This document shows, piece after piece, positions 1 through 64,000 of a DNA stretch of 64,000 nucleotides. Numbering within the stretch: position 1 is the stretch's first letter; each line of letters opens with the position of its first letter. The notes below the pieces were generated by a model, which ran no database searches, had not been told where the DNA came from, and saw only the letters and a program-made list of their open reading frames with translations. The DNA comes from Solidesulfovibrio sp. (GTDB lineage Bacteria; Desulfobacterota; Desulfovibrionia; Desulfovibrionales; Desulfovibrionaceae): NCBI RefSeq assembly GCF_038562415.1, contig NZ_JBCFBA010000011.1, forward strand, positions 62,001-126,000, given 5' to 3'. The position numbers were made by a program, and so were the translations under genes.

Positions 1-138
1 TCCCAGCACTGACATTTGGAATGGGAGCAGGAGAAAAGCCCCGGAAATCCCGCCCATTGAGGCAAAGAAAGAAACCCCAAATGCGACTAACGGTGGAACC
101 AGTGGGGAGACTTCGATCCCGGCAGTAGCGAAGTACAT
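1..138 (-). CDS. TauE/SafE-family permease, N-terminal fragment (cut by window edge)
   Basis: The reverse complement reads an open frame of 46 codons from ATG at 138-136 to the window edge, beginning MYFATAGIEVSPLVPPLVAF and continuing with a hydrophobic stretch containing SMGGISGAFLLLPFQ. This resembles the first membrane segment of TauE/SafE anion exporters (sulfite/organosulfonate export, PF01925) of the kind common in sulfate reducers. A strong Shine-Dalgarno sequence (GAGGAGG, 144-150) lies just upstream of the ATG, which decides the start. The rest of the gene is outside the window, so length and intactness cannot be judged. The family assignment rests on a short N-terminus and is moderately sure. 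Confidence 0.6.
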   Translation of the reverse strand, partial: MYFATAGIEVSPLVPPLVAFGVSFFASMGGISGAFLLLPFQMSVLG

Positions 139-984
139 GGGAACCTCCTCGAGGGGGACCACTTGCACGAAAAATATATTTCCCGTGTGTGTTAAGTTGA
201 ACATATATGCTTAGGCAAACATGTCAACTCCCCAGCGCACTCACCGGAAATGTCTTATTTGACATCGGCAGGATCAAACATAGGACAATTTTGACTTATT
301 CCAAATATAACATAGCAAAGGATTTAGCAGGTCGATTCGATAGATGAAGTGAATTCACCCCGTTTCAATGGCAGGACTCTGCCATCCGACCCATCGGCAA
401 CCCCAAATACGAAGGAAACCGCGTATTTGACGAGCTGGACAAGGGATGAACCAGGAGAATCGGGACGGATCAGTGAAAGCAGGAAAGAAACAGAACCCGA
501 GTTGGCAACCGCGCCACAGGCCGACCACAGATGCGCCAACCAGACCGAAAACAGACCTAAAAAAACAAAAAATCCCGTTGGCTACTCGCCAACGAGATCA
601 CTTTTTGAAAGGGGCTTCTTTAAAGATTTTAGGGGGTTAAATCACGCTTTTGGCGTGTCAAGCAAGTGCTCTCCCCCTGAGCTACGGTCCTATAAACAGA
701 ATCAGGGAACAGGCTAAATGCCCCAAACTCGTCCCGAAGTCAATCCCAAATCTTTCGTTCCCAAGAAAAAGTTTGGGGCCAAAACCGTTGGCTTCGTTGG
801 CGCGTCGTTGGCTCGGGGTAAGTACGGATTTGGTATGGGGAGGTCAAGGGGTTTTTACTCGGGGGAGGAGAAATTCGGACGTTCGTGCGATCAGGTTAAT
901 AAAAATAAACAATAAAATCAATATGTTGTTATGCAACTAGCCTCTATATCCATACAGACTAGTCAACTAACGCATTGACAAAGC
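139..984. other. Intergenic stretch without supported genes
   Basis: About 850 bases between the permease start and the ROK gene. Several short open frames exist on both strands, but none has a convincing ribosome binding site, codon use or recognisable product. The stretch holds the promoter region of the permease (AT-rich, about 160-330), a truncated tRNA-Val-like sequence (653-691, minus), and small GTTGGC-containing repeats near 578-597 and 786-815. From about 890 onwards the sequence becomes strongly AT-rich, marking the edge of the low-GC island that carries the next gene. Confidence 0.5.
653..691 (-). pseudogene. tRNA-Val(GAC) 5-prime fragment
   Basis: On the minus strand the sequence has a plausible tRNA 5-prime half: acceptor strand AGGACCG, then TA, a perfect D stem GCTC/GAGC around loop AGGGGGA, and anticodon stem CTTGC with loop TTGACAC (anticodon GAC, valine). 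The 3-prime strand of the anticodon stem should read GCAAG but reads GCCAA, and no variable region, T arm or 3-prime acceptor strand follows. It is therefore a truncated tRNA copy, not a working gene. Such fragments are typical scars of site-specific integration or recombination at tRNA genes, which fits its position just outside the low-GC island starting near 890. Confidence 0.55.
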
Positions 985-2568
985 ATGACTATTGATCCAA
1001 GTGCAATAAAATTTTTTAAAATGAGCTCACAGATGAAATCAAAACTGATGTTAGGTGCAGTTGAAGCTGGTGGAACAAAATTTGTGTGCACTGTTGGAGA
1101 TATAGCAGACTGTAAGCCAATAATCTATAAACAGACAACAATAACAACATCCGATGACCCTGGTAAAACTTTAAAATTAGTAATTGATTGGTTCCAGTTA
1201 CAACAAAAAATAAAATCAAAAAAACTATTAGGTATTGGAATTGCTTCTTTTGGCCCTCTTTGCCTCAATACAGACTCTGAACATTATGGTTCGATTATGT
1301 CGACACCCAAAAAAAATTGGTCAAATTTCAACATTTTAAATGAATTTAACAAAAATTTTCCAGATACTAAAATATATATTGATACAGATGTAAATGGTTC
1401 AGCGCTAGGTGAATTCTATTTTGGCGCAGCAAAAGGATTGTGTAATTTTATTTATATTACAATAGGAACTGGTATTGGAGCAGGGGGCATGGTTAATGGT
1501 AAACTTATTCATGGTCTCACACACCCCGAAATGGGCCACATTAAAATTAAAAGAATTGAAGGAGATACTTTTACCGGCAACTGTCAGTACCATGGAGATT
1601 GCTGGGAAGGATTATGTTCCGGCCCAGCTTTTTATGCAAGAGCTAATATTGGTGCGGAATATTTACCAATCACTACTAATGCATGGGACTTAGAAATTCA
1701 ATACACAGCGGCAGCGGTAACGAATATCATATACTGTTTTTCACCTGAAAAAATTATTATCGGAGGAGGTATTAGTAAAGGAGGAACCACTGGCTCTGAA
1801 GAATTTCTCAAAAGAATTAGAGAAAAAGTTCTTTCAACAGTAAATAATTACATCGTCACCAAAGAACTCACTCAAGAAAATATTGGCAATTATATTGTCA
1901 CACCTGCTTTAGGCAATAATTCAGGTAGTTACGGGGCGTTGATGCTCGCGAACACAGCATTCTCTTTAGACACTCTCACAGCTGAAGATTCTAGAAAACG
2001 AATAGAGAAAGAAGACGACTTGATAAACCATCGAATGTCATGGTGTGTTGGCTCCAACTCTTTCCTACTTGCTGCACTGATGGTTGCTTCTAACAATTCC
2101 AAACCGAACATATTCTCAGGGATGGTCAAAGGATTCATTCCTTATGCAGGATTAACACTATCAATCAGTTTCACAATCTCTATACTAGCTGCATATTTCG
2201 CGACATGGAATTGGAGACGTCATTGCGAAATACACAGAAACAGGTTTACATTTTCACCGACACCTATTGCGCTCCCTGGAAGTATCGCTTCAATATTATC
2301 ACCAACAATATTTATATCAATTTGGATTGTTTTAATCCGCACTCAGCACTACATTTTTCAGAGCGAGTCTTGCCCTGCCTTTACGAATGAAGTTCAAGCT
2401 GTGCCATATATCCTATCAGGGATAGCAATATCATTTTCAATAGTTTTATTTGCTTTGTCTTTATGGATTTTACTTTTTTTCACAAAGAATTGCAATTTCA
2501 TACCAGAGAAACGCTCCGAAACAGAAAGACATCACTTATTAATAATCACAAATATTTTATATTACTAG
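985..2568 (+). CDS. ROK-family sugar kinase (fructokinase-like) fused to a C-terminal membrane domain
   Basis: Residues about 25-330 are a ROK kinase: the phosphate-binding motif LGAVEAGGTKFVC, the central TIGTGIGAGG glycine loop, and the zinc-binding stretch GNCQYHGDCWEG that is typical of ROK fructokinases. The usual family length is about 300 residues. Here the protein runs on to 527 residues with about four hydrophobic segments (near 355-375, 395-418, 435-455, 475-505). No clear Shine-Dalgarno precedes ATG 985, and the ATGs at 1021 or 1036 are possible starts. The base composition is far more AT-rich than the rest of the window, which suggests acquisition by transfer. Kinase activity on a hexose such as fructose is inferred from the family; the role of the membrane tail is unknown. 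Confidence 0.7.
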   Translation: MTIDPSAIKFFKMSSQMKSKLMLGAVEAGGTKFVCTVGDIADCKPIIYKQTTITTSDDPGKTLKLVIDWFQLQQKIKSKKLLGIGIASFGPLCLNTDSEHYGSIMSTPKKNWSNFNILNEFNKNFPDTKIYIDTDVNGSALGEFYFGAAKGLCNFIYITIGTGIGAGGMVNGKLIHGLTHPEMGHIKIKRIEGDTFTGNCQYHGDCWEGLCSGPAFYARANIGAEYLPITTNAWDLEIQYTAAAVTNIIYCFSPEKIIIGGGISKGGTTGSEEFLKRIREKVLSTVNNYIVTKELTQENIGNYIVTPALGNNSGSYGALMLANTAFSLDTLTAEDSRKRIEKEDDLINHRMSWCVGSNSFLLAALMVASNNSKPNIFSGMVKGFIPYAGLTLSISFTISILAAYFATWNWRRHCEIHRNRFTFSPTPIALPGSIASILSPTIFISIWIVLIRTQHYIFQSESCPAFTNEVQAVPYILSGIAISFSIVLFALSLWILLFFTKNCNFIPEKRSETERHHLLIITNILYY

Positions 2569-2873
2569 AACTGATCCTTTACACAACCTATTCCCTTGCA
2601 CTATGCACAGATACTGACATTACAAACAATATCGCAAAAGTATCAAGCATTAGTGGAATTATACTTTCTTTAATATTCGTCATTGTCTACTTAATTGTTT
2701 TTAAACCGAGCCGCGAGGCAGGATTTCTTAATATTGATCCTGCGAAATCATCGAGATTACTTTTGATGATTAGATTTCAACACTTTTCACCAGTTATATT
2801 TTTTTTACTATGGACATTATTTTTTTACTATGTAACCCATTTACTCCCTTTACAGGTATATTATGCCTTCTAA
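2463..2873 (+). CDS. Small AT-rich membrane protein of unknown function
   Basis: This open frame overlaps the end of the ROK fusion gene by about 105 bases in another frame. The protein has three strongly hydrophobic segments (about residues 31-50, 62-83 and 108-130) and the same AT-rich codon use as its upstream neighbour, so the frame is probably real. No family is recognised. The true start is uncertain: ATG 2463 has no obvious ribosome binding site. The overlap and similar character leave open that a frameshift once split a single polytopic protein, with this piece being its C-terminal end. Confidence 0.4.
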   Translation: MDFTFFHKELQFHTRETLRNRKTSLINNHKYFILLELILYTTYSLALCTDTDITNNIAKVSSISGIILSLIFVIVYLIVFKPSREAGFLNIDPAKSSRLLLMIRFQHFSPVIFFLLWTLFFYYVTHLLPLQVYYAF

Positions 2874-3175
2874 AGTACAGACCCACTGTAAAGCTCCCGC
2901 ATTTAGTGCCAGTCGAAAGTTGAGAGTTCCGGCGAGTTGATGGCGAGGTCAGCGAGAGAACCGTCAATTTTCATGTAACCAACATTCTGCGGAAGCTTCA
3001 AGTGGTGAACCGAGCGCAGGCCGTGGCGGTAGCGATCCGTTCCGGTTTGGTCGAAATTGGCTGATCCAGTTTCCGGTCGTTTTGTCCTGTCAGTTCTGAC
3101 AGGTGAAATTCCCATCTACTGGTGTACTCTAGCCGAATCCTGTCCACACTCTTTGGAGCACGAAAGGGGGACACC
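2874..3175. repeat. Intergenic region with perfect 7-bp inverted repeat at 3086-3103
   Basis: The gap between the AT-rich island and the flavodoxin-like gene contains CCTGTCA-GTTC-TGACAGG (3086-3103), a perfect inverted repeat with a 4-base loop. It lies about 70 bases upstream of the next start codon and could be an operator or the scar of an insertion-sequence end. A 70-codon open frame on the minus strand (2903-3115) spans most of the gap but is not recognisable and is not called as a gene. Base composition returns to near the host average here. Confidence 0.35.
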
Positions 3176-3940
3176 ATGAAGATTGCCGTCATCAATGGCA
3201 GCCCGAAGGGAAGAGAGAGCGTTACCCAGTTGATGGTTAGTTCGTTTTTACAAGGAGCGGAGCGGGCCGGTGCGGAGACCGTTACGGTTTTTCTGGCGGA
3301 AAAAGACATCAGGCATTGCCTGGGGTGCATGGCCTGCTGGTTCAAGACCCCGGGGGAATGCATCATTGACGATGACGACATGGCGGATATTCTCTCCCAA
3401 AGCGAAGACGCCGATGTAGTCGTTCTGGCCACTCCGCTCAAGTACGCTAACGTGTCCAGCATGCTAAAAGTCTTTATCGAGCGGCTGCTGGTTTTCGCCA
3501 ATCCGTACATTCTGGTCGACCAGGCAGGCGAAACGCGGCATCCGAAGAAAGCACCAGGAGCGGAGTCTTCTTTCTATCGTGCCAAGTTGGTGGCTATCGC
3601 CAACGGCGGTCTGGGCCAGAGAGGGCATTTTCAGGTGCTCAGCCACTGGATGCACCGCCTGGCACTCAACAACCTTACGGAAGTCATCGGGGAAATCTAT
3701 GCTCCCCAGGGGCCACTATTGGCCAATCCGCCAGACGAATTGCGGCCGGTCATCGCCGACTACCTGCGGATGCTGGAAAAGTCCGGAACCGAGATAGTCA
3801 CTGATGGCGGTATATCTGCTGAAACGCAAGCATTGCTTGACCGTGACTTGATTCCCGAAGAAATCTATCTCCAACAAATAAACTGCTATTTTAAAATGTT
3901 ACTGAGCTCAGTGAAACATCCCTATGTCGGTAGTTGGTAA
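3176..3940 (+). CDS. Iron-sulfur flavodoxin-like NAD(P)H-dependent oxidoreductase
   Basis: The protein starts MKIAVINGSPKGRESVTQ, the FMN phosphate-binding loop of the flavodoxin-like NADPH-dependent FMN reductase superfamily. Around residues 47-61 it carries CLGCMACWFKTPGEC, a compact CX2CX2CX7C cysteine motif like that of iron-sulfur flavoproteins (Isf), which bind a 4Fe-4S cluster next to FMN. Electron transfer between ferredoxin-type donors and small acceptors is the likely role. ATG 3176 is chosen because of the strong AAAGGGGG Shine-Dalgarno at 3164-3171. The last 20-odd residues look unrelated to the family and run up to an IS3 remnant on the other strand, so the C-terminus may have been altered by that insertion. 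Confidence 0.75.
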   Translation: MKIAVINGSPKGRESVTQLMVSSFLQGAERAGAETVTVFLAEKDIRHCLGCMACWFKTPGECIIDDDDMADILSQSEDADVVVLATPLKYANVSSMLKVFIERLLVFANPYILVDQAGETRHPKKAPGAESSFYRAKLVAIANGGLGQRGHFQVLSHWMHRLALNNLTEVIGEIYAPQGPLLANPPDELRPVIADYLRMLEKSGTEIVTDGGISAETQALLDRDLIPEEIYLQQINCYFKMLLSSVKHPYVGSW

Positions 3941-4294
3941 TCCCTGAAGGCAGCGGGGGAATGGTTTTTGAAGTCCTTCCAAGTTTTCCGTAGGCACTTG
4001 AAGGACAAACTGGCCAATAAAAAGCGTCCATCCGATATTGAGGGCGTGCCCCAGTTGCTCCATGAAAACCAATATCCGCCGATAGCCGAACCGGGGAAAC
4101 GGGTCCGACAGCTGTTTCATGGCCGCCAGGAGCGGACCATCCCGGGCCTCGAGACGCGACGCATCGCCAAGCGTCGAGCGGGAAACGGAAAACAGCGCAC
4201 ACGCCTTGCACTCAAAGAAAAGCATCCGGCCGATGCCTATGACTGGAATCTCGCCGTGGACTGCAATCCGGTCACGGGAACGCCAACGCGTCAC
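3908..4294 (-). pseudogene. IS3-family transposase OrfB remnant
   Basis: The minus-strand frame contains SVSRSTLGDASRLEARDGPL followed by a PRFGYRRI segment, the N-terminal helix-turn-helix-like portion of IS3-family (IS407/IS2-type) OrfB transposases. The DDE catalytic core (usually another 150 or more residues, with the integrase rve domain) is absent, and the frame ends in unrelated sequence. No OrfA or terminal inverted repeats were recognised nearby. It is a decayed insertion-sequence fragment lying between the flavodoxin-like gene and the convergent cyclase-family gene. Confidence 0.6.
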
Positions 4295-4447
4295 CGCCCT
4301 GCCGGCGAACCTTCCCGTTCACCGGGATACCGAGTGATTCTCCCGGTAAACGGCCGCGAGGGGCTTTCGGTGCAGCCTGTTACAAGCCCGCGTTGTTCGC
4401 ACACGCCGAGCGGCTTCCACCATATTTCATCATATCATATGCAATAG

Positions 4448-5290
4448 TCAGGGAAGGATGGCAAATACCCTGGCAGGAAATCCCGATCCATCTTTTGGTT
4501 TTGGAAATGTAGAAATGACCAAAGCACCGGCTTCAGGCACCTCATCCAGGTGCGCCAGAAGTTCAATTTGATAATGGTTGCTTTTCAATATATAGGTTTC
4601 CAAGGAATAATCGTCCTTTGAAGTGGCAATTCCTGGATCAGTATCCGTTGTTTCGTGACCAGAAGCCGTTATCTTACGATCTTCGTAGAGATACTTCAGG
4701 ACTTCCATGCTCCAGCCAGGATAGTGCGCGATTCCCCCCGCATCCTTGTTCTGCATAGCCTCCATATCGGGCCACCGTTTCGACCAGTCGGTACGCAGAG
4801 CGACGAATGCCCCTTCCGGGATCTGACCATGCTTCTTTTCCCAATTCCTGACGTCTTCCATCGTAATGGTATAGTCTGGATTTGTTGCCACGGCTTCATG
4901 GACATCAACAACAACTAACGGAAGGATCATCTCTTCCACGCCAATCTGATCTACGGTACGCATGCCTTTTACAAAATGCGCAGGCGGATCGACGTGAGTA
5001 CCCCATTGCCCTACATGCGTAAAGGATTGGGCATAAAATCCGCTTCCTAATTTTCCTACCCCAGGTTCATACCAATACAATGTTTCCAACTTCTCGTCAG
5101 GGAACCCCTTCCAATGCGGGATGCCTGGTGCAAACGCATGGGTAAGATCGACGAATTTCTTTTCCTTGATAACACGCCAGGCATCGTCAAGAGAAAGGCC
5201 ATCCGCAGCCATGCAATATTGTGCATTCATTAAAAACATACATGCCATTAAAAACACAAATCCCTGAACAGAACCGTGCCTTCGCTTCAT
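4448..5290 (-). CDS. Secreted cyclase-family (kynurenine formamidase-like) metal hydrolase
   Basis: After an N-terminal signal peptide (basic start MKRRHGS, hydrophobic core, cleavage probably after QYCMAA) the mature protein carries the cyclase signature QWGTHVDPPAHF, the divalent metal-binding HXGTHXDXPXH motif of PF04199 with its first His replaced by Gln. Members hydrolyse arylformamides, isatin or other cyclic amides; the substrate here is unknown. The likely start is ATG 5290, preceded by GAGGGA; an upstream in-frame ATG (5326) would add 12 residues and has no good ribosome binding site. It follows a membrane protein gene in the same orientation by about 80 bases and probably forms a two-gene operon with it. 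Confidence 0.75.
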   Translation of the reverse strand: MKRRHGSVQGFVFLMACMFLMNAQYCMAADGLSLDDAWRVIKEKKFVDLTHAFAPGIPHWKGFPDEKLETLYWYEPGVGKLGSGFYAQSFTHVGQWGTHVDPPAHFVKGMRTVDQIGVEEMILPLVVVDVHEAVATNPDYTITMEDVRNWEKKHGQIPEGAFVALRTDWSKRWPDMEAMQNKDAGGIAHYPGWSMEVLKYLYEDRKITASGHETTDTDPGIATSKDDYSLETYILKSNHYQIELLAHLDEVPEAGALVISTFPKPKDGSGFPARVFAILP

Positions 5291-5368
5291 AATTCCCTCG
5301 TAAAAACACAGTGACACAATGAGCACGCCCCTTGGGGAACGGCAACGTCATGCAGTCGTATCCTTATC

Positions 5369-5932
5369 CTATGAAACATGATGTTGTTGCCGTTTTGCAC
5401 GGGCCAGCCTCGTGTACCACGATGTAAAAATCACTGCGAATATCAGCATCGAATTGGAAGCAACTTCATATATCAGACCAGACACCAAAAAATGATTAAT
5501 TTTCCCATATGCCAGAACCGCATTCAGCGAAAAAGTAAAAGCCCAAAAGGAGGAAACAAAGGTATTTGACCGTATAAATTCCTTATTGCCCCACACCTCT
5601 TTGCCAACCTGCTCCCGAGCGTAATCCAGTGTAAACGGTTTTCCGATCACTATTCCGATCCAAGCGGCCAACCCGAGAAAGCCGCTTGTCATTACCCCCA
5701 TATACTGAATGAAAAAAGAGTCTTCGAATCCGATAACCAGGACCGCTGAAAAGAAAAAGAAAACGAGTCCGGTCCACAAAATAATGCCTCGGTGAATACG
5801 CAGAACACCAAGAATAATACACAATACCAATGCAGCCAAAAGGCCGATCTTCAGCCTAAACAAACTTCCCTGTGCTATCACCAAAAAAGCCAGCCATGGA
5901 GCGAATACTAAAATCATTTTGACCGGTGACAT
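5369..5932 (-). CDS. Polytopic membrane protein of unknown function
   Basis: A 187-residue protein with about five hydrophobic segments spread over the length (near 5-25, 28-46, 48-68, 75-97, and two C-terminal ones around 125-145 and 148-170) and a short basic tail ending RAKRQQHHVS. No domain is recognised with confidence; the architecture is loosely reminiscent of septation-type YciB proteins, but this is not supported by a motif. ATG 5932 has GAGGTG eight bases upstream. It is the first gene of a probable operon with the downstream cyclase-family gene, so it may transport or sense the substrate or product of that enzyme. Confidence 0.55.
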   Translation of the reverse strand: MSPVKMILVFAPWLAFLVIAQGSLFRLKIGLLAALVLCIILGVLRIHRGIILWTGLVFFFFSAVLVIGFEDSFFIQYMGVMTSGFLGLAAWIGIVIGKPFTLDYAREQVGKEVWGNKEFIRSNTFVSSFWAFTFSLNAVLAYGKINHFLVSGLIYEVASNSMLIFAVIFTSWYTRLARAKRQQHHVS

Positions 5933-6090
5933 GTTTCACCTCGGCAAGCCCATTTCCATATTCTGCGCATTGAAGGGACATAGCAAATTCCAACAACGCC
6001 TATCAAGCTGTTTTTCCTAAATGTTTTGCGGATTACAATAAAAAAATATCGCGTGTCGCCGTGATGAAAGATGCTGGCTGGTGTCCGTCG

Positions 6091-6111
6091 CCTCGATCTG
6101 CCGGATCGAGG
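6091..6111 (-). terminator. Possible hairpin downstream of the permease gene
   Basis: CCTCGATC-TGCCG-GATCGAGG forms a perfect 8-bp stem about 100 bases past the permease stop codon. No clear T-tract follows on the minus strand, so its role as a terminator is uncertain. The rest of the gap 5933-6211 shows no gene. Confidence 0.3.
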
Positions 6112-6211
6112 GCATGTTCGCGAGAAGACCGCACGTGGGGAAACACGCTGGCCGTGTGCACACTATGCGCATCTGCTGAAAACTGTTTAACGGCACTGCC
6201 GCTTTTCACCC

Positions 6212-7295
6212 TCAAATCACGGCATTGAAAAGATAGCCCACCAACAGGATCCCCAACCCCACCACACCGGCAAAGACAAGAATCAAACGCGGCTTGAGCA
6301 CCTTGCGCAAGATCACCATCTCGGGAAGCGACAGGGCGATAACCGGCATCATGAAGGCCAGGACGGTGCCAAGCGCCGCCCCCTTCCCCAATAACGCCTC
6401 GACCACGGGCACGATTCCGGCCGCATTGGAGTACATGGGGATGCCAATCAACACGGCTGCCGGCACCGACCACCAGGCGCCCTTGCCCATGATCGCGGCC
6501 ATGAACCCTTCGGGCACATAGCCGTGGATTCCCGCTCCCACCGCGATACCGGCCACGACATACGGCCAGACCTTGCCGACGATGTCCTTGACCGCCCGCA
6601 GCCCGGCCTCGATGCGCTCCGCCCAGGCCTGCTCGTCGGCAGGAACCTGCGACGGATCGGTTCGAATCTGCAGCACCCAATCCTCGACAGCGGATTCCAG
6701 ATTGAGCCGGCCAAGCACCCACCCGGCCAGGATGGCCACCGCCAAGCCCGTGCCGAGGTACAGCGCGGCCACCTTCCAGCCCAGGAGGCCGTAGAGCAGG
6801 ACCAGGGCGATCTCGTTGACCATGGGCGCGGCGATCAGAAAGGAGAAGGTCACGCCCAGGGGCACCCCGGCCGTGACGAACCCGATGAACAGCGGCACGG
6901 CCGAACAGGAGCAGAAGGGCGTGACGATGCCGAGCAGCGCGGCCATGACGTTGCCGACGGATTCCCTCTTGCCGGCAAGGATGCGTCTGGTGCGTTCCGG
7001 CGTGAAAAACGTCCGGACAATACCCACGCCAAAAACCACGAGGGTCAGCAGCAGGAGCACCTTGGGTGTGTCATAGAAAAAAAACTCCAAGGCGTCGCCG
7101 AGATGGCTGCCCCGGGTCAGGCCAAGCAGATCATAGGTCATCGCCCGCGACAAGCCGGGCAGCACCGTAGGCCAGCCACCAGACAGCCAGGGCCGGCGCC
7201 AGCAGCAACAGATACCGGACAAGCTTCCCGTTCCGGATAGCCGACCCCGCCACGGCCTCCTTGGCGCAGCAGGTCTTGCCGTCGAGTGGTTCCAT
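6212..7295 (-). CDS. Permease of the DUF318/ArsP_1 family (PF03773), apparently frameshifted near its N-terminus
   Basis: The main frame (ATG 7141 to 6212, 309 residues) is a polytopic permease with hallmark segments GIVTPFCSCSAVPLFIGF and GIPMYSNAAGIVPV, typical of PF03773 transporters implicated in export of organoarsenicals or other thiophilic compounds. A separate frame begins at ATG 7295 behind GAGGAG and encodes MEPLDGKTCCAKEAVAG plus a membrane segment, then stops at 7131, overlapping the main start. Reading through by shifting one base near 7163-7170 would join WLAY to VLPGLSRAMTYDLL without loss, so the two pieces look like one gene split by a single-base indel (mutation or sequencing error). 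An 18-bp palindrome lies 60 bases upstream. Confidence 0.75.
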
Positions 7296-7355
7296 GCAAT
7301 CGTCTCCTCATCGGCCGCTTCGCGGCGTTGTCGGTCAAACCCACTAATTTTCTTA

Positions 7356-7373
7356 TTTTGCCAATTGGCAAAA
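7356..7373. promoter_or_regulatory. 18-bp palindromic operator upstream of the permease
   Basis: TTTTGCCAATTGGCAAAA is a perfect 18-bp palindrome in the gap between xdhC and the permease start at 7295. Its position upstream of the permease start fits a repressor site, possibly for an ArsR-like or redox regulator. The cognate protein is not identified; the nearby ArsR has a different palindrome in front of its own gene. Confidence 0.55.
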
Positions 7374-7490
7374 CAAGGGGCAAGAAAAACGGCCCTTCGG
7401 GCCAGCATTTACCATGCGCCCAACGCGCCCATCAAACTCCGCCCAAGGTACCGGACCAACCCTTGCCCACACGCCCGCAGACGGGAGCGC

Positions 7491-8588
7491 CTATCCCCGT
7501 ACACGGCCAAGGCGCTGCGAACGGGCCAGAACCAGTTGCGCCACAACGCTGAGGGCCGTCTCTTCCGGCGTCGCCCCGCCGATCGGCAAGCCGATCGGGC
7601 AGTGCACGCGCGCGACGTCGTCCGGGGCAAAGCCGCCTTGCCCGACCTGGGCGACCCGGGCCAACCCGTCGGCTTTGCAGCCCATCATGCCGATATACCC
7701 CGCCCCGGTCCCCAGGGCCTGGGCCAGGACCGCCGTGTCATGGGCATGTCCCCGGGTCATGACGACCACCGAGGCTTCCGCGCCCAGGGAGCGTCCCGCG
7801 AAGCAATCCTGAAAGTCGTCCAGCACGACCACCTCGTCGGCCTGGGAAAAGCGCTCGGGGCTGGCATACCCGGGGTCGTCATCCAGGATGACGACGCGAA
7901 AGCCGGCCAGGGCCGCCAGCCGGGCCACAAGCCGCCCCACCCTGCCCGCGCCCAGGATATAGACGGGATCGCGGGGCAGCACCGGCTCCAGGAAATAGGC
8001 CTGGCCCTCGAGCGTACCCGCCACCGGCGCCGTTGCCTCGCCGCCCAGCCGGAGCGCCTGGGCCACGCCCGCCGCTGTCGGCAAATGCCCGGCCAGCACC
8101 CCCTGGGGCCCGAGCAGGCAGCGCGTCGCCCCCTGGCCGCCGGCCCCGTCGCCGACGCCCGCCGGGGACACAAGCAGGCTCGGCAGCCCCTTGGCCAGGC
8201 GCTCCCCCAGGAGCCGAAAGAGCGTCACGGTTCGGGCCTCCGGGGCAAGGCGTTCCACGAAGATCCGTTCGATGCTCCCGGCGAGGCCGGCCTCCCGATC
8301 CGCGACGGAGCCGAGCCCCGAACAGTCGAGCAACCGGGGAAGGCCCGTCGCCCAAACCTGGGCGGCCTCGGCCAGGACCCTGCGTTCGAGGCCGCCGCCC
8401 TCGGTTTCGCCGACGATGCGCCCCCCGCGGTCCACGAGCAGCTTGGCGGTTGCGGCCAAGGCCCCGGGCTTGGCCACCGGGACGATCGTCGCGACCACGA
8501 TTGCCTGGCCACGGCCCAGGCAATCGTTGACGGTCCGCATGGCCACGGCCGGCGCCACCGTCATGTTGTCATGGAAGATATTGCTCAT
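7491..8588 (-). CDS. xdhC: XdhC/CoxI-family molybdoenzyme maturation protein
   Basis: The 365-residue protein has the N-terminal XdhC/CoxI domain and a C-terminal Rossmann domain beginning at VYILGAGRVGRLVARLAALA (about residue 226), with downstream VVMTRGHAHDTAVLAQAL and the ending CPIGLPIGGATPEETALSVVAQL, all diagnostic of XdhC. These proteins bind the molybdenum cofactor and insert it, often with a terminal sulfido ligand, into xanthine dehydrogenase or aldehyde oxidoreductase. ATG 8588 has GGGGAG upstream. It follows acr3 by 42 bases in the same direction, so it is likely cotranscribed with arsR and acr3, an unusual association. No xanthine dehydrogenase-type target gene is in the window. 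Confidence 0.85.
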   Translation of the reverse strand: MSNIFHDNMTVAPAVAMRTVNDCLGRGQAIVVATIVPVAKPGALAATAKLLVDRGGRIVGETEGGGLERRVLAEAAQVWATGLPRLLDCSGLGSVADREAGLAGSIERIFVERLAPEARTVTLFRLLGERLAKGLPSLLVSPAGVGDGAGGQGATRCLLGPQGVLAGHLPTAAGVAQALRLGGEATAPVAGTLEGQAYFLEPVLPRDPVYILGAGRVGRLVARLAALAGFRVVILDDDPGYASPERFSQADEVVVLDDFQDCFAGRSLGAEASVVVMTRGHAHDTAVLAQALGTGAGYIGMMGCKADGLARVAQVGQGGFAPDDVARVHCPIGLPIGGATPEETALSVVAQLVLARSQRLGRVRG

Positions 8589-8630
8589 TTCGCGGCACTC
8601 CCCTTGGCCGGCGCGCGGGCGGGCTTCCCC

Positions 8631-9722
8631 CTACGGTTTGCAGGAGACATGACAGACCCCGATCGGGGTTTCCACGGCATAGGGGTAATACCTCCTCTTG
8701 AAAAAGAGCGCCACGTGGACCAGCCCGATGAGGACCGGCACTTCGACAAGGGGCCCGATGACCGCCGCAAAGGCTTGCCCCGAGTCGATGCCGAACACGG
8801 CCACCGCCACGGCGATGGCCAACTCGAAGTTGTTGGACGCGGCCGTGAAGGACAGCGTGGCGGATTGCTCGTAGGTCGCCCCGGCCCGCAGGGAAAGAAA
8901 AAACGAGGCCAGGAACATCACCAGGAAATAGATGCAAAGCGGGATCGCCACCTTGACCACGTCAAGGGGCAAACGAACGATGTACTCACCCTTGAGCGAG
9001 AACATGACCAGGATCGTGAAGAGCAGGAAGCACAGCGTGACCGGGCTTATTCTCGGGATGAATTTTTCCTCGTACCAGGCTTCGCCCTTGAGTCGCAGGC
9101 CGACGAAACGGGTGAGCAGGCCGGCCAGGAAGGGAATGCCCAGATAGATGAACACGCTTTGGGCGATCTGGCCGATGGAGATGGCGACGACCATGCCCTC
9201 GAGGCCGAGGGCGGCCGGCAGGACGGTGATGAACACGTAGGCGTACACGGAGAAAAAGAGCACCTGAAAAATCGAATTGAAGGCGACCAGGCCGGCGCAG
9301 TATTCCCGGTCACCGGAAGCCAGGTCGTTCCAGACGATCACCATGGCGATGCAGCGGGCCAGGCCGATGAGGATAAGCCCCACCATGTAGTCGTGCTGCC
9401 CGGAAAGAAACGTCACGGCCAGGGCGAACATCAACACCGGGCCGATCACCCAGTTCTGGACCAGGGACAGCGCGAGGACCTTGCCGTTGCGAAAGACCGG
9501 CCCGAGCTTTTCGTACTTCACCTTGGCCAAGGGGGGATACATCATCAGGATCAGGCCGATGGCGATGGGGATGTTGGTCGTCCCGACCTGGAACCGGTTG
9601 AGGACCTCCCGGACCCCGGGATAGAGCCATCCCACCAACACGCCGACAAACATTGCCGCGAAGATCCACACGGTAAGGAATCGATCCAAAAAAGAGAGTT
9701 TTTTCGAGAGAGTCCCGTCCAT
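8631..9722 (-). CDS. arsB: Acr3-family arsenite efflux transporter
   Basis: A 363-residue polytopic inner-membrane protein starting [20 protein letters not shown], with about ten hydrophobic segments and the Acr3 signature region around [16 protein letters not shown] and [10 protein letters not shown]. In this region other family members carry the catalytic cysteine; here the motif reads [11 protein letters not shown], so the conserved Cys is present. It expels As(III)/Sb(III) using the proton gradient. ATG 9722 is preceded by GGGAGG. It lies 19 bases downstream of arsR and 42 bases upstream of xdhC in one transcription unit, controlled by the ArsR palindrome at 10102-10117. Confidence 0.9.
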
Positions 9723-9741
9723 GGCCAGCCTCCCGGCGGTA

Positions 9742-10095
9742 TTACCCGCAACAGTCCGGTGGTTTTGACTCGAGGCGCTGCCGCAACTTCGCCTCATCCC
9801 GGCGAGCCGTTTCGCCGCCCCCCAACTCCTGGCGCAGGAGGTCCAGCACCTTGGCAAGCAGCGGCTCCCGGGGCGTGGACAGCGCATAGTACATCCATTT
9901 GCCGCAGCGCCGCCCGGACACCCATCTTTCCTTCTTCAAATAGCTCAAGTGCCGGGAAACCGTTGACTGCGGCATGTCCAACGCCGCCATCAGGTCGCAC
10001 ACACACAACTCGCCGCAGCGCAACAGATTCAACAACCGCAACCGGTTGCCATCCGCCAGCGCCTTGAACCCTTCAGCCAAACTGTCCATACGCAT
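9742..10095 (-). CDS. arsR: ArsR-family arsenite-responsive repressor
   Basis: A 117-residue winged-helix regulator. The metal-sensing motif ELCVCDL (about residues 29-35) at the start of the recognition region and the DNA-binding segment [14 protein letters not shown] are typical ArsR. A second pair of cysteines (PPDCCG) ends the protein and may add to metal binding. It represses its own operon until As(III) or Sb(III) binds. The start ATG 10095 (or ATG 10089) lies directly next to a perfect 16-bp palindrome that is the probable operator. It leads the operon arsR-acr3-xdhC. Confidence 0.9.
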
Positions 10096-10101
10096 TCTTT
10101 T

Positions 10102-10117
10102 ATCCGCTTAAGCGGAT
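10102..10117. promoter_or_regulatory. ArsR operator palindrome
   Basis: ATCCGCTTAAGCGGAT is a perfect 16-bp palindrome seven bases upstream of the arsR start codon. Its size, symmetry and position match ArsR-family autoregulatory operators, which overlap the promoter and block transcription in the absence of arsenite. Confidence 0.65.
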
Positions 10118-10447
10118 TTGTCAATGTGTTTTCGCCTCGGCCGCGACGTTCGCAGAGAAACCAACCCGCCATGTGGATCTTCGGCAAGAACGCCGCCCCC
10201 CAGCGGCGCCGTCAGGCAGCCTCCCCAGGCCGTCACGTACTGCTTGGCGCATTTTGACCCAATCCCTCCCCGAGGCGTCCCCTTTATACCCATGTTACAA
10301 CTAGCTGAATTGCTTAATTTAACATATGCAGACCGACGACATTTCGCCCCACCCCCCGCCTCTGTCAGTCACGGCGGGACTGTCCTTCCCCGCGCAGGCA
10401 GCCAAAGCTTTCAGGCAACTCCCTAAAATTTAAATATATTTACTAAA

Positions 10448-10509
10448 TGGAGCGGCACTTGCTTTTTTTAACCTAACATGAAGCCCTCCCGCACCGCGCA
10501 AGTGCCGCT
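10448..10509 (+). promoter_or_regulatory. AOR upstream region: sigma-54-like element and 12-bp inverted repeat
   Basis: Two overlapping signals lie upstream of the aldehyde oxidoreductase gene. TGGAGC-N5-TTGCT (10448-10463) resembles a -24/-12 promoter (consensus TGGCAC-N5-TTGCW; two mismatches in the -24 box). AGCGGCACTTGC (10451-10462) and GCAAGTGCCGCT (10498-10509) form a perfect 12-bp inverted repeat with a 35-base loop. If transcription starts in the AT-rich run at 10430-10447, the repeat would be an mRNA leader hairpin; if the sigma-54 element is used, it is not transcribed. The rest of the gap 10118-10653 shows no gene. Confidence 0.35.
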
Positions 10510-10653
10510 TCCAGTCGCAATTCCTGGAAGTTGCCTTTTCCCCCAAGACGGCAGCCCCGACGACGGGAAGAGCCCAGCGCCGTGAACGCGCTTCGCATCC
10601 GGCAGGTCGCAAGGCCAAGAGGCCAACGTATCCAACGCTCAATGGAGGATGAT

Positions 10654-12381
10654 ATGCCTAAGTTCATTCGGGTAGACATGGAAACGAAGTCCGTCAAAAC
10701 AGAGGAATGCCCGCAACAGTACGCCGGCCTGGCCGGCCGGGGCCTGACCTCGATCTTCATTGCCAACGAAGTGAAGCCATCGTGTCATCCCCTGGGCAAA
10801 TACAACAAGCTGATCCTGGCCCCGGGCTATCTGACCGGGACCAGCGCCGCCAACTCCGGCCGCCTGTCCTGCGGCGCCAAGAGCCCGCTCACGGGCGGCA
10901 TCAAGGAGAGCAACACCGGCGGCACCTTCGGCCAGAAGATGGCCAAGATGGATATCAAGGCCCTGGTTTTCGACGGCATTCCGGCCGAAGACACCTTCTG
11001 GGTCGTGAAAGTGACCATGGCCGGGGTCACCTTCGAAGAAGCGCCCGCCGAAACCATCGGCATGGGCAACTACGAGGCCATCAAGGTCCTGCAGGCCAAG
11101 TACGGGCCCAAGGTCGGCGTGGCCATCATCGGGCCGGCCGGTGAAATGCGCCTTACGGCTGCCAACATCTCCTTTGCCGATCCCCAGAGCAACATCCGCA
11201 GCGCCGGCCGCGGCGGCCTTGGCGCCGTCATGGGTTCCAAGAAGATCAAGGCCATCGTCATCGACGAAACCGGCGCCCCCGGCGTGACCATCGCCAACAC
11301 CGACGCCTTCAAGGGCGCCTCGAAGCGCTTCACCAACGCCCTGACCACCCATCCCGTCACGGGCCAGGGCCTGCCCAAGTACGGCACCAACGTCCTGGTC
11401 AACATCTTAAACGAGGCCGGCGGCCTGCCCACGAAGAACTTCCGCAGCGGCCGCAACGACTGGGCGAACAATATCGGCGGCGAGACCATGGCCGCCACCA
11501 TCGAGGCCCGGGGCGGCAAAACGACCCACGGCTGCCACGCCGGCTGCATCATCCGCTGCTCCCAGCACTACAACGACAAGGAAGGCAAGTACCTGACCAG
11601 CGGTTTCGAATACGAGACCGTCTGGGCCCTCGGCGCCAATGGCTGCATCGACGACCTGGACATGATCGCCTACGCGGACCGTGAATTCGACGACGTCGGC
11701 GTGGACTCCATCGAGACCGCCGTGGCCGTCAGCGTGGCCATGGAAGCGGGGATCATTCCCTGGGGCGACGCCAAGGCCTCCCTCGAACTGATCATGGAGA
11801 TCCGCAAGGGCACGCCCCTTGGCCGGATTCTCGGCAGCGGCGCCGGCGCCGTGGGCCAGATGTACGGCCTGACCCGGGTGCCGGTGGTGAAAAACCAGGC
11901 CATCCCGGCCTACGACCCGCGCGCGGTCAAGGGCGTCGGCCTGACCTACGCCACGACCCCCATGGGCGCCGACCACACCGCCGGCTACGCCGTGGCCACC
12001 AACATCCTCAAGGTCGGCGGCTTCGTCGATCCGCTGGGCAAGGAAGGCCAGGTCGAGCTGTCGCGCAACCTGCAAATCGCCACGGCCGCGGTCGACAGCA
12101 CGGGCATGTGCCTGTTTATTGCCTTCGCCATCCTGGACATCGCCGACGGCTTCAACGCCCTGGTCGAGATGATCAACGCCCGCTACGACCTCTCCCTGAC
12201 CGGCGACGACGTCGTCGCCCTCGGCAAGACCATCCTCAAGGCCGAGCGGGACTTCAACAAGCGGGCCGGCTTCACCAACGCCCACGACAGGCTCCCGGAA
12301 TTCTTCGAGGAAGCGTGCGCCCCGCACAACGTCACCTGGAACTTCACGGAAGAAGAGATCGACGAGGTTTTCAACTTCTAG
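10654..12381 (+). CDS. aor: Aldehyde:ferredoxin oxidoreductase (tungsten/molybdenum, AOR family)
   Basis: A 575-residue cytoplasmic enzyme with the AOR N-terminal domain (residues about 1-210, including the pyranopterin-binding AGRGGLGAVMGSKK) and the C-terminal domains with the 4Fe-4S ligands GCHAGCIIRCS (about residues 292-302) and a distal cysteine in STGMCLF. It oxidises aldehydes to acids with ferredoxin as acceptor, using a bis-pyranopterin W or Mo cofactor. The start ATG 10654 has GGAGGA upstream; the longer in-frame extension is not supported. A MoaD-like gene follows, a common pairing for this family. Acetaldehyde released by the acetoin dehydrogenase encoded 13 kb away is a plausible substrate (inference). 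Confidence 0.9.
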   Translation: MPKFIRVDMETKSVKTEECPQQYAGLAGRGLTSIFIANEVKPSCHPLGKYNKLILAPGYLTGTSAANSGRLSCGAKSPLTGGIKESNTGGTFGQKMAKMDIKALVFDGIPAEDTFWVVKVTMAGVTFEEAPAETIGMGNYEAIKVLQAKYGPKVGVAIIGPAGEMRLTAANISFADPQSNIRSAGRGGLGAVMGSKKIKAIVIDETGAPGVTIANTDAFKGASKRFTNALTTHPVTGQGLPKYGTNVLVNILNEAGGLPTKNFRSGRNDWANNIGGETMAATIEARGGKTTHGCHAGCIIRCSQHYNDKEGKYLTSGFEYETVWALGANGCIDDLDMIAYADREFDDVGVDSIETAVAVSVAMEAGIIPWGDAKASLELIMEIRKGTPLGRILGSGAGAVGQMYGLTRVPVVKNQAIPAYDPRAVKGVGLTYATTPMGADHTAGYAVATNILKVGGFVDPLGKEGQVELSRNLQIATAAVDSTGMCLFIAFAILDIADGFNALVEMINARYDLSLTGDDVVALGKTILKAERDFNKRAGFTNAHDRLPEFFEEACAPHNVTWNFTEEEIDEVFNF

Positions 12382-12425
12382 GAGCGAACCCGACGTTCCG
12401 TGACGAGTACGGCATCCTGACGGTG

Positions 12426-12454
12426 AAGGCGAGCGGAGCGGCTCCGCTCGCCTT
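12426..12454 (+). terminator. Strong hairpin after AOR
   Basis: AAGGCGAGCGGAGC and its reverse complement GCTCCGCTCGCCTT form a perfect 14-bp stem 45 bases after the AOR stop codon. A weak T-containing stretch follows. It may terminate or attenuate transcription between AOR and the MoaD-like gene. Confidence 0.55.
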
Positions 12455-12526
12455 CATTCTCGTTTGGGGGTACGAAATTTTCCCGGCAAAGACACCTCGA
12501 ACAACACGCCACAAAAGGACGATACC

Positions 12527-12811
12527 ATGCCATCCTCCGTGGAAGTCCGTGCCTTCATGGACCTAAGCGCCCTGTTTCGGAAAAGAAACTGGAGCAACCC
12601 CAAGGAATTTCCCGTCCCGGGGCAGCTCTCCGGCCTGGCCTTCCTGGGCCTCCTGGAACTGCCGGAAGCAATGGTCGAGGTCATCTTCATCAACGGCAAG
12701 GCCCATACGCCCGCCAATGCGGTCATCCACCCCGGCGACCGGGTGGCCTTGGCCCCGCCGGGCGTCCCCGGCCCTTACCGCGTGCTGCTGGGATTTAAAA
12801 ACCTCGGCTGA
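12527..12811 (+). CDS. MoaD/ThiS-like small protein accompanying AOR
   Basis: A 94-residue protein with a ubiquitin-like fold signature: N-terminal VEVRAFMDLSALF, central VIFINGKAHTPANAVIHPGDRVALAPP, matching MoaD/ThiS-family proteins found beside W/Mo aldehyde oxidoreductases. Classical MoaD carries a terminal Gly-Gly that becomes thiocarboxylated to supply sulfur to molybdopterin; this protein ends FKNLG, with only one terminal glycine, so the canonical chemistry may not apply. ATG 12527 has AAAGGA upstream. It lies between AOR and an alcohol dehydrogenase in the same orientation. Confidence 0.7.
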   Translation: MPSSVEVRAFMDLSALFRKRNWSNPKEFPVPGQLSGLAFLGLLELPEAMVEVIFINGKAHTPANAVIHPGDRVALAPPGVPGPYRVLLGFKNLG

Positions 12812-12904
12812 GGCCGCGCCGGGACCCGCCTCGCCCCTGTCCAGGCGGCGCCTTCGCCTGCCGCCGCCCTTGCGCCCGCCGACCGGCTGGGCCATAGTCC
12901 CGTC

Positions 12905-14062
12905 ATGCAGTTCACCTTCCAGGCGCCGGGCAACATCGTCTTCGGCCGGGACACGGCCCGGCGGCTGCCCGAGCTCGTCGCGGCCAGGGGCCGCGCCCCC
13001 CTCGTGGTCACGGGCGCCGACAAGGGCCGGCATCAGGCACGCCTCGAGGCCCTGCGCCAGGCGGGCCTCGACGTGACGGTCCAGGCCGTCGCCGGCGAAC
13101 CCAGCGTGGCGATGGCCGTGGAGGGGGCGCGCCTGGCCCGCGCGGCCGGCTGCGACGTGGTGGTCGGCCTGGGCGGCGGCGCCGCGCTGGACACGGCCAA
13201 GGCCGTGGCCGCCCTGGCCACCAATACCGGGGACGTGTTCGACTACCTGGAGGTGGTCGGCGCGGGCCACCCCCTTGCCGTGCCTCCCCTGCCCCTTCTG
13301 GCCGTGCCGACCACGGCCGGCACCGGGGCCGAGGCCACGGCCAACGCCGTGCTTTCCGTCCCGGAGCGGCGCGTCAAGGTCAGCCTGCGTTCGCCCCTGA
13401 TGCTGCCCGCCGTCGCCCTGGTCGACCCCCTGCTGTCGGCCTCCATGCCGCCGGCCGTCACGGCGGCCACGGGCCTGGACGCCCTGACGCAGTTGCTGGA
13501 AGCCTTCGTGTCCAACCAGGCCAACCCCATGACCGACGCCCTGTGCCGGGAGGGGCTTCTCCGGGCGGCCCGGGCCCTGCCGGCGGCCTACGCCGACGGG
13601 GCGGACCTGGCGGCGCGCGAGGACATGGCCCTGGCCAGCCTTCTTGGCGGCCTGGCCCTGGCCAACGCCAAGCTCGGGGCCGTGCACGGGTTCGCCGCGC
13701 CCTTGGGCGGCCTTTTGAGCGCCCCCCACGGCCGGATCTGCGCGAGCCTTTTGCCTTTCGTCACGGCGGCCAACATCCGGGCCCTGCGCGAACGCGATCC
13801 CGGCTCGCCGTCCCTGGCCGCCTACGCCGCGGCGGCGGCGCTTTGCACCGGCCAAGCCCAAGCCAGCCCCGAGGACGGCGCCGCCTGGCTCGACAGCCTG
13901 TGCCGCGAACTGGCCGCCCCGTCCCTGGCCACCCTGGGCCTGACCGCCGCCGACATCCCGCTGGTCGTCGCCAATGCGGCCAGGGCCAGCAGCATGCGCG
14001 GCAATCCCGTGGTCCTCACGCCCGGAGAGTTGACGGACATCCTGACCGGCGCCCTGGGCTAG
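12905..14062 (+). CDS. Iron-containing (group III) alcohol dehydrogenase
   Basis: A 385-residue NAD(P)-dependent dehydrogenase of the Fe-ADH superfamily. Seen: the nucleotide-binding loop VVGLGGGAALDTAKAVAAL, the segment VPTTAGTGAEAT, the metal-binding region DALTQLLEAF, and the histidine pair within GAVHGFAAPLGGLLSAPHG. These supply the Asp and three His ligands of the metal. It interconverts alcohols and aldehydes; together with the preceding AOR it could take alcohols to acids via aldehyde. The coding strand follows the MoaD-like gene by 93 bases. The exact substrate cannot be told from sequence; the downstream glycerol operon makes a polyol or short alcohol possible. Confidence 0.85.
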   Translation: MQFTFQAPGNIVFGRDTARRLPELVAARGRAPLVVTGADKGRHQARLEALRQAGLDVTVQAVAGEPSVAMAVEGARLARAAGCDVVVGLGGGAALDTAKAVAALATNTGDVFDYLEVVGAGHPLAVPPLPLLAVPTTAGTGAEATANAVLSVPERRVKVSLRSPLMLPAVALVDPLLSASMPPAVTAATGLDALTQLLEAFVSNQANPMTDALCREGLLRAARALPAAYADGADLAAREDMALASLLGGLALANAKLGAVHGFAAPLGGLLSAPHGRICASLLPFVTAANIRALRERDPGSPSLAAYAAAAALCTGQAQASPEDGAAWLDSLCRELAAPSLATLGLTAADIPLVVANAARASSMRGNPVVLTPGELTDILTGALG

Positions 14063-14181
14063 GGTTGCGCCCCTTCCGGACAGAAGAGTCCTTCACGTGG
14101 CCCGACAGGCGGCCGGCTGCCCCGCTTTCTCCTGAAGCCCCCGGCGTCCAGGCCGGGCACGGCCCCCTGTCGACGAAACAA

Positions 14182-14216
14182 ACGGGCGGCATGACCGATA
14201 CGGCCATGCCGCCCGT
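14182..14216 (+). terminator. Hairpin downstream of the Fe-alcohol dehydrogenase
   Basis: ACGGGCGGCATG and CATGCCGCCCGT make a perfect 12-bp stem with an 11-base loop, 120 bases after the dehydrogenase stop and in the gap between two convergent genes. No clear T-tract follows. Confidence 0.45.
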
Positions 14217-14287
14217 GGCGCGTACGGGGAGCCGGACGGCCTGGACGGGGCAATCCGGTCCGCGACGCGGAGGGGGGCTTGGGGACG

Positions 14288-14322
14288 TGTCCCCGAAATC
14301 CCTTGGCCGGATTTCGGGGACA
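14288..14322. terminator. Bidirectional terminator hairpin between convergent genes
   Basis: TGTCCCCGAAATCC and GGATTTCGGGGACA form a perfect 14-bp stem with a 7-base loop, placed 54 bases past the glpK stop codon (minus strand) and downstream of the plus-strand alcohol dehydrogenase. Its symmetry suits termination from both sides. The remaining gap sequence 14063-14375 has no gene. Confidence 0.55.
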
Positions 14323-14375
14323 ACGTGTTCAAATCGACTTTGCCGTGACAAAACCTCCTGCCGGCCGGCCCGAAG

Positions 14376-15865
<1,490 letters not shown>

Positions 15866-15869
<4 letters not shown>

Positions 15870-16660
15870 AACTTGCACTCCTGCGCGCCGTCCTCGCAAT
15901 AGAGGGCATCGGGATCCTTGTTGAGGGCACCGGTGGTCTTGTCATAGATCAGCGCGCCCAGCGGGCCGCCGACCAGGGGGCCGAGGATGGGCACCAGCAC
16001 GATGCTCGTGTCCATCAGGTTGGGCTGGGTGAACCCGGCGAGGAGGGCGAAAAAGCGGGGTCCGAAATCGCGGGCCGGGTTGATGGCGTATCCGTTCATG
16101 GCGCCGAGGCTCATGCCGATGGCCATGACCAGCATGGCCACGGCCAGGGGGCCGATCCAGACGATCTTGTTCTTCGCCCCGAAATCCCCGATGGACAGGA
16201 TGCCGAACATGAGCACGGCGGTGCCGATGACCTGGTCGGTAAAGCCCGGCCAGAAGCCCGGCACGGCCGGGAAGGTGCAGAAGATGCCGGCCGTCTTGAC
16301 CAGTTGCGGATCGAACAGGAGCCATTTGGCCTTGAAATCCAGGAACACGATGGCCGCGCCCAGGCAGCCGCCGACGGTCTGGGCCAGGGTGTAGGGCAGC
16401 ACCTTGCCCCAGGGGAAACGGCCGGTCACGGCCAGGGCCAGGGTCACGGCCGGGTTGATGTGCGCCCCGGAACGCAGGCTGGCCAGCACGCCGAAAAACA
16501 CGCCCATACCCCAGCCGAAGGTGATGGTGTCCCAGCTGATGTTGAGCGCCTCGCCGAAAAAGACTTTCATGGCCACGCAGCCGGCGCCGAAGATGATGAG
16601 GACCATGGTCCCCAACAACTCGGAAAACAGATCCTTGCCCAGTGACGATCCCGTACTCAT
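15866..16660 (-). CDS. glpF: Glycerol uptake facilitator (aquaglyceroporin)
   Basis: A 264-residue MIP-family channel with six membrane segments and the two half-helix motifs: [15 protein letters not shown] and [13 protein letters not shown]. The Asp after the second NPAR (NPARD) is the mark of glycerol-conducting GlpF rather than water-only AqpZ. It admits glycerol across the inner membrane for trapping by GlpK. Both ends overlap neighbouring genes by four bases (ATGA), showing a tightly packed operon. Confidence 0.95.
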
Positions 16661-18402
16661 GACGACCCCTCCTCCAGCGCTTCAGACGTTTGCCTCCCGC
16701 CGTCCGGGCCGGAAAGAGGCCGCTTGTCCAGGCCTGCCTCAGCCAATGCGTTCGCCCGCCGGGGCTGCGGAGCCCCATGCCCGGAGTACCAGGCCTCCAG
16801 CAGCCGGCGGACACTCTCCACCTCGGTTGCGCAATGCCGCTCGTCCCAGCCGAGCTCCCGGCCCATGATCGCCGCCACGGCCGGAGCCGCTTCCCGGGCA
16901 TGGCCCATGTCCACCAGCCCCAGGGGCAGCCGCCGCAGCAGGACGTCCCCGAGGTGCCGGGCCATCTCGTGGCGCACGGCGAAGACGACTTGCGCGCCGA
17001 TGTAGGGATGGGCGGGATGGATGGGCCGCATCAGATCCTCGTTTTGGCGGCCGATTTCCAGAACCGTGCCGGCCTCGTCGCCGTGGAGGGAGTAAAGCGA
17101 CCGGGCCAGGGCCGGGTCCACGCCGGCCCGCGCGGCCAGGTCGCGCCAGGCCTCGGGATAGTAGGCCCGCGAGCCGAGAAGGCGCAGCCGCCCGGTGGCG
17201 CAGGTCCGGCCCCGGCCCAGGCCGAAGGCGTCGCAGGCCGCGTCCACGGCGTCCTCGGCCATGGCCCGGTAGCTGGTCCACTTGCCGCCGGTCATGGACA
17301 ACAGTCCGGCCGGGCTTTTTTCGAGCACGTGGGAGCGGGCCAGTTCCTGGGTGTTTTTTTTCTTCGGATTAAACACCAGCGGCCGCAGGCCGTTCCACAC
17401 GGCCAGGACGTCGGCCCGGGTCACGGGTTTGCGCAGGTAGGCGCTGGCGTAGCGCAGCAGGTAGTCCACGTCCTTTTTCTCGGGCGCCGGGTCGAAGGCG
17501 ACCTCGGCCGGCTCGTCGGTGGTGCCGAACAGCACGTGGCCCTGCCAGGGGATCATGAACAGCACCCGCCCGTCCTCGGTGCTCGGGATCATGAGCGAGA
17601 TGTCCTCGGGGATGGTGTCGGCGGCCAGCAGGATGTGGATGCCGGAACTGACCTTGAGCATGCTGGGGGCTCGGGGGTCGTCCAGGCGCCGGATGGCGTC
17701 GGCGAAGGGGCCGGTGGCGTTGACCACGCCCGTGGCGGCCACGGTCCAGGCGCGGCCGGTGAGGCGGTCGCGCACTTCGGCGCCGCGAATGCGGCCGTTT
17801 TCCTTGACCAGCCCGACGACTTCCACGTGGTTGGCGCAGCAGGCCCCGTGGGCGGCGGCGGTGCGGGCCAGGGTGACGGCCATGCGCGCGTCGTTGAACT
17901 GGCCGTCGCAGTAGATGACCGCGGCGGCGTAGCCGTCCAGGTTGAGCTGGGGGAAGAGCTTCTGGGCCGTGGCCCGGCTGACCAGCCGGCTGCGCCCCAG
18001 GGCCAGGCGCCCGGCCAGGAGGTCGTAGAGCACCAGGCCGGCGTAGATGTAGGCCGCCTGGAACCAGGTCTTGACCGGGGTCATGAGGCGGATGGCGTGG
18101 GCCAGGTGGGGGGCGTTGTGGAGCAGCCGGCCGCGTTCGCGCAGCCCCTCGCGCACCAGGTTGAACTGTTCCCGGTCGCCCTGGAGGATGGCCTTTTCCA
18201 GGTAGCGCACCCCGCCGTGCACCAGTTTCGTGCTCTTGCTGCTGGTGCCCTGGGCGAAGTCGTCGCGCTCCACCAGGGCGACGCGCAGGCCCCGGGTGGC
18301 GGCGTCCAGGGCGATGCCGCAGCCCGTGGCCCCGCCGCCGATGACGAGCAGGTCGAAGGGTTGTCCGTCCTGCAGACGGCTGACGTGTTCCTGTCTGTCC
18401 AT
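16657..18402 (-). CDS. glpD: FAD-dependent glycerol-3-phosphate dehydrogenase
   Basis: A 581-residue membrane-associated flavoprotein. It opens with the FAD-binding DLLVIGGGATGCGIALDAATRGL, then GTSSKSTKLVHGGVRYLE, both typical of GlpD/GlpA; the C-terminal third is the DAO C-terminal domain. It oxidises glycerol 3-phosphate to dihydroxyacetone phosphate and passes electrons to the quinone pool. ATG 18402 with GGTGGAG upstream is preferred over a long upstream extension that reads through the regulator gene. It lies 14 bases after the SorC regulator and overlaps glpF by four bases. Confidence 0.95.
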   Translation of the reverse strand: MDRQEHVSRLQDGQPFDLLVIGGGATGCGIALDAATRGLRVALVERDDFAQGTSSKSTKLVHGGVRYLEKAILQGDREQFNLVREGLRERGRLLHNAPHLAHAIRLMTPVKTWFQAAYIYAGLVLYDLLAGRLALGRSRLVSRATAQKLFPQLNLDGYAAAVIYCDGQFNDARMAVTLARTAAAHGACCANHVEVVGLVKENGRIRGAEVRDRLTGRAWTVAATGVVNATGPFADAIRRLDDPRAPSMLKVSSGIHILLAADTIPEDISLMIPSTEDGRVLFMIPWQGHVLFGTTDEPAEVAFDPAPEKKDVDYLLRYASAYLRKPVTRADVLAVWNGLRPLVFNPKKKNTQELARSHVLEKSPAGLLSMTGGKWTSYRAMAEDAVDAACDAFGLGRGRTCATGRLRLLGSRAYYPEAWRDLAARAGVDPALARSLYSLHGDEAGTVLEIGRQNEDLMRPIHPAHPYIGAQVVFAVRHEMARHLGDVLLRRLPLGLVDMGHAREAAPAVAAIMGRELGWDERHCATEVESVRRLLEAWYSGHGAPQPRRANALAEAGLDKRPLSGPDGGRQTSEALEEGSS

Positions 18403-18416
18403 GGCTCCACCTGGCT

Positions 18417-19364
18417 TTAAGGGTTGAGCAGGCTGTGGGCGGTGCCGGCGTCCGTGACGAACACGTGGACGTAGCCGCGCCGCAGCACGGATTGCAGTAT
18501 GGGCACCTTGGCCATGCCGCCGGAGACGAGGATGATGTGGGGCACCTTGCACAGCCCGGCGAAATCCGGGGACATGCTGCACTGGTTGACCTCGTGGCCG
18601 AGCACGTTGCCGTCCTCGTCCAGGAAGCGGCCGAAGAATTCGCCCACGGCCCCGGCCCGGGACAGTTCCCGGCGCTGGGCCTGGGTGATGGCGCCCAGGG
18701 CGATGTTGGTGGCCTGGGCGGTCATGTCGCCCACGGCGGTGAGGATCATGTCCACGTCCAGGGCTTCCTGGTAGAAGGTGCGGAAAAAGGGCTGGGCGGC
18801 GATGGTTTGCCGCACTTCCGGGGTGGAGACGAACATGGGCGCGGGCAGGTGGTTGCAGACCTCGGCCGCGAGCTTCCTGGCGAACATGGCCGTGGAATCG
18901 AAGGGGTTGACCGGGCTTCGGGGCACGCCGCCGTAGAGCGAGGTCACGGAGACGCCGCGCACGGTGCGGATGACCATGCCGTTTATGGCCGCGCGCATGG
19001 TGTGGCCCCAGCCCACGCCGAAGCGCTGGCCGTCGCGCAGTTGCAGGGAGGCGTATTCGCCGGCCGGCCGGCCGATGGTGTCGTAGAAGTGCTGGCCGCC
19101 GCGCTCGGGGGTGGGCACGACGATGGCCCGGGTCAGGCCGAAGTTGCGGACGAGCTCCCCTTCCAGGGCCACGCAGTCCCTGAAGGCGGTGTTGATGACG
19201 ACCCGGATGAGCCCGGCTTCGCGCCCGGCCTGGAGCAGGCGGTTGACCTTGAGCCGGGTGAGCCCCAGGCGTTCGCCGATCTCCCCCTGGGTGAGCTCCT
19301 CGTGAAAATACAGCCAGGCGACCCGGGAGATGAGCTGGTTTTCATCCTCGTCGAATCCGGTCAC
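18417..19364 (-). CDS. SorC/DeoR-type sugar-binding transcriptional regulator of the glycerol operon
   Basis: From the GTG at 19364 the protein has 315 residues, the usual size of SorC-family regulators. The N-terminus carries a helix-turn-helix (EELTQGEIGERLGLTRLKVN, about residues 21-40), and the rest is the sugar-phosphate binding domain with GRPAGEYASLQLRDGQRFGVGWG. GTG 19364 is chosen because GGAGG stands eight bases upstream; the longer frame from ATG 19463 lacks one. Being first gene of the operon with glpD, glpF and glpK, it most likely senses glycerol 3-phosphate or dihydroxyacetone phosphate. Glycerol operons more often use DeoR-type GlpR, so a SorC regulator here is noteworthy. Confidence 0.85.
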   Translation of the reverse strand: MTGFDEDENQLISRVAWLYFHEELTQGEIGERLGLTRLKVNRLLQAGREAGLIRVVINTAFRDCVALEGELVRNFGLTRAIVVPTPERGGQHFYDTIGRPAGEYASLQLRDGQRFGVGWGHTMRAAINGMVIRTVRGVSVTSLYGGVPRSPVNPFDSTAMFARKLAAEVCNHLPAPMFVSTPEVRQTIAAQPFFRTFYQEALDVDMILTAVGDMTAQATNIALGAITQAQRRELSRAGAVGEFFGRFLDEDGNVLGHEVNQCSMSPDFAGLCKVPHIILVSGGMAKVPILQSVLRRGYVHVFVTDAGTAHSLLNP

Positions 19365-19541
19365 GGGGAGCCTCCGGTGCGCTGTCGGCAACGGCGTCGC
19401 AGTGAGAACTTTTTTGACGTTCTGAATACAACTGTTAAGAATACTCGTCAACAGTTTTTTCAATATTCACGACTTCTCCTCGAGACACGCCATCACCTCC
19501 GGGCTTTCCCGTAGACAGTAACCACCTGATTTCAAGATAAT

Positions 19542-19547
19542 ATTATA
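19542..19547 (-). promoter_or_regulatory. Candidate -10 element of the glycerol operon
   Basis: On the minus strand TATAAT occurs in an AT-rich patch (19531-19550) about 180 bases upstream of the SorC-type regulator start. No convincing -35 box at ideal spacing was found. The gap 19365-19772 otherwise holds no gene. Confidence 0.3.
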
Positions 19548-19721
19548 AAAGCGGAGGCTTTCGGGCCGGTGAATCCAGTCTCTCCACCGCCGGACCCGAC
19601 GAAATTGGTCCGATCATTTGTTCAGGAAATCAGGGCAAGATGGGGCGCGACAAAAACACAACAGCCGCATCGGCCAAACAAAAGGTCGCCCGATACGGCG
19701 CCGCCGCGGGTCCGATCCGCC

Positions 19722-19756
19722 CGTCGCCGCGTCCCAGACCGGTCCGCGCGGCGACG
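19722..19756 (-). terminator. Hairpin downstream of the radical SAM gene
   Basis: CGTCGCCGCG and CGCGGCGACG form a perfect 10-bp stem with a 15-base loop, 17 bases past the radical SAM stop codon on the minus strand. It would separate that gene from the glycerol operon transcript downstream. Confidence 0.45.
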
Positions 19757-19772
19757 AGCCAAGAATGTGATC

Positions 19773-20828
19773 CTATCTGCTTCGGGCGGGGGAGAGGCGC
19801 AGCATCCGCTTGACCTCGGCGAGATTCTCAAGCGCCGCACGGTCTTCCGGATTGATGGCCAACGCTTTCTCCAGATAGGCCACGGCCGCTGCCGGCGAAC
19901 GCCGACTGACGCAAACGGCCAAGAGATTCAACACGTTGCCGCGTGAAGGATCTTTGTCGGCGACAGTTCGCAAGAGGGCTTCCGCCGCCTCCCATTTCCG
20001 CAGGGCCATGAGGCGTTCCCCAGCCCGCATATCGTGGTCGATTTCCGTGGCGAGGTTCCGCTTTGTCCCTTTCTCGACCTTCCATGCCGACATTTTCCAT
20101 TGGTAGCTGGAGCAATGATAACAGGCATCGAAAGGCCATCGGCGGCGCCAGTTCCAGAACAGGCCCGTCGAGAAGTCCGCCTTCAGATCAAAAAACATCT
20201 GCGAGGAATTCCGGAACGCCGTTCCGACATGCCGGTTGTAATGCGCGTAACCGCCCAAACCGCAGCGCGCCAGACGCCCGTCCGCCAGCAGTGTCGTGCA
20301 TTCCGAGGTGCCGCAGAAGACGCCGGGCTCCACCGGGAGGTCGTAGTATTCGATCTCCCTAAAATCCTGCTTACTCCTCGCATCAATACTTATTCTTGGA
20401 TTATACTTTTTGATACGTTCGAGAAACGACCGGACGACATGGTCACCGCCAACACCTCGCAACAAATTCGGATACAAGGAGACAAACAAGATATCCGTCA
20501 TTTTCCAGAGCGTTTCGTAGCTGTCGACCGTTTCTTTTCCCAGCCAAAAACCGTTTGATGAAATAGCCATCGTTTTTTGGGGAAACCGATGACGCAATTC
20601 ATACACGAAACGCACAAGATCGGAATGCAAGAAAGGTTCCCCGCCCATGACGGATATCATGTCGAAACATATGCCTTTCTTTTCCAGGATATCCATCCAC
20701 GGGATATACTGTTCGGCCTGATATTCGACTTCCGGGGCGAATGGCGAATGGTTGTTGCACCACCGGCAGTTGTTGTTGCAATGATCGACCGCATGCACTT
20801 CCAGGTACCCGAACATTTTTTCAGACAT
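19773..20828 (-). CDS. Radical SAM protein with C-terminal TPR-like helices
   Basis: A 351-residue protein. The radical SAM cluster motif is HCNNNCRWCNN (CX3CX2C, about residues 17-24), followed by MGGEPFLH (the GGE S-adenosylmethionine motif). Further cysteines (VFCGTSECTTLL, ARCGL, ACYHC) suggest auxiliary iron-sulfur binding as in SPASM-type enzymes. The last 80 residues (AGERLMALRKWEAAEALLRT onward) look like tetratricopeptide helices. ATG 20828 follows GAGGTGGGGG. It stands alone between AcoR and the glycerol regulator; the substrate is unknown, and peptide or carbohydrate modification are both possible. Confidence 0.75.
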   Translation of the reverse strand: MSEKMFGYLEVHAVDHCNNNCRWCNNHSPFAPEVEYQAEQYIPWMDILEKKGICFDMISVMGGEPFLHSDLVRFVYELRHRFPQKTMAISSNGFWLGKETVDSYETLWKMTDILFVSLYPNLLRGVGGDHVVRSFLERIKKYNPRISIDARSKQDFREIEYYDLPVEPGVFCGTSECTTLLADGRLARCGLGGYAHYNRHVGTAFRNSSQMFFDLKADFSTGLFWNWRRRWPFDACYHCSSYQWKMSAWKVEKGTKRNLATEIDHDMRAGERLMALRKWEAAEALLRTVADKDPSRGNVLNLLAVCVSRRSPAAAVAYLEKALAINPEDRAALENLAEVKRMLRLSPARSR

Positions 20829-21011
20829 GCCCCCACCTCGGCGCCAAGCCAATATCAAGAACAAGAGCAGACGATCAAAACCGCTACCCCTGGTACAATC
20901 GATGGTAGCCGATAGTGCGCCCCCATGGCAACAGCACGGGCGAAAGGCCCCGGCGCATCCAGCCGGCGCGGGAGGAGACGAGCCCCGCGCGCCCGGGCCA
21001 TGGCCGCCGCC

Positions 21012-23096
21012 CTAATAGATGCCGTACTTGCGCATCTTGGCGTACAGGGTGTTGCGGCCGATGCCCAGGGCCCGGGCCGTGTGGCTGACGTTGCCGCCGT
21101 GGTGGGACAGGGCCTCGCGGATGGTCTCGGCAGCCACGTTTTCGAGCCTGAAGGCTTCCCCGCCCGCCCTGTCCCGGGGCGATTCCGACAGGGACGGCCC
21201 CGGCCCGTCCGTCAGGGACGGCAGGTGCCGGGGCCGGATGACCCCCTCCTCCATGACGTTGACGGCGTATTCCAGGCAGTTGAGCAGTTCGCGCACGTTG
21301 CCCGGCCAGGCGTGGGCGACCAGCAGGTCCATGGCCGCCGGCTCGATGCCGGCAAAGGGCAGCCGGAACTCCCGGCATAGCCGCCTGGCATGGTGCTCGG
21401 CCAAAAGCGGCACGTCCTCGGCCCGCTCGCGCAGGGGCGCGATGTCGATGCGCACCACGTTGATCCGGTAGTAGAGGTCCGCCCGGAAGCTCCCCCTGGC
21501 CACCAGCTCGGCCAGGTCGCGGTTGGTGGCCACGATGACCTTGACGTCCACCGGCCGGGCCTGGCTGCCGCCCAGGCGCACCACGCTGCGCTCCTCCAGG
21601 GGCCGCAGCAGGTTGACCTGCATCTCCAAGGGCATCTCGGATATTTCGTCCAGAAACAGCGTGCCCTTGTCGGCCTCCTCGATCTTGCCGGCCCGGCCCT
21701 TGTTCACGGCGCCGGTGAAGGCCCCGCCCCGGTAGCCGAACAGCTCGCTTTGCACCAGCTCCCTGGGCAGCGCCCCGCAGTTGACGGCCACGAAGGGGCC
21801 GGCGGCGCGGGGGCCGGCCTCGTGGATGGCCTTGGCGAAAAGCTCCTTGCCCGTGCCGGTCTCGCCGGCCAGCAGCACCGTGGACGGCGTCTGGGCGGCC
21901 TGCCGGGCCTTGTGCACGGCTTGGGCCATGACCGGGGCGCGGTAGAGAACGCCGCCGAAATGCCGGGCCGGCTGGCCGGCCGGCCCGGGCTGTTCCCCGG
22001 CCTTGTCGCGGCGCGGCGCGGGGTGGACGGCGTGGGATTCGACCAGGGTGACGATGGCGTGTTTCCAGGGGCCGGCAAAGGCCTGCACCGGCGAGGCCCG
22101 CACGGTCAGGCGGGGATTGACGTGGCAGGAAAGCGTCATGGGCTCGGCGCAGGCCGGGTCCTCCTTCTGCCGGGCCAGGTAGCGGCCGAAACCGAGGAAG
22201 GCGTCGGCGCGCTGGCCGCGAAGCCCCCCCGCCTCCTGGCCGAGCAGGGCCTCGGCGGCCTGGTTGGCGTGGGTGATGCGGCCGCACTCGTCCACGGTGA
22301 GAACGCCCGTGAGCACGGCGTCGAAGACCGCCGAGACCAGGGAGCGCGACTTGACCTCGATGTCCGCCAGGTAGGTGGTGAACAGCAGCCGTTCGACCTC
22401 CCGGGCCGACGAAAGCACCAGGGGGAAGATCTGGGAAAAATCCGACGAGACCGGCCCGGAGATGTCGAAGGCGCCCCAGAGGTTGCCATGGGGGTCGAAC
22501 ACCGGGGCGGCGCAGCAGTTCCAGGCGTGGTGGCTGCGGCAGTAGTGCTCCTCGCCGTAGATCTGGACGGGCCGGCCCGTGATCAGGGCCGTGCCGATGG
22601 CGTTGGTGCCCACGCTCGACTCGGCCCAGTTGGCCCCGGGGCCGAAATTGAGCTTTTCGGCCTCGACGAGCGTCTCCCGGTCGCCGCAGGTCCGCACCAC
22701 CCGGCCCTTGCCGTCGGTCATGGTGATCAGCAGGTTCTTGCCCTGGATGGCCTTGTAGGTCTTTTTTTCGATGTCCCGGGTCAGTTCCCGCAGATGCGAG
22801 GCGAAGGGTTCCAACTGGCTGACCGGGGTGAAGTCCCAGCAGCTGCGCGGCGAGGGATCGACCGCCATCTCCCGGCAGCGCTTCCAGGACTCCAGCAGCA
22901 GGACGCCGGGCTTGGGCCCCCGCATCTGCCCGGTTTCCACGAAGCTCTTCCACTGGTCGTACAGGGGCCGCCTGATGGTCGGCGACCAGGACGGCCCCTC
23001 GCTCCAGGCGTTGCGCGCCCTGCGCTTCTCCATTCCGGCGCCGGGCGCCTCCTCGCGTATCTCGAAAAGCTCTCCCGTTCTTTGCAAGGTGTACAC
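21012..23096 (-). CDS. acoR: Sigma-54-dependent activator, AcoR type
   Basis: A 694-residue enhancer-binding protein. N-terminal GAF region (about 90-250, containing [22 protein letters not shown], typical of AcoR), a PAS domain (about 265-330), the AAA+ domain (about 395-625) with Walker A GETGTGKE and the sigma-54 contact loop GAFTGA, and a C-terminal Fis-type helix-turn-helix ([21 protein letters not shown]). It is expected to sense acetoin or its derivative and switch on sigma-54 promoters. The start is GTG 23096 behind GGGAGG. It is divergent from the acetoin dehydrogenase cluster, whose promoter and two palindromic upstream sites lie in the shared gap. Confidence 0.92.
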
Positions 23097-23160
23097 GTTG
23101 CCTCCCGGGCTGCCGTTTGCCGATCGTCATCCCGCCTCGCCATGGATGTGCCGATCAGGA

Positions 23161-23185
23161 GAGGTGTTCCATTTCCGAACACCTC
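23161..23185. promoter_or_regulatory. Candidate AcoR binding site 1
   Basis: GAGGTGTTC-N7-GAACACCTC is a perfect 9-bp inverted repeat whose core, TGTTC-N7-GAACA, recurs upstream of the acetoin E2, thiC and the acetoin reductase gene. The centre lies about 155 bases upstream of the -24 box, a normal distance for an enhancer-binding protein. Confidence 0.6.
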
Positions 23186-23247
23186 CCCGACGCGGGGATC
23201 ACCGCGACCAAGCTTTTTGCGCTGTTGCGCTCCCTCATAGCATGTCT

Positions 23248-23264
23248 TGTTCCAATTCTGAACA
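23248..23264. promoter_or_regulatory. Candidate AcoR binding site 2
   Basis: TGTTC-N7-GAACA, second copy in the acoR-acoC gap, centred 83 bases from the first (about eight helical turns) and about 70 bases upstream of the -24 box. Confidence 0.6.
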
Positions 23265-23326
23265 GATTCCTGGGGAGCAATCGCCAAACAACTCAATACC
23301 ATTATCAATTCAACTACATAGCGCCA

Positions 23327-23342
23327 TGGCACTTGTGTTGCA
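23327..23342 (+). promoter_or_regulatory. Sigma-54 promoter of the acetoin dehydrogenase operon
   Basis: TGGCAC-TTGTG-TTGCA matches the -24/-12 consensus TGGCAC-N5-TTGCA exactly. Transcription should start near 23354, giving a leader of about 85 bases before the first E2 gene. Confidence 0.88.
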
Positions 23343-23439
23343 AGTTTCCCGCATCTTCCATGCACCGGCCCGGCCCCGTGGCCTGCGCCAGATCCGGCGC
23401 CGGGCGAACAGAAGGCGTGAAACGCGAGGAGGAGCCGCA

Positions 23440-24681
23440 ATGGCCCAGCAGGTCCTTATGCCCAAATGGGGCTTGACCATGAAAACCGGGAAGATAGCCC
23501 GCTGGCTGGCGGCCGAGGGCGACACCGTCCAGGCCGGCCAGCCGCTGCTCGAGGTGGAGACGGACAAGATCACCAACGTGGTGGAAGCCCCGGCCTCGGG
23601 CCTGCTCTTCCAGATCGTGGCCCCGGCCGGGGAGGTGGTCCCGGTCATGCAGGTCATCGGGCTCATCGCCGCACCCGGCGAGACGCCCGAGCGCCTGCCG
23701 GCCGGCGCCGCCCCGGCTCCCGCCGGCCAGGCCGCTTCCGGCCGGACCGCAACCGCCGCCGCCCCGGCCAAGGCCGGCCCCGCGGGCGCCGTGCGCGCCA
23801 TGCCCGCCGCCAAACGGCTGGCCAGGGAACTGGGCATCGACCTGGCCGCCGTCACCGGCAGCGGCCCGGACGGGGCCGTCACGGAAAAGGACGTGCGCGC
23901 CGCCGCCGCACAGCCCCCCGCGCCGGCTCCGGCCGCCACTCCCGCCCCGTCGCCCGCGCCCGCCCCGGCCGTCCCCCCGGACGCCCCCCGGGCCGGCACC
24001 GTCATCCCCCTGGAGGGCATCCGGCGCCTGATCGCCGAGAACATGCAGGCCAGCCTGCAAAACGCCGCCCAGCTCACGGTCTTCGTCGAGGCCGACGTCA
24101 CGGACATGGTCGCCCTGCGCGAGACCATGCTCGCCCGCAACAAGCACGACGCCGGCTACCGCCTCTCCTACAACGACATCATCGCCTACGCCGTGTGCCG
24201 GGCGCTTTTGAAGCACCCCATCATGAATTCCACCCTGGCCGCGGACGGCATCCACCTCCACGACCACGTCAACCTGGGCATCGCCGTGTCGCTGCCGGAC
24301 GGCCTGATCGTGCCCAACGTCAAGGGGGCCGACACCTACGGCCTGGAGGAACTCAAGGCCAAGGTGCGCGACGCCGCCGGCCGGGCCCGCAAGGGCGGCC
24401 TGTCCATGGACGAGATCTCGGGCGGCACGTTTACCATCTCCAACGTCAGCATGCTCGGCGTGGACGGCTTCACCCCCATCCTCAACCCGCCCGAGACCGG
24501 CATCCTGGGCGTGGGCCGGGTGGTGGACAAGCCTGGCGTCCACCGGGGCGTGGTCTGCCCGCGCAAGTGCATGACCCTGTCGCTGACCTTCAACCATATG
24601 GTCACGGACGGCGGCCCGGCCATGACCTTCCTGCGCGAACTGGCGGACATGCTGGAACAGCCGGTGCGCATGCTCGTGTAA
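23440..24681 (+). CDS. acoC: Dihydrolipoyl acetyltransferase E2 of acetoin dehydrogenase, copy 1
   Basis: A 413-residue E2. Lipoyl domain at residues 1-80 with the lipoylation site EVETDKITN; Ala/Pro-rich linker; one E3/E1-binding domain (AAKRLARELGIDLAAVTGSGPDGAVTEKDV); second linker; catalytic acyltransferase domain with FNHMVTDGG (the HXXXDG active site). It carries the acetyl group from E1 to CoA after acetoin cleavage. ATG 23440 follows GAGGAGGAG. It is the first gene after the sigma-54 promoter, an order unlike many aco operons where E1 comes first. A second E2 is encoded at 31046-32407. Confidence 0.92.
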   Translation: MAQQVLMPKWGLTMKTGKIARWLAAEGDTVQAGQPLLEVETDKITNVVEAPASGLLFQIVAPAGEVVPVMQVIGLIAAPGETPERLPAGAAPAPAGQAASGRTATAAAPAKAGPAGAVRAMPAAKRLARELGIDLAAVTGSGPDGAVTEKDVRAAAAQPPAPAPAATPAPSPAPAPAVPPDAPRAGTVIPLEGIRRLIAENMQASLQNAAQLTVFVEADVTDMVALRETMLARNKHDAGYRLSYNDIIAYAVCRALLKHPIMNSTLAADGIHLHDHVNLGIAVSLPDGLIVPNVKGADTYGLEELKAKVRDAAGRARKGGLSMDEISGGTFTISNVSMLGVDGFTPILNPPETGILGVGRVVDKPGVHRGVVCPRKCMTLSLTFNHMVTDGGPAMTFLRELADMLEQPVRMLV

Positions 24682-24691
24682 GGAGGTGGCC

Positions 24692-25114
24692 ATGGCCCGC
24701 AAACGGTTCGTCATCGAACTCGGCTTCGGCGCCGACCTGCACGGCGCGGACATGACCAAGGCCTGCGTGCGGGCGGTGCGCGACGCCGTGTCGCGCAGCT
24801 GCCTGTGCGGCCTGGTGGAGGTCCACGGCCGCGACGGTTTCGAAGGGGTGTACGTCCACGCCGACCTCGGCGTGCCCGACCCCGGGGCCGTGGACCGGGG
24901 GCAGGTGCTGGCCGCCATCCCCATCGGCGTCAAGTCCGTCGAGGTGCGGCCGGGCGGCCTGCGGCTGCCCGGCCTGGAGGTGCCCCGTTTCGGCCCCGGG
25001 GTCAGCGACATCGTCGTGGCCTGCGCCGGAATCACCGTGTCCGTGGACGAGCCCGGCCACGGCGGCGCCCCGTCCGCAACGACTTCCCGCGACTGCCCGG
25101 CGGGAAACCCATAA
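24692..25114 (+). CDS. Lin0512-family protein of unknown function
   Basis: A 140-residue protein with the family signature FVIELGFGADLHGADMTKAC followed by RAVRDAVSRSCLCGL (Lin0512 family). Members are small, widely conserved and uncharacterised. ATG 24692 is preceded by AGGAGG right after the E2 stop, so it is translated in the same operon between E2 and E1 alpha. The last 25 residues are low in conservation and may be a tail. Its fixed place inside the acetoin dehydrogenase genes suggests a helper role in the complex or in handling acetoin, but nothing in the sequence shows which. Confidence 0.7.
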   Translation: MARKRFVIELGFGADLHGADMTKACVRAVRDAVSRSCLCGLVEVHGRDGFEGVYVHADLGVPDPGAVDRGQVLAAIPIGVKSVEVRPGGLRLPGLEVPRFGPGVSDIVVACAGITVSVDEPGHGGAPSATTSRDCPAGNP

Positions 25115-25128
25115 CGGAGGTGAATGCG

Positions 25129-26091
25129 ATGAAAAGTCCCGACAAGAAGACCTTGCTTGAGATGTTCGCCACCATGAACAAGATCCGGGAGTTCGAGACC
25201 AAACTGCAGGAGTTTTTCGCGGCCGGCAAGATTCCGGGCTTCGTGCACCTCTACCTCGGCGAGGAGGCCGTGGCCACCGGAGCCTGCGCCGCCCTGGACA
25301 CCACCGACAGCATCACCAGCACCCACCGGGGCCATGGCCACTGCCTGGCCAAGGGCGGCGACCTGAGGCGCATGATGGCCGAAATCTACGGCCGCCGCAC
25401 CGGCTACTGCAAGGGCAAGGGCGGCTCCATGCACATCGCCGACTTCGACCTCGGCATCCTCGGTGCCAACGGCATCGTCGGCGCCGGCGGCCCGCTGGCC
25501 TGCGGCTCGGCCTTCGCCCAGAAATACAAGAAGACCGACCGGGTGACCGTGTGCTTCTTCGGCGACGGCGCCTCCAACCAGGGCACCACCCAGGAGTCCC
25601 TGAACCTGGCCAGCGCCTGGAAGCTTCCGCTTGTTTTCGTCAACGAAAACAACGGCTACGGCATTTCCTGTCCCCAGTGCAAGTCCATGGCCGTCACCGA
25701 TATCGCCGACCGGGCCGCGGCCTACGACATGCCCGGCGTGGTGGTGGACGGCAACGACGTCCTGGCCGTGTACGAGGCCGTGACCGAAGCGGTCAAACGG
25801 GCGCGCCGAGGCGAGGGGCCGTCGCTCGTCGAATGCAAGACCTACCGCTGGCGCGGCCATTTCGAGGGCGACGCCTGCACCTACCGTTGCGTGGAGGAAC
25901 TCAACGACTGGCTGGCCAAGGACCCCATTCCCCGTTTCGCCACAAAGCTCGTCGAGGCCGGCATCGCCAGCCAGGACGAACTGGAGGCCATCTCGGTCGG
26001 GATCAAGGCCGACGTCGAGGCGGCCGTGGCCTACGCCGAGGCCAGCCCCTACCCGGACGCCGCCGAACTCCTCGACGACGTCTACGCCTAG
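25129..26091 (+). CDS. acoA: Acetoin dehydrogenase E1 alpha subunit (TPP-dependent)
   Basis: A 320-residue protein of the dehydrogenase E1 family. The thiamine-diphosphate motif is complete: GDGASNQG, then ESLNLASAWKLPLVFVNENN. Other typical stretches are RGHGHCLAKGGD and KGKGGSMHIAD. With AcoB it cleaves acetoin, transferring an acetyl unit to the lipoyl group of E2 and releasing acetaldehyde. ATG 25129 is used because the nearby ATG at 25124 runs into a stop after one codon; GGAGG lies upstream. It is followed by acoB after 50 bases. Confidence 0.93.
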   Translation: MKSPDKKTLLEMFATMNKIREFETKLQEFFAAGKIPGFVHLYLGEEAVATGACAALDTTDSITSTHRGHGHCLAKGGDLRRMMAEIYGRRTGYCKGKGGSMHIADFDLGILGANGIVGAGGPLACGSAFAQKYKKTDRVTVCFFGDGASNQGTTQESLNLASAWKLPLVFVNENNGYGISCPQCKSMAVTDIADRAAAYDMPGVVVDGNDVLAVYEAVTEAVKRARRGEGPSLVECKTYRWRGHFEGDACTYRCVEELNDWLAKDPIPRFATKLVEAGIASQDELEAISVGIKADVEAAVAYAEASPYPDAAELLDDVYA

Positions 26092-26141
26092 CCGCGGGCT
26101 TTCGCCGCCAAACGCAACGACAAACGCAACGGAGACACACC

Positions 26142-27113
26142 ATGGCGAACAAAACCTATCTGCAGGCGCTCAACGAGGCCATGCGCCAGGAAATGGAACG
26201 CGACGAGAACGTCTTCATCCTGGGCGAGGACGTCGGCCAATTCGGCGGCTGCTTCGGCGTCACCAAGGGGCTCTTCGACCGCTTCGGCGAAGCCCGGGTC
26301 ATCGACACGCCCATCACCGAGAGCGTCATCGTCGGCACGGCCGCCGGCGCGGCGGCCAGCGGCCTGCGGCCCATCGCCGAACTGATGTTCGTGGACTTCA
26401 TCGGCGTGGCCCTGGACCAGCTGTTCAACCAGGCGGCCAAGATGCGCTTCATGTTCGGCGGCAAGGCCAAGGTGCCCATGACCCTGCGCATGCCCCAGGG
26501 CGCGGGCGTGGGCGCCGCCGCCCAGCACTCCCAGTCCCTGGAAGCCTGGTTCATGCACATCCCCGGCCTCAAGGTGGCCATCCCGGCCACGCCCCACGAC
26601 GCCAAGGGACTGCTTATCAGCGCCATCCGCGACGACAACCCGGTGGTCTTTCTCGAACACAAGATGCTCTACGGCCTGGAGGGCGAGGTGCCCGACGAGC
26701 CCTACACCGTGCCCTTCGGCCAGGCCGACATCAAGCGCGTGGGCACGGACGTGACCGTGGTGGCCACGTCGCTGATGGTCCAGTCGGCCCTGGCCGCGGC
26801 CGAGCGGCTCGCCGCCGAGGGCGTCAGCGTCGAGGTCGTGGACCCGCGCACCGTGCTGCCGCTGGACATGGACACCATCATCGAGTCCGTCAAGAAGACC
26901 CACTGCCTGGTGGTGGCCCACGAGGCCGTGGGCTTCGCCGGCCCGGGCGCGGAGATCGTGGCGCAGGTGGCGGAAAAGGCCCTGGACTACCTGGACGCGC
27001 CGGTAAAACGCGTGGCCGCGCCCTTTTCGCCCATCCCCTTCACGCCGCCCCTGGAAAAGGCCTGGATACCGAGCGCCGACGACATCGTGGCCGCGGTCAA
27101 GTCCATCCGCTAG
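26142..27113 (+). CDS. acoB: Acetoin dehydrogenase E1 beta subunit
   Basis: A 323-residue transketolase-like beta subunit. It begins with YLQALNEAMRQEMERDENVF, then ILGEDVGQFGG, and contains DTPITESVIVGTAAGAA and the C-terminal transketolase domain with VEVVDPRTVLPLD. It forms the alpha2-beta2 E1 with AcoA. The start ATG 26142 has GGAG upstream. The spacer before it contains a short direct repeat (AAACGCAACG, twice). Confidence 0.93.
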   Translation: MANKTYLQALNEAMRQEMERDENVFILGEDVGQFGGCFGVTKGLFDRFGEARVIDTPITESVIVGTAAGAAASGLRPIAELMFVDFIGVALDQLFNQAAKMRFMFGGKAKVPMTLRMPQGAGVGAAAQHSQSLEAWFMHIPGLKVAIPATPHDAKGLLISAIRDDNPVVFLEHKMLYGLEGEVPDEPYTVPFGQADIKRVGTDVTVVATSLMVQSALAAAERLAAEGVSVEVVDPRTVLPLDMDTIIESVKKTHCLVVAHEAVGFAGPGAEIVAQVAEKALDYLDAPVKRVAAPFSPIPFTPPLEKAWIPSADDIVAAVKSIR

Positions 27114-27185
27114 TGTGGCGTGCGGCCCCGGCCGGAAGCCGGCCGGGGCCGCGCCCTGCGGCAACCCCCGCCTGGAGGAGACACC

Positions 27186-28181
27186 GTGCGCACAGCGGCG
27201 ATCCTGGCCAACCCGGCCTCGGGCAAGGACATCCGACGCCTGGTGGCCCACGGCAGCGTGTTCGACAACCAGGAGAAGGTGCGCCTGACGCGCCGGCTCC
27301 TTTTGGGCCTGGAAGCGGCCGGCGTCGCGCGGGTGCTCTACATGCCCGACGCCTACGGCATCGTGCCCCGGGCCCTGGAGGCCATCGCCCCGGCCATGGC
27401 CTGCACGCCCATCGACATGCCCCTGACCAACAGCCAGCAGGACACCATCGTCGCGGCCGGCATCGCCGAGGCCCTGGGCGCCGGGGTCATGGTGGCCCTG
27501 GGCGGCGACGGCACCAGCCGGGCCGCCTGCAAGGGTTCCATAAAAACCCCCATCCTGCCCCTGTCCACGGGCACCAACAACGTCTTCCCGGTCATGATCG
27601 AGGCCACGGTGGCCGGCCTGGCCGCCGGCATCGTGGCCTCGGGCCGTTTCCCCCCGGAAGCGACCTGCCACCGGGCGACCATGCTCGAGGTGCTCCTTAA
27701 CGACGTCCCGGTCGACATCGCCCTGGTGGACGTGGCCGTCTACGACGACGTGTTCACGGCCTCGCGGGCGGTCTGGGACCTGGACAAGGTGCCCCGGCTG
27801 TTCCTGTCGCGCTGCCGGGCCGACGCCATCGGCCTGTCGGCCATCGGGGGGCAGCTGGCCCACATCACCCCCGAGGAGCCGCGCGGCCTGGCCCTGGAAT
27901 TGGCCCCGGACGGCGACACGACGGTCACGGCCGCCATCGCCCCGGGCCGCTTCGCCCGGGTTTGCATCCGCGCCGCCCGGGACATGCCGCCCGGCCAGGC
28001 CCACCCCGTCACCCTGGCCCCGTGCCTGCTCGCCGTCGACGGCGAACGGGAGGTGGCGGTGGCGCGCGGCGTGCGCGCCGCCGTGCGCCTGACCACCCTC
28101 GGCCCCTTTGTCGTGGACGTCCCCCGGGTCATGGAGCTGGCCCGCCGGGCCGGCCTTTTCATCTCCGGACAACCCGCCTGA
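27186..28181 (+). CDS. acoX: AcoX-type NAD kinase-like protein
   Basis: A 331-residue protein of the ATP-NAD/AcoX kinase fold, with the nucleotide-binding GGDGTSRAA (about residue 105) and STGTNNVFP. AcoX is encoded in many acetoin operons but its reaction is unproven; phosphorylation of a nucleotide or of acetoin-related substrate has been proposed for the family. The start is GTG 27186 with GGAGG seven bases upstream. It lies 72 bases after acoB and 19 bases before a small unknown gene. Confidence 0.85.
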   Translation: MRTAAILANPASGKDIRRLVAHGSVFDNQEKVRLTRRLLLGLEAAGVARVLYMPDAYGIVPRALEAIAPAMACTPIDMPLTNSQQDTIVAAGIAEALGAGVMVALGGDGTSRAACKGSIKTPILPLSTGTNNVFPVMIEATVAGLAAGIVASGRFPPEATCHRATMLEVLLNDVPVDIALVDVAVYDDVFTASRAVWDLDKVPRLFLSRCRADAIGLSAIGGQLAHITPEEPRGLALELAPDGDTTVTAAIAPGRFARVCIRAARDMPPGQAHPVTLAPCLLAVDGEREVAVARGVRAAVRLTTLGPFVVDVPRVMELARRAGLFISGQPA

Positions 28182-28200
28182 ACCCCGCAAGGAGAACGCC

Positions 28201-28506
28201 ATGGACACCATTCTCAAGGCCGCCTTCATCTTCATCGCCCCCGAGGCCGATCCGGCCGTCCACCGGGCCTGGACCCGCACGCCCAAGGTGCACCTGCTCA
28301 CCGTCGGCGTCGCGAACTACGCCCAGGCCGAGGCCCTGGCCAAGGAACTCGTGGACGCCGAAGGCATCGCCGCCATCGAGCTGTGCGGCGGCTTCGGCAA
28401 CGCCGGCACGGCCCGCATCGCCGCCGCCGTGCCGGTGCCGGTCGGCGCCGTGCGCTTCGACATCCACCCGGGGCTCGGCAACGTCAGCGGCGACGCCCTG
28501 TTTTAG
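28201..28506 (+). CDS. Small conserved protein of unknown function (DUF6506-like)
   Basis: A 101-residue protein beginning MDTILKAAFIFIAPEADPAVHR and containing IELCGGFGNAGTARIAAAV and VGAVRFDIHPGLG. It resembles a family of short uncharacterised proteins (DUF6506, recalled from memory). ATG 28201 has AAGGAG upstream. It is the last gene of the first aco block, ahead of the thiC gap. No catalytic motif is evident apart from a single cysteine in the conserved ELCGGFG stretch. Confidence 0.6.
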   Translation: MDTILKAAFIFIAPEADPAVHRAWTRTPKVHLLTVGVANYAQAEALAKELVDAEGIAAIELCGGFGNAGTARIAAAVPVPVGAVRFDIHPGLGNVSGDALF

Positions 28507-28540
28507 CCTCTGGCCGGGGGGATGTCCCGATGGCGAACAC

Positions 28541-28557
28541 TGTTCGCGAATCGAACA
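28541..28557. promoter_or_regulatory. Candidate AcoR binding site 3, upstream of thiC
   Basis: TGTTC-GCGAATC-GAACA lies 75 bases upstream of thiC and overlaps a second inverted repeat GCGAACA-C-TGTTCGC (28533-28547). No convincing -24/-12 promoter was found between it and thiC, so the target promoter is unclear. No TPP riboswitch is seen in this gap. Confidence 0.5.
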
Positions 28558-28632
28558 CGCCCCCCTGAAGCCCGACCTTTCCGTTCAGGCGACGCGGCCT
28601 GTTTCCGGCACCGCGCGCCGAAAAGGATTCCC

Positions 28633-29907
28633 ATGGCGCTTTTTCACCCCAATCCCCGTCTCGAAAGCGTCCTCGACCGGCATCTCGAGGCCATGGCCGC
28701 CGCCGAGGGCCTGTCCCCGGACGGCGTCGCGGCGGCCGTGGCCGCCGGCACCATGACCGTGCTGGCCAATCCCGGCCACGGCGGCGTGCGCCCGACGCTC
28801 ATCGGCCAGCCGGCCGCCATCAAGGTCAACGCCAACATCGGCACCTCGCCGTTGCTTAACGACGCGGCCATGGAGGGCGAGAAGCTGCGCATCTGCGAAA
28901 CGGCCGGCGCCGACACGGTCATGGACCTGTCCACGGCCGGCGACCTGGACGCCATCCGCCGGGGCATGCTGGCCGCCACCTTCCTGCCGCTGGGCACCGT
29001 GCCGGTCTACGCCGTGGCCAACCGCTACATCGCCGCCGAGGCCGATCCGGCCGGCATGACCGAGGACGAGATCCTCGCCGAGATCGAAAAGCAGGCCGCC
29101 CAGGGCGTGGACTTCATGACCGTGCACTGCGGGGTGACGGCCCGGGCCGTGGACCTGTCCCGGGAAGAGGAGCGCGTCACGGGCATCGTCTCCCGGGGCG
29201 GCGCCATTCTGGCCCGCTGGATGCGCCGCAACGGCCGGGAAAACCCCTTTTACGGCCGCTTCGACGACATCCTGGACATCGCCCGGGCGCACAACGTGGT
29301 CTTAAGCCTCGGCGACGGCCTGCGGCCCGGGGCCGGGGCCGACGCCGGCGACGCCGCCCAGTGGGAGGAGGTCATCGAGCTGGGCCGGCTGGCCCGCCGG
29401 GCCAGGGCCCGGGGGGTGCAGGTCATGATCGAGGGGCCGGGCCATGTGCCGCTTAACCTCGTCGGCGCCCACATCCAGTGCATCAAGCGCCTGACGGCCC
29501 AGGCGCCGCTCTACGTCCTGGGCCCCCTGACCACGGACTGCGCCCCGGGCTACGACCACATCGGCGCGGCCATCGGCGGCGCCCTGGCCGGCACCTTCGG
29601 CGCGGACTTCCTGTGCTACGTCACCCCGGCCGAGCACCTGACGCTGCCCTGCGCCGACGACGTGCGCCAGGGCATCATGGCCTCGCGCATCGCCGCCCAG
29701 GCCGCCGAGACGGCCCGGGGCCGGGAGCGGGCCGTCTCCCGAAACCGCGACATGTCCCGGGCGCGCAAGGCCCTGGACTGGGAGGCCATGGCCGAGCTGG
29801 CCATCGATCCGGCCCTGGTGCGCGAACGCCGCCGGCAATTCGGCCATCAAAAGGAATGCGCCATGTGCGGCAAGTTCTGCGCCGTGCGCATGCAGGACGG
29901 GCTGTGA
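28633..29907 (+). CDS. thiC: Phosphomethylpyrimidine synthase (ThiC)
   Basis: A 424-residue radical SAM enzyme converting aminoimidazole ribotide to hydroxymethylpyrimidine phosphate for thiamine. Seen: IKVNANIGTSP, DTVMDLSTAGDLD, the core MIEGPGHVPLN, and the C-terminal iron-sulfur motif CAMCGKFC (CX2CX4C) that defines ThiC. The N-terminal extension of longer ThiC proteins is absent, as in many anaerobes. ATG 28633 follows AAAAGGA. A ThiC paralogue making 5-hydroxybenzimidazole (BzaF) cannot be excluded by eye, but the setting among TPP-dependent acetoin dehydrogenase genes and with thi4 in the same cluster favours thiamine synthesis. Confidence 0.87.
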   Translation: MALFHPNPRLESVLDRHLEAMAAAEGLSPDGVAAAVAAGTMTVLANPGHGGVRPTLIGQPAAIKVNANIGTSPLLNDAAMEGEKLRICETAGADTVMDLSTAGDLDAIRRGMLAATFLPLGTVPVYAVANRYIAAEADPAGMTEDEILAEIEKQAAQGVDFMTVHCGVTARAVDLSREEERVTGIVSRGGAILARWMRRNGRENPFYGRFDDILDIARAHNVVLSLGDGLRPGAGADAGDAAQWEEVIELGRLARRARARGVQVMIEGPGHVPLNLVGAHIQCIKRLTAQAPLYVLGPLTTDCAPGYDHIGAAIGGALAGTFGADFLCYVTPAEHLTLPCADDVRQGIMASRIAAQAAETARGRERAVSRNRDMSRARKALDWEAMAELAIDPALVRERRRQFGHQKECAMCGKFCAVRMQDGL

Positions 29908-29935
29908 AGGCGCGGCCCGCCCCGCGCCCGGCCGG

Positions 29936-29970
29936 TGTTCGCTTGCGGAACACTGTCGCGAAGGCGAACA
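29936..29970. promoter_or_regulatory. Candidate AcoR binding sites 4 (perfect) and 4b (near match)
   Basis: TGTTC-GCTTGCG-GAACA (29936-29952) is a perfect copy of the repeated palindrome; TGTCG-N7-GAACA (29954-29970) directly follows with mismatches in one arm. They lie about 105 bases upstream of a sigma-54 promoter at 30057. Confidence 0.6.
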
Positions 29971-30056
29971 GCCTTCGGGACTCCAACCGAACACTCCCGA
30001 CCGCCCGCAAGGCCGGTCGCCCGTGGTTCGCCAATGAAAACGCCGCCCGCGAAGCG

Positions 30057-30072
30057 TGGCATGTCCCTTGCT
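30057..30072 (+). promoter_or_regulatory. Sigma-54 promoter of the acetoin reductase block
   Basis: TGGCAT-GTCCC-TTGCT differs from the consensus TGGCAC-N5-TTGCW at one base. It follows two AcoR-like palindromes and precedes the short-chain dehydrogenase gene by about 140 bases, so it probably drives the second half of the cluster. Confidence 0.75.
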
Positions 30073-30212
30073 ATCTCTGTCTTTCAGGCATGGCACGACG
30101 TCTCGTCTGCATGACAATGGACCGAAAGCAAAGGGAAACGGTCCACGGCAAGCAACCTCTCCGGTTTTCCCAGGCATAAGGCAAAAAACCTCAATACCAA
30201 GGAGTCGTGACG

Positions 30213-30992
30213 ATGGCTATTGACGGAAAAATCGCGCTGGTCACCGGTTCCGCCCAGGGTATCGGCCGGGGCATTGCATTGCGCCTGGCCGCCGACGGCG
30301 CGAATATCGCCCTCGTCGACCTCAAAAAAGACAAGCTGGCCGCCGTGGCCAAGGAAATCGAAGGCCTGGGCCGCAAGGCCACCGTCTTTGGCGCCGACGT
30401 CTCCGACCGCGCCCAGGTCTATGCCGCCATCGACCACGCCGAGGCCGCGCTCGGAGGCTTCGACATCATGGTCAACAACGCCGGCATCGCCCAGGTCAAG
30501 GCCCTGGCCGACGTCACGCCCGAGGAAATCGAACTGATCTTTCGGATCAACGTCTTCGGCGTGCTCTGGGGCATCCAGGCCGCCGCCGCCAAGTTCCTGG
30601 CCAGAAAGCGGAAAGGCAAGATCATCAGCGCCTCCTCCATCGCCGGCCACGACGGCTTCGCGCTCATCGGCGCCTACTCGGCCACGAAATTCGCCGTGCG
30701 CGGCCTGACCCAGGCCGCCGCCCGCGAGTACGCCGCCGCCGGCATCACGGTCAACGCCTACTGCCCGGGCGTGGTGGACACCGACATGTGGGACGGCATC
30801 GACAAGGGCTTCCAGAAGGTCACCGGCGCCGCGCCCAGGGAAACCTACAACAAGTACTGCGCCGGCATCGCCCTGGGCCGGCCCGAAACCCCGGCCGACG
30901 TGGCCGCCCTGGTGTCTTTCCTGGCCGGGCCGGATTCCGACTACATGACCGGCCAGGCCGTGCTCATCGACGGCGGCATGGTCTACCGCTGA
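30213..30992 (+). CDS. budC: Acetoin reductase / meso-2,3-butanediol dehydrogenase (SDR family)
   Basis: A 259-residue short-chain dehydrogenase: TGSAQGIGRGIALRLA (NAD-binding), VNNAGIAQVK, the catalytic Ser in SASSIAG and the Y-X3-K pair in GAYSATKFAV. The following stretch, with VVDTDMWDGID, matches diacetyl/acetoin reductases (BudC). It interconverts 2,3-butanediol and acetoin with NAD(H), feeding acetoin into the dehydrogenase. ATG 30213 has AAGGAG upstream. A zinc-dependent butanediol dehydrogenase at the cluster end probably handles another stereoisomer. Confidence 0.88.
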   Translation: MAIDGKIALVTGSAQGIGRGIALRLAADGANIALVDLKKDKLAAVAKEIEGLGRKATVFGADVSDRAQVYAAIDHAEAALGGFDIMVNNAGIAQVKALADVTPEEIELIFRINVFGVLWGIQAAAAKFLARKRKGKIISASSIAGHDGFALIGAYSATKFAVRGLTQAAAREYAAAGITVNAYCPGVVDTDMWDGIDKGFQKVTGAAPRETYNKYCAGIALGRPETPADVAALVSFLAGPDSDYMTGQAVLIDGGMVYR

Positions 30993-31045
30993 GGCCGGGC
31001 CGCGGCACCGGGCCGGACACAGCAAGCAACCGGAGGAACAAGGCA

Positions 31046-32407
31046 GTGAGCGTAACGGTATCGATGCCCAAACTGGGCCTGACCATGAAGACCGGCAAGG
31101 TCTCCAAATGGCTCAAGGCCGAGGGGGACGCGGTCAAAAAGGGCGAAGCCCTTTTCGAGGTCGAAACGGACAAGATCACCAACACCGTGGAGGCCCCCGA
31201 GGACGGCATCCTCTACCAGATCGTGGTGCCGGCCGGCGCGACGGTGCCGGTGGGGCTGGTGCTCGGGGTCATCGCCTCGCCGGGCGAGGCCCCCGAGCGC
31301 CTCGAGGCCGGCCAGGCCGGCGACGCCCCGGCCGGTGGCGCGGCCAAGGCGGCGGCCAGGCCGGCCAGCCCGGCCACGGCCGCCACCCCGGCCGCGCCCA
31401 GGGAAATCGTCGCCTCCCCGGCGGCCAAGCGCCTGGCCCGGGAGCTCGGGGTGGACCTGGCCACGGTCGCCGGCGGCGGCCCCGGCGGGCGCATCCGGGA
31501 AGAGGACGTCACCGCCCATCACGAGGCCGCCTCGAAACTCCCGAAAATCACCCCCCTGGCCGCGGTCATCGCCGCCAAGGCCGGCCTCGACATCCGCACC
31601 GTCACCGGCACGGGCGAGCGCGGCAAGATCACCCGCGAGGACGTGGAGCGGGCGCTCCATCCCGAATCGGCCGAAACGCCGGCGCCGGACGCCGCCGCCG
31701 CGACGGGCGCGACCGCGGAGGTGACCGTGGTGCCCATGACCGGCCTGCGCCGGGCCATCGCCGACAACATGGCGGCCAGCCTGGCCCAGGCGGCCCAGTT
31801 GACGCTTATAACGGAAGTCGACGCCACCGAAAGCCTGGCTTTCCTGGCCACCGTGCGGGCCATGCACCAAAAGGACCCGTCGTTTCGGGTCTCCGTAAAC
31901 GACATCCTGATCCTGGCCACCTCCCGGGCGCTGACGCGCTTCCCGATGATGAACGCGACCCAGGTCGGCGACGACATCCATATCCACGCCGACGTCAACA
32001 TGGGCGTGGCCGTGGCCATCGAGGGCGGGCTCATCGTGCCGGTACTGCGCGCGGCCCACAGGAAAAGCCTGACCCGGATCGCCCGCGAGGCCCGGGAACT
32101 CGCCGGCAAGGCCCGCACGGGCAGCCTCACCGCCGACGACCTGGCCGGCGGCACCTTCACCATCTCCAACATGAGCCGCTCGCCGGTGGATTTCTTCACC
32201 CCCATCCTCAAGCCCACCGAGACGGGCATCCTGGGCGTGGGCCGCGTGGTGGACAAGCCGGTGGTCCGCAAGGGCGAGATCACTATCCGCTCCATGATGG
32301 GCCTGAGCCTCACCTTCGACCACCGGGTCATCGACGGCGCCCCGGCCGGCGAATTCCTGAAACTGTTGTGCCAGTACGTGGAGCAGCCCTCGCTCATTTT
32401 GTTCTAA
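31046..32407 (+). CDS. Dihydrolipoyl acetyltransferase E2, copy 2, with two peripheral-subunit-binding domains
   Basis: A 453-residue E2 starting at GTG 31046 (CGGAGG upstream). Lipoyl domain 1-80 with EVETDKITN; then two E3/E1-binding domains in tandem (AAKRLARELGVDLATVAGGG and AAVIAAKAGLDIRTVTGTGE, each followed by an R/K-I-R/T-EEDV-type end); then the catalytic domain with FDHRVIDGAP (HXXXDG intact). The first E2 has only one binding domain. It sits between the acetoin reductase and E3 and so may form a second core or mixed core. Substrate difference between the two E2 proteins cannot be told from sequence. Confidence 0.9.
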   Translation: MSVTVSMPKLGLTMKTGKVSKWLKAEGDAVKKGEALFEVETDKITNTVEAPEDGILYQIVVPAGATVPVGLVLGVIASPGEAPERLEAGQAGDAPAGGAAKAAARPASPATAATPAAPREIVASPAAKRLARELGVDLATVAGGGPGGRIREEDVTAHHEAASKLPKITPLAAVIAAKAGLDIRTVTGTGERGKITREDVERALHPESAETPAPDAAAATGATAEVTVVPMTGLRRAIADNMAASLAQAAQLTLITEVDATESLAFLATVRAMHQKDPSFRVSVNDILILATSRALTRFPMMNATQVGDDIHIHADVNMGVAVAIEGGLIVPVLRAAHRKSLTRIAREARELAGKARTGSLTADDLAGGTFTISNMSRSPVDFFTPILKPTETGILGVGRVVDKPVVRKGEITIRSMMGLSLTFDHRVIDGAPAGEFLKLLCQYVEQPSLILF

Positions 32408-32454
32408 GGCAGCGCCCCGCCAGTGCCGGGGAGAAAACCGAAGAGGTGACAGGC

Positions 32455-33831
32455 ATGTACGATGTGATCGTGATCGGCGGCGGCTCGGGCGGCTACGCGG
32501 GGGCCATCAGGGCCTCGCAACTCGGCGGCAAGGTCGCGCTTATCGAAGGCGGCCAGATGGGCGGCACCTGCGTCAACCGGGGCTGCATCCCGAGCAAGAT
32601 CTGGCTGCACGCCGCCGCCATCCTGGACCAGACCCGCAAGGCCGGCGAATTCGGCATCAAGGCCTCGGTCGATGCCCTCGACCTGGCCGCCATCACGGAC
32701 CGCAAGAACGGGGTGTCGAGCGACATCCGCATGGGCATGGAGGCGTTGCTGCAAAACAACGGCGTGGACGTCATCCGCGGCCGGGGCACGCTCAAAAGCG
32801 GGAGGGAAGTCCTGGTCGACGGCCAGGTCGTTGCCGGCAAAAACATCATCATCGCCACGGGCAGCTCCCTGGCCGTCCCCGACGTGCCCGGCCTGGCCGA
32901 GGCGGCCTGGACCAGCGACCAGCTCCTGGAGGCCACGGCCATCCCGGCCTCGGTCCTGGTGACCGACCCCGGCTTCATCGGCGTCGAGTTGGCCTTCCTG
33001 CTGGCCGTGTTCGGGGCCAAGGTGACCATCGCCGTGCCCACGCCGCGCATCCTGCCGGCCGAGGACCAGGACACCAGCCAGCGCCTCGCCCAGTCCCTGC
33101 GCGAACGCGGCGTCACGATCCTCACGCGCCAGACCCTGGCCTCGGTGGCCCCGGCCGGCGACGGCTTCGCCTGCCTGCTGTCCGGCAACGGCAAGGAGCA
33201 GGCCGTGGAAGTGGCCAAGGTGCTCGTCTCCACGCGCAAACCCAACGTCGAGGGCCTTGGCCTGGAAGCGCTCGGCATCAAGCGCAAGGACGACGGCGGC
33301 ATCGCGGTCGATGACCGCCTGCGCACGGCCGTGCCCACGGTCTACGCCATCGGCGACGCCACCGGCGGGCTGATGCTCAGCCACGGCGCCTCCTCCATGG
33401 CCGTGTGCGCCGCCGAGAACTGCCTGGGCCAGGGCGGCAAATACGCCGCCCACCTGGTGACCCGGGCCCTGTGGACCGTGCCGCAGATGGGCGCGGTGGG
33501 CCTGTCCGAGGAAGAGGCCGAGAAGCGGGGCCTCAATGTCGAGGTCGGCGGCTTCCCCTACTCCATCAACGGCTACGCCATGCTGCGCGGCGAGGTGGAC
33601 GGCGCGGTGAAAATCGTCACCGACGCGGATACCGGCGAGATCCTCGGCGTGCACATCGTCGGCGGCGCGGCCACCGAAACCATCGGCGAGGCGGTGCTCG
33701 CCATGCAGCTCGAATGTACCGTGGCCGAGCTGGCCCGGGGCATCCGCGTCCACCCGGCCTTTTGCGAGACCGTGGTCGACGCCGCCCGGGACGCCGCCGG
33801 TTGGGCCCTGTACCTGCCCAGGCGTTCGTGA
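32455..33831 (+). CDS. lpdA: Dihydrolipoamide dehydrogenase-like E3 with altered NAD-binding motif
   Basis: A 458-residue flavoprotein. FAD site VIVIGGGSGGYAGAIRASQLG and redox-active disulfide GGTCVNRGCIPSK are canonical, and the C-terminal His-Glu pair is present in HPAFCETV. The NAD domain is unusual: where E3 proteins read GGGYIGLE or similar, this reads TDPGFIGVE, so the first glycine of GXGXXG is Asp, and the acidic residue ending the second strand (VTVVE in others) is replaced (VTIAVPTP). Dithiol oxidation should work, but binding of NAD as electron acceptor is doubtful. ATG 32455, GAGGTG upstream. It follows E2 copy 2 and precedes the lipoate genes. Confidence 0.85.
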   Translation: MYDVIVIGGGSGGYAGAIRASQLGGKVALIEGGQMGGTCVNRGCIPSKIWLHAAAILDQTRKAGEFGIKASVDALDLAAITDRKNGVSSDIRMGMEALLQNNGVDVIRGRGTLKSGREVLVDGQVVAGKNIIIATGSSLAVPDVPGLAEAAWTSDQLLEATAIPASVLVTDPGFIGVELAFLLAVFGAKVTIAVPTPRILPAEDQDTSQRLAQSLRERGVTILTRQTLASVAPAGDGFACLLSGNGKEQAVEVAKVLVSTRKPNVEGLGLEALGIKRKDDGGIAVDDRLRTAVPTVYAIGDATGGLMLSHGASSMAVCAAENCLGQGGKYAAHLVTRALWTVPQMGAVGLSEEEAEKRGLNVEVGGFPYSINGYAMLRGEVDGAVKIVTDADTGEILGVHIVGGAATETIGEAVLAMQLECTVAELARGIRVHPAFCETVVDAARDAAGWALYLPRRS

Positions 33832-33934
33832 CGGACCCCACGAACCGCCCGGGCGAACAAGGAAACCGATGGAGGCTTTTCTCTCCAGGGCCTCCACGGT
33901 TTCCCCATGAACCACGCAAGGACCGGACAGGCTT

Positions 33935-35500
33935 ATGCGAGCGATCCCCACTGCGGACGGCCAATCCCCCATCACGGACCTCGACGTGACGGAACTCGGG
34001 CTTGTCCCCTACGACACGGCCCTTGCGCTCCAACGGCGCCTCGTCGACCGGCGCATCGCCGACGAGGCCCCGGACAGGCTCCTGCTCCTCGAACACCCGC
34101 CGGTGATCACCCTGGGCACGGGCGGCGACGAAGCCGACGTCGTGGCCGACGCGGTCACGCTACGGGAAAAAGGCGTGGCCGTCATGCGTACGGAACGCGG
34201 CGGCAAGGCCACCTTCCACGGCCCCGGCCAACTCGTGGCCTACCCCATCCTCAAGCTGCGCGAAAAGGACCTGCACGCCTATTTGCGGCGCATGCTCGAC
34301 GTGGTGGCGGCGCTGCTCGCCTCCTACGGCCTTTCGCCCCGACTCGGGCTTCGCGGCCCGGGGGTGTGGGTCGACGGGGCCAAGATCGCCAGCATCGGCC
34401 TGGCCGTGCGCAAATGGGTGACCTTCCACGGCGTGGCGCTCAACGTGAACACGGACCTCGGCTGGTTTTCGCTGATCACCCCCTGCGGCTACGCCGGGGA
34501 ACGCATGACCTCCATGCGGGAGCTTTTGGGCGAGCCCATGGACATGGACGACGTCACGGCGCGTTACGTGCGGGAGTTCCGCCGGGTTTTCGGCTACCCC
34601 CGGCCGGCTTGCCGGGGTTCCCGACTCCCCGCCCGGCCGGACTGGCTGCGTGTGCCGGCCCCCGATCCGGCCCCGGCCGGTCGCATGGAGGCCCTGCTTA
34701 CCCGCCTGCATCTCGGCACGGTCTGTCAGGAAGCCAACTGCCCCAACATCGGCGAGTGCTTCAGCCGGGGCACCTCGACCTTCCTGATCCTCGGCACGGT
34801 CTGCACGCGCGGCTGTCGCTACTGCGCCGTGGAAAAGGGCCTGCCCCGGCCGTTTGATCCGCGGGAGCCGGAGCGCGTGGCCCGGGCCGTGGCCGCCCTT
34901 GGCCTGCGCCATGCCGTGGTCACCTCGGTCACCCGCGACGACCTGCCCGACGGTGGAGCCGAACAGTTCGCCCGCACCATCGCCGCCATCCGAAAGCACT
35001 GCCCGGACACCACCGTGGAAGTGCTCGTGCCCGATTTCGCCGGCAGCGCATCGGCCCTGGACACGGTCCGCCAGGCCCGGCCCGACGTGTTTAACCACAA
35101 CATCGAGACCGTGCGCCGCCTGTTTCCCACAGTGCGCCCCAAGGCGGACTACGCCCTGTCCCTGGCTATCCTTGGCCGGGCGGCCGCCGCCGGGCTCGCC
35201 GTCAAATCCGGGCTCATGCTCGGGCTTGGCGAAACCGACGCCGAGATCGCCGCGACCCTCGGCGACCTGCGCGCCGCCGGCTGCCGCCAAGTGACCCTGG
35301 GCCAGTACCTCGCCCCGACACCCGCCCACGCCCCCGTCGAGCGCTATGTCACGCCGGCCGCCTTCGCCGCCTGGGCGGACACGGCCCGGGCCATGGGTTT
35401 CGACGACGTCGCGGCCGGGCCGCTGGTGCGCAGTTCCTACCGGGCCGAGGCCATGCTGCGGCCACGGCCGACGGCAACCGACCGGGCGCGGGTCGCCTGA
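33935..35500 (+). CDS. lipBA: LipB-LipA fusion: octanoyltransferase and lipoyl synthase in one chain
   Basis: A 521-residue protein. Residues about 1-225 are LipB: RGGKATFHGPGQLVAYPI, the catalytic Lys in GAKIASIGL and the acyl-accepting Cys in TPCGYAGERMTSM. Residues about 235-510 are LipA: the auxiliary-cluster motif CQEANCPNIGEC, the radical SAM motif CTRGCRYC, and the C-terminal RSSYRAE that completes the auxiliary cluster. Thus both transfer of octanoate from ACP and double sulfur insertion are encoded together. Both active sites look intact; separate genes are the rule. It serves the lipoyl domains of the two E2 proteins and perhaps the GcvH-like carrier downstream. Confidence 0.92.
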   Translation: MRAIPTADGQSPITDLDVTELGLVPYDTALALQRRLVDRRIADEAPDRLLLLEHPPVITLGTGGDEADVVADAVTLREKGVAVMRTERGGKATFHGPGQLVAYPILKLREKDLHAYLRRMLDVVAALLASYGLSPRLGLRGPGVWVDGAKIASIGLAVRKWVTFHGVALNVNTDLGWFSLITPCGYAGERMTSMRELLGEPMDMDDVTARYVREFRRVFGYPRPACRGSRLPARPDWLRVPAPDPAPAGRMEALLTRLHLGTVCQEANCPNIGECFSRGTSTFLILGTVCTRGCRYCAVEKGLPRPFDPREPERVARAVAALGLRHAVVTSVTRDDLPDGGAEQFARTIAAIRKHCPDTTVEVLVPDFAGSASALDTVRQARPDVFNHNIETVRRLFPTVRPKADYALSLAILGRAAAAGLAVKSGLMLGLGETDAEIAATLGDLRAAGCRQVTLGQYLAPTPAHAPVERYVTPAAFAAWADTARAMGFDDVAAGPLVRSSYRAEAMLRPRPTATDRARVA

Positions 35501-35551
35501 CAATCCGGCGGCGCGGCAACGGCAGCCCGCCGCCACGAAAGGATCGGACGC

Positions 35552-37396
35552 ATGCACGTCGACGACACGATTTCCCTTAGCCGGATCGCCAGGACCGGCA
35601 ACCGGCGCGCCGGGCCGCTCCTGGCCGGCCTGGCCTGTCTGGCCGCCCTGTGCGCTTGGCTCTGGCCGGGGACGGCCCGGGCTTCCTGGCTGATCGACCA
35701 GGCCCGCCTGCACGCCTCGGCCCACGGGAGCCTGGGCTGCGCCGGCTGCCACGGCGACATCGTCCCCGGTGCCGGCCATCCCGACCCGGCCGATGTCACC
35801 AAGCCCCTGGCCGCCTTTTTTCGGGCCGACCAGTGCCTGGGCTGCCACGCCGACGTCGGCGGCGACCTGGAAAAGGGCGTCCACGGCGGCAAGCCCCTGG
35901 AAGCCGGCCGGGACTACGGCCTGTGCATCGGCTGCCACGACCCGCACACGCAACTGGCCTCCAAGCTCCCGGCCGGTTTCGACCCGGCCAAGCCCGTGAC
36001 GGCCCAGTGCGGCGCCTGCCACGAAAAACGCCGGGAGCTGCCCGCCCCGGCCAAGGACGACGCGGCCTGCCTGTCCTGCCACCGGCAGATGGCGCCAAGC
36101 GAACCCGGCCGCCGCGAGGCCGTGGACACGCTGTGCCTCGGCTGCCACGGCGCCAAGGCGGTCCGGGGCGCACCGGCCGTACCGGCTGGCCTCGACATGC
36201 CCGTCCTCGACAAGGCCGCCCAGGCCGCCGCCACGCACAAGACGTTGTCGTGCCTGGACTGCCACGTGGACGGCGCCCGCTTTCCCCACGACCGGCAGCA
36301 ACGCGCCGCCTGCGCCACCTGCCACGCCCGCCACGACGAGAAGACGATCCACGACGCCCACCAAAGCGTCACGTGCGAGGCCTGCCACCTCTCCGGGACG
36401 ACGCCCGTCAAGGACGCGGCCACGGGGACGATCGTCGCCAGGCGCGACAAGGCCCCCGCACCGCTGGCCGTGCATGCCATGACGCTGCCCGCCGGCGAAG
36501 CCTCCTGCCGCCGCTGCCACGTCCCGGGCAACGCCCTCGGCGCGGCGGCCATGGTCCTGCCGGCCAAGGGCGTCATCTGCCTGCCCTGTCACGCCGCCAC
36601 CTTCTCCGTGGCCGACACCACGAGCCGGCTGTCGCTGCTGGTCTTCGCCGGCGGCATGGCCGTCCTGGCCGCCTTCTGGTTCTCGGGCGCGGGCCTTGGC
36701 GCCCGGTCCGAAACCGGACACGGCGGGGACAGCACCGGGGCCGGGCATGGCGGGCACGGCGCCCGGTCCATCGACTGGGCGCGGCTGGGCGACACGATCC
36801 TCTACGACATCTTCCTGCAACGCCGGCTCTACCGGCAATCGCGATCGCGCTGGGCCATCCACGCCCTGATCTTCTACCCCTTCGTGCTGCGCTTCCTGTG
36901 GGGCCTGGCCGGCCTGCTCGGGTCGCTCTGGACTCCCCGGGCCGGGTGGCCGTGGATGCTCCTGGACAAGAACAACCCCGTGGGCGCCTTGGTGTTCGAC
37001 GCAAGCGGCCTGGCGCTTTTGGCCGGCCTTATCCTGGCCGGCGTGTCCTGGCGGCGCCGCCGGGACGGCGAGGCGCCGGTGACCGGCCTGCCCGGCCGCG
37101 ACTGGCCGGCCCTGGTTCTGCTTGGCGCCCTGGTGCTCGTCGGCTTCGTCCTGGAAGGGATGCGCATCGCCATGACCGGCTGGCCGGCCGGCTCGGGCTG
37201 GGCCTTCCTGGGCTACGCCCTGTCTCGGGCCTTCGCCGCCGACCCGGCCGGCCTGACCGGGCCGTACGGCTACGTCTGGTACGCTCACGCCATCCTGACC
37301 GGGCTGGTGGTGGCCTACCTGCCCGCCAGCCAGTTGCGCCACGCCCTGACCGCGCCCCTGGCCCTGCTGGCGCGGGCTCTCGGCAAGGAACAATAA
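35552..37396 (+). CDS. 11-CXXCH periplasmic cytochrome c fused to a NarI/HdrE-like membrane domain
   Basis: A 614-residue protein. After a signal/anchor segment (about residues 22-46, ending TARAS) come eleven CXXCH heme-c motifs (CAGCH, CLGCH, CIGCH, CGACH, CLSCH, CLGCH, CLDCH, CATCH, CEACH, CRRCH, CLPCH) up to about residue 350. From about 365 the protein is membrane-embedded, with about five hydrophobic segments and histidines suited to heme b (WAIHALIFYPFVLRF, YAHAILTGLV, LRHALTAPL), resembling the gamma subunit of nitrate reductase and HdrE. This joins cytoplasmic/quinone-level electron transfer to periplasmic hemes. It is directly followed by a lipoyl carrier and an HdrD-like protein, its likely partners. 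Confidence 0.85.
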   Translation: MHVDDTISLSRIARTGNRRAGPLLAGLACLAALCAWLWPGTARASWLIDQARLHASAHGSLGCAGCHGDIVPGAGHPDPADVTKPLAAFFRADQCLGCHADVGGDLEKGVHGGKPLEAGRDYGLCIGCHDPHTQLASKLPAGFDPAKPVTAQCGACHEKRRELPAPAKDDAACLSCHRQMAPSEPGRREAVDTLCLGCHGAKAVRGAPAVPAGLDMPVLDKAAQAAATHKTLSCLDCHVDGARFPHDRQQRAACATCHARHDEKTIHDAHQSVTCEACHLSGTTPVKDAATGTIVARRDKAPAPLAVHAMTLPAGEASCRRCHVPGNALGAAAMVLPAKGVICLPCHAATFSVADTTSRLSLLVFAGGMAVLAAFWFSGAGLGARSETGHGGDSTGAGHGGHGARSIDWARLGDTILYDIFLQRRLYRQSRSRWAIHALIFYPFVLRFLWGLAGLLGSLWTPRAGWPWMLLDKNNPVGALVFDASGLALLAGLILAGVSWRRRRDGEAPVTGLPGRDWPALVLLGALVLVGFVLEGMRIAMTGWPAGSGWAFLGYALSRAFAADPAGLTGPYGYVWYAHAILTGLVVAYLPASQLRHALTAPLALLARALGKEQ

Positions 37397-37481
37397 ACGA
37401 CGCGCCCGCGCGCCGCCCTGTCGCGGCAGCGGGCGCCCAACCGACAACCGCCAAGGCCACGCGCCGCCAAGGAGACCGCAT

Positions 37482-37907
37482 ATGGACATCGCCGGCTACA
37501 ACATGCCCGAGGATCTCTACTACGACACCTACCACTTCTGGACCCGCGTCGACGGCGACCTGCTCGTCATGGGCATGGACGACTTCGCCGAGAAGCTGGC
37601 CGGCCAGATCGTGTTCGTGCAGCTGCCCTTCGAGGGCAAGGCCGTGGTGGCCGGCAAGAAGTTCGCCAAGATCGAATCCGGCAAGTGGCTCGGCACGGTC
37701 TACGGCCCGGTGGACGGCGAGATCGTCGGCGTCAACCAGGACCTGGAGTCCAACCCGGCCCTGATCAACCAGGACTGCTACGGCGCCGGCTGGATGTACC
37801 GGATTCGGCCCAAGGACCCGGGGCAACTGAGCCGGCTCATCCACGGCGGCCGGGACGTCCTCGAACCTTGGCTTGCCGCGGACATCAAGAAATTCAAGCA
37901 GGACTAG
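37482..37907 (+). CDS. GcvH-like lipoyl carrier protein (LbpA-like)
   Basis: A 141-residue single lipoyl domain protein. The modification site is IESGKWLGTVYGPVDGEI, with Lys 68 expected to carry lipoate; FVQLPFEGKAVVAGKKFAKI and a C-terminal YRIRPKDPG are GcvH-like. No glycine cleavage P or T protein is nearby; instead the next gene is HdrD-like, starting one base after the stop, and the previous is an HdrE-like cytochrome. This resembles the setting of lipoate-binding proteins (LbpA) that serve sulfur-oxidising Hdr-like complexes. A role as mobile dithiol electron carrier is an inference. ATG 37482 has AAGGAG upstream. Confidence 0.8.
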   Translation: MDIAGYNMPEDLYYDTYHFWTRVDGDLLVMGMDDFAEKLAGQIVFVQLPFEGKAVVAGKKFAKIESGKWLGTVYGPVDGEIVGVNQDLESNPALINQDCYGAGWMYRIRPKDPGQLSRLIHGGRDVLEPWLAADIKKFKQD

Positions 37908-37908
37908 C

Positions 37909-39096
37909 ATGCGTCAGACAGCCTTTCCCCTTGCCCGACGCCTGGACATGGCGGCTTGCGCCTCCTGCCGGCTGTGCGTCGACGTCTGTCCGGCCGTGGC
38001 CGCGACCCGGGACGGCTCCCTGTCGGCCCTTGGGCGCATGAAGGGCCTTAGGGACCTGCTGCGGCGCCGGGGCGGCCTGTGGCGCAGGCTGTTGCGCCTG
38101 CCCGAGCCCACGCCCGAGGAACTCAAGGCCTTCGGCGCCTCGGTCTTTCGCTGCTCGCTGTGCGGCGGTTGCCAGGAGGTCTGCCCCCTGGGCATCCAGC
38201 TCAAGGAGCTGTGGCTGTCGCTACGGGAAGAACTCGTGCGCACGGGCAACAACCCCAAAAAAATCGAGATGATCCGCGACAACCTCGAAGAGAGCCGCAA
38301 CGTCTTCGCCGAGGACAACGCCGAACGGGCCGACTGGGTCGACGACATGCGCGATCCGCCGGACGACGGTTTCCAAAAGGACACGGCCGAGGTGGTCTTT
38401 TTCACGGGCTGCGTGGGGGCCTATTTCCCCCTGGCCCAGAAGATCCCCGTGGCCTTGTGCGAGATCTTCCAGGCAAGCGGCGTGGACTTCACCCTGCTTG
38501 GGGCCGACGAATGGTGCTGCGGCTTTCCGCTGGTCGGCGCCGGGCTTGGGGAAGGGCTGCCGGCGTTCATCGAGCACAACGTGGCGGCCGTGGCGGCCAA
38601 GGGCGCACGCCAAGTCGTCTTCACCTGCCCGTCCTGCTACCAGATCTGGCGCGAGGCCTATCCCCAGCGCTTCGAGCTTTACCACGCCTCGCAGTTTCTG
38701 ACCGACCTGGTGGCCGCCGGCAAGGTGCCGCTCAAACCCCTGGAGATGACCGTGACCTATCACGACCCCTGCGACCTGGGGCGCGGGGCGCGGGTTTTCG
38801 ACGCCCCGCGCGATGTCCTTCGGGCCATCCCGGGGCTGACCCTGGTGGAGATGGGCCACAACCGCGAAAACTGCCTGTGCTGCGGCGGCGGCGGCAACCT
38901 GGAGATGCTCGACGCCGAACTGTCCGCGGCCATGGCCAAGCGCAAGGTCGAGGAGGCCGTGGCCACGGGGGCGCAGGCCGTGGTCACCACCTGCCAGCAA
39001 TGCGTGCGCACCATGACCACCTATGCCCGGCGCAACAAGGTGGCCATCGAGGTGCTGGACCTGACCCAACTGGTGCGGCGGGCCCTGGCCGGCTAG
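37909..39096 (+). CDS. HdrD/GlpC-like iron-sulfur protein with two CCG domains
   Basis: A 395-residue protein. Two 4Fe-4S ferredoxin motifs CASCRLCVDVCP (residues 17-28) and CSLCGGCQEVCP (about 82-93), then two CCG (cysteine-rich) domains: the first with GCVG, EWCCGF and CPSC, the second with DPCD, CLCCGGGG and CQQC. In HdrB/HdrD such domains bind non-cubane 4Fe-4S clusters that split or form disulfides. It is translationally tied to the lipoyl carrier gene (one base between stop and ATG). A job in dihydrolipoyl oxidation with electrons passing to the cytochrome membrane protein is likely but inferred; GlcF- or LutA-like function is an alternative. Confidence 0.82.
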   Translation: MRQTAFPLARRLDMAACASCRLCVDVCPAVAATRDGSLSALGRMKGLRDLLRRRGGLWRRLLRLPEPTPEELKAFGASVFRCSLCGGCQEVCPLGIQLKELWLSLREELVRTGNNPKKIEMIRDNLEESRNVFAEDNAERADWVDDMRDPPDDGFQKDTAEVVFFTGCVGAYFPLAQKIPVALCEIFQASGVDFTLLGADEWCCGFPLVGAGLGEGLPAFIEHNVAAVAAKGARQVVFTCPSCYQIWREAYPQRFELYHASQFLTDLVAAGKVPLKPLEMTVTYHDPCDLGRGARVFDAPRDVLRAIPGLTLVEMGHNRENCLCCGGGGNLEMLDAELSAAMAKRKVEEAVATGAQAVVTTCQQCVRTMTTYARRNKVAIEVLDLTQLVRRALAG

Positions 39097-39123
39097 CCCG
39101 CCGGCCGGGCGCGGAGGATAATC

Positions 39124-40689
39124 ATGCGGACATGGCGACTGCTGGATTTGCCGCCCCTGACGGCGGCGGAGAACATGGCCCTGGACGAGGTGCTGCTGGA
39201 GCTCAAGGGCGAGGGGGCGGACGTGCCCAACACCCTGCGGTTTCTGCAATTTTCACCCCGGGCCGTGCTGGTCGGCTTCCACCAGTCGGTGGCCGAGGAG
39301 GTCCGGGTGTCCTACTGCCGGGACAACGGCATCGACATCAACCGCCGCATCACCGGCGGCGGGGGCCTGTTGTTCGACGAGAGCCAGATCGGCTGGGAAA
39401 TCATCTGCGACAAGGCCTTCTTCGACCTGGTGGTGCCCACGGACCGGTTGTTTCGCGAATTGTGCCGGCCCGTGGTCGCGGCCTTGCGGGCCATGGGCAT
39501 CGACGCCCGGTTCCGCCCCCGAAACGACATCGAGGTGGCCGGCCGCAAGCTCTCGGGCACGGGCGGCACCGACCACGAGGGGGCCTTCCTCTTCCAGGGA
39601 ACGCTGCTGACCGACTTCGACGTCGAAACCATGCTCAAAAGCCTGCGCATCCCGGTGGAAAAGCTCAAGGCCAAGGAGATCGACTCGGTTAAAAAGCGCG
39701 TGACCTGCCTGGCCTGGGAACTGGGCCGCGCCCCGGAGCCGGCCGCGGTCAAGGCCGCCCTGGCCCGGGCCTTCGCCCGCCACCTGGGCGTGCGCCTGGA
39801 GCCGGCCGGGCTCACCCCGCAGGAGAAGCGCCTCCTGGCCGAGCGCCTGCCCTCTTTCCGCTCCAAGGAGTGGATCGACCTGGTCAACCCGAAATACGAG
39901 AAGACCGAGGTGGTCCAGGCCGCCTACAAGTCGCCAAACGGCCTGGCCCGCTTCACCCTGGCCGTCAACCTGCCCCGCAAGGTCCTCAAGAACGTCTTCA
40001 TCACCGGCGACTTCCTGTCCTTTCCCAGCCGGGCGCTTTTTGACCTGGAGGCGGCCCTGCGCGGCCTGCCGCTTAACGCCGACGTCCTGTGCGGCGTCAT
40101 CCACCGCTTTTTCGACGAAGGCCGCATCGCCATCCCGGGCATGGAGGCCGAGGACCTGTGCAAGCCCGTGCGCCAGGCCCTGGAAAAGGCCGCCATCGCC
40201 CGCCACGGCATCCCGCTCGAATACTGCAACCAGATCAGCCTGACCAACGGCAGCTTCGACGAGGTCATCGCCCGAAAGCCCTCGGCCCTGCTGCTGCCCT
40301 ACTGCTCCAAGCTCAAGGACTGCGACCTGCGCTTTACCAAGGACTGCCGGGCCTGCGGCGAATGCACCGTGGGCCAGGCCTGGGCCATGGGCCGGGAGCG
40401 CAACATGCGAAACGTCTGCGTCACCAGTTTCGAGGACCTCATGGCCGAACTGGCCGGCCTGCGCCAGGCCGGGGCCCGGGCGTTCATCGGCTGCTGCTGC
40501 CAGCCCTTTTTCACCAAGCACGTGGACGACTTCGCCAGGGCCGGCCTGCCCGGCATCCTGGTCAACATCGACGACACCACCTGCTACGACCTGAGCCAGG
40601 AGGACGAGGCCCACCAAGGCACCTTCGCCAGCCAGACCCACCTCAACCTCGGCCTGCTGGCCGCCGTGCTGGACGCGGCCCGGGCCTGA
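39124..40689 (+). CDS. sLpl(AB): sLpl(AB)-type lipoate:protein ligase with C-terminal DUF116 domain
   Basis: A 521-residue protein. Residues 1-240: LplA-like ligase core with RRITGGGGLLFDES and the catalytic Lys in VAGRKLSGTGGTDHEGAFLFQG. Residues about 255-335: an LplB-like accessory domain. Residues about 370-515: a cysteine-rich DUF116-like domain (LPYCSKLKDC, CRACGECTVG, FIGCCCQPF, DDTTCYDL) that may bind an iron-sulfur cluster. Bipartite sLpl(AB) ligases attach octanoate or lipoate to GcvH-like carrier proteins in the LipS1/LipS2 pathway; the next three genes are that pathway. GGAGG precedes ATG 39124. Confidence 0.8.
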   Translation: MRTWRLLDLPPLTAAENMALDEVLLELKGEGADVPNTLRFLQFSPRAVLVGFHQSVAEEVRVSYCRDNGIDINRRITGGGGLLFDESQIGWEIICDKAFFDLVVPTDRLFRELCRPVVAALRAMGIDARFRPRNDIEVAGRKLSGTGGTDHEGAFLFQGTLLTDFDVETMLKSLRIPVEKLKAKEIDSVKKRVTCLAWELGRAPEPAAVKAALARAFARHLGVRLEPAGLTPQEKRLLAERLPSFRSKEWIDLVNPKYEKTEVVQAAYKSPNGLARFTLAVNLPRKVLKNVFITGDFLSFPSRALFDLEAALRGLPLNADVLCGVIHRFFDEGRIAIPGMEAEDLCKPVRQALEKAAIARHGIPLEYCNQISLTNGSFDEVIARKPSALLLPYCSKLKDCDLRFTKDCRACGECTVGQAWAMGRERNMRNVCVTSFEDLMAELAGLRQAGARAFIGCCCQPFFTKHVDDFARAGLPGILVNIDDTTCYDLSQEDEAHQGTFASQTHLNLGLLAAVLDAARA

Positions 40690-40697
40690 GGACCGCC

Positions 40698-41762
40698 ATG
40701 GAAACGTTGCGCTGCGACGTGCTGGTGGTGGGGGCGGGGCCGGCCGGGTCGTGCGCCGCCCGGGAGGCGGCCAAGGCCGGGGCGGACGTCCTCGTGGTCG
40801 AGCGCCGCCGCCGGGTGGGCCTGCCCGTGCAGTGCGCCGAATACATCCCGGCGCCGCTTGTGGGCGAGGCCGGCGTCGGGCGCGGCTACGTCGTCCAGGA
40901 AGTGGCCGGCATGCGCACCTGGCTCCAGGGCGGCCTCATCCAGGAACTGCCCGCCCCGGGGCTCATGATCCGCCGCGACCGCTTCGACCAGGCCCTGGCC
41001 GCATCGGCCAGCCAGGCCGGGGCGCGCCTGCTCCTCGGCACCGCCGCCATCGCCCTGTCCGGCCGGTGCCTTGCGGCCACGGACGCGGGCGGCCGGCAGT
41101 TGGCCATCACCGCCAGGGTGGTCGTCGGCGCCGACGGCCCCCACTCCCGCATCGGCCGGGCCATCGGCTCGGCCAACCGCCACTGCCTGCCCGCCGTGCA
41201 GTTCCGGGTGCGCCTGACGCGGCCGCTGACCCACACCGAGGTCTTTTTCGACGACCGCATCCGCGGCGGCTACGCCTGGCTGTTCCCCAAGGGCGAACAG
41301 GCCAACCTGGGCCTGGGCATGCTGCGCCCCGGCCCGGGCCTGCCCGGGATCGTGGCCGTGCTGCGCGCGCTTTGGGCCGAACTGCGGGCCAAGGGCCGCA
41401 TCGCCGGCGAACCGCTGGGGAGCTGCGCCGGCTGGATTCCGGCCGAGGCGCCGCGCCGCGTCGTTGCCGGCGGCGTGCTCCTGGCCGGGGACGCCGCCGG
41501 CCATACCCATCCCATAACCGGTGCCGGCATCTTCCAGGCCGTCCTGGGCGGCAAGATGGCTGGCGCCTGGGCGGCCCGGGCCGCCCTTTCCGGCGATACC
41601 GGCCTGCTCGCCGGCTACCAGGACGCATGGGACGATTTTTACGGCGAGACCCTGGCCCGGGCCCATGTCCGGCGACAGTTGCTGGAAAGCCGCCCGGGCG
41701 ATCTGGAATCCGTCATCCGGCGCTGCTGGGTGGGCTTTCGGGAGTATTATGCGGACGCTTGA
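40698..41762 (+). CDS. lipT: LipT-like FAD oxidoreductase (geranylgeranyl reductase family)
   Basis: A 354-residue flavoprotein with VLVVGAGPAGSCAAREAAKAG at the N-terminus and the second FAD motif LLAGDAAGHTHPITGAGI. It belongs to the geranylgeranyl reductase family in sequence type, but its place between sLpl(AB) and the two radical SAM lipoyl synthases matches LipT, the flavin reductase thought to support LipS1/LipS2. ATG 40698 lies eight bases after the sLpl(AB) stop, and the 3-prime end overlaps the next gene by 14 bases, so they are a translational unit. Confidence 0.75.
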   Translation: METLRCDVLVVGAGPAGSCAAREAAKAGADVLVVERRRRVGLPVQCAEYIPAPLVGEAGVGRGYVVQEVAGMRTWLQGGLIQELPAPGLMIRRDRFDQALAASASQAGARLLLGTAAIALSGRCLAATDAGGRQLAITARVVVGADGPHSRIGRAIGSANRHCLPAVQFRVRLTRPLTHTEVFFDDRIRGGYAWLFPKGEQANLGLGMLRPGPGLPGIVAVLRALWAELRAKGRIAGEPLGSCAGWIPAEAPRRVVAGGVLLAGDAAGHTHPITGAGIFQAVLGGKMAGAWAARAALSGDTGLLAGYQDAWDDFYGETLARAHVRRQLLESRPGDLESVIRRCWVGFREYYADA

Positions 41763-42693
41763 AACGCGGCTTGCCCAGGCCCGGGAACTGTCCTTCGCAC
41801 ACCACGGGAAACGCATCGGCTTCCACCTGCCGGGCATGTTCACCGTGGGCGCGACCCGGGGCCGCTACCCGGCCGTCTCCATTACCGGCGACGCCTGCGC
41901 GCTCACCTGCGACCACTGCCGGGGCAAACTCCTGTTACCCATGATCAAGGCCATGACCCCGCAGTCCCTGGTGGAGAAATGCCTGGCCCTGGAGGCGGAC
42001 GGGCATCTGGGCGTGCTTGTCAGCGGCGGCTGCGGCCCGGACGGCGACCTGCCCTGGGAGGCCTTCCTGCCGGCCCTGGCCGCGGTCAAGGCCACGACGA
42101 GGCTCACCGTCTCCGTGCACAGCGGCTTCGTCGACCGGGAGACCGCCCGGGGCCTCAAGGCGGCCGGCGTGGACCAGGCACTCGTCGACGTCATCGGCAG
42201 CGACGACACCTACCGCGCCGTCTACCACGTGGACGGCGGGCTCGCCCGCCTGGAGGCGTCGCTGGCCGCCCTGACCGGGGCCGGGCTCCCCGTCATTCCC
42301 CATATCGTGTGCGGCCTGCACTACGGCGAGTTGCGCGGCGAAGCCCGCGCCCTGGACATCGTGGCCGAAATCGACCCGGACCTGGTCGTCATCCTGTCGC
42401 TCATGAACCTGCCGGGCACGCCCATGGCGCGCGTGGCACCGCCGCCGGCCGAAGCCGTGGCCGAGTTGCTCATCGCCGCGCGGCTGCGCCTGCCCCGGGC
42501 GCAAATGAGCCTCGGCTGCGCCCGGCCCCGGGGCGGCGAGCGCCTGGAGACCCTCGCCGTGGCGGCCGGCGTCAACCGCCTGGCCCTGCCCTCGGACGCG
42601 GCCCGGCAGCGGGCCGCAGAACTGGGACTGGCCGTCGACTACCGCCGGACCTGCTGTTCGGTGCGCCACGGCCCGACCGAAAACCCGTGGTGA
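41749..42693 (+). CDS. lipS1: Radical SAM lipoyl synthase component (LipS1-like)
   Basis: A 314-residue radical SAM protein: SITGDACALTCDHCRGK holds the CX3CX2C cluster motif (about residues 50-57), preceded by GFHLPGMFTVGATRGRYPAV. Cysteines in LGCARPRGG and the C-terminal TCCSVRHG could bind the auxiliary cluster needed as sulfur source. It is of the COG1856 type, unrelated to LipA beyond the radical SAM core. Paired with the next gene it probably inserts sulfur at C6/C8 of the octanoyl group on the carrier protein. Which of the two genes is LipS1 and which LipS2 is assigned from gene order and is not certain. GGAG precedes ATG 41749. Confidence 0.68.
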   Translation: MRTLETRLAQARELSFAHHGKRIGFHLPGMFTVGATRGRYPAVSITGDACALTCDHCRGKLLLPMIKAMTPQSLVEKCLALEADGHLGVLVSGGCGPDGDLPWEAFLPALAAVKATTRLTVSVHSGFVDRETARGLKAAGVDQALVDVIGSDDTYRAVYHVDGGLARLEASLAALTGAGLPVIPHIVCGLHYGELRGEARALDIVAEIDPDLVVILSLMNLPGTPMARVAPPPAEAVAELLIAARLRLPRAQMSLGCARPRGGERLETLAVAAGVNRLALPSDAARQRAAELGLAVDYRRTCCSVRHGPTENPW

Positions 42694-42752
42694 CGGCCGG
42701 CCCGGCCGGACCTCGCCCGGACGGGGCCACCGCGCCCCTGGAGCCAATACCG

Positions 42753-43820
42753 ATGGAACCGCTGGAAGCGTCGCGACACGCCACCCCGAACGATCCCTTG
42801 CGGGAAAGCCCGACCTATCTCCGCCTGAGCCTGGCCGCCGCCATGACCCTGGGCTTCGCTCCGGGGCTCTTCTACCGCGACGCGCGGCTTTCCTGCATCA
42901 ACCTGCTTTTGACCTACGCCTCGGGCTGCGCCGCCCGCTGCGCCTACTGCGGCCTGTCCGGCGAGCGGCCGGACGGGGCGGGCGGACAAAGCTTCATCCG
43001 CGTCACCTGGCCCACGCATTCCCTGGACGACATCACCCAAGCCATCGCCGCGCGCCGGGACCGGGTCAAACGCATCTGCATCTCCATGCTGACCAACCGC
43101 CGCTGCGCCCGGGACACGGAAACCGTCTGCCGCCGGCTGCGCCAACGCTTCGACATCCCGGTGTCGCTGCTCGTCTCGCCCACGGTCATCGACCGCGACG
43201 ACCTGCTGGCCTTCAAGAAGGCCGGCGCGGACAAGGTCGGCGTGGCCATCGACCTGGCCACCCCGGAACTCTTCGACCGCTACCGGGGGGCCGGCGTGGG
43301 CGGCCCCCACCACTGGGACGCCTATTGGCGCTGCCTGGGCCAGGCCATCGACATCTTCGGCCGGGGGTTCGCCGGCGCCCATTTCATGGTCGGCCTGGGC
43401 GAGACCGAGGCGGACATGTGCGCCGCCATGGCCCGGGTGCGGGAGATGGGCGGCAACACCCACCTGTTCTCCTTTTTCCCCGAACCGGCCTCGGCCCTGG
43501 CCGACCACCCCCAGCCGCCCATGGAACAATACCGCCGGGTGCAGCTGGCCCGCTACCTCATCGACGCCGGCCGGACCCGGGCCGAGCGCTTCGCCTACGA
43601 CGAGGCCGGCCGGATCGCGTCCTACGGCCTGCCCGGGGACGTCATCCAGGCGGTCGTGGCCTCGGGCGAGCCCTTCCGCACCAGCGGCTGCACCGGCTAC
43701 GACGGTACGGTCGCCTGCAACCGGCCCTACGCCAATTCGCGGCCGGGGCCGGACATCCGCAACTACCCCTTCAAGCCCGACCGCAACGACATCCGACGCA
43801 TCCGCCGGCAGATGAGGTAG
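42753..43820 (+). CDS. lipS2: Radical SAM lipoyl synthase component (LipS2-like, biotin synthase-related)
   Basis: A 355-residue radical SAM protein of the biotin synthase-related COG2516 type. It contains RDARLSCINLLLTYASGC, then AARCAYCGLSGERP (the CX3CX2C motif spans GCAARCAYC), FIRVTWPTHSLDDI, VGLGETEADM and a late CTGYDGTVACNRPYAN that may ligate a second cluster. ATG 42753 is chosen because GGAG lies nine bases upstream; a GTG at 42690 directly at the previous stop has none. The next gene, thi4, starts seven bases after the stop. Role as in LipS1 entry, inferred from family and neighbours. Confidence 0.68.
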   Translation: MEPLEASRHATPNDPLRESPTYLRLSLAAAMTLGFAPGLFYRDARLSCINLLLTYASGCAARCAYCGLSGERPDGAGGQSFIRVTWPTHSLDDITQAIAARRDRVKRICISMLTNRRCARDTETVCRRLRQRFDIPVSLLVSPTVIDRDDLLAFKKAGADKVGVAIDLATPELFDRYRGAGVGGPHHWDAYWRCLGQAIDIFGRGFAGAHFMVGLGETEADMCAAMARVREMGGNTHLFSFFPEPASALADHPQPPMEQYRRVQLARYLIDAGRTRAERFAYDEAGRIASYGLPGDVIQAVVASGEPFRTSGCTGYDGTVACNRPYANSRPGPDIRNYPFKPDRNDIRRIRRQMR

Positions 43821-43827
43821 GCCCGCC

Positions 43828-44634
43828 ATGCCCCTGGACGAACGCATCATCACCGAAGCCATCCTCGAAACCTATTGCGCCAAGTTCAAGTCGTGCCTCG
43901 ACCTCGACACGGCCGTTGTCGGCGGCGGCCCCTCGGGGCTGGTCGCGGCCATGCTCCTGGCCCGGGAGGGCTTCAACGTCGCCCTCTACGAACGCAAGCT
44001 GTCCCTGGGCGGCGGCATGTGGGGCGGCGGCATGACCTGGAACGTCATCGTGGTCCAGAAGGAGAGCCTGCGGCTACTCACCGACGTGGGCGTGCCGGTG
44101 ACGCGCTTTCGCGACGGCTACTACACGGCCGATGCCCCGACCGCCGCCTCGACCCTGGCCGCGGCCGCCTGCCAGGCCGGGGTCAAGGTCTTCAATTGCG
44201 TCAGCGTCGAGGACGTGGTGCTGCGCGAGGTCGACGGGGCCAAGCGGGTGACCGGGCTGGTGCTCAATTCCTCGGCCGTGGAACTGGCCGGCCTGCACGT
44301 GGACCCGCTGGTGGTGGGCGCCCGGTACGTCATTGAGGCCACGGGCCATGCCGTGGAGGTGCTCAAGACCCTCGTGCGCAAAAACGACGTGGAACTGCTC
44401 ACGCCAAGCGGCGGCATCGAGGGCGAACAGTCCTTGTGGGCGGAGGTGGCCGAAACCAACACCCTAAGAAACACCCGGGAGGTCTTCCCGGGACTCTACG
44501 TGGCCGGCATGGCCGCCAACGCCAGTTTCGGCTCCTACCGCATGGGCCCGATCTTCGGCGGCATGCTGCTTTCCGGCGAAAAGGCCGCCCGGGAAATCGC
44601 CGGCAGGCTGCGCGACCGCCACGAACACGCGTAG
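43828..44634 (+). CDS. thi4: Thiazole synthase Thi4, sulfide-dependent type
   Basis: A 268-residue Rossmann protein: TAVVGGGPSGLVAAMLLAREG and YERKLSLGGGMWGGGMTWN are hallmarks of Thi4, which makes the ADP-thiazole precursor of thiamine from NAD, glycine and sulfide. Yeast Thi4 donates sulfur from an active-site Cys in a CCMDP stretch; here the equivalent reads GLHVDPL with His, as in methanogen enzymes that use free sulfide catalytically. This fits a sulfide-producing anaerobe. It begins seven bases after lipS2, in the same block. With thiC it supplies both halves of thiamine for the TPP-dependent E1. Confidence 0.88.
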   Translation: MPLDERIITEAILETYCAKFKSCLDLDTAVVGGGPSGLVAAMLLAREGFNVALYERKLSLGGGMWGGGMTWNVIVVQKESLRLLTDVGVPVTRFRDGYYTADAPTAASTLAAAACQAGVKVFNCVSVEDVVLREVDGAKRVTGLVLNSSAVELAGLHVDPLVVGARYVIEATGHAVEVLKTLVRKNDVELLTPSGGIEGEQSLWAEVAETNTLRNTREVFPGLYVAGMAANASFGSYRMGPIFGGMLLSGEKAAREIAGRLRDRHEHA

Positions 44635-44681
44635 CGGCAACGAAGGACAGTGGGTCAGCCAACACAACAAAGGGGATTCGT

Positions 44682-45758
44682 ATGAGCGAAACGATGCGCG
44701 CCGCCGTCTGGTATGGGAAAAAGGATGTCCGCGTGGAGACCGTGCCTGTTCCGCCGCCCCCCGCGCCCGGCTGGGTCAAGATCAAGGTCGCCTGGTGCGG
44801 CATCTGCGGCTCGGACCTGCACGAATACCTGGCCGGCCCGATCTTCATTCCGGTGGGCGCCCCCCATCCCCTGACCGGCAAACAGGGCAGCCTCATCCTC
44901 GGCCACGAGTTCACGGGCACGGTGGTGGCGGTGGGCGAAGGCGTGACCAACCTGCGGCTGGGCGACCGGGTGGCGCCGGATGCCTGCCAGCATTGCGGGG
45001 TGTGCGGCCCCTGCCAGGTCGGCCGCTACAATGTCTGCGAAAAACTGGCCTTCACCGGCCTGCACAACGACGGCGCCTTCGCCCCCTACGTCAACGTGCC
45101 GGCCGAGCTGTGCTACATCCTGCCCGAGGGAGTGGACTTCGAGGCCGGAGCGGTCATCGAGCCCCTGGCCACGGGATTCAAGGCCGTGCGCGAGGCCGGT
45201 TCCATCCTCGGCGACACGGTGGCCATCATCGGTGCCGGCACCATCGGCCTGGGCGTGCTGCAGGCGGCCAAGGCCGCCGGCGCGGGCAAGGTCATCGTGC
45301 TGGAGATGTCGGCCGCCCGCACGGCCAAGGCCTGGGAATGCGGCGCCGACGTGGTGCTGAGCCCCAAGGAATGCGACCCCGTGGCCGAGGTGAAAAAGCT
45401 CACCGGCGGCAGCGGCGCCGACGTCTCCTTCGAATGCGTGGGGCACAAGCTGACCGGCCCCCTGGCCGTGGACCTCATCCGCAACATCGGCAAGGCCATC
45501 ATCGTGGGCATCTTCGAGGAGCCCAGTTCCTTTAACTTCTTCAGCTTAAGCGGCACGGACAAGACCGTCGTCGGCACCCTGGCCTACACCATCCGCGACT
45601 TCAAGGGCGTGGCCACCCATCTGGCCAGCGGCCGGATCAAGGCCGAGCCCCTCATTACCGGCCGCATCGGCCTGGAAGACATCGTGGAAAAGGGCTTTTT
45701 GGAGTTGATCAACAACAAGGACGAAAACATCAAGATCCTCGTCAAGCCCGAGGACTAG
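44682..45758 (+). CDS. bdhA: Zinc-dependent 2,3-butanediol dehydrogenase (MDR family)
   Basis: A 358-residue medium-chain dehydrogenase. Catalytic zinc region CGICGSDLHEY and GHEFTGTVVAVGEGV, structural zinc cysteines CQHCGVCGPCQVGRYNVC, and coenzyme loop VAIIGAGTIGLGVLQAAKAAG. The insertion HEYLAGPIFIPVGAPHPLTG is typical of (R,R)-butanediol dehydrogenases. It converts butanediol to acetoin with NAD. ATG 44682 follows AAAGGGG. It closes the acetoin cluster; a perfect hairpin follows. Confidence 0.9.
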   Translation: MSETMRAAVWYGKKDVRVETVPVPPPPAPGWVKIKVAWCGICGSDLHEYLAGPIFIPVGAPHPLTGKQGSLILGHEFTGTVVAVGEGVTNLRLGDRVAPDACQHCGVCGPCQVGRYNVCEKLAFTGLHNDGAFAPYVNVPAELCYILPEGVDFEAGAVIEPLATGFKAVREAGSILGDTVAIIGAGTIGLGVLQAAKAAGAGKVIVLEMSAARTAKAWECGADVVLSPKECDPVAEVKKLTGGSGADVSFECVGHKLTGPLAVDLIRNIGKAIIVGIFEEPSSFNFFSLSGTDKTVVGTLAYTIRDFKGVATHLASGRIKAEPLITGRIGLEDIVEKGFLELINNKDENIKILVKPED

Positions 45759-45766
45759 CCCCTCGC

Positions 45767-45803
45767 CCTGACGCCTCCGCCGGCCGCCGACGGAGGCGTC
45801 AGG
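45767..45803 (+). terminator. Terminator hairpin at the end of the acetoin/lipoate cluster
   Basis: CCTGACGCCTCCG and CGGAGGCGTCAGG form a perfect 13-bp stem with an 11-base loop, nine bases after the bdhA stop. No T-tract. It also sits at the 3-prime end of the convergent ABC ATPase gene. Confidence 0.6.
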
Positions 45804-45810
45804 CGTGGCC

Positions 45811-46650
45811 TCAGATCCCTTCGCCGAAACCGAAGAACTCCCGGGCCGCCAGGCGGCGGCGCCGCTCCTGGCGGTAGCTGTCGCGCAGCAGGCGCCGCAG
45901 GTCCTGGAACACCCGGGCCGCGTACAGGTCGTCCCGGGACCGCGGCCGGAGAACGGGCAGCGGCTCGTCGTACACCGCCGGCCCGGCCGCCGGCGGCAGC
46001 CCGATGACGCGGTCGGCCAGGTACAGGGCCTCGTCCAGGTCCTCGGTGGCCATGACCACGGTGCGCCGTGGGCTCGCGCCGGCCACGAGCCGGGGAAGCA
46101 GGTCCTCCAGGGCGGTGCGCTCCCGGGGCTCCAGCAGACAGAACGGATCGTCGAGAAACAGCACCGGCGAGCCCAGGGCCAACGCCCGCACCAGGCTGGC
46201 CCGCAGCCGCCCGCCCCTGGTCAGCTCCAGGGGCCGCCGGTCCAGGTCGTCGCCGAGCCCGGCCAGGGCCAGATAGTCCTCGGCCAGGGCGCGGCCGTGC
46301 CCGGGCGGGCTGTCCGGCCGGGCCGCCTCGCAGGCCAGAAGCAGGTTGTCCCGAAGGCTCAGCCAGGGAAAAAGCCCGCTGTCGCAAAGGACCAGCCCCC
46401 GGTCGAGGTCCTGGCCGGCCACCGGGCGGCCGTCCCAGGCGATCCGGCCGAAGGCCGGAATCTCCAGGCCCGCCAGCAGCCGCAGCAGCATCGACTTGCC
46501 GCAGCCGGGCGGGCCGAAAAGGCCCACGAACGCCCCGGGCTCGACGTGAAACCGCAGGTCCTCGATCACGGTGCGGCCCTCGCGCACCGCGCGCAGGTCG
46601 CTGACGGACAATCCCTTCTTGTGCGCCGGCCGGGCGCTGGCGGACGTCAT
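45811..46650 (-). CDS. Orphan ABC transporter ATP-binding protein (nitrate/sulfonate type)
   Basis: A 279-residue ATPase with Walker A GPPGCGKS, Walker B PVLFLDDP, and the D-loop region. The signature motif is degenerate: ELTRGGRLRASLVRAL where LSGGQ is usual. The general type is that of NrtD/SsuB/TauB subunits for anion uptake. No permease or binding protein is adjacent. ATG 46650 has AAGGAG upstream. An 18-bp palindrome sits about 60 bases upstream and probably controls it. Either its partners are encoded elsewhere or it has another role. Confidence 0.75.
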   Translation of the reverse strand: MTSASARPAHKKGLSVSDLRAVREGRTVIEDLRFHVEPGAFVGLFGPPGCGKSMLLRLLAGLEIPAFGRIAWDGRPVAGQDLDRGLVLCDSGLFPWLSLRDNLLLACEAARPDSPPGHGRALAEDYLALAGLGDDLDRRPLELTRGGRLRASLVRALALGSPVLFLDDPFCLLEPRERTALEDLLPRLVAGASPRRTVVMATEDLDEALYLADRVIGLPPAAGPAVYDEPLPVLRPRSRDDLYAARVFQDLRRLLRDSYRQERRRRLAAREFFGFGEGI

Positions 46651-46708
46651 GACGGACTCCTTGGCAATAGGGGGTGTGGTCCTGGTTGGCGGCAACCGCT
46701 TATCTTGA

Positions 46709-46726
46709 CTAAATCGATCGATTTAG
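46709..46726. promoter_or_regulatory. 18-bp palindromic operator upstream of the orphan ABC ATPase
   Basis: CTAAATCGATCGATTTAG is a perfect palindrome in an AT-rich patch of otherwise GC-rich sequence, just upstream of the ABC ATPase start (minus strand). It is a likely regulator site; the regulator is not identified. Confidence 0.55.
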
Positions 46727-46786
46727 AAATAAAATAAGCCCGCCCTCCCGTCAACACCCGCGCCCGGCCCGCCGGTTTTCCTTGCC

Positions 46787-49693
46787 TCAGGCTTTCCCGG
46801 CCGTGGCAACGACCTGCTCGATGACCCGCCGCATCTCGTCCAGATCCACGGGCTTGGCCACGTAGCCATCCATGCCCGCCGCCAGAAACCGCTCCCGGTC
46901 GCCGGTCATGGCGTAGGCGGTCAGGGCCACGATGGGGATATCGCGGTTGCGGATTCCGCCGGCGCCCTCGCGGATGCGCCTTGTCGCGGTCACGCCGTCG
47001 AGGACCGGCATCTGCACGTCCATGAGCACGCAGTCGAAAGTCTCCCGCCCCAGCGCCTCCAGGGCCTGCTGGCCGTTGTCCACGGCCGCCACCCGGTATC
47101 CGGCCTTTTCCAGGAATCGCCGGAGGCTGATCTGACTGATGCGGTCGTCGTCGGCCAGGAGGATGCGCCGTCCCACCGGGGCCGACGACGGGGCGGCGGC
47201 CTTCGTGGCGGCAACCTCCGTGGCGGCCGGGCTGCCCGGCGGCAGGCCCATGGGGAGCGTGAGATAGACCGTGGTCCCCTGCCCTTCCTGGCTTTCGATG
47301 GTCATGGTCCCCCGCAGCAAGCCCACCAGCCGCCTGGTGATGGTCAGGCCCAGTCCGGCCCCCTCCTGGGGCCGGGAGGAGGACCCCGCCACCTGGGTGA
47401 AGGGATCGCAGACCAGGGGCAGCTTGTCGTCGGGGATACCCACGCCGGTATCGGCCACGCAAAACAGCAGGCGCGCGCGGTCGGGGGAGGCCGGCGCCAG
47501 GGCGGATACGGACAGCCGCACCGAGCCCGCGACCGTGAACTTCAGGGCGTTGCCGACCAGGTTGAACAGAATCTGGCGGATGCGCACCTCGTCGCCGACA
47601 AGGGACTCCGGCAGGCCGCCATCCGGCTCCAAGGCCAGGACCAGCCCCTTTTCCCGGCAAAGGGGCATGAAGGTGTCGTGCAAGGCGCGCAACAGGTCAC
47701 CGAGGCGCAAGGTCGTCTCGGTGACGGACAGGCGCCCGGCCTCGATGCGGGAAAGGTCCAGGATATCGGAGAGCAGCCGGGTCAGGCGCTCGCCCGAACG
47801 CAGGGCCACCCGGGTGTATTCGTCCTGTTCCCGATCGAGCGTCGTGGTCCGCAGCAGTTGGAGCATGCCCAGGATCCCGTTGAGCGGGGTCCGTATTTCA
47901 TGGCTCATGTTGGCCAGGAATTCGCTCTTGGCCCGGTTGGCGGCCTCGGCCGCCTCCTTGGCCTCGACGATGGCCATCTCGGCCCGTTTGCGGACCGTGA
48001 CGTCCTCGCTGAAGCACACGATGCCGCCGATCTCCCCGGTGGATTTGAACCAGGGCCTGATTTCCCAGGAAATCCACTGGATGCTGCCATCGCTGCGGGT
48101 GAAGGACTCGTTGACGCCGCCGGCCACCCGGCCGGCCAGGCCAAGGCGGTGGATTTCCCGCAGGCGCTCCGGGAGCTCCGGAAAGACCGCGTAATGGGAA
48201 AGGCCGGTGAGGTTTTTCCCGCCAAGGCCGTAGTCGTCGTTCCAGCGGCGGCTGGCGGCCAGATAGACCATGTCCCGGTCGAACATGGCGATGGCGGCCG
48301 GGGCGTGCTCCACGAACAGGCGCAGCTGCTCCTCGCGTTCGGCCAGGGCCTGTTCGATGCGCTTGCGCTCGGTGATGTCCACGAAGCTGGCCAACAGGCC
48401 CTCGCCGACGGCCATGCCGGCGATGAGTACCGTGCGCGTGCGGCCGTCCTTGCAGGTCACCGGGTATTCGGCCTGGGGCACGTCCGGGTCTTCGCCGGCG
48501 CCCCGGCGCATGGCCCGGTCCCAAAGGGCGCGAAGCTCCTCCCGTTTGGCCGGGTCGGGGGAGGCCTTGCCCATCCAGGCTTCCAGGCTGGGGATATCCT
48601 CGAGGGTGTATCCGAACAGCGCGACGAAGCGGTCGTTGAGGTCCAGGATGCACCCGTCGCGGCTCATGTAGCCCATGGGCACCGGAGAGAAGCTGAAGAG
48701 TTCGCGAAACCGCGCGGCGCTGGCCTGTTCGGCCCGCCGGGCCTCCCTGATTTCGGTCACGTCCTGGAACATGACCACGAACCGCTCGCCCTCCAGGGGG
48801 AAGGCCGAAATCTGGAAATGCTTGCCCAGTTCCGGCATGGTGGTTTCAAAGGTCGTGGGCCGGCGCGTTTCGAGCATGGAGACGTGGGTATCCAGATCCG
48901 GAACCCGGTCGAGCCCGAAGACGTCACGGACCCGGCGTCCCACGGCCTCCCGGCGGCTGACCCCGAAAATGCGTCCATAGGCCGGATTCGCGTCGAGCAG
49001 GAGATAGTCCGCCGGCCGGCCCGCCCCGTCGCGCACGAGTTCCACCACGCACAAGCCTTCGTTCATGGACTCGAACAGCGCGCGGTACTTCTCCTCGCCG
49101 CGGCGCCGCGCTTCCCGCAAGGCGGCCGGCGACGGCGCCTCCGGGTCGCCCACGGCGCCGTCATGGTCAAGGTCCCCGTCGCCGGGCCACGGGTCCGGCC
49201 AACGGCCGCCCGCGACCTCGGCGGCCCCGTGCTCGAAAAGCACCAACAGGGATCGCAGCCGGCCCGCGTCGTCGAGCACCGGCTCCACGCGCAGGTCCAG
49301 GCGCCCGGACGGGGCCGGGCCGGGGTCCCGGGGCAATCCCGTGACGCGGGCCGCGACCAGGCTGTCGGCGGCCTGCCCCAGGGCCGCGCGCAACGGCCGG
49401 CGCAAGTCCTCCCGCGCCAGGCCCGGCAGGCCCTGTCCGGGTTCTCCGGGGGGAAAGGCCAGAAACGGCCGCAAATCCCCGCGCACGAAGAGGACCCGCA
49501 GCCCCGGGTCGACCAGCACGCACGCAGGCTCGGACAGCCTGCCCAGGATCTCCTGGGCCACCGCCTCCGGGCTCGTGGCCCGGCTTCCGGGACCGTCGTC
49601 CGACGTGGCCGCCGCGACCGGACCATGGGACGGCTCGGGGTTGTCCGGCCGCGCCTGCCGATCGACGGACTCCATTGCCCTCCGCTCACCCAT
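46787..49693 (-). CDS. Hybrid sensor histidine kinase with multiple PAS domains and a receiver domain
   Basis: A 968-residue protein without clear membrane segments, so probably cytoplasmic. Order: a degenerate PAS-like region (about 40-160), three PAS domains (about 205-325, 335-460, 465-595; ends such as MFQDVTEIREARR, FVDITERKRIEQ, SEDVTVRKRAEM), HisKA with phosphorylated His in FLANMSHEIRTPLNG, HATPase with RQILFNLVGNALKFT and VADTGVGIP, and a C-terminal receiver domain with Asp in DCVLMDVQMPVLDG. ATG 49693 is used because GGGAGG precedes it; the long upstream extension overlaps the deacetylase gene and is not coding. No response regulator partner is adjacent. Confidence 0.9.
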   Translation of the reverse strand: MGERRAMESVDRQARPDNPEPSHGPVAAATSDDGPGSRATSPEAVAQEILGRLSEPACVLVDPGLRVLFVRGDLRPFLAFPPGEPGQGLPGLAREDLRRPLRAALGQAADSLVAARVTGLPRDPGPAPSGRLDLRVEPVLDDAGRLRSLLVLFEHGAAEVAGGRWPDPWPGDGDLDHDGAVGDPEAPSPAALREARRRGEEKYRALFESMNEGLCVVELVRDGAGRPADYLLLDANPAYGRIFGVSRREAVGRRVRDVFGLDRVPDLDTHVSMLETRRPTTFETTMPELGKHFQISAFPLEGERFVVMFQDVTEIREARRAEQASAARFRELFSFSPVPMGYMSRDGCILDLNDRFVALFGYTLEDIPSLEAWMGKASPDPAKREELRALWDRAMRRGAGEDPDVPQAEYPVTCKDGRTRTVLIAGMAVGEGLLASFVDITERKRIEQALAEREEQLRLFVEHAPAAIAMFDRDMVYLAASRRWNDDYGLGGKNLTGLSHYAVFPELPERLREIHRLGLAGRVAGGVNESFTRSDGSIQWISWEIRPWFKSTGEIGGIVCFSEDVTVRKRAEMAIVEAKEAAEAANRAKSEFLANMSHEIRTPLNGILGMLQLLRTTTLDREQDEYTRVALRSGERLTRLLSDILDLSRIEAGRLSVTETTLRLGDLLRALHDTFMPLCREKGLVLALEPDGGLPESLVGDEVRIRQILFNLVGNALKFTVAGSVRLSVSALAPASPDRARLLFCVADTGVGIPDDKLPLVCDPFTQVAGSSSRPQEGAGLGLTITRRLVGLLRGTMTIESQEGQGTTVYLTLPMGLPPGSPAATEVAATKAAAPSSAPVGRRILLADDDRISQISLRRFLEKAGYRVAAVDNGQQALEALGRETFDCVLMDVQMPVLDGVTATRRIREGAGGIRNRDIPIVALTAYAMTGDRERFLAAGMDGYVAKPVDLDEMRRVIEQVVATAGKA

Positions 49694-49911
49694 GATACCG
49701 CCTCCCGGACGTTCCGGATTGCTCGCTACCGAGAGGCATTCCGGGCCGATTGACGGAAACGTATTACGGATAACGGAAAAATAAAAAGCTTTTTCGGTCG
49801 ATGGAACGACTCGCCGGGCCCGGGCCGAACCGGACGGGCCCCGGCGCCGCCGGCGGTTCCCCCGCCCGCCGCCCGGCCAAGGCCGCTGCGGCGCCCCCCA
49901 CGGTCGTCGCC

Positions 49912-51066
49912 TCAGGCCGGGTGGGGGCCGTTTGCACAATCGGCCAGCGCGTCCATGCGGACAAAGCGATACGTGCCGGAGGTGGCCAGATGGTCCAGGA
50001 AGGCGGTGTAGGCGGCAAGCATGGGGGCGTTGCCGGAAAAGCGCTTCTCGCAGTGGGTCAGCAGCACCACCACGCCGCCGCTGCGGGCGATGGCCGCGGC
50101 CGTCGCCTGCCACAGGGCCAGGATCTCCCCGGGCGCGTGGCCCAGGAAAAGCAGGCTGCCGTCCCGGGGCAGGCTCAGGGGAATCTCCAGCAGGCCCTCC
50201 AGGGCGAAGGGCCGGGCCGTGGCGCAGCCGTTGTTGGGCACGGGAAAGGGGCCGCCGGACGTGGGGATGCTGCTGTCGAAGCGGTAGCAGGCGGCCACGT
50301 CGCGCAAGAGTTCCCGGCTGCGCAGCAGCGACGGCGCCCGGTAGCCGGCCATGCCGTGGCGCCGGGCCAGGTCCCGCGACTGCTCCAGGCGGTGGCGGCG
50401 GGCCGGCCCATCCAGCAGCCAGGTGGTGTTGCCGTGGTCGTGGCCGTGGATGCCCAGGCCATGGCCCCGGGCCGCGATTTCCCCAAGGAGCCCCTCGTCC
50501 AGGGGCCAGGCCTTCGGCACGACGAAATTCATGGACCGGGCGCCGTGGGCCTCTTCCAGGGGCAAGAACAGCTCGACCACGTTGGCCAGCCCCTCGGCCG
50601 AGTCCAGGTCGTGGCTGAGCACGACCGGGGTCGGGCCGGCCGGCCGGGCCGACGCGTCCGGGCCGGCCAGGTCGGCCAGGAAATCGGCGCCGAGGTCCAG
50701 CGGCCACAGGGGAAAGCGGGCCCAGTGCCCCTGCCGGCCGCGCAGGCGCCGGCCCATGGCCTTGGCCACGAACTGGCGCACCACGGCCGGCAGGACATGG
50801 TAGGAAAAGGGCAGCCGGCTGCTGACGGGGCGCTCCCCGGGAAAAGCCCGGCATTCCCGCACGCTCGCGGCGGCCGCGGCCGCCTCGGGCAGGGCCAGGC
50901 CGTCCGGCAGGCGCAGGTCCCCCCGGCTGTCCAGGCCGGCGGCAAGCCCGCTGGCCTCCAGAAACGGGCGGGGAAGCGACAGGGTCAGGCCCTCGGCCCA
51001 GGCCAGGCCGGGGTTGTCGCCGATGCGCACCGGCCGCACCGGGATCATGTCGGCAAGGGCGATCAT
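49912..51066 (-). CDS. Polysaccharide deacetylase-like protein (NodB fold)
   Basis: A 384-residue protein. PVVLSHDLDSAEG and GLGIHGHDHGNTTW correspond to the metal-binding HD(X)D and HXXXH-type motifs of NodB/polysaccharide deacetylases, and GYRAPSLLRSRELL matches the later RXP motif. It may deacetylate a glycan or lipid-linked sugar. The start overlaps the methyltransferase stop codon (ATGA), so it is the last gene of the surface glycan cluster. The gap after it (49694-49911) shows no gene. Confidence 0.75.
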   Translation of the reverse strand: MIALADMIPVRPVRIGDNPGLAWAEGLTLSLPRPFLEASGLAAGLDSRGDLRLPDGLALPEAAAAAASVRECRAFPGERPVSSRLPFSYHVLPAVVRQFVAKAMGRRLRGRQGHWARFPLWPLDLGADFLADLAGPDASARPAGPTPVVLSHDLDSAEGLANVVELFLPLEEAHGARSMNFVVPKAWPLDEGLLGEIAARGHGLGIHGHDHGNTTWLLDGPARRHRLEQSRDLARRHGMAGYRAPSLLRSRELLRDVAACYRFDSSIPTSGGPFPVPNNGCATARPFALEGLLEIPLSLPRDGSLLFLGHAPGEILALWQATAAAIARSGGVVVLLTHCEKRFSGNAPMLAAYTAFLDHLATSGTYRFVRMDALADCANGPHPA

Positions 51067-51827
51067 GAGGCCTCCCCGGCGGCGGCCCCGGCCGGCCGGG
51101 CCGGGACAAGGGTGAGCAGATCGTGGCGCAGCTTGCCGAACCGGTGGGGGGCCTCGGCCTCGCGCCGGGCAACCACCAGGCCCGGCCCGGCGGCGAGCAC
51201 GCGTTCGAAAGCCCGGCCGGCCAGAAAACGCGGCAGGATGAACATGTATTCCAGGCGGTCCTCCAGCACGGCCGCCGGCACCGAGGCGCCGTAGACCAGC
51301 CGGGCCAGCCCGAGCAGGCCCCGCTCCAGGGCCGGGCCGCGCAGGCCGCGAAAGGCGCGCCTGGCCAGGCACACGGCCCGGTTGTGGGGGCCGTCCACGG
51401 GCAGGGTGGCCAACACCGCGCCGCCCGGGCGCAGTTCCCCGGCGATCTTGGCGAAAAGCGCTTCGGTCGGGGCCGGAATCAAGTGCAGGGTGGACACCGA
51501 ACAGATGAGGTCGAAGCCCGTGCCGGCGAAGCGCAGGTAATCGCCGCACACGAATTCCAGCCGGTCGCCGAGCCCGGAGCCGGCCAACCGCTCCGACGCC
51601 TGGCGGATATTGTCCTCGGAGATGTCCACGCCGACCAGGCGCGCCTCGGGGAAGAGCCCGGCCAGGGCGAAGAGCAGCTCACCCGTGCCGCAGCCGATGT
51701 CCAGGACGCGGATAGGGCTGGCGGCGGGGAAAAGGGGTCCGGCGGCCGCGAGGAGCTGGGCGCAGCCGCCGGGCATGGCCCGGAAAGTCCTGTCGGTGTA
51801 GGTCGCGTCCGCGTGGCGCTGCGGCAT
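51063..51827 (-). CDS. Class I SAM-dependent methyltransferase
   Basis: A 254-residue protein with SAM motif I VLDIGCGTGELLFALAGLFP, acidic residue in VGVDISEDNI and motif post-I GDYLRF. ATG 51827 starts two bases after the stop of the glycosyltransferase gene, and the end overlaps the deacetylase start. In this setting it most likely methylates a sugar or lipid-linked intermediate. Confidence 0.8.
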   Translation of the reverse strand: MPQRHADATYTDRTFRAMPGGCAQLLAAAGPLFPAASPIRVLDIGCGTGELLFALAGLFPEARLVGVDISEDNIRQASERLAGSGLGDRLEFVCGDYLRFAGTGFDLICSVSTLHLIPAPTEALFAKIAGELRPGGAVLATLPVDGPHNRAVCLARRAFRGLRGPALERGLLGLARLVYGASVPAAVLEDRLEYMFILPRFLAGRAFERVLAAGPGLVVARREAEAPHRFGKLRHDLLTLVPARPAGAAAGEAS

Positions 51828-51829
51828 GG

Positions 51830-52855
51830 TTATTGCGGCCCTCCGTACGTGTCGCGGACCGGGGCCGGCGTCGGCACCCCGTCCATGCCCACCGCGCCGC
51901 TGACGAAATACAGGGGCCGGCGCATGGCCTCCTGGTAGATGCGCGACAGGTATTCGCCGAGGATGCCCATGAGCAGGAACTGGATGCCGAAGAAAAAGGT
52001 CATGACGAACATGAAGCTGGTCCAGCCGGGCATGGGCGTGCCCGTGAGCCACTGGGCCACCAGGTAGACCAGAAAGCCGAGGTTGCACACGGCCACCCCC
52101 AGGCCCAGATGGGTCATGAGCCGGATGGGCACCGAGGAAAAGCCGATGAAGGCGTCGTACATGGCCCGGATCATGCGGCGCACGGTCCAGCCGGACTTGC
52201 CGGCCAGGCGGCGGCGGCGCTCGTAGGCCACCACCTCCTGGTCGAAGCCGGTCCAGGCGACCAAAGCGAAGGTGATGCGGTTGTGCTCGCGAAAGCGCCG
52301 CAGGTTCTCCACCACGGCCCGGTCGGCCAGAAGGAAGCTGCCGGTGGTGAATTTCGAGCCCCGGGGCATGGCGTAGCGCTGGAGCAGGCGGAAAAAGAGG
52401 TCGCTGGCGAAGACCCGCCAGGAGGCGTCCTCCCGGCTGGCCCGCTTGCCCCAGACGATGCTGGCGCCCTTGGACCAGGCATCGAGGAAGCGGAGCACGA
52501 CTTCGGGCGGATCCTGGAGGTCGGCGGCCAGGGTGCAGTAGACGTCGGCCTCGGCCAGGTCGAAGCCGGCGCACAGGGCGATGTGGGCGCCGAAATTGCG
52601 GGAAAGGCGCACGCCCTGGAACCGGGGGTCCTCGGCGTGAAGGCGCTTGATCACGGCCCAGCTGCCGTCGCGGCTGCCGTCGTCCACGAACAGCACCCGG
52701 GCGTCGCAGCCCGAGCCGTCCAGAAGCACCCGCCGCACCTCCTCGGCATAGGCGGGCAGCCCGTCCTCCTCGTTGAAAACCGGGGTGATGATGACCAGGC
52801 GCGGCCGGGAGGGCCGGCCGGCCGGGTCGTCAGCAAGGCGGTCGGCGGTTACCAT
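51830..52855 (-). CDS. GT2 family glycosyltransferase with C-terminal membrane segments (GtrB/DPM1-like)
   Basis: A 341-residue enzyme: IITPVFNEEDGLPAYAEEV and LFVDDGSRDGSW (nucleotide-sugar binding), LAADLQDPPE (DXD-like), and two C-terminal hydrophobic segments (about 235-258, 270-292). This matches polyprenyl-phosphate glycosyltransferases that load a sugar on undecaprenyl phosphate. The start at 52855 overlaps the sulfotransferase end by seven bases. Confidence 0.88.
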   Translation of the reverse strand: MVTADRLADDPAGRPSRPRLVIITPVFNEEDGLPAYAEEVRRVLLDGSGCDARVLFVDDGSRDGSWAVIKRLHAEDPRFQGVRLSRNFGAHIALCAGFDLAEADVYCTLAADLQDPPEVVLRFLDAWSKGASIVWGKRASREDASWRVFASDLFFRLLQRYAMPRGSKFTTGSFLLADRAVVENLRRFREHNRITFALVAWTGFDQEVVAYERRRRLAGKSGWTVRRMIRAMYDAFIGFSSVPIRLMTHLGLGVAVCNLGFLVYLVAQWLTGTPMPGWTSFMFVMTFFFGIQFLLMGILGEYLSRIYQEAMRRPLYFVSGAVGMDGVPTPAPVRDTYGGPQ

Positions 52856-53604
52856 GGCCGAAACTCCGGGCCGAGCAGCGCGGCCAGTTCGCGGTTGGGC
52901 CCGGCGTAACGTTCGCGCAGCCACTGCCGGGTTTCCTCGGTCAGGGGCGGCACGCCCGTGTCGCGGCTGGGGTTGACCCGGCCCAGGTCCTGGGCGTCCT
53001 CGGGGCGCGGCGCGACGCCGAGAAAAGCGTGCACCCGGGTCAGCACGGCCTCGGGATCGCTACGCAGATCCTCGAAGCGCAGGCACAGGATGCGCTCGGC
53101 CGCAAACAGGGCGTAGTACGGGGCCAGCAGCCTGGCGTAGAGCCCCCGGGAAAAATAGGCATTGGGGTGCACGAAGCGCAGGCTCGCGTCGAGGTTGGCC
53201 TCGCGGGTCTCCTCCAGCTCCAGGGCGGTCTGGAAATCCTCGTCCTCGTGGCCGTTCATGCGCGACCAGACGTAGTTGGAATAGGCCCGCTCCACCGGGT
53301 CGCGCAGGGTGAACAGAAGCTTGACCCCGGGCAGGCAGTCGCGGATGCGCCGGGCGCAGGCCGGGTTTTCCAGGTAGTACGAGCCCTTTTCGCCGTAGAC
53401 GCAGGCCGGGTCCGGGTCCGGGAACCAGGTCGCCCGGTAGTGGTCGAGGCCCTTGGCGTAGAGTTCGTCGCGGTGGAAGAACTTGGGCTCGGGAATGAAC
53501 GGCTTGGCCATGACAATGGCCGGATGACGGTCCAGGGCGTGGCAGAACCAGGTGGTGCCGCTTCTGGGCGCGCCGCCGATGATGAACTGGGGGATGTCGG
53601 TCAT
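52849..53604 (-). CDS. Sulfotransferase family protein
   Basis: A 251-residue protein with the PAPS 5-prime phosphosulfate loop GAPRSGTTWFCHAL at the N-terminus and the 3-prime phosphate binding segment LRDPVERAYSNYVWSR, as in carbohydrate/heparan-type sulfotransferases. It probably sulfates a surface glycan, which is fitting for a sulfate reducer that makes APS/PAPS. ATG 53604 is six bases downstream of the flavin reductase stop codon. Confidence 0.87.
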   Translation of the reverse strand: MTDIPQFIIGGAPRSGTTWFCHALDRHPAIVMAKPFIPEPKFFHRDELYAKGLDHYRATWFPDPDPACVYGEKGSYYLENPACARRIRDCLPGVKLLFTLRDPVERAYSNYVWSRMNGHEDEDFQTALELEETREANLDASLRFVHPNAYFSRGLYARLLAPYYALFAAERILCLRFEDLRSDPEAVLTRVHAFLGVAPRPEDAQDLGRVNPSRDTGVPPLTEETRQWLRERYAGPNRELAALLGPEFRPW

Positions 53605-53610
53605 GGCTGG

Positions 53611-54279
53611 CTACTTGCCGGGGGTGCCGCCGGCGGGGTTGGCCGGGTCGACGCGTTCGGCCATGCTGCGCCACAGCAGGCGTTGTTCGCCCGAGGCCAT
53701 GTCCTCGTCGAGGTGCACGGCCAGCACCTTGCCGATGACCCAGGTATGGCTGCCCAGAAACTGCATGTGCTCCACGGCGCACTCGAAATTGAGCGGGCAT
53801 TCCTTGAGCACGGGCGGGCGCACGTGCTTGGAAGCCACCCGGGTCAGGCCGGCCTTGGCGAACTTGTCCACCCCGTCGCGGCCGGACAGCGATCCGCAGA
53901 TGATGACCTTCTTGGTCATCTCCGGGGAAATGACCGGCACGTTGAGGGTGAATTCCCGGCTGGCCTCAAGCAGCGTCAACGAGTAGCGCGGCCCGTCGCC
54001 CCGGGTGGATTCGCCCTGGGTGAACATGGGAAAGCCGAGCATGAAGGGGTAGGCGTTGACCACCACGGTGCAGGCCACGGACATGACGTTGTCGCGGCTG
54101 CCGTCGCCGGTGGCGAGCAGGCCCACGGCGCTGGGAAAAAAGCTCGGCCACCAGCCGCCATAGGCCTCGTGGGGCACGTCCTTGATGTCCTTGACGCGCT
54201 TGCCGTCGGCGAGCTCCCCTTCAAAAAATCCCGTTTTTTCTGTCGGATACTGATAAAACGGCGTATAGCCCTTGCCCAT
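53611..54279 (-). CDS. Flavin reductase-like (FMN-binding split barrel) protein
   Basis: A 222-residue protein with the split-barrel fold pattern: FPSAVGLLATGD, NVMSVACTVVVNAYPFMLGF and a C-terminal HTWVIGKVLAVHLDED. Such proteins bind FMN and reduce flavins or act as NAD(P)H-dependent reductases. It has AAAGGAGGAG upstream of ATG 54279. Its presence inside a glycan cluster is odd, as no flavin-dependent partner is next to it. Confidence 0.8.
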   Translation of the reverse strand: MGKGYTPFYQYPTEKTGFFEGELADGKRVKDIKDVPHEAYGGWWPSFFPSAVGLLATGDGSRDNVMSVACTVVVNAYPFMLGFPMFTQGESTRGDGPRYSLTLLEASREFTLNVPVISPEMTKKVIICGSLSGRDGVDKFAKAGLTRVASKHVRPPVLKECPLNFECAVEHMQFLGSHTWVIGKVLAVHLDEDMASGEQRLLWRSMAERVDPANPAGGTPGK

Positions 54280-54312
54280 GTCTCCTCCTTTCGCCGAGCA
54301 CCGCCAGGCCGT

Positions 54313-55563
54313 CTAGCCGGCCAGGGCCTGGCGCAGGCCTTCCACCACCCGGTCCACGTCCGCCTCGGCCATGGAGGCGTACAAGGGCAGCACGATGCCC
54401 GAGGCGCTGGCCCACTCGCTGCGGGGCAGGCAGCCCACGGGCCAGGCGTCCTGGTAGGGCGGTTCCAGATGGGCGCACATCACGGCCCGGCGGGTGCTTA
54501 TGCCCTGGTCCTTGAGCGACTGCATGACCGTCGTGCGCCGGTCGGGCTCGGCCAGGGCGACGACGAAACTCTGCCAGTTGGTGCGGCCCCAGGCCGGCTC
54601 CCGGGGCGGCACGACACCGGACAGGCCGGCCAGCCGCTCCAGGTAGCGCTCGGCCAGGGCGCGGCGCCGCTGCACGATGCCGGCCAGACGGCCGAGCTGG
54701 ACCAGGCCCACGGCGGCCTGGATGTCGGTCAGGCGGTAGTTGTAGCCGGTCTCCAGGTAACGCTCGAACACGACCGAGGCGCTTTTGTGGCGCTCGGCGT
54801 CGGACACGCTCATGCCGTGCTGGCGCAGCAGCCGGAAGCGGCGGTCGTAGTCGGGGTTGGCCGTGGTCAGCATGCCGCCGTCGCCGGTGGTGATGACCTT
54901 GCGGGGATGGAAGCTGAAGCAGGCCACGTCGCCGTGGGGTCGGCCGACGGGTTCCAGGGTCGTGCCGTCGGCGCAAAAAAGCGCGCTGCCGGCGGCGCAG
55001 GCCGCGTCCTCCACCACCGGGATGCCCAGGGGCCGGGCCAAACCCAGGATGGCGGCCATGTCCGCCGGCATGCCCACCTGGTGCACGACCAGGATGGCCC
55101 CGACCCGGCCCACCGGCCCGGCCAGGCCGTGCAGCGGGCTTTGGGGCCAGGCGGCCAGGCGCCCGGCCTCGCCGTACCAGGGCCGGCCGTCGCGCAGGGC
55201 GCAGGAGGCGTCGAGAAAGCGGCCGAGCTCCCGGGGATCGAGGTTGCCGCTGGCCGGATCGATGTCCAGGAAAACCGGTTCGGCCCCGCAATAACGCACG
55301 GCATTGGCCGTGGCGATGAAGGAATGGCTGACCGTGACGACCACGTCGCCCGGGCCCACGCCCACGGCCACAAGGGCCAGATGCAGGGCGGCCGTACAGC
55401 TGGACACGGCGCAGGCAAAGGGGCTGCCGACCACGGCGGCGAATGCGCGCTCGAAAGCGGCCACGCGCGGGCCCTGGGTCACCCAGCCGGAAGCCACGGC
55501 CTCGGCCGCGGCCCGGGCCTCGGCCTCGCCCAGGTCCGGCAGGGCCACGGGAATGTCGGCCAT
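54313..55563 (-). CDS. DegT/DnrJ/EryC1 aminotransferase (sugar), copy 2
   Basis: A 416-residue PLP enzyme. PLP lysine in FSFHPRKVITTGDGG; other signatures are VSSCTAALHLALVAVGVGPG and VVEDAACAAGS. It converts a keto sugar nucleotide to an amino sugar nucleotide. Its start codon shares one base with the stop of the preceding epimerase gene (TGATG). Confidence 0.88.
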   Translation of the reverse strand: MADIPVALPDLGEAEARAAAEAVASGWVTQGPRVAAFERAFAAVVGSPFACAVSSCTAALHLALVAVGVGPGDVVVTVSHSFIATANAVRYCGAEPVFLDIDPASGNLDPRELGRFLDASCALRDGRPWYGEAGRLAAWPQSPLHGLAGPVGRVGAILVVHQVGMPADMAAILGLARPLGIPVVEDAACAAGSALFCADGTTLEPVGRPHGDVACFSFHPRKVITTGDGGMLTTANPDYDRRFRLLRQHGMSVSDAERHKSASVVFERYLETGYNYRLTDIQAAVGLVQLGRLAGIVQRRRALAERYLERLAGLSGVVPPREPAWGRTNWQSFVVALAEPDRRTTVMQSLKDQGISTRRAVMCAHLEPPYQDAWPVGCLPRSEWASASGIVLPLYASMAEADVDRVVEGLRQALAG

Positions 55564-56606
55564 CACCGCCCTCCCCTCGCGTCCCGGGCGGCAAGCCACG
55601 CCTCCGCCGGCACGTCGTTCCAGTTTTGCGGCCGCATGGAGGCCAGCACCGCTTCGGTTGGGGCCACGTGCTCGCGAAACCAGGCGATGGTGCGCGCAAG
55701 CCCCTCTTCGATGCCGATGCGGGGCGAGGTGCCAAGCAAGCCACGCAGCTTGGACGGGTCGCCGAAAAGCCGCAGCACGTCGCTTGGCCGGCCCGGCAGG
55801 TGCGCGGGGGCGAGGCCGCCGCCGATGTCGGCTACAATGGCCTCGACCACCCGGCGGATGCTCACTTCCTCGCCGTGGCAGACGTTGACGGTCTGCCCGG
55901 CCGCCTGCGGGCAGTCCATGAGCCCGATGAGGATGGCGGCCGTCTCGGTGACGTAGGTGAAATCGCGGGTCTGGCTGCCGTCGCCGTAGATGACCGGGGG
56001 CTGGCCGGCCAGGGCCAGGAGGATGGCCCGGGGGATGAGTTCGCCGAGGACCCCGGCGTAGTGCTCCCGCGGGCCGTAGTTGTTGTGGGGCCGGGCGATG
56101 ACCGTCTCCAGCCAGCCGGCCCGCTGGAAAACCTCGGCGTAGTATTCGCCGGTGAGCTTGGAGGCGCCGTAGATGGTTTCGGGCTTGTAGTGGTAGAGCT
56201 CGGGCATGGGCACGATGTCGGCCGTGCCGTTGACCTCGGAGCTCGAACAGTACAGCAGCCGGCGCACGCCCGCCCCGGCCGCCGCCTTGAGCACGTTGAG
56301 CGTGCCCGTGGCGTTGACCTCGTGGACTTCGGTGGGCCGGCGCAGGCTCAGGCGCACGTTGCGGCAGGCCAGGTGGAAGACCTCGGCTGCGCCTTCGAAC
56401 AACCCGGCCAGGGCGGCTTCGTCGCGGATGTCGGCCGCGACCACCCGCACCCGGGGGTTGGCCGCATGGTGGGCCAGGTGCTGGCGCTTGCCGCTGGAGA
56501 AATCGTCCACCACCAGCACCTCGCGGCCAGCGGCGACCAGGGCGTCGACCAGGTGGCTGCCGATAAATCCGGCGCCGCCGGTGACCAGGCAAAATCCTTG
56601 GCTCAT
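55563..56606 (-). CDS. NAD-dependent nucleotide-sugar epimerase/dehydratase
   Basis: A 347-residue extended SDR protein: LVTGGAGFIGSHLVDALVAAG, YCSSSEVNG, catalytic Y-X3-K in IYGASKLTGEYYAE, and GSQTRDFTYVTE. It belongs with UDP-glucose 4-epimerase/dTDP-glucose dehydratase-type enzymes; its exact sugar is not readable. It overlaps the preceding aminotransferase by four bases (ATGA). Confidence 0.88.
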   Translation of the reverse strand: MSQGFCLVTGGAGFIGSHLVDALVAAGREVLVVDDFSSGKRQHLAHHAANPRVRVVAADIRDEAALAGLFEGAAEVFHLACRNVRLSLRRPTEVHEVNATGTLNVLKAAAGAGVRRLLYCSSSEVNGTADIVPMPELYHYKPETIYGASKLTGEYYAEVFQRAGWLETVIARPHNNYGPREHYAGVLGELIPRAILLALAGQPPVIYGDGSQTRDFTYVTETAAILIGLMDCPQAAGQTVNVCHGEEVSIRRVVEAIVADIGGGLAPAHLPGRPSDVLRLFGDPSKLRGLLGTSPRIGIEEGLARTIAWFREHVAPTEAVLASMRPQNWNDVPAEAWLAARDARGGR

Positions 56607-57712
56607 GCGTCAAGCTCCCGGGTGATGCGGGCCACCTGGCCGGCCACTTCGCGGACCTGGTCCGGCGTCAAAAACGGGCACATGGGCAGGGACAGGACCT
56701 CGCGGGCGGCGGCCTCGGACGCGGGGAAATCCCCCGGGCCGTAGCCCAGGCCGGCATAGCCCGGTTGGAGGTGGACCGGCACGGGATAGTGCAGGCCGGT
56801 CTGCACCCCGGCTTCCTGGAGGCGCGCCTGGAGGGCGTCGCGCTTGGGGTGGCGCACCACATAGAGGTGGAAGGCGTGGCGGCAGTCCGGGGCCTGCCAG
56901 GGGATGGTCACCCCGGCCTCGGCCAGGCACCGGCCGTAGAGGGCGGCATGGGCCCGGCGGGTGTCGTTCCAGGCCGGCAGGCGCTTGAGTTTGATGCGCA
57001 GCATGGCGCCCTGGATGCCGTCCATGCGGTAATTGTAGCCGAGCACTTCGTGGTGGTAGCGCTTCTTGGCGCCCCAGTCGCGCAGCATGCGCAGCTTTTC
57101 GGCCAGGGCCGCGTCGTCCGTGACCACCATGCCGCCCTCGCCGCAGGCGCCGAGGTTCTTGCCGGGATAGAAGCTGAAGCAGGCCATGGCCCCGAGCGAC
57201 CCGGCCGGCCGGCCCTTGTAGGCGGCGCCGTGGGCCTGGCAGGCATCCTCGATGACCGTGAGCCCGTGCGCCTGGGCCAAGGCCAGCAGCGGGTCCATGT
57301 CGGCGGTCTGGCCGTAGAGGTGGACCGGCAGGAGGGCCTTGGTGCGGGGGGTGACGGCTTGGGCGACCAGGGCCGGGTCCATGGTCAGGCGCCCGGGCTC
57401 GACGTCCACGAACACGGGCCGCGCGCCGGCGTAGAGGATGGCCGCCACCGTGGCCACGAAGGTGTGGGGCACGGTGATGACCTCGTCGCCCGGGCCGACG
57501 CCGGCGGCCAGAAGGGCCAGGTGCAGGGAGCTCGTGCCGGTGTTGACGCCGATGCCGTGGGCCACGCCGCACAGGGCGGCGAATTCGTTCTCGAAGGCGG
57601 CCACTTCCGGACCCAGGACGTACTGGGCGCTTGCAAGGACGCGTTCGGCCGCGGGCAGGGCCTCGTCCTTGATGGCCTCCCACTGGGCGCGCAGATTCAG
57701 AAACGGAATCAT
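56603..57712 (-). CDS. DegT/DnrJ/EryC1 aminotransferase (WbpE-like), copy 1
   Basis: A 369-residue PLP aminotransferase. IPFLNLRAQWEAIKDE at the start, GVNTGTSSLHLALLAAGVG, ALLPVHLYGQTADMDP, IEDACQAHGA and the PLP lysine in FSFYPGKNLGACGEGG. These match WbpE-type enzymes that aminate a 3-keto sugar. It overlaps the Gfo/Idh oxidoreductase upstream by four bases, the usual partner that makes the keto sugar. Confidence 0.88.
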   Translation of the reverse strand: MIPFLNLRAQWEAIKDEALPAAERVLASAQYVLGPEVAAFENEFAALCGVAHGIGVNTGTSSLHLALLAAGVGPGDEVITVPHTFVATVAAILYAGARPVFVDVEPGRLTMDPALVAQAVTPRTKALLPVHLYGQTADMDPLLALAQAHGLTVIEDACQAHGAAYKGRPAGSLGAMACFSFYPGKNLGACGEGGMVVTDDAALAEKLRMLRDWGAKKRYHHEVLGYNYRMDGIQGAMLRIKLKRLPAWNDTRRAHAALYGRCLAEAGVTIPWQAPDCRHAFHLYVVRHPKRDALQARLQEAGVQTGLHYPVPVHLQPGYAGLGYGPGDFPASEAAAREVLSLPMCPFLTPDQVREVAGQVARITRELDA

Positions 57713-58728
57713 AACGAATCTCCCAGCGGGACCGGGCTCCCGCCCTGCTCCAGGGAGCGGTTGGCGGCTTCGAGGATGCGCACGATGCGAAGGCCCATTT
57801 CGCCGGAGGTAAAGGGCGTGGCCTGGCCGCGCAGGCACTCCAGGAAGTGCCCGGTTTCCCGGGCCAGGGCCTCGGTGCGGTCGTAGCACGGGGCGAGCAT
57901 GTCGCCGGTGCGGTAGCCGATGCTGATGGCGTAGGCGTCGTCGCTGCCGCATTCCATGGTGATGCCGCTGTCGTAGATCTTGATTTTTTCGCTGGGATGG
58001 AGGTCGTCGAAGACCACCATCTTGCGGGTGCCGCTGATGAGCGTCTGGCGCAGCTTGACCGGGGAAAGCCAGTTGACGTTGATGTGGGCGATCAGCGGCG
58101 AATCGTAAAAGACCGTGAGGTAGCCGAGGTTTTCCGGCCGGCCGGGGACGTTGCGGATGCCGGTCGCCGCCACGCGCACCGGCTTTTCCGGCAGGATGTA
58201 GTCCATGATGGACAGGTCGTGCACGGCCAGGTCCCAGAAGACGTTGACGTCGCACTGGAACAGCCCCAGGTTCACCCGGGTGGAGTCGTAATAGTAGAGG
58301 TCGCCGAGCTCGCCGGAACTGACCAGGTCGTGGATCTTGCGCACCGCGCCCATGTAGACGAAGGTGTGGTCCACCATGAGCGTGAGGTTTCGCCGGGCGG
58401 CCTCGTCCACCAGGCGCTTGGCGTCGTCGCTGTTGTCGGTCAGCGGTTTTTCCACGAGGATGTGCTTGCCGGCGGCCAGGGCCTCCCTGGCGATGGCGGC
58501 GTGGCTGCCAACCGGCGTGGCGATGGCCACGCCGTGGATGTCCGGGTTGCGCAGCAGCTCCCGGTAGTCTTCCGTGACCGCCACGGACGGGGAGGCCCGA
58601 CGCACGGCGGCCAACCGGCCGGGGCGCAGGTCGCTGACCATGACCACCCGGCAATCCGGCTGGGCCATGAAATTGCGGACCAGGTTCGGCCCCCAATAGC
58701 CGTAACCGATGACTCCGATTCCTATCAT
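57709..58728 (-). CDS. Gfo/Idh/MocA-family oxidoreductase (WbpB-like)
   Basis: A 339-residue protein: IGVIGYGYWGPNLVRNF (NAD-binding), AIATPVGSHAAIAREALAAG, HILVEKPLTDN (the catalytic EKP) and the C-terminal substrate domain. WbpB-type enzymes oxidise the 3-hydroxyl of a UDP-sugar acid. With the following aminotransferase and the acyltransferase upstream it forms a probable three-step route to a 3-acetamido sugar. Confidence 0.85.
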   Translation of the reverse strand: MIGIGVIGYGYWGPNLVRNFMAQPDCRVVMVSDLRPGRLAAVRRASPSVAVTEDYRELLRNPDIHGVAIATPVGSHAAIAREALAAGKHILVEKPLTDNSDDAKRLVDEAARRNLTLMVDHTFVYMGAVRKIHDLVSSGELGDLYYYDSTRVNLGLFQCDVNVFWDLAVHDLSIMDYILPEKPVRVAATGIRNVPGRPENLGYLTVFYDSPLIAHINVNWLSPVKLRQTLISGTRKMVVFDDLHPSEKIKIYDSGITMECGSDDAYAISIGYRTGDMLAPCYDRTEALARETGHFLECLRGQATPFTSGEMGLRIVRILEAANRSLEQGGSPVPLGDSL

Positions 58729-58789
58729 GTCGTCATCCAAGGCACTTGAGTGCCGGTGCTGGGCGTTGTTGCCGCATGGCGGAAAAGCC

Positions 58790-59266
58790 TCAGGCGGGGG
58801 AATCCAGGCGGCGAAGGAGCCTGGCCGGCACGCCGGCCACCAGGGCATGGTCGGGCACGTCCCCGGTGACCACGGCCCCGGCGCCGATCATGGCGCCCTC
58901 GCCGATGGTCAGGCCGCACAGGATCACGGCCCCGCTGCCGATGCTGGCGCCCCGGCGCACCACGGTGGGTTCCATGACCCAGTCCTCGGCCGTGAGCAGT
59001 TGCCCGTTTTTGCTCGCGCGGGGGTAGCGGTCGTTGGTGAAAAGGACCCCGTGGCCGACGAAGACATCGTCCTCGATGACCACGCCCTCGCAGAGGAAGG
59101 TATGGGAGGAAATCTTGCAGCGGCTGCCGACCGAGGCCCCGGCCTGTATCTCGACAAAGGTGCCGATCTTGGTCATCTCGCCGATGGTGCAGCCGTAGAG
59201 GTTCACCAGTTCCGGGTGAAAGACAATGCTGCCTTCACCGATACGCACGTTGGCGCTTATGGGCAT
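58790..59266 (-). CDS. Hexapeptide-repeat acyltransferase (WbpD-like)
   Basis: A 158-residue left-handed beta-helix protein with many hexapeptide repeats (IGEGSIV, IGTFVEIQAGASVGSRCKIS, IGSGAVILCGLTIGEGAMIG) and the usual end VAGVPARLLRRL. It N-acetylates an amino sugar nucleotide, most likely the product of the WbpE-like aminotransferase. ATG 59266 follows GAGGTGG closely; an upstream in-frame ATG is less likely. Confidence 0.85.
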   Translation of the reverse strand: MPISANVRIGEGSIVFHPELVNLYGCTIGEMTKIGTFVEIQAGASVGSRCKISSHTFLCEGVVIEDDVFVGHGVLFTNDRYPRASKNGQLLTAEDWVMEPTVVRRGASIGSGAVILCGLTIGEGAMIGAGAVVTGDVPDHALVAGVPARLLRRLDSPA

Positions 59267-59371
59267 CTCCACCTCGGTTCGTCCGCCCGGCCCGGCCGCG
59301 CGCCTGTCGCCGACGCCGCCCGTAGCGGCGCCGTTTCCGGGCAAGGGACGGCTGGCGTTCTAGCAAGTTTG

Positions 59372-61810
59372 CTACGGTTTGGAAAGTGCGGCCTGGCCGG
59401 CCTGGCTGCCCAGGTGAAAGAGCACATCCCCCTGGCGGCGCGCCAGCTGGGCGCCCCGGCCGTAGAGCATAAAGCGCAGGACGGAGTCCGCCTGCCCGGC
59501 CGGCCCCAGGTCGAGGGGGCACTGCAAACCCACGGGCGTGCAGCCGGACGGCGGGCTTTTCATGGCGAAAAGCTCGCGAAAGCCGCCGTCCGGCTCCTGG
59601 CGCAGGACCTGCAAGCTGGCATTGGGGCCGCACAGGCGCGGGAAGAAAAGCGTTCCCGGGCCGGCGGCGCCCACCGCCACGGTCAGGCTTCCCGGCCGGC
59701 CGGCATCCACCGGGCTCACCGTGGCGAATCCGGCCGCGTCGGCCGGCTCCACGGCCAGGTTGTCCTCGCCCAGGGTCCGCTGGCCGGGCAGGGCCGTGTC
59801 CACGAAACCCTGGGGCAAGGTCGAGGTGTAGAGCCACTGGGCGCAGTCGCTTTCCTCGTCGGCCGCGCACACGGCCAGGCGGGTTTCCTTGAGTTGCAGG
59901 GTGCGCAGGACCGCCAGGTTGGGCCGTTCCTCGTCGGTGTCCACGCGCAGGAGGAACCGTATGGCCAGGCGCCGGTAGGGCCGGTCGCGGCGGATGGTGG
60001 CGGCGAAGGCGCTGCGCGGGTCCTTGCCCAGGCTTTCGAGCAGGGCGACCGGCGCCTCGTCGTCGAAGGCGTATTCGCAGCGCAGGCGGTTGCCCGGGGC
60101 CTCGTTGGCGAAGCGGAACCAGACCTGGATGCTGTGCCGGTCGCCTGCGGCCTGGTTTTCCAGGACATATTCCAGGCTGCCGGGCTGGCCGCGCCGGGTG
60201 GCCACGAGGCCGTAGCCCCAGAACGGATGGATGGCCAGGTCGCGCAGGGCATGGGCCTGGCGGCACACAGCCCCGGGATCGGTGCCGAGGACGGCGGTAA
60301 AGGGCGTGGCTTCGACCCGCAACGCATCCTGGCGCGGGTAGGCGAAGGTATAGAGGGTGAATTCCCTGTCGCGCACCACCCGCTCGGGTCGGCCCAGGCG
60401 GGCGAACACCTCGGCCTCGTCGTGGCCGAGGTGGGCGAAATCGTTGCCCGAGGTCAGGAAGTTGAAGCGCCCGACCGTTTCCCCCGGGGCCAGGCCCTGG
60501 CGGACGAGGGGATTGGGCGTGGTGAAGCGGTCGAGATACCAGCTCACCCCTTCGCGAAAGAGGCTTTCCGAGACGGTGGTGAGCTGGGAGGCGTCGATGA
60601 GCGCCGGCAGCTTTCGGGCCACGTCCTTAAACGAGGCGAAATGGAAAATGGCGGCCGCGTAGCCGTTGACGCCCTCGTAGAAATCGGCCCGGTGGCGGGC
60701 GAAAAACGCCCCGCCCGCCGCCAGCGTGGCCACGGCCACGACCAGGGCGGCCGGCGCGCGCCAGCGGCCCCGCGTCCCGAGCGCCGCGCCGAAAACCATG
60801 GCCGCCGGGCCGAGCATGAACAGGAAATAGATCGGCCAGACCGTGCGGCCCGAGCGCATGACCAGAAGGGCCGCCACCGGCACGGCCACCACCAGGCCCA
60901 GCAGGGCCGCCAGGCGGGCGTCGCGCCGGGCCAGCCGCCAGGCCCCCACGGCGGCCACGGCCGCGAACGGCCAAAACCCGGCCAAGGTCCCCGTGGGCGA
61001 AGCCACCAGGGCCACGGCGGACAGGGCCGTCTCGGCGGCGGCAGCCAGGGTGTCGGCCTGCAAACCGGCCTCCTTGCGGCCAAGGAAGCTGACCAGAAAC
61101 GGCAGGACCGGCAGGGCGCCAACCAGGCTGGCCCCGGCGAACCAGGCCGCCGTGCGCCAGCGCCGCCGCAGGTCGCCCAGGGCGAAGGCGGCCACGGCCA
61201 CGCCCTCGGCGGCAACCACGAGCAGCCCCAGGTAATGCAGGGCCATGAGCCCGGCATTGGCCAGGGCCAAGGCCCACGGGCGAAACCGGGCCCGGTCGGC
61301 CAGGCCGGCGGCCAGAAGCTCCAACGCCCACACGAAAAGCGGCAGCATCAGGACATAGGGCCGCGTCTGGCGCGAAGCCCAGATATGGTAGGGCGAGACG
61401 GCCAGATAACCGGCCGCGGCCAGGGCGGCCGCCTGCCCGAGCCGTGGCGCCACCACCCTGTACAGGGCGTAGACCGTGGCCACGCCGGCCAGGGCGAAGG
61501 GAAATCGCAGGGCGAAATCCGAAAAGCCGCAGGCGGACACGGCCTTGAGCAGCAGATAGAAATAGGGGGAATTGTCGCTGATGCTCAACGTGGAACGCAA
61601 CAGCAGGTCGAGGGGCTTGACGGCGCTCAGGACGCTGTACATCTCGTCGGCCCACAAATAGGGCGCATCGAGGCGATAGAAGCGGAGAAAAACCGCCGTG
61701 GCCACGACCAGCCACAAAGCCACGGTCCCGGCCACCGTTCCGGAGGGCGTCCCGGGGGCGGCGGCTGGCGGGGGGCCTGACGGCCTGCGCGGCGGTTGAC
61801 TCGGCTCCAT
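59372..61810 (-). CDS. Polytopic glycosyltransferase (GT39/ArnT-like) with large C-terminal domain
   Basis: An 812-residue inner-membrane protein. The first 400 residues hold about ten hydrophobic segments; the start of the catalytic loop reads FLRFYRLDAPYLWADEMYSV, the Asp-Glu pattern of lipid-phosphosugar dependent transferases (PMT/ArnT type). The last 400 residues are soluble, probably periplasmic, without recognised domain. It is the first gene of the glycan cluster. The start (ATG 61810 or GTG 61819) has no strong Shine-Dalgarno and is uncertain. Confidence 0.78.
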   Translation of the reverse strand: MEPSQPPRRPSGPPPAAAPGTPSGTVAGTVALWLVVATAVFLRFYRLDAPYLWADEMYSVLSAVKPLDLLLRSTLSISDNSPYFYLLLKAVSACGFSDFALRFPFALAGVATVYALYRVVAPRLGQAAALAAAGYLAVSPYHIWASRQTRPYVLMLPLFVWALELLAAGLADRARFRPWALALANAGLMALHYLGLLVVAAEGVAVAAFALGDLRRRWRTAAWFAGASLVGALPVLPFLVSFLGRKEAGLQADTLAAAAETALSAVALVASPTGTLAGFWPFAAVAAVGAWRLARRDARLAALLGLVVAVPVAALLVMRSGRTVWPIYFLFMLGPAAMVFGAALGTRGRWRAPAALVVAVATLAAGGAFFARHRADFYEGVNGYAAAIFHFASFKDVARKLPALIDASQLTTVSESLFREGVSWYLDRFTTPNPLVRQGLAPGETVGRFNFLTSGNDFAHLGHDEAEVFARLGRPERVVRDREFTLYTFAYPRQDALRVEATPFTAVLGTDPGAVCRQAHALRDLAIHPFWGYGLVATRRGQPGSLEYVLENQAAGDRHSIQVWFRFANEAPGNRLRCEYAFDDEAPVALLESLGKDPRSAFAATIRRDRPYRRLAIRFLLRVDTDEERPNLAVLRTLQLKETRLAVCAADEESDCAQWLYTSTLPQGFVDTALPGQRTLGEDNLAVEPADAAGFATVSPVDAGRPGSLTVAVGAAGPGTLFFPRLCGPNASLQVLRQEPDGGFRELFAMKSPPSGCTPVGLQCPLDLGPAGQADSVLRFMLYGRGAQLARRQGDVLFHLGSQAGQAALSKP

Positions 61811-61951
61811 GGGGGTCACGGCTTGCTGGCGCCAGGGCAAGGCGTTGGCGCTTTTGGGAAAATACCGACGGTGGCGCTTATCCCAAAAGCCCCGGCCAGG
61901 CAAGGGGACCCGGCCGAGGGCGCATCGCGGCCGCCCGACCGGGGCGAGGCC

Positions 61952-62956
61952 TCAGGCCACGATGACCTGCTTGCCGACCATGGCCCCGGTGCGCTGGCGC
62001 AGGTGGGCCTGGCGGACGGTTTCGGCCGTGAGCCCGGACAGCGTCCGGCCAAGGGTCGTGCGCAGGCGGCCCTCGTCCACGAGCCTGGCCACGGATTCCA
62101 GGATCTGCCCCTGGCGGGCCATGTCGTCGGTGGCGAAAAGCGACCGCGTGAACATGAATTCCCAGCAGATGCGGGCGCTTTTTTGCTTGAACAGCCGAAT
62201 GTCCAGCGGCCCGGCCGGGTCGTCGATGAGGCAGACCGCCCCTTGCGGGGCCAGCACCTCGGCCATGGCCGCCCAGTGTTCCTCGGCGTGGGTGGTGCAG
62301 TAGATCGCCTCCACCTGGTCCAGCCCGGCCGCCCGCAGGCCCGTGGCCAGATCCTGGCGCCCGATGACGGCCGCGGCGCCGAGTTCCCGGCACCAGGCGG
62401 CGGACTCGGGCCGGCCGGCCGTGGCCGCCACGGTCAGCCCGGCCCAGGCGGCCAGTTGGATGACCATGGAGCCGACCCCGCCGGCGCCGCCGACAACCAG
62501 CAGCCGCGCCCCGGCGTTGGCGCCGGCGGCCGGGGCGAAGCCCAGCCGGTCGAACAGGCCTTCCCAGGCGGTCAGGCCGGTCAGGGGCAGCCCGGCGGCC
62601 TCGGCCGGGGACAGGCCGGCCGGGGCGGCGGCCACCAGCCGTTCGTCCACGAGCTGGCAGGCGGCGTTGCTGCCGTCGCGCGCGAGTTCGCCGGCGTAGA
62701 AGACCGCCTGGCCGGGAGAAAAACGCCGGGCTTCGGGCCCGACGGCGGCCACGACGCCCCGGGCGTCCCAGCCGAGGATGCGTTCCTGGCCCGGGGCCAG
62801 GCGGTCGAAGACCTTGGTGTCCACGGGGTTGACGCCGACGGCCTGGATGTCGACCAGGATGTCGCGGCCCTGGGGTGCGGGGACGGGGCGGTCCGCGTCG
62901 CGGAAGGCCCCGGGATCGGCGGGGGCGAACCCGCCCGTGGCGATGACGACGTGCAT
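61952..62956 (-). CDS. Zinc-type alcohol dehydrogenase/quinone oxidoreductase-like protein
   Basis: A 334-residue MDR-family protein of the quinone reductase (ZTA1) branch, lacking structural zinc cysteines. GVNPVDTKVF, ILGWDARGVVAAVGP, LPLTGLTAWEGLF and the NAD(P)H loop LLVVGGAGGVGSMVIQLAAW are visible. Likely NADPH-dependent reduction of quinones or enones. ATG 62956 has GGGAGG upstream. It lies between the glycan cluster and cheA, unrelated to either in function. Confidence 0.87.
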   Translation of the reverse strand: MHVVIATGGFAPADPGAFRDADRPVPAPQGRDILVDIQAVGVNPVDTKVFDRLAPGQERILGWDARGVVAAVGPEARRFSPGQAVFYAGELARDGSNAACQLVDERLVAAAPAGLSPAEAAGLPLTGLTAWEGLFDRLGFAPAAGANAGARLLVVGGAGGVGSMVIQLAAWAGLTVAATAGRPESAAWCRELGAAAVIGRQDLATGLRAAGLDQVEAIYCTTHAEEHWAAMAEVLAPQGAVCLIDDPAGPLDIRLFKQKSARICWEFMFTRSLFATDDMARQGQILESVARLVDEGRLRTTLGRTLSGLTAETVRQAHLRQRTGAMVGKQVIVA

Positions 62957-62990
62957 GGCCGGCCCTCCCTGGCCGTGGGCCGGGCGGTCC

Positions 62991-64000
62991 CTAGGCCTTG
63001 GACCGCCCGCCCGGCGTGGACATCAGGTAGATCTCGTGGGGGTCGAGGATGAGCACCACCGAGCCGTCGCCCATGATGGTCGCCCCGGAGATGCCGCGCA
63101 TGTCGAATTCCGAGAGGTAGGCGCCCAGGGGCTTGATGACGATCTCCTGGCGCTCCAGCAGCCGCTCGACAATGAGCCCCAGCCGGCGCTCGTTGTCCTG
63201 GAGGATGACGATGGGCACGATGTCCCGATCGCCCTGCTCCACGGGCAGTTCGAGGACCTCGGCCAGCTCCACGATGCCCAGGACCTCGCCGCGCAGGGTC
63301 ACGCACTTGCGCTTGTTGACCTCGGTCATGCGCTTGAGCTCGATCTTGGTCGTCTCGGACACGGAATCGAGCGGCAGGGCGTAGATCTGGCCGGCGACCA
63401 CGACCATCAGCGCGTCGATGATGGCCAGCGTCAGCGGCAGGGCCAGGGTGAACTTGGTGCCCTTGCCCACTTCGCTGGTCACGTTGACCGTGCCCTTGAG
63501 GTTCTTGATGTTGGTGCGCACCACGTCCATGCCCACGCCCCGGCCCGAGATGTCGGTGATTTTTTCGGCCGAGGAAAAGCCGGGCAGGAAGATGATGTCC
63601 ACGGCGTCCCGGTCGTCCAGGGCCTTGGCCTCTTCCGGGGTCATGAGGTTCTTTTTGACCGCCACCTCGCGCATCTTGGCCGGGTCGATGCCCTTGCCGT
63701 CGTCCTCGATCTCGATAGCCACGGAATTGCCCCGGTGGTAGGCCCGCAGCCACACCCGGCCCACCGGCGGCTTGCCGGCGGCCACGCGCTCGGCCTCGGT
63801 CTCGATGCCGTGGTCCACGGAATTGCGGATGAGGTGCACCAGGGGATCGCCGATGACCTCGACCACGGACTTGTCGAGTTCGGTCTCCTCGCCTTCGGTG
63901 ATCAGCGTCACTTCCTTGCCCGACTTGCGGGACAAATCGCGCACCAGGCGGGGAAACCGGGAAAAGACCGTGGACACGGGCACCATGCGCACCTTCATGA
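62991..64000 (-). CDS. cheA: Chemotaxis histidine kinase CheA, C-terminal part (continues beyond window)
   Basis: The frame is open to the window edge; only the C-terminal 336 residues are present. VMKVRMVPV-like start of the dimerisation end, HATPase region with HLIRNSVDHGIE and EDDGKGIDPAKM, ISGRGVGMDVVRTNI, and the C-terminal CheW-like domain (MVVVAGQIYALPLDSV onward). It autophosphorylates in response to chemoreceptors and phosphorylates CheY/CheB. The Hpt and P2 domains must lie outside the window. Confidence 0.93.
   Translation of the reverse strand, partial: MKVRMVPVSTVFSRFPRLVRDLSRKSGKEVTLITEGEETELDKSVVEVIGDPLVHLIRNSVDHGIETEAERVAAGKPPVGRVWLRAYHRGNSVAIEIEDDGKGIDPAKMREVAVKKNLMTPEEAKALDDRDAVDIIFLPGFSSAEKITDISGRGVGMDVVRTNIKNLKGTVNVTSEVGKGTKFTLALPLTLAIIDALMVVVAGQIYALPLDSVSETTKIELKRMTEVNKRKCVTLRGEVLGIVELAEVLELPVEQGDRDIVPIVILQDNERRLGLIVERLLERQEIVIKPLGAYLSEFDMRGISGATIMGDGSVVLILDPHEIYLMSTPGGRSKA

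Follow-up and report, generated by a model that had tools for sequence, protein, structure and literature searches.

A putative lipoyl-dependent route of electrons to a multiheme membrane complex, encoded in an acetoin dehydrogenase supercluster of Solidesulfovibrio sp.

What does a lipoyl carrier of the GcvH family do between a multiheme membrane cytochrome and an HdrD-like protein? The question is raised by three consecutive genes, called here Cyt, LbpX and HdrD-like (Table 1), in the window, i.e. the whole stretch of 64,000 nucleotides of Solidesulfovibrio sp. DNA that was analysed. Electron hand-over to a membrane complex is, to our knowledge, not yet a demonstrated job of lipoic acid. The cofactor is known as the swinging arm of the complexes acting on 2-oxoacids, acetoin and glycine; a part in sHdr sulfur oxidation was added to this in 2018 (PMC6067878). 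We propose that in sulfate-reducing bacteria and their kin a lipoyl protein probably passes electrons from acetoin or hydroxy acid breakdown to a heme-rich membrane complex.

The first-pass annotation of this DNA had delimited the three-gene unit correctly, from 35552 to 39096, including the single base between the end of the carrier gene (37907) and the ATG of the HdrD-like gene (37909). It had not seen that the full unit extends well beyond these genes, over about 23.4-45.8 kb, as an acetoin dehydrogenase supercluster with two lipoylation systems, LipB-LipA and sLpl/LipT/LipS1/LipS2. The LipS1 and LipS2 models are the best families for the respective radical SAM proteins, though the scores are under the NCBIfam cut-offs, and sLpl likewise scores under its curated NCBIfam cut-off.

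Table 1. Coordinates of the features described in the window.
Feature	Position	Strand	Characteristics
AcoR-like sigma-54 activator	21012..23096	-	
AcoC1, second E2	23440..24681, start approximate	+	lipoyl domain (G000:C11:85449)
Lin0512-family protein	24686..25114	+	
AcoA, E1 alpha	25129..26091, start approximate	+	named from sequence reading
AcoB, E1 beta	26142..27113, start approximate	+	named from sequence reading
AcoX, NAD-kinase-like	27120..28181, start approximate	+	
DUF6506 protein	28108..28506, start approximate	+	recurs in aco-context clusters
ThiC, thiamine biosynthesis	28600..29907, start approximate	+	
SDR, acetoin/butanediol-type reductase	30207..30992	+	named from sequence reading
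AcoC2, E2	31046..32407, start approximate	+	lipoyl domain (G000:C11:93055)
Lpd (E3), dihydrolipoyl dehydrogenase	32455..33831	+	named from sequence reading; conserved within block
LipB-LipA fusion	33935..35500	+	octanoyltransferase + lipoyl synthase
Cyt	35552..37396	+	614 aa; 11 c-type heme motifs (residues 63-347); NarI/EtfD-like heme b membrane domain (about 322-614)
LbpX	37482..37907	+	141 aa; GcvH-family lipoyl carrier; Lys68 in ESGKWLG; Cys99
HdrD-like	37909..39096	+	ferredoxin motifs, two CCG domains
sLpl	39124..40689	+	lipoate-protein ligase (LplA-B_cat), DUF116 C-terminal
LipT-like FAD oxidoreductase	40698..41762	+	GG-reductase superfamily; named by gene order as in PMC10332631
LipS1-like radical SAM	41749..42693	+	208 bits vs curated cut-off 230
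LipS2-like radical SAM	42753..43820, start approximate	+	211 bits vs curated cut-off 270
Thi4-family thiazole synthase	43828..44634	+	
2,3-butanediol dehydrogenase-like ADH	44724..45758, start approximate	+	named from sequence reading

By family models alone, LbpX could pass for a glycine-cleavage H protein: it matches GCV_H (PF01597) with 120 bits and scores 124.8 against NF002270 (cut-off 117) and 101.8, under the cut-off of 115.85, against TIGR00527. However, a genome search revealed a second GCV_H match on contig C4, the two proteins being all such matches in the genome, and the GcvP matches (gcvPA) are found on that contig only, beside the second gcvH. LbpX thus has no genetic link to GcvP. 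As a separate gcvH-gcvP set exists, whose H protein carries the motif ESVKAAS instead of ESGKW, LbpX is not the glycine-cleavage H protein of this genome, and the dedicated carrier proposed from the first reading stands. In our tree, the 20 H proteins encoded next to GcvP form a clade that does not include LbpX, and we rejected its assignment as an ordinary GcvH. The putative lipoyl lysine is conserved as Lys68 in 12/12 aligned LbpX proteins, and its motif is present in 67/67 distinct sequences. Cys99, at +31 from the lysine, is the only Cys residue of the LbpX of the window; a Cys at this position occurs in 63 of the 67 distinct sequences and is the sole one in 61. The ESGKW motif and the LbpX clade are not equivalent, since the ESGKW-like proteins of loci L186 and L191, outside the unit, group with H proteins, and five LbpX proteins from Bacillota and Chloroflexota sit outside the main LbpX clade.

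Within the order Desulfovibrionales, 11 relatives were found, and every one keeps the gene order AcoC-Lpd-LipBA-Cyt-LbpX-HdrD-sLpl-LipT-LipS1-LipS2; SDR precedes that block in nine of them. For a broader survey, 21 of 87 loci whose HdrD has <50% identity were removed, and L027, L031 and L032, which lie on the same contigs as L055, L082 and L078, respectively, were dropped before counting. Among the resulting 66 loci, LbpX is present in 63 and is the next scored gene to HdrD in 60, and in 59 HdrD follows it at a distance of no more than 400 bp; L064, with an unscored 558-aa ORF between the two genes, counts among the 60 and not among the 59, and the distance rule misses the LbpX of L052, which is there. 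Of the 247 genomes of the order, 12 match the LbpX motif pattern, and exactly these 12 have Cyt; a reversed-pattern control gave no match. Over 395 genomes, six are Cyt-positive without the motif and 12 motif-positive without Cyt; the pattern fails on three Chloroflexi carriers among the 58 ESGKW loci tested. Based on the adjacency in 59/66 loci, the co-occurrence in 12/247 genomes and the fixed order in 11 relatives, the association of LbpX, HdrD and Cyt is not due to chance.

Two CCG stretches were identified in the HdrD-like protein, which also matches Fer4_8. In an alignment of 12 members, the Cys residues of two C..C..C...C and two C..CC..CxxC motifs are invariant, so that the CCG partner named in the first reading has two full, intact motifs for non-cubane clusters. 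Such motifs are not peculiar to LbpX partners: of the 93 ORFs in the CCG cluster, 90 have at least two intact ones, irrespective of any link to LbpX. The protein is below the curated equivalog cut-offs of TfrB (169/385 bits), DsrK (96/400), TmcB (81/735) and HmcF (64/750). Its predicted structure was poor (mean pLDDT 61.5) and hence left unused, and the HdrD tree leaves out L077, because its ORF fell outside the CCG cluster used. As for Cyt, the description as an HdrE-like 11-heme cytochrome holds for the membrane b/c cytochrome and its 11 CxxCH motifs, but not for the label, as the clear domain matches are EtfD and NarI. By fold matching, the C-terminal membrane domain is NarI/EtfD-like, with neither HdrE nor DsrM among the matches listed, although a likeness to either is still conceivable.

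Each half of EtfD, a protein of solved structure (PDB 9ojn), is matched by one of the two proteins, Cyt and the HdrD-like protein. EtfD combines NarI-like and CCG domains in a single chain and, in the matched parts, differs by having no c-heme domain. The electron donor of EtfD is ETF. As EtfD illustrates, a NarI-CCG pair can accept electrons without any lipoyl protein, which counts against a shuttle role of LbpX. HdrD-Cyt might be fed directly by a flavoprotein or E3, as in EtfD- or GlpC-like systems, with LbpX as a regulatory or minor partner. In the same direction, the metagenome-assembled genome L066 encodes Cyt-HdrD, and its PF01597 matches are solely an ESTKAVS H protein, gaps in the assembly being possible; GlcD is also found beside a CCG protein in the stretches of L094, L097, L107 and L108, from which LbpX is absent. 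We nevertheless consider direct feeding very unlikely, given the presence of LbpX in nearly all of the 66 loci and its better conservation among the 11 relatives (74-79% identity to the protein of the window, versus 44-50% for Cyt).

In other genomes, the module occurs with a GlcD/GlcF 2-hydroxyacid dehydrogenase (GlcD/GlcF2), an alternative setting that the first reading had likewise not seen. The aco and GlcD/GlcF2 settings are found together in none of 49 loci, and seven have neither; Desulfocicer vacuolatum DSM 3385 (L080) exemplifies the former and Desulfocarbo indianensis (L087) the latter. In 21 loci with GlcF2, which include some short ones, neither an Aco gene nor Lpd was detected, and LbpX and HdrD remain adjacent there. 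At the sequence level, the module thus exchanges its dehydrogenase partner. These loci bear on a function of LbpX as a lipoyl-assembly scaffold, comparable to GcvH in the LipM/LipL relay, that would charge the acetoin dehydrogenase E2, Cyt-HdrD being a separate respiratory complex. LbpX does neighbour AcoC and two lipoylation systems, and GcvH relays are known (PMC10332631). However, the GlcF2 loci disfavour such a scaffold, for which we see little chance, and LipB-LipA would be able to serve E2.

The reading that we favour, with a probability of roughly 0.6, is that LbpX is a soluble, dedicated lipoylated shuttle that takes up electrons from dehydrogenases in the cytosol and delivers them to a membrane complex resembling DsrMK. 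Its lipoyl disulfide would be reduced by a cytosolic dehydrogenase module, most likely in this genome the acetoin dehydrogenase E3 (Lpd), fed by dihydrolipoyl-E2 or NADH, and in other genomes GlcF2, the CCG protein of the 2-hydroxyacid dehydrogenase. Dihydrolipoyl-LbpX would then dock on HdrD, the CCG [4Fe-4S] sites of which would oxidise the dithiol, and the electrons would move on over ferredoxin-type clusters and then the heme b domain of Cyt, to be taken up by menaquinone, by the 11 hemes c in the periplasm or by both. The lipoyl group on LbpX would be made by the downstream ligase, sLpl with LipS1/LipS2 or an LplA-type enzyme, and LipB-LipA would serve E2. Counting against this reading are nine of 51 loci in which a ligase was not found nearby, the seven loci in neither setting and the genomes that have Cyt or the motif alone. 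We infer the lipoylation of LbpX, the formation of the complex, its redox chemistry and the direction of electron flow. The three-gene unit, dedicated carrier, CCG partner and b/c cytochrome are retained from the interpretation in the first-pass annotation; the HdrE label is not, and by published traits the carrier is not an sHdr LbpA.

The DsrMK(JOP)/DsrC system similarly combines a NarI-like b subunit, a CCG protein and c hemes with a small sulfur-redox protein partner. The proposed complex would work like DsrC-DsrMK, the lipoyl arm replacing the DsrC cysteines; it differs in that the c hemes are fused to the b subunit in Cyt. If true, a free lipoyl protein feeding the respiratory chain would give a universal cofactor a function that is new. 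Sulfate reducers would gain a way to bring electrons at the level of NADH, and perhaps of lactate, into the membrane, and the occurrence of LipS1/LipS2 outside sulfur oxidisers would be easier to explain.

The potential of lactate is about -0.19 V. With a lipoyl potential of -0.29 V (PMC6067878), lactate would reduce LbpX uphill, and hence in the GlcD/GlcF2 setting the reaction must either be pulled or run in reverse. In the latter case, periplasmic hemes or menaquinol together with the proton-motive force would reduce LbpX via Cyt-HdrD, and Lpd would then make NADH. The presence of Lpd in the conserved block and the fit of an energy-driven reaction with the uphill lactate-to-lipoyl step argue for this flow. 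Nevertheless, as acetoin oxidation itself yields NADH, more of it would hardly be needed in the aco setting, and the GlcF2-context loci, some of them short, have no detected Lpd. We thus regard reverse flow as unlikely. A precedent for it involves the act complex, which is alternative complex III. In Pelobacter carbinolicus, LarG, described as a GcvH-like lipoyl carrier near the act operon, was proposed in 2012 to carry electrons by way of a disulfide between a membrane complex and Lpd (Aklujkar 2012, PMC3543383); there, the membrane partner is the act complex, and electrons are suggested to run towards NAD. The acoABCSL cluster of the same organism resembles the supercluster by its E1/E2/E3, lipoyl synthase and thiamine genes, acoX and AcoR, but LbpX, HdrD and Cyt are not named for it in the available parts of its description, which place LarG near the act operon. 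In the open-licence PMC literature, we found no paper naming the Cyt-LbpX-HdrD unit; the related LarG idea was printed in 2012.

The closest experimentally known association of a GcvH-like protein with a CCG protein is sHdr-LbpA (Cao 2018, PMC6067878; Tanabe 2023, PMC10332631), a single lipoyl protein with its own ligase and LipT/LipS1/LipS2 nearby. By analogy, LbpX might bind sulfane sulfur that HdrD oxidises or reduces. The likeness drawn in the first reading extends to the lipoyl lysine, the CCG neighbour and the lipoylation genes. However, LbpX is set apart by the published traits of LbpA, as it has no counterpart to the conserved Cys residues near both termini of the latter (PMC6067878), and this pattern disfavours an sHdr-type sulfur carrier. 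Furthermore, the hdrC1B1A-hyp-hdrC2B2 cluster of sHdr-LbpA loci was not found in the conserved block, which harbours a membrane multiheme HdrD/Cyt pair, and the surrounding genes belong to acetoin and hydroxyacid catabolism. A role in sulfur transfer is therefore highly improbable.

More broadly, protein-bound lipoate may be a general respiratory redox currency, an idea that we put forward tentatively, at slightly less than even odds. ESGKW carriers would form a family that exchanges electrons with CCG (Hdr-type) proteins. Membrane cytochromes would thereby be linked to the dehydrogenases of acetoin, of 2-hydroxyacids and possibly of other substrates, and in some lineages to soluble HdrABC; sHdr-LbpA would be one specialised branch. 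Among the plasmid sequences searched for sHdr-LbpA, none was identifiable as such. A plasmid protein of Acidithiobacillus ferrooxidans (L148), whose place in the tree is unsure, harbours an ESGKWAG motif and has both an N-terminal and a C-terminal Cys; 1.9 kb from it lies a gene whose annotation is Hdr-related.

The three genes proposed by the first-pass annotation to form a membrane electron-transfer unit were all found on the + strand of the window, with a single base between the last base of the carrier gene and the start of the next, as it had noted. They code for an 11-heme membrane cytochrome (Cyt), a GcvH-like carrier with a lipoylation-type Lys68 (LbpX) and an iron-sulfur protein (HdrD).

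Genes of the core unit and neighbouring genes in the window
Gene	Position	Strand	Features
ThiC	28600-29907		within the acetoin cluster
LipB-LipA	33935-35500		octanoyltransferase and lipoyl synthase fused as one protein
Cyt	35552-37396	+	11 CxxCH motifs and C-terminal membrane domain
LbpX (carrier)	37482-37907	+	GCV_H protein, 120 bits
HdrD-like	37909-39096	+	two CCG domains and ferredoxin-type motifs
sLpl ligase	39124-40689		C-terminal DUF116 domain (residues 383-489) with several cysteines
Thi4	43828-44634		within the acetoin cluster

The core unit is embedded in a ~22 kb supercluster related to acetoin dehydrogenase (Aco), with an AcoR-like sigma-54 activator on the opposite strand at its 5' end. 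It then comprises AcoC1, a Lin0512 protein, AcoA, AcoB, AcoX, DUF6506, ThiC, SDR, AcoC2 and Lpd, followed by the LipB-LipA fusion, Cyt, LbpX, HdrD, the sLpl-type ligase with DUF116, LipT-like, LipS1-like and LipS2-like proteins, Thi4 and a butanediol-dehydrogenase-like protein (BDH); the names AcoA, AcoB, Lpd, SDR and BDH were assigned by reading the sequences. The two stronger lipoyl-domain matches of the genome are AcoC1 (66.8 bits) and AcoC2 (72.5 bits), and two more PF00364 matches score 29.6 and 23.9 bits. The genome encodes three LplA/B-type enzymes, LipB-LipA, sLpl and a 328-residue LplA-type protein on a different contig. The E1 component requires thiamine diphosphate. Thi4 was not found in the stretches of the 11 relatives described below.

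Searches of 247 genomes of the order identified Cyt in 12: of 10 genomes in the genus of the window one carries it, and the remaining 11 positives all belong to a second genus of the family. Given this distribution, the module was possibly gained by transfer in the window's genus. The order AcoC-Lpd-LipBA-Cyt-LbpX-HdrD-sLpl-LipT-LipS1-LipS2 is identical in all 11 relatives, and SDR precedes this block in nine. When the 247 genomes were scanned with a degenerate DNA version of the LbpX motif, these 12 were matched and the remaining 235 were not, and a reversed-pattern control gave no match at all. Because LbpX sequences served to build the pattern, what counts as the test is its lack of matches in the 235. 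Among 395 genomes of the phylum, the motif was found in 41 (control, 0) and Cyt in 35, with 29 genomes harbouring both, 6 Cyt only and 12 the motif only (Fisher 1e-28, uncorrected for kinship). The two lie within 5 kb of each other in 21 of the 29 genomes and on separate contigs in 8, and thus some of the Cyt matches may be paralogues.

The HdrD alignment, used as a query, retrieved 79 named loci; adding the 11 of the order and removing 3 duplicates gave 87 tabulated loci, 66 of them with HdrD at ≥50% identity (core set). A clade of 66 rows in the HdrD tree (support 100/99) unites the window's protein with 65 core loci and excludes the other 20 CCG rows; L077 is absent from the tree. LbpX is present in 63 of the 66 core loci (62 by the distance rule, plus L052). 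Of the loci without it, L046 begins at a contig edge and L070 comes from a genome with LbpX elsewhere. In L066 (8177-11209), HdrD directly follows Cyt with LbpX missing between them, and the PF01597 matches of that metagenome-assembled genome comprise no ESGKW protein, only an ESTKAVS H protein. LbpX ends ≤400 bp upstream of HdrD in 59/66 core loci and is the next scored gene upstream in 60, where it is in turn preceded, among scored genes, by Cyt (39), a second CCG protein called GlcF2 (19) or a contig edge (2). Gene order deviates in L052, L064, L080 and L113.

LbpX is not the H protein of glycine cleavage, as a separate gcvH adjoins gcvPA and gcvPB in the window's genome. A further 19 genomes were checked, and every one has GcvP together with one or more H proteins; in all 11 of these that harbour the module, an H protein adjoins GcvP. 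In a 103-row tree, 63 of 68 LbpX rows and one more ESGKW protein, from the L070 genome, form a clade (99/99), and 20 GcvP-adjacent H proteins form their own (100/98). The main LbpX clade does not include five LbpX rows, which come from Bacillota and Chloroflexota. The ESGKW-like proteins L186 and L191 (QSRKW), which are unlinked to the unit, were placed on the H-protein side. The lipoyl motif is [EQ][ST]GKWxG in 67/67 distinct LbpX proteins and ESVKAAS in 19/19 distinct GcvP-adjacent H proteins, these 19 being all from the window's family; other H proteins have ESVKAVS, ESTKAVS or ESAKSVS. At +31 from the lysine, 63/67 LbpX proteins have a Cys (Cys99 in the window), whereas the H proteins inspected have a Pro. 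Short stretches L168, L172, L174-L176 and L178, from the window's family, code for extra GcvH-like paralogues that, within the sequence covered, are neither GcvP-adjacent nor of the LbpX type.

Two dehydrogenase settings were found around the module. Aco genes or Lpd occur in 27/66 core loci and GlcF2 in 21 others. Of these 21, 18 also have GlcD, a FAD-linked oxidase, and the usual arrangement is Cyt-GlcD-GlcF2-LbpX-HdrD-ligase; the lactate racemase LarA is found in four GlcF2 loci and a TRAP transporter in some. The remaining 18 loci, several of them short, show neither setting. In the 49 loci whose upstream stretch reaches ≥4.5 kb, 16 show GlcF2 alone, 26 show Aco/Lpd alone, 0 show both and 7 show neither (Fisher 7e-8, uncorrected for kinship). 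Loci of both settings are scattered among each other on the HdrD tree, where, non-core rows included, the starred branches force at least seven changes for aco and six for GlcF2, and therefore the dehydrogenase partner seems to have been swapped more than once. LipB-LipA occurs in 22/27 aco loci, 0/21 GlcF2 loci and 1/18 others, whereas, among the 51 loci with 1.6 kb of downstream sequence, 42 have a ligase ≤1.5 kb beyond HdrD, and both settings are represented. This gene order suggests that LipB-LipA serves E2 and the HdrD-linked ligase LbpX, although some GlcF2 loci lie on short contigs, which weakens the argument.

The best curated-family score of HdrD is to TfrB (169 bits versus a cut-off of 385), part of an enzyme that oxidizes two thiols to a disulfide. 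Together with the adjacency of a lipoyl carrier and CCG proteins, this makes dithiol/disulfide exchange the most economical reading of the module from its sequences. Lipoyl-LbpX would be reduced by the dehydrogenase side, either Lpd or GlcF2, and reoxidized by HdrD-Cyt. The potential of menaquinone is about -0.07 V. As that of lipoamide is -0.29 V, according to PMC6067878, flow from LbpX to menaquinone would be downhill. A transfer of electrons from lactate to LbpX would run uphill, and reverse flow through Cyt-HdrD-LbpX therefore stays a candidate.

Thus, the LbpX-HdrD-Cyt unit is real and widely conserved, and it is undescribed as far as our search of the open-access literature, which leaves out most subscription papers, reaches. 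It belongs with the Hdr-associated lipoyl carriers, as a variant of that kind, and would represent a testable new role for lipoate. The traits of sHdr-LbpA in PMC6067878, two conserved cysteines and the arrangement hdrC1B1A-hyp-hdrC2B2, rule out LbpX as a member of that group by description. LbpX may nevertheless work in a similar manner, and the same kind of maturation genes adjoin it (PMC10332631). The closest published idea dates from 2012 and concerns LarG, a GcvH-like lipoyl carrier in Pelobacter carbinolicus, which was proposed to shuttle electrons by disulfide chemistry, with the act complex and Lpd as its two partners (PMC3543383).

Lastly, 20 stretches were fetched from the phylum motif matches and picked to span other families (L250 is the L076 contig, and several repeat core loci). 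In 19 of them a CCG protein or HdrD/GlcF homologue accompanies LbpX; in the exception, L252, LbpX lies beside sLpl, LipT, LipS1 and LipS2. In L240-L242, LbpX is joined by HdrD and by a NarI-like protein that has no c-heme match, and L245 and L246 have LbpX-LarA-GlcD-GlcF2. In L243 and L244, from another family of the phylum, an ESGKW carrier adjoins genes that we named HdrC/HdrB/HdrA-like by reading. L248 and L249 harbour an LbpX pair with GlcD, HdrD and LipS genes and resemble L110 of Bacillota: in all three, a GlcD-like flavoprotein and HdrD have an ESGKW-type carrier on either side, sLpl, LipT, LipS1 and LipS2 are also present, and no Cyt match was found in these stretches. On plasmid pACF1 of Acidithiobacillus ferrooxidans (L148, 787-1233), a GcvH-like protein with ESGKWAG and N- and C-terminal cysteines is encoded between hemerythrin genes, 1.9 kb upstream of a gene annotated as Hdr-related.
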